Shown piece after piece: positions 1-20,654 of a DNA stretch of 20,654 nt. Position 1 is the stretch's first letter; each line of letters starts with the position of its first letter. The translations under genes and the position numbers were made by a program. The stretch covers positions 1 to 20,654 of IMG/VR virus record IMGVR_UViG_3300025642_000458. One strand, written 5' to 3'. The notes beneath the pieces are model-generated. The model had not been told where the DNA came from. It did not search any database and saw nothing but the letters and a program-made list of their open reading frames with translations. The DNA comes from a virus.

Positions 1-285
1 TTAACCGATGTCTTTCCAGGCTCTTTCCTGCCGTTCGCGGAGCTGTTTAATTAGGTCCGCTTTGCGCCGAAATCCCCATCCGCGTAAAATCTGTTTGATC
101 CGTGCTGCTGGGTTTGGCGCTTTCAGATCGATGAGTGCTGACCTTAATCCCAAATAGCGCCCATACAGCACCGCAACCAGCTCTAGCGCCCCATTCTCCG
201 AAAAAATCCCTCGTGCGCGTTCCTGCCTATTTGAAACCGCTTTAACGGCGAGCTTATCAACCGCCCGTGCACTCCACTTGCGCAT
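1..285 (-). CDS. Hypothetical small basic protein, 94 aa
   Basis: Complete reading frame on the minus strand; its stop codon lies at the very edge of the window. I do not recognise the family. The product is rich in Arg and Lys, has a central hydrophobic helix-like stretch (ELVAVLYGRYLGL, about residues 35-47) and a basic, probably helical C-terminus (RRKADLIKQLRERQERAW). No signal peptide or membrane segment is evident. The start used is the ATG at 283-285, inside a CATATATG palindrome; no strong ribosome site precedes it, so the start is uncertain. It is transcribed away from the head operon, so the gap 286-411 is a divergent control region. In Mu, gene G and the portal and terminase genes precede the protease on the same strand, so a reversed gene here is unusual. 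A small regulator is possible, but no helix-turn-helix was identified. Confidence 0.5.
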   Translation of the reverse strand: MRKWSARAVDKLAVKAVSNRQERARGIFSENGALELVAVLYGRYLGLRSALIDLKAPNPAARIKQILRGWGFRRKADLIKQLRERQERAWKDIG

Positions 286-341
286 ATATGGCCGACAAGT
301 TAGCGTTAGCCTATTGCGAACCGAATTTGATTTGAAATCGG

Positions 342-351
342 TGTTCGAACA
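342..351. promoter_or_regulatory. Perfect 10-bp palindrome TGTTCGAACA in the divergent control region
   Basis: TGTTCGAACA reads the same on both strands. It sits between the minus-strand gene and the head operon, about 30 bp upstream of two further inverted repeats. It could be a regulator site. It does not match the alphaproteobacterial LexA pattern (GTTC repeats spaced by 7). Chance occurrence is not excluded for so short a site. Confidence 0.3.
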
Positions 352-360
352 AATCCAATT

Positions 361-393
361 CTCAAAGCCTGTTTGAGGGTCCGATTTCGGACC
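361..393 (+). promoter_or_regulatory. Tandem inverted repeats before the head operon, including palindrome copy 1
   Basis: Two inverted repeats abut. CTCAAA at 361-366 pairs with TTTGAG at 372-377 around a 5-nt loop; then GGTCCGA at 378-384 pairs with TCGGACC at 387-393 around TT. The 20 nt at 374-393 recur with one difference at 12592-12611, upstream of the tail sheath gene. The last half-site ends 19 nt before the GTG and 37 nt before the ATG of the protease gene. No T-run follows, so a terminator is unlikely; an operator or late-activator site is the better reading. No convincing -10 box was found. Confidence 0.55.
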
Positions 394-411
394 ATCGAGC
401 CATTGTGATCC

Positions 412-1404
412 GTGCTGTCTGATCGGGGCATGGACAGGATCATTGAAACCCTATCAACGGAATTGCCTCAAGGCGCACAAGCGCCGGAATGGATCGAGCT
501 TGTTCCGGCCGGAATGAATGTGACCAGGGACGGTCGCAAGATTGGCAACAATACACCCCAGGCAGCAATCCAGGCATTTGAAGCTGACCGAAGAGATATT
601 CCGGTCGATTATGAACACGCGACCGAAATTCGGCCGCCTCAAGGGCTGTCAGCGCCAGCGGTTGGATGGATTGACAAGTTGGAATTGCGCAACGGCGCTT
701 TGCATGGACGCGTTGCCTGGAACGATGAAGGCCGCCGGCAGGTTGAAGCCCGTGCATATCGATTCATCTCACCTGTTGTGCATCTTGATCCCGGCACCCG
801 CGATGTCATCCGCATATCGTCGGTTTCACTCACCAATGACCCCGCCCTTTATCTCAACGCACTATTGCGCCGCTCTGGCGAACATCAGGAGACAATCATG
901 CTCAACGCGATTGCCAAGGCACTTGGCCTCAAGGAAGACGCTACGGAAACGGAAATCCTTTCCAGAATTTCTGAAAACACAGCCAAGACCGAAATGCTCA
1001 AAAAGCAGGCGGCTCAGCCCGACGCTGCAAAATATGTACCGCGCATCGATCACGAGGCGGTGGTGCAGCAATGCAGCACGCTTCGCACGGAAAACGAAAC
1101 GCTCAAGAATGCCGAGACCGACAAGGCGATCACGCATGCGGTCGAGAAGGGCATTGCAGACGGCAAGATCATCCCGGCCACCAAAGACACCGAAATCGAA
1201 TATTGCCGGGCTGTCGGCGTCGAAAAATACACCGAGCGCCTGGCCAAGCTCGGCAAGGTCATTTCGTCCGGCGAAAGCGAAACCAGAAACGACCCGGCCA
1301 AAATCACCGGCAAGCTGGACGAACACCAGGTCGAAATGTGCAAACGAATGGGGATCTCTGAAGAGAAATACCTCGAAACGCTGAGCAAGGAAAAAGCGGC
1401 CTGA
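412..1404 (+). CDS. I: Mu-type prohead protease with scaffold domain (Mu gpI-like)
   Basis: The protein resembles the Mu gene I product, the capsid maturation protease that acts inside the prohead and then removes the scaffold. Visible family marks, counting from the GTG at 412, are EWIELVPAG at 26-34, PVDYEHAT at 64-71, YRFISPVV at 116-123 and SVSLTNDPA at 137-145. From about residue 163 the sequence becomes charged and helical with coiled-coil character, as expected for a scaffold. The GTG at 412 has a poor ribosome site; the ATG at 430 (MDRIIETLSTELP) has GGGG upstream and fits the usual N-terminus better, so 430 is my preferred start. The 3' half holds a nested in-frame start (separate entry). 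A 12-bp palindrome, GCCTGATCAGGC at 1399-1410, covers the stop codon. Catalytic residues are not assigned with certainty. It opens the head operon. Confidence 0.88.
   Translation: MLSDRGMDRIIETLSTELPQGAQAPEWIELVPAGMNVTRDGRKIGNNTPQAAIQAFEADRRDIPVDYEHATEIRPPQGLSAPAVGWIDKLELRNGALHGRVAWNDEGRRQVEARAYRFISPVVHLDPGTRDVIRISSVSLTNDPALYLNALLRRSGEHQETIMLNAIAKALGLKEDATETEILSRISENTAKTEMLKKQAAQPDAAKYVPRIDHEAVVQQCSTLRTENETLKNAETDKAITHAVEKGIADGKIIPATKDTEIEYCRAVGVEKYTERLAKLGKVISSGESETRNDPAKITGKLDEHQVEMCKRMGISEEKYLETLSKEKAA
898..1404 (+). CDS. Z: Nested capsid scaffold protein from internal start (Mu gpZ-like)
   Basis: An in-frame ATG at 898 (residue 163 of the protease, MLNAIAKALGLKED) is preceded by AGGAG at 887-891 with 6-nt spacing. 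That is a better ribosome site than either candidate start of the full-length gene. The resulting 168-aa product is the charged, helix-rich C-terminal half. Mu makes its scaffold gpZ this way within gene I, and lambda makes Nu3 within C, so a separate scaffold chain is expected here. The scaffold would fill the prohead during assembly and be degraded by the protease half. The internal ribosome site is seen in the sequence; expression is inferred. Confidence 0.7.
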   Translation: MLNAIAKALGLKEDATETEILSRISENTAKTEMLKKQAAQPDAAKYVPRIDHEAVVQQCSTLRTENETLKNAETDKAITHAVEKGIADGKIIPATKDTEIEYCRAVGVEKYTERLAKLGKVISSGESETRNDPAKITGKLDEHQVEMCKRMGISEEKYLETLSKEKAA

Positions 1405-1459
1405 TCAGGCACGCATGAAACGCCGAAGCATCGGCACTGTTTAATCAGGAGATATCATC

Positions 1460-1858
1460 ATGCTTTCAGGGCCACGCGCCACATACAATCGCATCGCAAC
1501 GTCGCTGTCTATGGCGGTCAAAGCAGGTGCCATGATCCATCAGGGCGGCATTGTTGTTGCGGAGGGTGGCTTTGCGACCAGCGGCCGCGCCGCTCTGGCA
1601 CTCACGGCAATGGGCATGGCAACCGAAACAATTGACAACACCACCGGTGCTGACGGGGATCAAAAGGTCCAGGTTGAAAAGGGCTGCTTTCTCTACGCCA
1701 ATTCGGCGGCAGACCCGGTGGGTGTTGCCTCACTCAATCAGTCCGTTTTCATCGAAGACGACGAAACCGTTTCGGCGACCGACGACGGAGGCGCGCGCTC
1801 ACCGGCCGGCGTTTGTTTTGATGTCGATGACACCGGCGTTTGGGTGCGTTTCACCTAA
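1460..1858 (+). CDS. Putative capsid decoration/cement protein (DUF2190-like)
   Basis: 132-aa protein between the protease and the major head gene, the usual place for a head decoration protein in Mu-like phages. The sequence is rich in Gly, Ala, Val and Asp with short beta-prone stretches (AGAMIHQGGIVVAEGG; KGCFLYAN; GVWVRFT at the C-terminus), as in the small beta-rich cement proteins that bind assembled capsids from outside. AGGAG at 1448-1452 places the ATG at 1460 well. No signal peptide or membrane segment is seen. The family assignment rests on size, composition and position rather than a diagnostic motif. An alternative is another minor head protein. Confidence 0.65.
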   Translation: MLSGPRATYNRIATSLSMAVKAGAMIHQGGIVVAEGGFATSGRAALALTAMGMATETIDNTTGADGDQKVQVEKGCFLYANSAADPVGVASLNQSVFIEDDETVSATDDGGARSPAGVCFDVDDTGVWVRFT

Positions 1859-1912
1859 CAGCAATCAGCCATCGGTTCACGGGATCGGCACCAGGCACAA
1901 AGGACAACCGCA

Positions 1913-2818
1913 ATGATCATCAATCGAACTAATCTCACCAATTTGAACACAGGGTTCAAGACAACTTTCATGGGCGCGTTCGGTGCTGTCGCGCTGGACT
2001 ACCAGCGTCTCGCCACCATCGTGAATTCCAGCACATCAATTGAAACCTATGCCTGGCTGGCGCAGGTGCCGCGCATGCGTGAATGGATTGGCGAGCGCTT
2101 TCACAAGAACCTTCAGAGCGATGCCTACACACTGCGCAACAAGCTCTATGAAAACACGGTGGATGTGCCGCGTATCGCAATTGAGGACGATCAGTACGGC
2201 GTTTACAATCCTGCGATTGGCATGATGGCGGAAGCCGCTGCTGAGTTGCCGGAAGAATTGATCTTTCAGGAAGCCTTGCCGGGTGGATTTGCGACGGCCT
2301 GTTTTGACGGGCAGAACTTCTTTGACCCAGATCACCCGGTTCTGAACAAGGACGGCAAGCCGGTTTCGGTTTCGAACTATACGGATGGTGCACAGCCTGC
2401 CTGGTATCTCATGGACGTGCGGCGCTCAATCAAACCGTTGATCTTTCAGGAGCGTGTCAAGCCTGAATTGATCATCCATGATGACCCGAACAGCTCAACC
2501 AGTGTTTTTGAAAAAGACGTCTATTCCTATGGCACGCGATCCCGCGGCGCAGCCGGCTATGGTTTCTGGCAGATGGCTCATGCCTCCAAAGCTGAACTGA
2601 ACGCTGCAAACTTCAAAGCGGCGCGAACAGCAATGATGAAGCTGACCGCCGATCACGGCAAGCCGCTGGGCGTTGTACCCAACCTGCTTGTTGTCAGTCC
2701 GGATCTGGAAGACGCGGCCGACGAGGTGCTGAGTGTTCAGCGCCTTGCCAACGGCCAGGACAATCCCTTGTACAAGAAAGCCGAAATTCTCGTGTCCCCA
2801 TGGATGGCTGCCGCATAA
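1913..2818 (+). CDS. T: Major head protein, Mu gpT family
   Basis: 301-aa protein of the Mu gpT major capsid family, which forms the icosahedral shell. Recognisable features are the N-terminal NRTNLTNLNTGFKTTFMGAF, the YAWLAQVPRMREWIGER block at about residues 46-62, LRNKLYENTVDVPR near 73-86, and FFDPDHPVLN near 140-149. The C-terminus (NPLYKKAEILVSPWM) is also typical. AAGGA followed by a short spacer precedes the ATG. It lies directly after the decoration gene, and a strong hairpin follows its stop (2836-2862), which suits a gene needing abundant mRNA. Length fits the family. This is one of the most secure assignments in the head block. Confidence 0.93.
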   Translation: MIINRTNLTNLNTGFKTTFMGAFGAVALDYQRLATIVNSSTSIETYAWLAQVPRMREWIGERFHKNLQSDAYTLRNKLYENTVDVPRIAIEDDQYGVYNPAIGMMAEAAAELPEELIFQEALPGGFATACFDGQNFFDPDHPVLNKDGKPVSVSNYTDGAQPAWYLMDVRRSIKPLIFQERVKPELIIHDDPNSSTSVFEKDVYSYGTRSRGAAGYGFWQMAHASKAELNAANFKAARTAMMKLTADHGKPLGVVPNLLVVSPDLEDAADEVLSVQRLANGQDNPLYKKAEILVSPWMAAA

Positions 2819-2835
2819 GCCATCCTCCTCCGGAG

Positions 2836-2862
2836 ACCGCCAGGCACTGGATGTCTGGCGGT
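2836..2862 (+). terminator. Strong hairpin downstream of the major head gene
   Basis: ACCGCCAGGCA at 2836-2846 pairs with TGTCTGGCGGT at 2852-2862 (11 bp with one G-U) around the loop CTGGA. It is followed by TCTTCC rather than a clean U-run, so it is either a leaky terminator or a 3' stabiliser of the abundant head mRNA. It begins 18 nt after the major head stop codon. The pairing is seen in the sequence; the function is inferred. Confidence 0.5.
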
Positions 2863-2929
2863 TCTTCCAAAAGAAGCACTTTGCCTGCCTCTTTTGAAAG
2901 AACCGCATCGCAAAACATGGAGTGAAACG

Positions 2930-3178
2930 ATGGCTGCACGCAAAACAGCAACCCAGCAACCGCCAGCAAATCAATCCGGCCCGTCAGAGGCTGACAGCAA
3001 ACAAGCGGAAGAGACTGAGAACGAAAGTCTCATTGTTCATGTCACCGCCAGCGCCAATCGCCGCCGCGCCGGGATCAACTTCCCCAAGGGGCAGTCCATT
3101 GCGGTCAATGTCGATGAACTGAGCGACGATCAGCAGAACGCGCTTGCTAACGATCCGGTCCTCAAGATCAGCAAATAA
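2930..3178 (+). CDS. Mu gp35-like small head-region protein
   Basis: 82-aa protein from the ATG at 2930 (MAARKTATQQ), chosen because GGAG lies 7 nt upstream; an in-frame ATG at 2894 lacks such a site. The N-terminal 40 residues are polar and probably disordered (Gln, Ser, Glu). The C-terminal half carries the gp35-type pattern: VHVTASANRRRAG, then FPKGQSIAVNVDELSDDQQNAL, then DPVLKIS. Mu gp35 and its relatives lie between the major head protein and gp36, and their exact virion role is poorly known. The position matches exactly. Two other short proteins in this window (5243-5425 and 10155-10313) show a similar beta-then-KG pattern. Confidence 0.75.
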   Translation: MAARKTATQQPPANQSGPSEADSKQAEETENESLIVHVTASANRRRAGINFPKGQSIAVNVDELSDDQQNALANDPVLKISK

Positions 3179-3200
3179 ACAAGCCGCCCAAGGCGAATTG

Positions 3201-3228
3201 GCAGGGGGCGTAATCCGGCGTCCCCTGC
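3201..3228 (+). other. Intergenic hairpin between the gp35-like and gp36-like genes
   Basis: GCAGGGG at 3201-3207 pairs with CCCCTGC at 3222-3228, and three further pairs (one G-U) extend the stem inward, leaving an 8-nt loop. No U-run follows; the next ribosome site comes within 15 nt. It is most likely an mRNA structure affecting stability or spacing rather than a terminator. Confidence 0.4.
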
Positions 3229-3249
3229 AGATCAAACATGAGGCCGCAA

Positions 3250-3690
3250 ATGTCACAATATGCAGCGATTGCAGATATGGAACGGGCGCGCGGCACGGAG
3301 CATGTGCGTAGCCTTTCCGACAAAGACAATATTGGCACGCGTGTTGACGCGGCATTGAATGAAGCCCTGGCGCGCGCATCCTCGCTGGCCGACAGCTACA
3401 TCGACAAAAAATACGAGGTTCCGCTTGGCAATCCGCCCGACTATCTGATTGCGGCCGTCATCGACATCGCAGAATACCAGCTTGCGCCTGACAGCATGAT
3501 TGGCACAGAGAACATGCGCACCCGCTATGAGGATGCGCTCAAGTTGTTCAAGGAAATCGGAAAGGGCAACGTCACGCTGGCTGGCAACAGTCCGGCCTTG
3601 AGCGGCCAGGTTGAAGGTGCAACCGGTTCAAAGGGCGTCCAGATGGTTGCGCCAGAGCGTCTGTTTACCCGCAATTCGGAAATCCTCTGA
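3250..3690 (+). CDS. Mu gp36-like protein (DUF1320), head-tail joining region
   Basis: 146-aa protein of the DUF1320/gp36 family, conserved in Mu-like phages after gp35 and thought to act at the head-tail connection. The N-terminus MSQYAAIADMERARGTEHV, the ALARASSLADSYIDKKYEVPL block (about residues 35-55) and the helical YLIAAVIDIAEYQLAPD stretch followed by RYEDALKLFKEIGKGNVTL are typical. I prefer the ATG at 3250, with TGAGG upstream, over the in-frame ATG at 3238. Its TGA shares one base with the next ATG (TGATG at 3688-3692), so translation is probably coupled to the gpG-like gene. Confidence 0.85.
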   Translation: MSQYAAIADMERARGTEHVRSLSDKDNIGTRVDAALNEALARASSLADSYIDKKYEVPLGNPPDYLIAAVIDIAEYQLAPDSMIGTENMRTRYEDALKLFKEIGKGNVTLAGNSPALSGQVEGATGSKGVQMVAPERLFTRNSEIL

Positions 3691-4160
3691 TGGCTGTTCG
3701 CATCATAGTCTCAGGTGAGGAAGAGGCCGCCCGTGTCATCGGCAGAATTGCCGAACCGGATCGACATGCTTTCCTGGATGGTCTTGGCGGACTTGTTGTG
3801 TCGCAATCGCAACGGCGCATTCGATCCGAGAAAGCCGCTCCGGACGGGACGCCCTGGAAGCCCAACGCCGAAGGCACGTCCATCCTTTTTCGTTCAGGTG
3901 CTCTTGATGACAGCCTGCACCATGAAGTGCGCGGGAACGAAGTCGAAGCCGGCAGCAATCTGATCTATGCGGGTATTCATCAGGACGGCGGTAGCATTGA
4001 ACCTATAACCGCCAATGCGTTGGCGTTTTCGGTTGGTGGCCAATTTGTCCTGGCAAAAAAAGTCACCATGCCGCAAAGGCAATATCTGGGCATATCTCCG
4101 GCCAATGAGGCTGAGATTATCAGCTTTGCCGAAGACTTTATTGTGCGAGGTTTGCAATAG
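3690..4160 (+). CDS. G: Virion morphogenesis protein, Mu gpG / P2 gpS family
   Basis: 156-aa protein of the gpG/gpS tail-completion family (Phage_tail_S), which helps make tails able to join heads. Diagnostic blocks are PDGTPWKPN at 51-59, LFRSGALDDSL at 66-76 and YAGIHQDGG at 93-101. The C-terminus MPQRQYLGISPANEAEI also fits (RxFLG-like, then helical). It starts at the ATG overlapping the previous stop and ends in TAG overlapping the next GTG, so it lies within a tightly coupled run. In Mu the equivalent gene G lies before the protease; here it sits between gp36 and gp37, a rearranged order. Confidence 0.88.
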   Translation: MAVRIIVSGEEEAARVIGRIAEPDRHAFLDGLGGLVVSQSQRRIRSEKAAPDGTPWKPNAEGTSILFRSGALDDSLHHEVRGNEVEAGSNLIYAGIHQDGGSIEPITANALAFSVGGQFVLAKKVTMPQRQYLGISPANEAEIISFAEDFIVRGLQ

Positions 4161-4702
4161 TGCTGACCACGCTTAGAAGCCGCTTCATAGATCATTTGAA
4201 GGCCGCTCATTTAGACTTTCGCGACATCAAGGCGCATTACGGCCGGCTTGAAGAAAGCGAGATCGAAAAAATCTCCGCGCAGACACCGGCCGCGCGTGTC
4301 GGGCTTTGGGGCAGGATCGCGACTGAGATTGTCGCCGATGGCCAGATTGTTATCCGGCCGGGGTTTGCCATTGCCGTGATCACCAAATCCACCGACCTGA
4401 TCCGCAGTCATGATGAAGCCATGCGGCTTTCAACTGATGTGGTGGCCGGCCTTGGGTCTTTTATTCCAGGCGCTCCGAACAGCGAAAACGCTATCGAGGC
4501 TTTGCCTGGTGTTGGCTTGGTTGAAAACATCTCACTGGATATTTCAAACAGCAATGCGCTGGAAGCAAAAGGCATCGCCTTGTGGGGTGTTCTTTGCAAC
4601 GTGCCAATCCGTATAGGTCTATCGTTGGCAAGCCAGGAGGCGGCCGGTCTCTATGACATCGAATGGCCAACCGGATTTGAAAACCCGGAGGATGCGCTAT
4701 GA
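4160..4702 (+). CDS. Mu gp37-like protein (DUF1834-type), joining region
   Basis: 180-aa protein starting with GTG at 4160, which overlaps the preceding TAG by one base (TAGTG). Length, position after gp36 and gpG, and the general layout (N-terminal helix LRSRFIDHLKAAH, then a mixed alpha/beta body) match the gp37/DUF1834 proteins of Mu-like phages. Those are thought to be tail-terminator or joining proteins. No single motif is decisive, so the family call is tentative. The 3' end overlaps the spike gene by ATGA at 4699-4702, implying translational coupling. A P2 gpR-like tail-completion role is an alternative. Confidence 0.55.
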   Translation: MLTTLRSRFIDHLKAAHLDFRDIKAHYGRLEESEIEKISAQTPAARVGLWGRIATEIVADGQIVIRPGFAIAVITKSTDLIRSHDEAMRLSTDVVAGLGSFIPGAPNSENAIEALPGVGLVENISLDISNSNALEAKGIALWGVLCNVPIRIGLSLASQEAAGLYDIEWPTGFENPEDAL

Positions 4703-5232
4703 ACGCACGCATCGAACGGCATCTGGTCAAACAGGCCATTGAAATTCGCGAGTTGAAACGCCGGTTATTGAACACGGTGCGCGAAGGAAAGGTCGTCGAG
4801 CATAGCACCGAGGATCCGCGGTTGATCAAAGTCGATATCGGCCCCGAAGGCCAGCCGGTCAACACGCCCTGGATTGAATGGTCCGAACGGGCGGGGGCCG
4901 TCAAAACCTACGGCCGCCCGTCACTTGGCGAGCGGGTTCTTGTCAGCTCGCCAGATGGTGAGCTTGGCACAGCATCGCGTGCCATTGCGGGCGGGTTTTC
5001 CTCAGACAATGAAAGCCCTGCAGGCCAGGATGGCGAATTGTTGATGACAATCGGCGGCAGTTCATTCCGGTTTCACGCGGACGGGCTGGAGTTAACCGGC
5101 AAGCTCGAGGTCCACGGCGATGTCAAGGCGAATGATGGTGTCTTCGAACACGAAGCCAAAAACGTCGGGAATGATCACAAGCACACTGAAGTGATGAAGG
5201 GCGGCGCTGTCACCGGCCCGCCAGAAGGTTAG
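4699..5232 (+). CDS. V: Baseplate spike / baseplate assembly protein V (P2 gpV)
   Basis: 177-aa homologue of P2 gpV, the trimeric membrane-piercing spike at the centre of the contractile-tail baseplate. The N-terminal half is OB-fold-like (VREGKVVEHSTEDPRLIKVDIG, then WIEWSERAG, RPSLGERVLVSSPDGELG). A repetitive beta segment follows (FRFHADGLELTGKLEVHGDVKANDG). The tip has NDHKHTEVMKGG, with a His-X-His motif at residues 160 and 162; in P2 such a motif on each chain coordinates iron at the needle apex. It is somewhat shorter than P2 gpV (about 211 aa). It opens the P2-ordered tail block and overlaps the previous gene by ATGA. Its stop TAG is followed at once by the ribosome site of the next small gene. 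Confidence 0.93.
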   Translation: MNARIERHLVKQAIEIRELKRRLLNTVREGKVVEHSTEDPRLIKVDIGPEGQPVNTPWIEWSERAGAVKTYGRPSLGERVLVSSPDGELGTASRAIAGGFSSDNESPAGQDGELLMTIGGSSFRFHADGLELTGKLEVHGDVKANDGVFEHEAKNVGNDHKHTEVMKGGAVTGPPEG

Positions 5233-5242
5233 GAGTAGGACC

Positions 5243-5425
5243 ATGAAATTTGAAGTCACAGGCAACAATTGGCCTCGCCGCAAGCCGCTTGCGAAAGGCG
5301 CGATTGTTGAACTTACCGAACGGGCTGCGCGCCACGCATTGATTGATGGTGACATCATGCCGGCAACCAACGTCAAATCGGATTTGGGCAGCAAGCCGGC
5401 ACAGACAAAAAAGGCGGGAAAGTAA
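5243..5425 (+). CDS. Small hypothetical protein between spike and W
   Basis: 60-aa protein (MKFEVTGNNWPRRKPLAKG...) with an excellent ribosome site, TAGGAGTAGGA, immediately before the ATG. I do not recognise a family with confidence. The N-terminal half looks like a short beta-rich domain (FEVTG; KGAIVELTERAARHAL) and the tail is basic and probably disordered (KPAQTKKAGK). The pattern resembles the C-terminal half of the gp35-like protein at 2930-3178. The gene is wedged between the spike and gpW genes and is therefore likely a minor virion or assembly protein. No membrane segment is seen, so it is not an obvious holin. Confidence 0.6.
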   Translation: MKFEVTGNNWPRRKPLAKGAIVELTERAARHALIDGDIMPATNVKSDLGSKPAQTKKAGK

Positions 5426-5426
5426 C

Positions 5427-5804
5427 ATGCTGGCGCCGCGTGGCTTTGACCGCAAGACATTCGCAGTGGTGGAAGGTTGGCCCTATGTGGAAAGCCTGCT
5501 TGCCGATGCGTTGTCAACGCGTAAGGCAACGCGGGTCCTGGCGCGCCGCTATGGCGGTGATATTCCGGCCTATGTGGATGCGCCGGGTAACGTCGAAACC
5601 ATTCTGGCGACACTTTCTGACGTTGCCATGGCCTGTGATCAAATCCGAGATCTGGAAACAGGAGAGGCCGTTGTCCGGTTTGTCTCAGCGCAGGATGTCG
5701 GAGCGGACCGGCGTGGTCGTTACGCTCTGAGCCTGACCTTTGATTATCTGCCCGAAGAGACACAAAACACAATTGCGCTTGATCGTTTGGAGGTGGCCGC
5801 ATGA
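5427..5804 (+). CDS. W: Baseplate wedge protein W (GPW/gp25 family)
   Basis: 125-aa homologue of P2 gpW / T4 gp25, a baseplate wedge protein that links the hub to the first sheath ring. The ATG at 5427 was chosen because it lies just after the previous stop, with GGGAA upstream; the frame is open further 5' but overlaps the preceding gene. Family features include ESLLADALSTRKATRVLARRYGGDIPAYVDAP (in T4 and P2 proteins a LPxR/G-S-x-P-x-L-like stretch) and the C-terminal beta strand RRGRYALSLTFDYLPE. It overlaps gpJ by ATGA at 5801-5804, so the two are probably translationally coupled, as in P2. Confidence 0.85.
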   Translation: MLAPRGFDRKTFAVVEGWPYVESLLADALSTRKATRVLARRYGGDIPAYVDAPGNVETILATLSDVAMACDQIRDLETGEAVVRFVSAQDVGADRRGRYALSLTFDYLPEETQNTIALDRLEVAA

Positions 5805-6661
5805 GCAACGTTGTTGATCTTTCACGCCTGCCGCAACCAACTATCGTTCATGCGCTCGATTGGGATGGTGAGGTGACAGCGTTCATCGCTCGCCTGAAAA
5901 CCCAATTGCCGGAATGGGCGGGCGTCTTTGAAAGCGACAGTTTCATCAAGGCTGCCCGCACCTGGGCTTATCGGCTGACGCTCGAACAGCAATCTCACAA
6001 CCAGGATGCCCGCGCTATTCTCCTGGCTTATGCAGCCGGTGCCGATCTCGATCACCTTGCGGAAAGCTTCTACAGCTTTGCCAATATCGCTCGTGCAACT
6101 GGCGAGAGTGATGCGAGCTTTCGTGATCGCATCCAGTTGGCACCGGAAGCATTTTCGTCTGCCGGCACGCTTGGCGGTTATGCGTTCCATGCTCGCGCTA
6201 TTGACCCAATTGCAATTCCCTATGTCGATGTGTGGTTTCCGCAGCCCGGTTTCGCACAAGTTGCGGTACAAGCAGCTGATGGCATAGACGATGAAGCGGC
6301 GGCCATTTTGTTGGATGCCGTGCGGGAAAAACTGAACAAAGACGAACACAAAAATTCGGACATCCTGACGATCAGCCGGGTGGAGCGCGTTGATGTGTTT
6401 GTGCGTGCTGTGATCCATGTGGCGCGCGGTCCGGATGCCGGGCTTGTCGTTGCGGCCGCCAACGCCGGACTGGGCAAGCTCGAAGCAATCATTTCACGCC
6501 CGCGCCAGGTGCTGTCGGTTTCTGCCCTGGCGAACGCGCTGCATAGCGATGCGGCCATCCGTGTTCTCGTTGAAATGCCTGTGGACGAAGTCGCCACAGG
6601 CGAAGGCCAGGCGATCCGCATTGCTGCCCGCGACATCCGCGCGGAGATAGCCAATGTTTGA
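5801..6661 (+). CDS. J: Baseplate assembly protein J (P2 gpJ)
   Basis: 286-aa homologue of P2 gpJ (Baseplate_J family), which forms the outer wedge of the baseplate. Characteristic blocks are the LAYAAGADLDHLA motif at about residues 75-87, followed by ESDASFRDRIQLAPEAFSSAG at about 102-122, which is nearly a family signature, and GGYAFHARAIDP just after. The C-terminal half has the expected repeated beta-alpha layout (VRAVIHVARGPDAG; VEMPVDEVATGEGQA). It overlaps W upstream (ATGA) and the gpI gene downstream by 8 bases. Length is close to P2 gpJ (about 302 aa). Confidence 0.93.
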   Translation: MSNVVDLSRLPQPTIVHALDWDGEVTAFIARLKTQLPEWAGVFESDSFIKAARTWAYRLTLEQQSHNQDARAILLAYAAGADLDHLAESFYSFANIARATGESDASFRDRIQLAPEAFSSAGTLGGYAFHARAIDPIAIPYVDVWFPQPGFAQVAVQAADGIDDEAAAILLDAVREKLNKDEHKNSDILTISRVERVDVFVRAVIHVARGPDAGLVVAAANAGLGKLEAIISRPRQVLSVSALANALHSDAAIRVLVEMPVDEVATGEGQAIRIAARDIRAEIANV

Positions 6662-7895
6662 CGAGTTCAAGGCTGCAAGCCTGCTTCCACCCAATGCCAC
6701 ATTGCCTGAACATGCACTGGCGGCAACAAGTGGTTTTGTTGACAAGCTCGATGATCCCATTGGCAATATGTGGGACGCCTGGTCAATCCCGGTTGAAGCG
6801 TTGCCGTTCCTGGCTTGGGCAGTGCGGGTGCCGCTTTGGGATGAGCAGTGGTCCGAGCCGAAGAAACGGTCGATCATTGCCGAAGCGCCCGAGCTGAACA
6901 GATCCAAAGGCTCGGTACATGCCATGCGCCGCTTCGTGGAAATCATGGATGGGCGTGTTGTTGACATTACGTTGCCACCCGAAGGCATTTATGTTTCGGA
7001 AGGTCAAACAGAGGCTGAACGGCTAGCCTGGTTGTCACGCTTTGCAGAGATCCGCATCTATGATCGGCCGGGTGGCGATATCGTTGCCTGGGATTTTGCA
7101 AATCAAGCCTATCTTGATGATGGCCTGGACGAAAGCGGCGCATTTCTGGCCGCCTATGCACCAAAGCCAAAGCGTCGTGCGGTTCTGATCGACGGCACGC
7201 AGCAGGCTGACCTGGAAGTGGTTGAGACCCGCACACATCACCAGGACGGATCAACCCATATTGTCGAAAAACTGTTTGGCTCCGGCTTTTCCGAAGGTGG
7301 TTTCTTCATGGATGAAAACTACCTGAAAGACGTACTTGATATCGCAATGCCAGTGCTGTTTTTGCAGATCGACGCTGGGGTGCCTGGTACGAGGTATGGC
7401 GTTGATGCGCGGCTTGTATCGGGAACGGCTGAACGTGTTGTTCAAACCGGCATAGCCGATGATTTCTTTCTTGATGGTATCGACGGCGCCGGCGGCTATC
7501 TGATGCGCTCAATTGCCGACACGATGATTTATGACAGCTTCCGCCTCTATGACGCGGGTCGGTCAACAGGGCGTTTGCCGAGCGGCTATTGTCTGGGTGA
7601 CCCGGATGTCTTTTCGTTGGCTGCAAATCATGTGCTCATAGACATCGATGCGCGGTTTTCCATTCCGCAAAATGTCACGATCCTGAATGACGGTTTTGTC
7701 AGCAACTATATGTTGCGGGACGATGGGAAACATCGCCAGCGGCTTTTTGATGCGGCCAGCGCCGCCAATCCAACGAGCGACAAGACCCTCGCAAGCACCG
7801 CAATCCACCGGCCTATCCGCTTCTCGGATGGACTGCCTTTCGGCAGTTTCAAGTTTGGCCAAATGTTCAATGCAAAGGAGGCCACGAATGCGTGA
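6654..7895 (+). CDS. I: Tail protein I (P2 gpI family) with long C-terminal extension
   Basis: 413-aa protein. Residues 1 to about 150 match the P2 gpI tail-formation family: LLPPNATLPEHALA at 10-23, WSIPVEALPFLAWAVRVPLWDE at 43-64, and KGSVHAMRR at 85-93. In P2 the protein (about 176 aa) sits at the baseplate periphery and connects to fibres. The remaining roughly 250 residues are an extension that I do not recognise, with Gly/Asp-rich, beta-prone segments (FSEGGFFMDENYL; DDFFLDGIDGAGGYL; LNDGFVSNYML) spaced in a loosely repetitive way. The extension may carry or orient the following DUF4815 and fibre proteins. The gene overlaps gpJ and the next gene by 8 bases each. Confidence 0.87.
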   Translation: MFDEFKAASLLPPNATLPEHALAATSGFVDKLDDPIGNMWDAWSIPVEALPFLAWAVRVPLWDEQWSEPKKRSIIAEAPELNRSKGSVHAMRRFVEIMDGRVVDITLPPEGIYVSEGQTEAERLAWLSRFAEIRIYDRPGGDIVAWDFANQAYLDDGLDESGAFLAAYAPKPKRRAVLIDGTQQADLEVVETRTHHQDGSTHIVEKLFGSGFSEGGFFMDENYLKDVLDIAMPVLFLQIDAGVPGTRYGVDARLVSGTAERVVQTGIADDFFLDGIDGAGGYLMRSIADTMIYDSFRLYDAGRSTGRLPSGYCLGDPDVFSLAANHVLIDIDARFSIPQNVTILNDGFVSNYMLRDDGKHRQRLFDAASAANPTSDKTLASTAIHRPIRFSDGLPFGSFKFGQMFNAKEATNA

Positions 7896-8616
7896 CCAGA
7901 TTATTGTTCGCCCCAATCAACAGCTGCTTGAAGCCGACTTGAATAACATCCAGGGGTTTGTGCAGACCTCAATGGATCATGTTGTGCGCGATGGCCTCGG
8001 CGCGTCCAAGCGCTATGTCGGTTTTACAAGCGCGAAGGCGGGCGTGGCAGAGGTCTCGGTAGAACCCGGTCTGCTCTATCTCGGCGGTCCGGTTCACCGT
8101 GCTGACAGTGTCAAGGAATTTGACGTTATTGGCCAGTTGCCCGTTGCGACAAAGCGCATGGCGGTGATTGTGGGGTGGGGATCAACAAGCGAGGAAGATA
8201 TTGAACGCCGCAATTTTCGCACGGACGTAACGACCAACCTGGTTGAACCTCAAGACGTCGCAATGCGCCGCTCGCGCATAGCCAATATCGACATAGTCTA
8301 TGGTCAGGAAAGCGCATCGCCACAATTGCCGCCCATTGCAGACGGCCTCGTCCACATCGCCACAATCACACTGGCGACAACCGGTGTTGAACTGGTCGAA
8401 ATGAACGATGCGGCCGCGTTGCGTTCGTCAGAGGACATCTATGCTCTGGCCCTGTCCAACGAGGCATGGCGTTTAATTGCCGAACCACTCATGTCGACAA
8501 TCCGGACCGACCTTGCTGCCCTGGCTGAAAGTCTGCGCGGGTCGAGTTCGTCACGGCTGGTCGAGCAATTGACCTATGATGTGGCGGTGCTGAAGGAAAC
8601 GGCAGGCATAGACTAG
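7888..8616 (+). CDS. DUF4815-type tail protein, N-terminal part, ending at in-frame amber codon
   Basis: 242 aa from the ATG at 7888 (MRDQIIVRPNQQLLEADLNN), with AAAGGAGG about 7 nt upstream. The N-terminus and the block SVEPGLLYLGGPVHRAD resemble the DUF4815 virion proteins found near gpI and fibres in Mu-like phages. The frame meets TAG at 8614-8616, but the same frame continues without another stop to 10143, and the text just after the TAG (VSYGADRFL, then RIEEGLRF) is itself typical of this family. So this is the first part of one long gene of about 750 residues, interrupted by a single stop. Whether the stop is a mutation or is read through cannot be told from the sequence. The upstream product alone would lack most of the protein. 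Confidence 0.8.
   Translation: MRDQIIVRPNQQLLEADLNNIQGFVQTSMDHVVRDGLGASKRYVGFTSAKAGVAEVSVEPGLLYLGGPVHRADSVKEFDVIGQLPVATKRMAVIVGWGSTSEEDIERRNFRTDVTTNLVEPQDVAMRRSRIANIDIVYGQESASPQLPPIADGLVHIATITLATTGVELVEMNDAAALRSSEDIYALALSNEAWRLIAEPLMSTIRTDLAALAESLRGSSSSRLVEQLTYDVAVLKETAGID
8614..8616 (+). other. In-frame amber codon splitting the DUF4815 gene
   Basis: TAG lies between GAC and GAT in one otherwise uninterrupted frame running 7888-10143. Other genes here (such as those ending at 4160, 5232 and 10143) use TAG as their true stop, so wholesale TAG recoding is unlikely. One substitution, for example CAG to TAG, would explain it. No in-frame ATG follows until 8749, and its AGGAG is 12 nt away; an earlier in-frame TTG at 8647 has no clear ribosome site. 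Confidence 0.85.
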
Positions 8617-8646
8617 GATGCGGTATCCTATGGCGCGGACCGGTTC

Positions 8647-10143
8647 TTGACCGATGATGAAGCGGATCTGTTGCACGCGCAATCTGATTGCCGGATTGAA
8701 GAAGGCTTGCGCTTTAACTGGGACGGTGTGCAGGAGATTGCGCTTTCCATGTTCAATCCGCTGGATCCGGCCGCCACGGTTGATGCCGGCACCGGAATGA
8801 TGTTGCCCAAATATGGAGAAGTTGCGCGCAACATCATCACCGGTTTTGCCGGTGATATTTCGATAAGCCAATATGCAAGCCAGGAAGTGACACTCACGCA
8901 ACATTCAACGACCCGCACACGCATCCGTTACGGGCAGTCCATGAAAGTCTGCACCAACTCCAATTGGTGGAATTCGGGTATCTATGATCCGGCCACCGGC
9001 ATTTTCCGGCTCGATGGTGAGGTCTGGCAAGTTGACGAGGGCGATCTTGCCGAGGCGGTCGTGAACCACCGCATGATCCGCGTTACCCAGTTTTGGGTTG
9101 ATACCTGGCAAACGCCCTATTGGGAGTTGATCACAACCGAACAGGTCATCAATGGCGCGGTAATCGCCCAGACCGTTTTGAATGCGCAGGGCGGCTGGTA
9201 TCTGGGGTCCGAATTTGAATTCACGACGGTTGCAGCTGATGGCGCTGTCACCATGGCGATTTGCGAAACCATACAGGGTGCGCCCGATATGAGCCGCGTC
9301 ATTGCCTCAGTGACCAAACAGGCGGCCGACTTGAAAACCCGGCCGGCAAAAACCCGGTTTGGCGTGCCGCCAATCTACATGGAACGGGGAAAACGCTATG
9401 CCCGCGTATTGATCACGCAAGGTGGCCACCGTGTGGCCATTGCCGACAAGAATTCCTATCAGGAAGGCACCCTGTTCAGTTCGACCGATGGCGCCTGGTT
9501 TACCGGTGATCTGGACAAGGATCTTGTGTCGGTCGATTACTTCGCCAATTTCGCCAATGCGCGATCCGTTGTCGAATTCAGCTCGATCTCCCTTGCTGGC
9601 GGCATAACAGATCTTGATATGCTTTATGACAGCATAGTGCCTGACGGCACGGAAATCGGTTGGGAAATTCAGCCTGAAGGGCAGGCTGTCTGGTCGCGGC
9701 TTGAAGGTGGGGCACTGCAAAGCCTGCTTTACAACAAACCTGCCCAGGTAAAGCTCCGTGCGGTGTTCAATGGCACGTCGGATGTCCAACCCATGTTGCG
9801 TTTGACAAAAAGCCGGCTGAGGGCAACGCGTTCAAAGGACACGTTTGTTGGTGTCTCCAGTGCGATTGTTTTGCCTGCAGCATCTTCAAACATCACCGTC
9901 ACCAGCTACCTTGAGCATTTTGATGATGGGGATCATACGGCGGTCATCAGCCTGTTTGACGATGGCGATGTAGAGCGGGCCGCTTCAGTAGTCGAGGATC
10001 TTCCGGCCAACAAGGGCATACGCCGCAAGGCCACGTTTGCTCTTGGCGGGGCTACGGCAAGCTTTCGGATCAAACATGCGGCAACAGCTGCATCAGACCT
10101 TGATTTGTTTCACATCAATGAAACCGTTTGGCACGGCTACTAG
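8647..10143 (+). CDS. DUF4815-type tail protein, C-terminal part downstream of the amber codon
   Basis: The open part of the same frame after the amber codon; homology-like text in fact resumes directly at 8617. Near the start, DRFLTDDEADLLHAQ and RIEEGLRF match the DUF4815 pattern, followed by IALSMFNPLDPAATVDAGTGMMLP and RTRIRYG. Later regions are beta-rich with Gly/Asp turns (WYLGSEFEFTTV; YLEHFDDGDHTAVISLFDDGD), suggesting a structural virion protein near the fibres. It has no good start of its own: the TTG at 8647 is the first possible one and lacks a ribosome site, which argues that it belongs to the upstream gene. It is followed within 12 nt by a small gene. If not read through, it is a gene fragment. 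Confidence 0.75.
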   Translation: MTDDEADLLHAQSDCRIEEGLRFNWDGVQEIALSMFNPLDPAATVDAGTGMMLPKYGEVARNIITGFAGDISISQYASQEVTLTQHSTTRTRIRYGQSMKVCTNSNWWNSGIYDPATGIFRLDGEVWQVDEGDLAEAVVNHRMIRVTQFWVDTWQTPYWELITTEQVINGAVIAQTVLNAQGGWYLGSEFEFTTVAADGAVTMAICETIQGAPDMSRVIASVTKQAADLKTRPAKTRFGVPPIYMERGKRYARVLITQGGHRVAIADKNSYQEGTLFSSTDGAWFTGDLDKDLVSVDYFANFANARSVVEFSSISLAGGITDLDMLYDSIVPDGTEIGWEIQPEGQAVWSRLEGGALQSLLYNKPAQVKLRAVFNGTSDVQPMLRLTKSRLRATRSKDTFVGVSSAIVLPAASSNITVTSYLEHFDDGDHTAVISLFDDGDVERAASVVEDLPANKGIRRKATFALGGATASFRIKHAATAASDLDLFHINETVWHGY

Positions 10144-10154
10144 GAGTTTTCGCA

Positions 10155-10313
10155 ATGGCAAAATCAACCTCCACAACAGAAAAGCCGATGCGTGTGCGGA
10201 TGATCGAACCTGCTGAGATCGGTCCGACAAAACTCAAGCCGGGCCGGGTCTATACGGTGAGCGCGCAAGTGCAAAAAGACCTCGGCAAAAAGGCGACCGC
10301 AGCTGATGGCTGA
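10155..10313 (+). CDS. Small hypothetical protein before the tail fibre
   Basis: 52-aa protein from the ATG at 10155 (MAKSTSTTEKPMRVRMIEPAE), with TAGGAG 8 nt upstream; that TAG is the stop of the preceding gene. Family not recognised. After a polar N-terminus it has RVRMIEPAEIGPTKLKPGRVYTVSAQVQKDL, a short beta-turn-beta pattern around a KPG turn that resembles the 60-aa protein at 5243-5425 and the gp35-like protein. It overlaps the fibre gene by 8 bases. A minor virion component or assembly factor is possible; no motif supports anything more specific. Confidence 0.6.
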   Translation: MAKSTSTTEKPMRVRMIEPAEIGPTKLKPGRVYTVSAQVQKDLGKKATAADG

Positions 10314-11316
10314 AAAACTGAAATATTCTGCATTCAACGATGAAACGCAGGAATTCATAGCCCTGCTCAACCGTGTCATGGCCGATATCGCTTTGCGCCT
10401 CGGCGGCATTGAAGAAATCGGCGATGACCTGAAGGAGATTGAACAGCGCTATGGTGTAACGGCACTTGAGCGCATTGATGCTTTGCTCACGCCACTGGTT
10501 GCCGCGATGCAGCAGGCCGTAGCGGACGCCCAGGCTCAGCTTGAGGGCCTTGAAAGCGGCACCGCCACGAACTCCTTGCAACTTGGTGCGCAGCTTCCGG
10601 CATTTTATCTGGCACTCGTCAATGCTGTTGGTGTCCTGGATGTCGCCAACGGCGGTACGGGTGGAACGACGCCTGGCGAGGCGCGCACGGCTCTTGAAGT
10701 GACGCCAGCCAACATCGGCACGATGACGACAGTTGAAATCAACGCGGCCATAACTGCGAGTGTCGATGGACTTGTCGATGGTGCGCCGGGTGCTTTGAAT
10801 GTTCTGTCCGAGCTTGCTGCGGCCATGGGCAATGATCCGAATTTCGCGACCACGGTGACAAATGCCCTGGCTGCCAAGTTGAATGCCAGCATCTACACCG
10901 CAGCGGATGTTCTTGCCAAAGTCCTGGCATCCGGTGGAATGGCGACAACGGCGCATTTCCTGACTGGAGCAGCTGACAAGCTTTTATCTGCAGATGAAGT
11001 TTGGGATGCGGTTGAGCCGGTTGCATTGGCTGACGATGCGACGGTTACCGTTGATCTGAATACGGGAACAAACTTCACGCTGACACTGGTCGCAAATCGC
11101 ACCATCTCGTTCAGTAATACCGGCTTAAAAAAGAATTTCATGATTGAGTTTACGCAGGATGGCGCGGGAAACCGCCAGCCAGCTGTTGATGGAACGGGAA
11201 CATTTGGAGATGCCGGGGTGCCCGATCATCAGACGGGAGCCGGAAAGAAAGACTATTGGTTTGGCACTGTTAGCCCTTCCGGACTTGTCCTTCTGTCGTT
11301 CTGGAAGGGCGCTTGA
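10306..11316 (+). CDS. Putative tail fibre protein
   Basis: 336-aa protein, Ala/Gly/Thr-rich, with an N-terminal helical region that may form a trimeric coiled coil (about residues 35-85). A classic fibre linker, NGGTGGTTPGEART, lies at about 115-128; similar GGTG/TT repeats are common in phage tail fibres. The later part is repetitive and beta-prone (ATVTVDLNTGTNFTLTLVANRTISFSNTG) and the C-terminus ends in LLSFWKGA, a form often seen at fibre tips. By position it replaces P2 gene H. It is followed after one base by a further putative tip protein gene. Expected to bind the host surface; the receptor cannot be inferred. Confidence 0.8.
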   Translation: MAEKLKYSAFNDETQEFIALLNRVMADIALRLGGIEEIGDDLKEIEQRYGVTALERIDALLTPLVAAMQQAVADAQAQLEGLESGTATNSLQLGAQLPAFYLALVNAVGVLDVANGGTGGTTPGEARTALEVTPANIGTMTTVEINAAITASVDGLVDGAPGALNVLSELAAAMGNDPNFATTVTNALAAKLNASIYTAADVLAKVLASGGMATTAHFLTGAADKLLSADEVWDAVEPVALADDATVTVDLNTGTNFTLTLVANRTISFSNTGLKKNFMIEFTQDGAGNRQPAVDGTGTFGDAGVPDHQTGAGKKDYWFGTVSPSGLVLLSFWKGA

Positions 11317-11317
11317 T

Positions 11318-11971
11318 ATGGCGGTCCCTGGGACAATGCCCCAGATGACCGGGTTCGGGAGAAATGGCGCTGGTATAGAGCTGACCTATCTAGACTTTGC
11401 AGAGAGTTTCAACTCAAAAAATATCACTGGCCCTGCCTTGATCCTGGCGGGCGATCTGCTTGTTCACCTGCAATGGAGATACTGGACCGGGAGCACCCCG
11501 ACTGCGGTCGTGCCAACGGGCTTTAGCTCCCTGGTGAATTTTGCCGGCATTGGCAACACGCGCGGGATCATCAGCTTCAAGATTGCTGATGGAAGTGAAG
11601 CCAATGCCGTGATCGCAGGAATGAACTCTCAGCACCAGTCGCAGAACTTCATGATCGTGTCCCGTCCCAGCGCAGCAATCACCGGCATCAACACGACAAC
11701 CTTTGCTGGACAGGGCACAAACAGCGATCCTGACCCACGGGTTATTGCCGCAGCGTCACTGGACCCAGCCAGTATCGGGATGGCCCTATTCTATCATACG
11801 GCATCGCCTGTCATAACGTTCAGCCCTGTCTCAGGAAATACAACCAAAACCGGAAACAATTGCAACACCTACTGGGCCATCCAGAACGGCAGTCCCGTCA
11901 ATATCAGCGTCGACATGAATGATGCGGGCGGCGCGCTGATGATGATTGGTGGCGCGGTCAGCGTCTATTGA
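11318..11971 (+). CDS. Putative tail tip / receptor-binding protein
   Basis: 217 aa from the ATG at 11318 (MAVPGTMPQMTGFGRNGAG), one base after the fibre stop; GGAAGGG lies upstream. The frame is open further 5', but that part overlaps the fibre gene. I do not recognise a defined family. Composition is Gly/Ala/Ser/Thr/Asn-rich with many short strands (LAGDLLVHLQWRYW; SQNFMIVSRPSAAITGINTTTF; MGMALFYHTASPVITFSP-like text) and a hydrophobic C-terminus (GGALMMIGGAVSVY), giving the look of a beta-sandwich. Position directly after the fibre and before a putative assembly protein suggests a virion tip domain. An adhesin-like function is an inference. Confidence 0.65.
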   Translation: MAVPGTMPQMTGFGRNGAGIELTYLDFAESFNSKNITGPALILAGDLLVHLQWRYWTGSTPTAVVPTGFSSLVNFAGIGNTRGIISFKIADGSEANAVIAGMNSQHQSQNFMIVSRPSAAITGINTTTFAGQGTNSDPDPRVIAAASLDPASIGMALFYHTASPVITFSPVSGNTTKTGNNCNTYWAIQNGSPVNISVDMNDAGGALMMIGGAVSVY

Positions 11972-11985
11972 AGAAAGACAGAACA

Positions 11986-12498
11986 ATGGGACAACTCTAC
12001 GCCAAGAATCCGGATGATACGATTGGCGATCTGTGGACGCCGCGTGAAAGGATTGGCGGCATCCAGTATGCCGGATCCATTGCGGCAAAATGGAGCGACG
12101 TGGATCTCGCAGGGATTGGTCTGTTCCGATTGATTGATGCTGGCCCTGTTCCGGCCGGCAAGCAGATAGTCAGCAGCGAGATCGTGTTCAATGGAACATG
12201 TTTTGAGCGGCAAAATACGCTTGAAGATATCCCAGCACCTTTGCCGCAGGACTGTCCTCTGAACCCAGCGCAGTTTGATGCAATCCTCGCATTGCTGGAG
12301 ATCACCATCGAACAGATCGACACAGCGATCGACGCGGCCATATCCGATCCGGTTGATAATGCCTTCGCCAAGGCCAAGGTTCGCAAGGCGACGGCGTATC
12401 GGCGCGACAATGACCTGTTTGGGCTTCTTGCGCCGCTCATTGGTATTACAGACGAGCAGATCGATCAGGCGTGGATGCAGGCAAAAGACTTTCACTAG
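11986..12498 (+). CDS. Putative tail fibre assembly protein
   Basis: 170 aa from the ATG at 11986 (MGQLYAKNPDDTIGDLW), with GAAAGA upstream; an in-frame TTG at 11968 is less likely. The N-terminal half is beta-prone; the C-terminal half is helical and acidic-basic alternating (AILALLEITIEQIDTAIDAAI; KAKVRKATAYRRDNDLF; TDEQIDQAWMQAKDF). Small proteins with helical C-termini just after fibre genes are often fibre-folding chaperones (the place of P2 gene G), which is the basis of the call. No diagnostic motif was found. It ends the baseplate/fibre block; about 195 bp of control DNA follow before the sheath. Confidence 0.5.
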   Translation: MGQLYAKNPDDTIGDLWTPRERIGGIQYAGSIAAKWSDVDLAGIGLFRLIDAGPVPAGKQIVSSEIVFNGTCFERQNTLEDIPAPLPQDCPLNPAQFDAILALLEITIEQIDTAIDAAISDPVDNAFAKAKVRKATAYRRDNDLFGLLAPLIGITDEQIDQAWMQAKDFH

Positions 12499-12694
12499 TT
12501 CGGTGGGTGGCAACTTGCACTGCGTTGCCGGCTCTTTTACAAGAGAGCCAACCACGCGAAATATCCCAATGTCCAAACAATGATGTGTCACTGAGGGTCC
12601 GAATTCGGACCCTCAATTAGTTTTCAACCCTCTTGTAAAACGGTTTTGAAGCCCGCCACTGGCGGCGTCAAACCATATATAAAAGGCTTGGATA
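12499..12694 (+). other. Non-coding control region before the tail sheath operon
   Basis: About 195 bp without a supported gene. It holds a hairpin with GGCTCT and AGAGCC arms (about 12530-12549), the 24-bp perfect palindrome at 12592-12615, a TGTAAAA stretch at 12634-12640 about 33 nt from the palindrome centre that could serve as a -10-like element, a CCGCC/GGCGG mini-hairpin near 12653-12665, and an AT-rich CATATATAAAAGG just before the sheath ribosome site. It probably ends one late transcript and starts another. Confidence 0.55.
12592..12615 (+). promoter_or_regulatory. 24-bp perfect palindrome, copy 2 of the late-operon motif
   Basis: Each arm is TGAGGGTCCGAA and its complement; the core is GGTCCGAATTCGGACC. 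The first 20 nt recur at 374-393 before the head operon with a single change at the centre. The sequence ATTAGTTTT follows, so a factor-independent terminator (10-bp stem, AATT loop) is also possible at this copy. The first copy has no such tail, which favours a protein-binding site shared by two late transcripts. Confidence 0.6.
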
Positions 12695-13930
12695 ATGGCA
12701 CAACTCGGATATCAGCACGGCACTCGCGTTACCCGTGTGCCGGAAGGCACAATCAGTCTTAAGGTAATCGATCAGGCGACGGTCGGCATTGTTGGAACTG
12801 CTCCGGACGCCGACGATGCGCTCTTCCCAGTCGATACGCCCATTGCCCTGACCGGCGACGTGACGCAGATTGAAGCGCTTGGTGCGACCGGCACAATCAA
12901 GGACCAGATCAACAATATGATTCTGGCGTCCGGTGGAACCTATCTGCCGAAAACCGCTATTGTTCGTGTAGCGGAAGGTGTCGACGCGGATGCGACACTG
13001 GCCAATATGGTTGGCGCTGCCGGATCGTTGACCGGGTTTCATGCCTTCAAGTCCTGGTCGTCCGAACTCGGTTTCAAACCCAAAACATATATGGCGCCTG
13101 GCTTTGCCGGTTTGCGGCCCGGTGATGCCGCGAACCCGCTTGTTGCGGCTATGTCGCCCTGGCTGGAACGCCAGCGTGCCATGATGCTGGTTGGTGCGCC
13201 ATCAACCACCAAAGAGGATGCCGTTATATATCGCGATGATACGGGATCGATGTCCGTTGAAATCATTGATCCGCGCGCCCTTGCATCCGATCCGGATACG
13301 GGCCTGCCAATAGCCGTTCCTATTGAGCCGTTTATCATGGGTCTTGGTGTGCGCATCATCCGGGATGGTGACAGTGAAAGCAAAAAACCGGCCGGCTTTT
13401 GGGTGTCCTGGTCAAATGCCGAGATCGGCGGCATTGTCGGTGTAGAGCGACCTGTCAGCTTCGATTACACAGATCCCGATACGGAAAGCCATTTCCTCAA
13501 CGAAAACCGCATCAACACGATTGTCCGTGACAATGGCTGGCGCTACTGGGGCGGGCTTACCGCATCCTCCGATGATGACTGGATGTTTGCAAACGTCGTG
13601 CGCACCCGATACGCGCTGGAAGAAATGGTCGCCCGTGACTTTGCGCCGATTATTGATGCGCCAATGAATGCGCCGCAGGTCATTGCTGCCATTGTGTCGC
13701 TTGACGAAAAGCTGAAGGACTTTCAGCAGGCCGGGGCGATCATCGGCGGCCGGGCCTATTTCCTTCCTGAAGAAAACAGCTCCGGCAATCTCCGCCAGGG
13801 AAAACTGCGCATCGAGTTTGATGCGGAGGAAACACCGCCAATCCATATGTTGGAAGTCGGTTCACACAAGAACATCAAATATTTCGACATTCTGGTTGAC
13901 GACATCGTCCGCGAGCTTGCCAGCGTCTAA
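12695..13930 (+). CDS. FI: Tail sheath protein (P2 FI family)
   Basis: 411-aa contractile sheath subunit; rings of it surround the tube and contract on injection. The N-terminus (HGTRVTRVPEGTISLKVIDQATVGIVGTAPDAD) is typical of P2-like sheaths, as are the APGFAG and LVAAMSPWLERQRAMMLVGAP segments (about residues 130-170). The C-terminal domain has FLNENRINTIVRDNGWRYWGG (about 265-290), the conserved NxxGxxxWG-type element, and VRTRYALEEMVARDFAPIID. Length is close to P2 FI (about 396 aa). The ATG at 12695 has AAAAGG at a good distance. It opens the second tail block behind the palindromic control region. Confidence 0.95.
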   Translation: MAQLGYQHGTRVTRVPEGTISLKVIDQATVGIVGTAPDADDALFPVDTPIALTGDVTQIEALGATGTIKDQINNMILASGGTYLPKTAIVRVAEGVDADATLANMVGAAGSLTGFHAFKSWSSELGFKPKTYMAPGFAGLRPGDAANPLVAAMSPWLERQRAMMLVGAPSTTKEDAVIYRDDTGSMSVEIIDPRALASDPDTGLPIAVPIEPFIMGLGVRIIRDGDSESKKPAGFWVSWSNAEIGGIVGVERPVSFDYTDPDTESHFLNENRINTIVRDNGWRYWGGLTASSDDDWMFANVVRTRYALEEMVARDFAPIIDAPMNAPQVIAAIVSLDEKLKDFQQAGAIIGGRAYFLPEENSSGNLRQGKLRIEFDAEETPPIHMLEVGSHKNIKYFDILVDDIVRELASV

Positions 13931-13959
13931 ACGGCCAGCACTCACAAAGGAGAACGACA

Positions 13960-14463
13960 ATGAAAGATATCGGTCGCGCCTGGTCCGCCTTCATTGAAGA
14001 CAAGGGCAAATTTGCGGAGGCCGCAAGTTACAAGGAACCAGACCTGAAATGGATACGCGAGCAATACGCCGGCGGCGGTGCCATTGCCGAGCGATCCGTT
14101 CCGATGCTGTTGGAAGAGCTGAAATGTGAACTCACAATGTACAATTATGATCCGGATGCCATTGCAGCATTTGGTTTTGCAGTGGGTAGTCCTCAAGCGT
14201 TTCAGTTTCGGCGGGAGCTGTTCGACACTTCAGCGCAGACAACATCGTCGATTGTCGTGCACACACTGGCAACTGTGGATCTTGAATTTCCCGATTGGGA
14301 TCGCAAGAAACTTGAGGGCGTCAAACTGCCGTTGTTTGTGACCACCTATCGTCGTTTCCGTGATGGTGTCCTTGAACTGCATATCGATCCGGAGGGCGGC
14401 ATTATTGATATGGGCGACGGTAATATTCTCGCCGAAACAAATCGTGCCATCGGGCGGAACTGA
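13960..14463 (+). CDS. FII: Major tail tube protein (P2 FII family)
   Basis: 167-aa tube subunit, the inner hexameric tube through which DNA passes. It directly follows the sheath as in P2 and is close to FII in length (about 172 aa). Family features are GKFAEAASYKEPDLKWIREQYAGGG near the N-terminus, the ELKCELTMYNYDPDAIAAFGFAVG block in the middle, and the RFRDGVLELHIDPEGGIIDMGDGNILAETNRAIG C-terminus, which is very typical (EIDxxNxxxxVxGxDxxxxxRxALG in relatives). AGGAG lies 8 nt before the ATG. High expression is expected since hundreds of copies are needed per virion. Confidence 0.93.
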   Translation: MKDIGRAWSAFIEDKGKFAEAASYKEPDLKWIREQYAGGGAIAERSVPMLLEELKCELTMYNYDPDAIAAFGFAVGSPQAFQFRRELFDTSAQTTSSIVVHTLATVDLEFPDWDRKKLEGVKLPLFVTTYRRFRDGVLELHIDPEGGIIDMGDGNILAETNRAIGRN

Positions 14464-14468
14464 TCACC

Positions 14469-14807
14469 ATGGCAAAGGAAACAATCACGCTTAAAAGGCC
14501 AGTTGATCTTCGCGGAGCTGACGGCAAAGGCGCGCATGTATCAAAGCTTGAACTTCGTGACATGGATGTGGGCGACTTTCTCGATGCATGCAAGGATTGC
14601 CGGGAGGGCGCAAGCCGCATGGAGCAGGAATTGCATGTGGTTTCGATCTGCTCGGGCGTTGGTATGTCCGTGCTTCGGGCGATCAAGCCTGGTGACTTGT
14701 ACCAGCTTTCCAACTGGTATGATCGACAGTGGGCAACGCCGACTGAAACGCAGGAGGGTGGCGAGGGAGCCGACGTGGACCCTTCAGGGGACAGCGTGGC
14801 GAGGTGA
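14469..14807 (+). CDS. E: Tail assembly chaperone E (P2 gpE-like)
   Basis: 112-aa protein in the place of P2 gpE, between the tube and tape measure genes. It begins with the TAC-type pattern of acceptance of a beta-rich N-terminus (ETITLKRPVDLRGADGKGAHVSKLELRDMDVGDFLDA), followed by a helical segment and an acidic Gly-rich tail (ETQEGGEGADVDPSGD). In P2 and lambda such chaperones are made in a short and a -1-frameshifted long form that wrap the tape measure. Here the -1 frame is open from 14747 through E's stop and encodes an E'-like tail, so the same arrangement is likely, but I see no classical slippery heptamer in the shared window. Confidence 0.82.
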   Translation: MAKETITLKRPVDLRGADGKGAHVSKLELRDMDVGDFLDACKDCREGASRMEQELHVVSICSGVGMSVLRAIKPGDLYQLSNWYDRQWATPTETQEGGEGADVDPSGDSVAR

Positions 14808-14980
14808 TCCTTCTGGAGGTGATGGAAAATGTCGCTTCCATCTATCCATTCGGCATGTCTGATTTGCGCTCTTTAACACTGATGCAGTTACGGTTTTTTT
14901 CACAAACGGCGAATGCGCGTCGAATGCGCAGCACAGGTGATGTCCATCGGATTTTGGAGACACTGTTAACGAAAGGCTGA
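14804..14980 (+). CDS. E'-like tail assembly extension in the -1 frame
   Basis: An open stretch in the -1 frame relative to E runs from 14747 to the TGA at 14978-14980. From the GTG at 14804, which overlaps the E stop as GTGA, it would give 58 aa containing ENVASIYPFGMSDLRSLTLMQL. This resembles the P2 gpE' pattern of an FxWPxSE-like block followed by MSLxEL. Expression could be by -1 frameshifting near the end of E, giving an E-E' fusion, or by coupled restart at the GTG. The ATG at 14822 in the same frame has GGAGG only 2 nt away, too close for good use. It fills the gap before the tape measure gene, which has no other coding explanation. Confidence 0.62.
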   Translation: MILLEVMENVASIYPFGMSDLRSLTLMQLRFFSQTANARRMRSTGDVHRILETLLTKG

Positions 14981-14987
14981 CATCAAA

Positions 14988-17147
14988 ATGAAAGCGTCAG
15001 TAACGCTTGAGCTTATCACAAAGGGACTGGATAAGGCGCGCCAGGCAAAGCAACTCATAAGAGATGTTGGCCGGGCTGAAACAGTTGGTAAGGATCTGAT
15101 TGGCACAGAGAAAAATCTGATCAAATCCAATGAACGCCTGGCTGAGTCCGAGCATAAATCTGCAAAGGCCTTTGACAAGTCCACGCAAGCGGCAAAAAAA
15201 CAGGGCTCTGAGTTTACAAAACTTGAACAACAACAGGACAAACTGAGACGAAAATCCAAGCAATTTGCAAATGCAAATGGTCCGGTGCGTAGCCCTGGGG
15301 TATCCAGCATGATCAACAAGCCGATGGTCGGCGCTGCCGGGGCAGCCGGTGTCGGGTTTCTGAGTGGCGCAGGGTTGGCGACTACAGGTGCTGTCGGCGG
15401 CCTTGGAATGGTTGCTTCGGCATCGATCGTAGGTGCGGCCGGAGACGAGTTCGAAGCCGATCAACTGCGCGTGCTGGGTGAATATACGGAAGCCCAGGAA
15501 AAGGCCTACCAATCCATTTTGAAGAAAACCGGAACCCATCGCGGCATTGGAACAATGGGTGCTTATGCGATCTTTGGTGAACTCATGGCCGGTGGTCTTT
15601 CCCACAAAGACGCAGCCGTCATGACGGACGGTGTTGCAGTGTTTTCGAAAGCCGCAAAATCGCAGATTGAAGAAGTTGCGAGAACAACCATCGCATTGCG
15701 CAACAATCTTGCCATTGGCAATGATGAAATGATGTCCGCCTATGACGCAATGGCGCTTGGTGGCAAAGACGGCCAGTTTGAAGTCAAGGATATGGCAAAG
15801 GCCTTCCCGTCTCTTGCTGCAAAAATGGGGAAACTGGGTGAGAATGGGCTTGCAGGTGTCAAGCGGCTTGTAGCAATGAGCCAGGCTGTGCGCACGGCGA
15901 CCGGAACAAGCAGTGAGGCGGCGACTAACCTGGACAACCTGCTCAACAAGTTGACCGCCAAAGACTTCACCAAAAACGCAGCGAAATTCGGCATCGATGT
16001 AGAGAAGACGATGTCCGACGCGATAGACAATGGACTGTCTCCTGTCCTTGAACTGATCAAGGCCATCCAGGAGGAAGTTGGTTCAAATCCATTCGCCCTG
16101 GGAGAACTGTTGCCTGATAGCCAGGCCCAGGCGGCATTGACCGCCATTATCAAACAATATGGCGCCATCAATCAGCAGATTGAAAAGATGGGTGCTGCGC
16201 AGGGCATTGTCATGAAGGATTTTCTGACGGCAACGGATAATGCGTCGTCGGCGTGGGATCGGCTGTTTGCGAATGTCGCGACCAAGTCAAAAGACACAGC
16301 GGCCAAAGTTCTACCCGTTGCAACGAAGGTGATGAATTATCTTTCAGACGGCATGGAGGGAAAACCAACAGCCCTCAGTAAGGCCAATCAAGGCGCAAAA
16401 TCTGTATCGTCCGCCATTCCCGTGGCGTGGTTGGGGAGAAAGATATTTGGGGATGATCCGCCACCTCAGATGGAGGCCTACAAAAAATATGGCGCTTCCA
16501 GGCGCGAAGCCAATCAAAACAAGCTAAGCGGCCGTGATGCACTTTCCGGCATCGTGGAGCGCATTGATGCTGCAGATCGAGCCAAAAATCAAAACAATAC
16601 CGTTCAGAAAAAGGGCGATATTTCCGGCCGCATGGATGGTGCATTTGATGGCGTTGCACATGAGGCGGCAGAAGGATCGGCGGCTGTCAAAGAGGAACTA
16701 ACTGCGCTGCAAATTCAAACATTCGCAGCCGGGCAAAAGGCTGGAAAACAACTGGCAGCCGGATTGCGCTCAACCAAACCGGAAGTATCGGCGGCGGCCA
16801 ACGAACTGGCCAGCGAAATCAGCGCCCATTTCCCTCAATCACCTGCCAAGAAAGGACCGCTTAGAGGTTTGCCACAGATGGGGGCGAAGATCTCCTCACA
16901 AATAGCAGACGGCATGTTGAGCAACAGTGCGGCCCAGGCCGCAAGCACGGTTGCCAAACGCATCACAGCAGGACTTGGTGGCAATGCTTCTGGCAGACAA
17001 TCGGCAAAGCCTGGTGGGGTTACGTCGGGCGGGGTTCAGATCGGATCAATCACGATCAATGGTGTCAAGGATGCTGCCGGTGCCGTTGACCAGCTCGGCC
17101 GTAATATTGAGCGCCGGCTGGCCGGTGTTCTTGCTGACGTGGGGTAG
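14988..17147 (+). CDS. T: Tail tape measure protein (P2 gpT-like)
   Basis: 719-aa protein, the longest intact gene in the window, immediately after E/E' as in P2. It has an N-terminal helical, lysine-rich segment with coiled-coil character (about 10-90), a Gly/Ala hydrophobic stretch at about 112-152 able to span a membrane, then a long TP901-like helical body (FELMAGGLSHKDAAVMTDGVAVF and so on). The C-terminus includes HFPQSPAKKGPLRGL at about 614-628, a short motif common near the end of tape measures. The protein sets tail length and is ejected with DNA. At about 0.15 nm per residue, 719 residues would imply a tail near 100 nm, an estimate only. AAGG lies 12 nt upstream of the ATG. Confidence 0.93.
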   Translation: MKASVTLELITKGLDKARQAKQLIRDVGRAETVGKDLIGTEKNLIKSNERLAESEHKSAKAFDKSTQAAKKQGSEFTKLEQQQDKLRRKSKQFANANGPVRSPGVSSMINKPMVGAAGAAGVGFLSGAGLATTGAVGGLGMVASASIVGAAGDEFEADQLRVLGEYTEAQEKAYQSILKKTGTHRGIGTMGAYAIFGELMAGGLSHKDAAVMTDGVAVFSKAAKSQIEEVARTTIALRNNLAIGNDEMMSAYDAMALGGKDGQFEVKDMAKAFPSLAAKMGKLGENGLAGVKRLVAMSQAVRTATGTSSEAATNLDNLLNKLTAKDFTKNAAKFGIDVEKTMSDAIDNGLSPVLELIKAIQEEVGSNPFALGELLPDSQAQAALTAIIKQYGAINQQIEKMGAAQGIVMKDFLTATDNASSAWDRLFANVATKSKDTAAKVLPVATKVMNYLSDGMEGKPTALSKANQGAKSVSSAIPVAWLGRKIFGDDPPPQMEAYKKYGASRREANQNKLSGRDALSGIVERIDAADRAKNQNNTVQKKGDISGRMDGAFDGVAHEAAEGSAAVKEELTALQIQTFAAGQKAGKQLAAGLRSTKPEVSAAANELASEISAHFPQSPAKKGPLRGLPQMGAKISSQIADGMLSNSAAQAASTVAKRITAGLGGNASGRQSAKPGGVTSGGVQIGSITINGVKDAAGAVDQLGRNIERRLAGVLADVG

Positions 17148-17152
17148 AGCAA

Positions 17153-17557
17153 ATGTCACTGCTCCGGTTCGGAGGCTTCACATTCAGAGTGTTCGGATTG
17201 GCACCGCATCTCATTGCTCGGTACGATGAATGGCGGTGGGCGGAAACCGAGCGCTTATCCGGTGAACATGCCTTGCAATTTTTGGGCCGTGGCCCTGGCG
17301 AAATGACATTGGAGGCCACACTTTTTTCACAGCATCTTTCCGGTCATAAGCAACTCCATGTAGATCAGTTGCGAAGCGTCGGCGACAGCGGTACGCCTTA
17401 TCCGATGATCAGCGGCGATTACAAGGCTCTCGGCTGGTATGCGCTAACGTCTTTGGAGAGCGAGCACACCTATTTGGATTTGCGCGGAAGGCCGCGTAAA
17501 GATGGTCTGCTGATTGGTTTTCGCCGGTTTGGCCGTGATGGTCCTGGCGGTCTTTGA
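17153..17557 (+). CDS. U: Tail protein U (P2 gpU)
   Basis: 134-aa homologue of P2 gpU, a tail protein needed for completing the contractile tail. Family features are the N-terminal LLRFGGFTFRVFGLAPHLIAR, the LQFLGRGPGEMTLEATLFSQHLSG block (about residues 40-64), which is nearly a signature (G-x-G-P-D-x-I-x-L-x-G-x-x-F-P in relatives), and LGWYALTSLESEHTYLDLRGRPRK. It starts 6 nt after the tape measure stop with GGGG upstream, and its TGA overlaps the ATG of the X gene by one base. P2 gpU is a little longer (about 159 aa). Confidence 0.92.
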   Translation: MSLLRFGGFTFRVFGLAPHLIARYDEWRWAETERLSGEHALQFLGRGPGEMTLEATLFSQHLSGHKQLHVDQLRSVGDSGTPYPMISGDYKALGWYALTSLESEHTYLDLRGRPRKDGLLIGFRRFGRDGPGGL

Positions 17558-17772
17558 TGGTGAACACCTGGACCACTCGGGACGGCGAAATGGCAGATGA
17601 AATTGCCTGGCGGGTCTATGGCGATAGGGCAGACGGATTGACAGCCCTTCTTGAGGCCAATCCGCAACTTGCCCAACTTCCTCCCATGCTTCCTGCAGGG
17701 CTGATATTGAGCTTGCCTGATTTGCCTGAAATCACGGCTGACGATGACACACTCATAAGGCTGTTCAGTTGA
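17557..17772 (+). CDS. X: Tail protein X (P2 gpX, LysM-like)
   Basis: 71-aa homologue of P2 gpX, a small LysM-like tail protein. The pattern GDGEMADEIAWRVYGD-like text at the N-terminus (TTRDGEMADEIAWRVYGD), then LLEANPQLAQLPPMLPAGLILSLPDLP, follows the typical X-protein layout of a helix-turn, NP-x-LA, and P-x-G-x-x-I-x-LP. The ATG at 17557 overlaps the U stop; the TGA at 17770-17772 overlaps the D start. These single-base overlaps point to coupled translation U-X-D. Here X lies between U and D, as in many P2-related prophages, whereas in P2 itself it is located upstream near the lysis genes. Confidence 0.9.
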   Translation: MVNTWTTRDGEMADEIAWRVYGDRADGLTALLEANPQLAQLPPMLPAGLILSLPDLPEITADDDTLIRLFS

Positions 17773-18770
17773 TGGTGAAGGGCTTTACACCCACAATTGA
17801 ATGCAGCGTAGACGGTCGCTCGATTACATCCTTGCTTATGTCGCGCCTGGTTGAGGCCAGCGTTACCGACGGGACCGGGATTGATGATGACCGGCTCATG
17901 ATTACCGTTGACAACCCCGGCGATCGAATTGCCCGGCCGCGCAAAGGCGCCAAGGTTCTCTTTGCCGGTGGATACCGCGAAACGGGCATTCGGACTTTTG
18001 GCAATTTCATTGTTGAGGATGTGGAAAAATCCGCACCAAATCGCAAGCTCACTATCATCGCCAGGGCGGGCTCACCGGGCAACGCGATCAAGGAAAAGCG
18101 GTATGCCAGTCATGAGGAAAAATCGATTGACGATATCGTGTCAGAGATTGCTGGCATACACGGTCTGACGCCGGCTATCGGCGAAGACCTTGCCTCCGTT
18201 GTCATTCCGTTTCGCGCGCAGATCGGTGAAAGCGATATGCACCTTCTAACGAGCCTGGGAATGCGCCTGGGCGCGGTCGCGTCCATCAAGGATGGCTACC
18301 TCATTTTTGCCCGGAAAGGCAAAGCAGCCAGTGTTACCGGTAAGCCATTGCCAGTCGTGACAATCGGTATGGATGATTTGTATGGCGAAGACGCCTTTTT
18401 GGTGCGTGGCACAGCCCGCAATAGCTATGGAACCATCCGCGCATTCTACCATGATCGCCAGCAGTCAAACCGGCGCTTTGTTGAAGTCAGCAGCGATGGT
18501 CCTTTGCTTCAATTGCCGGAGGTTTACCAATCGGAAGACGAGGCCAGAACCGCCATCGATGGCGAGCGCAACAACCGTGATCGCTCCGAAGAAAATCTGT
18601 CTGTTACGATCCAAGGAAACATAACGGTGCAGGCCGATGCCAAATTGATTGTTGCCGGTATTGATCGGGATGGCGATGGCGAATGGTCGGTCGAGACGGC
18701 CGAGCATAGCTGGTCTGGTTCAGAGATCTATCAAACAACCATTGAGGCCGTCAGAAAGGAGCGGGAATGA
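17772..18770 (+). CDS. D: Tail hub / late control protein D (P2 gpD)
   Basis: 332-aa member of the P2 gpD family, the baseplate hub protein structurally related to T4 gp27 and the VgrG N-terminal domains. Visible marks are the N-terminal strand pattern (IECSVDGRSITSLLMSRLVEASVTDGTGIDDDRLMITVDNP), KGAKVLFAGGYRE, and RKLTIIARAG followed by YASHEEKSIDDIVSEIAGIHGL at about 110-140. The ESDMHLLTSLGMRLGAVASIKDGYLIFARKG block at about 160-190 is highly typical. The C-terminus ends IYQTTIEAVRKERE. It completes the virion genes. Its stop overlaps an ATG by ATGA, but that frame stops after 12 codons. It is somewhat shorter than P2 gpD. Confidence 0.94.
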   Translation: MVKGFTPTIECSVDGRSITSLLMSRLVEASVTDGTGIDDDRLMITVDNPGDRIARPRKGAKVLFAGGYRETGIRTFGNFIVEDVEKSAPNRKLTIIARAGSPGNAIKEKRYASHEEKSIDDIVSEIAGIHGLTPAIGEDLASVVIPFRAQIGESDMHLLTSLGMRLGAVASIKDGYLIFARKGKAASVTGKPLPVVTIGMDDLYGEDAFLVRGTARNSYGTIRAFYHDRQQSNRRFVEVSSDGPLLQLPEVYQSEDEARTAIDGERNNRDRSEENLSVTIQGNITVQADAKLIVAGIDRDGDGEWSVETAEHSWSGSEIYQTTIEAVRKERE

Positions 18771-18922
18771 ACGGCCAGGCCCAGCCGGGTGGCCGGTGCG
18801 TTTGAGCGCACCAACGCGGGCCTGATCACCAAACCAATGCCCGCCGACAGCATCCATAGACAACCGTCGCACCCGTGCCCGCGCGGGCAATGAATGTGTG
18901 ACTGAGTCGCGAGATACGAACA
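18771..18922 (+). other. Hairpin-rich gap between D and com
   Basis: No supported gene: the longest frames are 12 codons from the ATG at 18767 and 34 codons from the GTG at 18789. Three inverted repeats fill it. GGTGCG at 18795-18800 pairs with CGCACC at 18807-18812; GCGGGC at 18816-18821 pairs with GCCCGC at 18839-18844; TGCCCGCGCGGGCA at 18876-18889 is a perfect palindrome. None has a U-run. A GANTC site (GAGTC at 18904-18908), the target of the alphaproteobacterial CcrM methylase, lies 14 nt before com. This may be an attenuating or stable leader for com. Confidence 0.5.
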
Positions 18923-19081
18923 ATGAAAGATGTGCGATGCGGAACCTGCAATGCACTGTTATTCAGGGCTGGACAAAACGCCCTTAGCAACGATATTGAG
19001 ATCAAGTGCCGCCGTTGCGGTACGATCAATCATTTGAGGCCCACTGAGCCCTTGAACGAACGCCAGGAGCGTCGTCAATAA
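18923..19081 (+). CDS. com: Com-like zinc-binding translational activator (Mu Com)
   Basis: 52-aa protein MKDVRCGTCNALLFRAG..., too short for usual gene length limits. The N-terminus follows the Mu Com pattern: C6-x-x-C9, then NALLFRA, then IEIKCRRC with C29-x-x-C32, four cysteines that would bind one zinc. Mu Com binds the mom mRNA and opens a stem-loop that hides its start. Here the next gene is a cytosine methyltransferase rather than Mom; pairing between com sequence and the methyltransferase start is possible (separate entry). No strong ribosome site precedes the ATG (only AGATACGAACA). The stop TAA is at 19079-19081, 13 bp before the methyltransferase GTG. The family call is firm on sequence; the mRNA target is inferred. 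Confidence 0.88.
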   Translation: MKDVRCGTCNALLFRAGQNALSNDIEIKCRRCGTINHLRPTEPLNERQERRQ

Positions 19082-19100
19082 AGGACAACTCAGTGTGGCT
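19038..19100 (+). promoter_or_regulatory. Possible Com-controlled stem occluding the methyltransferase start
   Basis: CACTGAG at 19042-19048, inside com, is complementary to CTCAGTG at 19089-19095, and with U96 bulged the stem extends by C41-G97, C40-G98, G39-C99 and a G-U pair. The GTG start codon (19095-19097) thus lies in the stem; the AAGGA ribosome site (19081-19085) lies at the edge of the 40-nt loop, which also contains ACGC-CAGGA-GCGT (19060-19072). This recalls the inhibitory stem-loop of Mu mom. The pairing is seen; the regulation is inferred. Confidence 0.45.
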
Positions 19101-19997
19101 TTACGTTCCCCCAAAAATGATACCCTCAACGGAATTGCCTTGTGCGCAGGCGTTGGAGGATTGGAGCTCGGCCTGCATATCGCAGAACCCGGGTATCGGA
19201 CTGTTTGTTACGTCGAGCGGGAAGTCTTTCCAGCGGCAACCCTCGTGGCAAGGATGGAAGACAAGACCCTGGATAACGCGCCTGTCTGGGATGACGTTAA
19301 GACCTTCGACGGCCGTCCGTGGTGTGGAAAGGTTCATCTCGTTACTGGCGGATATCCATGTCAGCCATTCTCATTCTCTGGAAAGCAAGAGGGCGAAAAG
19401 GACCCAAGGCACCTTTGGCCTGATATCCGGCGCATCGTTGGAGAAATCCAGCCCGAATGGTGCTTCTTTGAAAACGTCGAAGGCCATCTCGATCTGGGCG
19501 CCGCCAAGGTCATCAAGGACCTTTCGCAAATGGGCTTTACTGTCAAAGCAGGCATGTTCTCGGCGCTCGAAACTGGCGCGAGCCAGATACGGCGACGACT
19601 CTTCATTATGGCCCACGCCGACGAAGTCCCTCTATTGCTGCAGAGCGGATCTGGAACTATCCACTGCGGGGCTGAAGTTTCGCACCGATCCGACACAATC
19701 CGGCAGCCAGATTTCGTTGGGCAAGATCGCGCGTCAATGGACACTGATCTGGTTGATGATCCGTGCCTGCGGAGTGGTGCCGAACAAGAATTTTCGATTC
19801 CAATCTACCCGCCCGCTCCACATCAGTTTGCAGCCTGGTGCCAGGTGCTCACGCACAGACCTGACCTTCAACCCGAATTTTTCGGACTGGATGATGGGGT
19901 GGCCAATCGGATGGACCGATCCGACTGCGCCGGTAACGGAGTGGTCAGCCTGGCTGCAGCGAATGCGTGGCGAACTCTCAAGGCTGCATGCTTTTGA
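19095..19997 (+). CDS. Orphan DNA cytosine-C5 methyltransferase
   Basis: 300-aa enzyme that would transfer a methyl group from S-adenosylmethionine to C5 of cytosine in a specific DNA site. All core motifs are present in order: motif I AGVGGLELG (18-26), motif IV GGYPCQPFSFSG (85-96) with catalytic Cys89, motif VI FFENVEG (124-130), motif VIII QIRRRLF (164-170). The late motifs GLDDGVANRM and GNGVVSLAAANAW are near 264-290. The target-recognition region is about 175-255; its specificity cannot be read off. It starts with GTG at 19095, with AAGGA 9 nt upstream; no ATG precedes motif I. No restriction enzyme partner is visible. It occupies the place of mom in Mu and may protect phage DNA from host restriction. 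It is convergent with the TIR gene. Confidence 0.92.
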   Translation: MALRSPKNDTLNGIALCAGVGGLELGLHIAEPGYRTVCYVEREVFPAATLVARMEDKTLDNAPVWDDVKTFDGRPWCGKVHLVTGGYPCQPFSFSGKQEGEKDPRHLWPDIRRIVGEIQPEWCFFENVEGHLDLGAAKVIKDLSQMGFTVKAGMFSALETGASQIRRRLFIMAHADEVPLLLQSGSGTIHCGAEVSHRSDTIRQPDFVGQDRASMDTDLVDDPCLRSGAEQEFSIPIYPPAPHQFAAWCQVLTHRPDLQPEFFGLDDGVANRMDRSDCAGNGVVSLAAANAWRTLKAACF

Positions 19998-20010
19998 GGA
20001 AAAAGATGTA

Positions 20011-20042
20011 TTATAATGACGGCAAAAAGCGCCAAATTATAA
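20011..20042. terminator. Inverted repeat between the convergent methyltransferase and TIR genes
   Basis: TTATAAT at 20011-20017 pairs with ATTATAA at 20036-20042, with an inner GGC/GCC pair set at 20021-20023 and 20031-20033. It covers the 3' end of the TIR gene and lies 14 nt past the methyltransferase stop. AT-rich arms in both orientations could end transcription from both sides. The stem is weak, so the call is tentative. Confidence 0.4.
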
Positions 20043-20654
20043 AGACATTATTATGTTCCAATCGACATCATATCCTGCCGCTTGCAGTTCCTTGGCGATG
20101 GCCACTCGCCAACCGCCGCCGTCGTCATATAGGTTCCAAATTATGCCCTGCATATCGGACGGCAGTTCCAACTGCTTGTCTACAACAAGGCAACAAATTT
20201 TTCCCCGGCCCAATTTTCCAATAAAGTATCCGAGTTCCAAGATGACATTCTGCCTCGCCCTTGGCTTTGACTCTTCGCCCTTGCGAGAGCCAAGGTCGTC
20301 CGGTGTTAACAATATTATTGCGAAACCCACGTCGGCATTATTCTCAACTTTTTCAAATATTGTTAGGCCTTTATTCGCCTGTTCATGAAGGATAATTGGT
20401 TTAAGACCAATTTTTTCCAAGTACCTGGCCACAGCTTCTTTGGGGCCAGTTTCGTGGCCATGCACCAAAAAAACGCGGCTAAGGCTTATTGCTGACTCCA
20501 AGACCATTGATGGAGTCGGGGAGATTACGCACGGCTCTGCTTCATCAATGCGTTCTTGCAGAGAACCTACTGCCACTCGTAATAATTCTATTGATCGTTG
20601 TTTGCCCTGAGAAAGCTCTTTTTGAATTTTACTCAGAGGAGTTTCTCTACCCAT
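20037..20654 (-). CDS. TIR-like predicted nucleotide-binding protein, probable anti-phage factor
   Basis: 205 aa; the ATG coincides with the window edge, so the true start may lie outside. Residues 1 to about 55 form a variable helical N-terminus. From 60 on, RVFLVHGHETGPKEAVARYLEKIGLKPIILHEQANKGLTI matches the TIR-like domain of CBASS/Pycsar effectors (CAP12/PycTIR type, Pfam PF10137). Further marks are FAIILLTPDD near 111-120 and RARQNVILELGYFIGKLGR at 132-150, in which Glu140 is a candidate catalytic residue. The C-terminus WRVAIAKELQAAGYDVDW also fits. Such domains usually hydrolyse NAD+ once activated; no cyclase or partner is visible here. The gene is visibly AT-richer than the phage block (20 G+C of 60 at 20341-20400), suggesting separate acquisition. 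It is convergent with the methyltransferase. Confidence 0.85.
   Translation of the reverse strand: MGRETPLSKIQKELSQGKQRSIELLRVAVGSLQERIDEAEPCVISPTPSMVLESAISLSRVFLVHGHETGPKEAVARYLEKIGLKPIILHEQANKGLTIFEKVENNADVGFAIILLTPDDLGSRKGEESKPRARQNVILELGYFIGKLGRGKICCLVVDKQLELPSDMQGIIWNLYDDGGGWRVAIAKELQAAGYDVDWNIIMSL

Follow-up and report, generated by a model that had tools for sequence, protein, structure and literature searches.

Does a single in-frame amber codon in a phage tail gene mark a broken gene, or one that is expressed in two lengths? The question was raised by a 20,654-nt stretch of viral DNA (IMG/VR record IMGVR_UViG_3300025642_000458; hereafter, the window). A first-pass annotation, made from the letters alone, had described a frame from 7888 to 10143 that is interrupted by one TAG and had offered either a recent nonsense mutation or stop readthrough that yields the tail protein in a short and a long form.

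The interrupted gene and its family

Translation of the frame bore this description out, in that the TAG at 8614-8616, corresponding to residue 243, was the only internal stop, and the part from 8617 to the terminal TAG (10141-10143) contained neither an additional stop nor a frameshift. The ATG at 7888 is preceded by a good Shine-Dalgarno sequence (7874-7881), and the gene start overlaps the upstream tail gene by 8 nt. The downstream part had been said to have no good start, and indeed its first in-frame start codon, TTG 8647, was without a clear ribosome site. The gene is located between tail protein I and tail fibre genes, an arrangement largely shared by phages BDU-MI-1 and AmM-1.

Table 1. 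Positions of the baseplate gene, its parts, and its neighbours in the window
Feature	Position	Strand	Evidence
Shine-Dalgarno sequence of the baseplate gene, AAAGGAGG	7874..7881	+	Sequence
N-terminal part of the baseplate gene, 242 codons and premature stop	7888..8616	+	Translation; PHROG 17470 positions 1-240
Premature TAG, residue 243, in modelled linker between coiled coil and beta-rich part	8614..8616	+	Translation; structure model; sense codon in all relatives
C-terminal part, 508 codons, behind the stop, to the conserved end of the family	8617..10143	+	PHROG 17470 positions 245-751; ends of relatives coincide
Upstream neighbour, tail protein I family (Tail_P2_I), intact	6654..7895	+	E 3.7e-23
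Downstream neighbour, tail fibre gene	10306..11316	+	Profile match

The text on either side of the TAG had been attributed to one family, and this held. Specifically, residues 1-239 of the N-terminal half matched positions 1-240 of the PHROG 17470 profile (E 8e-45), and the second half (its residues 1-504) matched positions 245-751 of 755 (E 2e-133), such that the two halves were colinear over the whole 755-position profile. The frame of ~750 codons, unbroken in relatives, is broken here at residue 243. Judged by its sequence, the window gene is a broken member of PHROG 17470, a family with function not assigned in PHROG.

The label "DUF4815-type" stood in a broad sense but not in the strict one. 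Pfam DUF4815 (PF16075) scored 11.8 bits, below the curated cut-off of 30, and the read-through protein (whole 7888-10143) had no match when searched against Pfam. On the other hand, a profile built from 30 relatives matched the baseplate DUF4815 protein of Staphylococcus phage phi812 by sequence (E 6e-17), and the same protein (PDB 9euf) was the best match to the predicted fold (Z 21.7 over 567 residues), although it is ~1,150 residues long and shares 16% identity with the window protein. The analysis connects a PHROG family of unknown function with a phi812 baseplate protein whose structure has been solved. Our literature search found no paper describing the 9euf structure, and DUF4815 was mentioned in two of the papers searched, neither of which, judging from the abstracts, deals with phage tails.

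Within the adjacent tail fibre gene, 62 bases (10810-10871, +) were 77-87% identical to phage-type plasmid tail fibre genes of E. coli and E. fergusonii, a closeness that is unusual for an alphaproteobacterial phage. Inverted repeats between 7600 and 13000, where a Mu-type invertible fibre segment was sought, were short and imperfect.

Relatives, prophage context, and age of the stop

All of the ~70 full-length relatives recovered (phages, IMG/VR contigs, and Hyphomicrobiales genomes; partly redundant, with overlapping search sets) were unsplit and had no internal stop. Within the order (Hyphomicrobiales, 397 genomes), 29 places spanned nearly the whole profile (0/29 with an internal stop), and 385 genomes of the same class contributed one further near-full-length place. 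Forty-six viral loci were fetched with single, more distant family members as queries; 41 were full-length and unsplit, four were truncated at the edge of a contig, and the remaining one (L097) held a 517-aa copy. Two genes divided at the TAG were found in none of the order genomes, class genomes, or viral loci. Separately, we noted two decayed copies of the baseplate gene in other genomes, which fit the view of the window gene as a broken one: a 517-aa open frame at G034:C2:499565-500779 (see L097) matched only profile positions 63-185 and 470-754, the middle being missing, and in L046 a TAG lies near codon 12 and the match ends at approximately residue 168.

The nearest relatives, with ~68% identity over the C-terminal part, were the prophage of Mesorhizobium sp. 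Root157 (L001, L004) and an IMG/VR contig (L005), in all of which the gene is a single one of 750 codons. Within the genus of the Root157 strain, a search for closer relatives returned only Root157 itself (68%) and two weak partial matches. At the stop column the nearest relatives had Glu, while others had mostly Asp or Glu, but also Ala, Ser, Gln, and more; the codon check in close relatives that had been proposed earlier thus gave a sense residue everywhere and no split pair. Moreover, the genes of the relatives end where the window gene ends (10143). The PHROG 17470 proteins of Bradyrhizobium phage BDU-MI-1 (ARQ95336.1), Aurantimonas phage AmM-1 (BAP94474.1), and the Root157 prophage resemble that of the window in length, in their place in the tail module, and in homology over the whole length, but are encoded by single unbroken genes, whereas the window gene has an internal stop. 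Since relatives are uniformly unsplit with sense at this column, one long protein is ancestral, and the stop is private to the window lineage. A degenerate pattern spanning the site, with which a variant of the window phage carrying another codon was sought, recovered only the identical contig and the two known relatives.

That identical contig, IMGVR_UViG_3300035698_032079, and the window were the only TAG-bearing records and represent one haplotype. Since the gene is intact apart from one changed base, seen in assemblies rather than raw reads, the TAG could come from sequencing or assembly error. However, the contig was identical to window positions 1-11658, TAG included, and extended 145 bases further upstream; its ends differ from those of the window, so it was assembled separately, though perhaps from shared reads. 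The TAG is therefore probably real, a chance assembly error is unlikely, and we consider error of either kind improbable. Together with a second contig from the same sample, IMGVR_UViG_3300035698_032625, it covers the whole window with zero mismatches, the two overlapping near 11555-11658.

The second contig also placed the phage in a chromosome. It was identical to window positions 11555-20654 and continued past the right end of the window into a D-Ala-D-Ala ligase gene (ddl; PF07478, 3e-35), the DNA of which matched 350 of the 397 Hyphomicrobiales genomes (best, 74%). Similarity to such a genome began at projected window coordinate 21206, and the right junction accordingly lies somewhere to the left of this point. 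The window encodes a Mu-type protease (PF10123, 7.8e-52), a gpT capsid protein (PF10124, 2.3e-110), and Com (PF10122, 8.5e-14). Given these genes, and because the contig continues into chromosomal ddl, the phage is an integrated Mu-like prophage, unless contig _032625 is chimeric. Its Mu-type transposase genes would be expected beyond the window. Between dcm and the host ddl was a TIR-domain gene (20037-20654, -; PF10137; PADLOC PDC-S35, E 2e-71), a candidate anti-phage defence gene that could be either phage cargo or a host gene.

The prophage otherwise seemed in good repair. Those head and tail genes that could be compared with L004 and L005 were intact, the fibre region being too divergent from both for full comparison, and the end of 17769-18770, considered as a second nonsense mutation, turned out to be a normal gene end. 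Divergence from L004 at third codon positions was 0.60 and 0.58 in the two parts of the baseplate gene, versus 0.20-0.29 at positions 1 and 2. Of the two parts, the one downstream of the stop was better conserved, as it was in the intact pair L004/L005. Nearly all of the divergence is therefore older than the stop. The computed chance of 508 unselected codons remaining free of a new stop was ~0.6 at 1% divergence and 0.09 at 5%. The unbroken downstream codons hence point to a stop that is recent or to a downstream part that is still in use, of which a recent stop is the simpler option.

Probable effect of the stop

Considered together, we find it very likely that the PHROG 17470 baseplate gene of an integrated Mu-like prophage took a single, probably recent nonsense mutation, and the gene most likely makes a truncated protein. 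Thus, of the two readings first offered, the nonsense mutation is the one favoured by unsplit relatives, a stop confined to one lineage, and an integrated prophage. Translation would stop after 242 residues, yielding an N-terminal beta domain and coiled coil that lack the beta-rich C-terminal part of 508 residues. To a dormant prophage, loss of a late gene by a nonsense mutation has no immediate cost. The mutation would escape counter-selection as long as the prophage is dormant, and upon induction the baseplate of the particles would probably be defective, with loss of tail function. Mobile elements hold more than their share of in-frame stops, and such stops are mostly short-lived (PMC7918605), a pattern that fits a plain nonsense mutation.

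A structure model with the TAG read as a residue (mean pLDDT 79.5, pTM 0.49) comprised a beta domain (residues 41-172), two long helices (181-216 and 222-238), and a beta-rich region (247-751) with domains like lectin-like and carbohydrate-binding folds. Residue 243 was placed in the linker that joins the N-terminal coiled-coil module to the beta-rich part. The short product would therefore be the whole N-terminal module minus the presumed receptor- or arm-forming part, and a stable 242-residue fragment is plausible on this model; it may fold and even take its place, but the particle would probably be defective. The linker position, which was spotted post hoc, is suggestive of a tolerable truncation. 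Three observations count against a plain nonsense mutation: no damage was seen in the other head and tail genes compared, so that the prophage is not generally decayed; a clean downstream frame is also expected if that part is still used; and the stop falls in a linker between domains, the place at which truncation would be tolerated best.

The same intact frame and linker would suit programmed or tolerated readthrough, perhaps by a host suppressor tRNA, in which the baseplate uses a 242-aa as well as a 751-aa protein; according to the model the short one could fold, and it has been proposed that bacteria tolerate some in-frame stops (PMC7918605). The cases in that work are alike in having a single in-frame stop and in being common in mobile elements, but the window stop is confined to one haplotype. 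Against readthrough, none of the ~70 relatives, which make one long protein, had a stop here. Nor did RNA around the TAG fold better than shuffles (z 0.18, -0.30, and -0.73; pseudoknot-free folds), and the search for a suppressor tRNA, which covered the 20,654-nt window, found no tRNA at all. The stop therefore had neither the conservation nor the stimulatory RNA structure of programmed readthrough, and the earlier proposal of a tail protein in two lengths found no support; we give it little credence. A specific form of the idea, in which a leaky amber at the linker lets the short module, lacking the beta-rich domains, and the full-length form share one baseplate position at a set ratio, seems equally doubtful. 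Readthrough, if shown, would give phages a means of baseplate variation that is new.

Nor do we favour a split of one gene into two working ones, with the C-terminal protein made by downstream re-initiation. In-frame starts do exist behind the stop (TTG 8647 and ATG 8749), but both lack a well-placed ribosome site, neither is conserved in relatives, and no relative is split at the TAG, making this highly improbable. That the phage or host decodes TAG as an amino acid is close to negligible in our view, the open frame being the one point in its favour: TAG ends four other genes as well as the conserved 3' end of the baseplate gene, which makes recoding unlikely, and zero internal TAGs were found in the 4,874 codons of the 18 coding stretches of the window. 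The earlier doubt about genome-wide recoding was well placed. We are left with an ordinary broken prophage gene and no sign of a regulated two-length protein. With this mutation the Mu-like prophage probably has a defect in assembling its tail or in adsorption; otherwise the broken gene matters little.

A second reading frame over dcm

A separate observation from the same window is stronger than the finding on the TAG. The cytosine methyltransferase gene dcm (19095-19997, +), which follows com, is fully overlapped by a second frame of 307 codons (19093-20016, +). Seven relatives of the same order had both frames open, their second-frame proteins showing 45-53% identity, and eight sequences had zero second-frame stops, where codon shuffles predicted 0.9-4.6 each. 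Where the methyltransferase residue was the same, the codon was identical in 62-69% of cases versus 35-37% expected; in control genes of the window, for which the relatives differ, identical codons amounted to 39-48% versus 38-44% expected. Synonymous codon choice within dcm thus appears strongly constrained. Additionally, the second frame was present at the same offset in 86/86 viral loci, and 80 distinct viral loci had five second-frame stops in comparison with 145 predicted by shuffles, these loci having been fetched by similarity to the second frame, which biases the sample towards it.

The second frame (19093-20016) is apparently under selection, and together with dcm it looks like a widespread dual-coding gene. 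The C-terminus of its protein resembles PHROG 1008 and 27243, AlphaFold2 returned no confident fold (mean pLDDT 41), and our literature search found no paper on a second frame over dcm. The Mu-type Com zinc-ribbon gene is immediately ahead of dcm (18923-19997, +, for the pair). In phage Mu, com is followed by mom, whereas in the window phage dcm occupies that place, and dcm, the second frame, or both might be under the translational control of Com.
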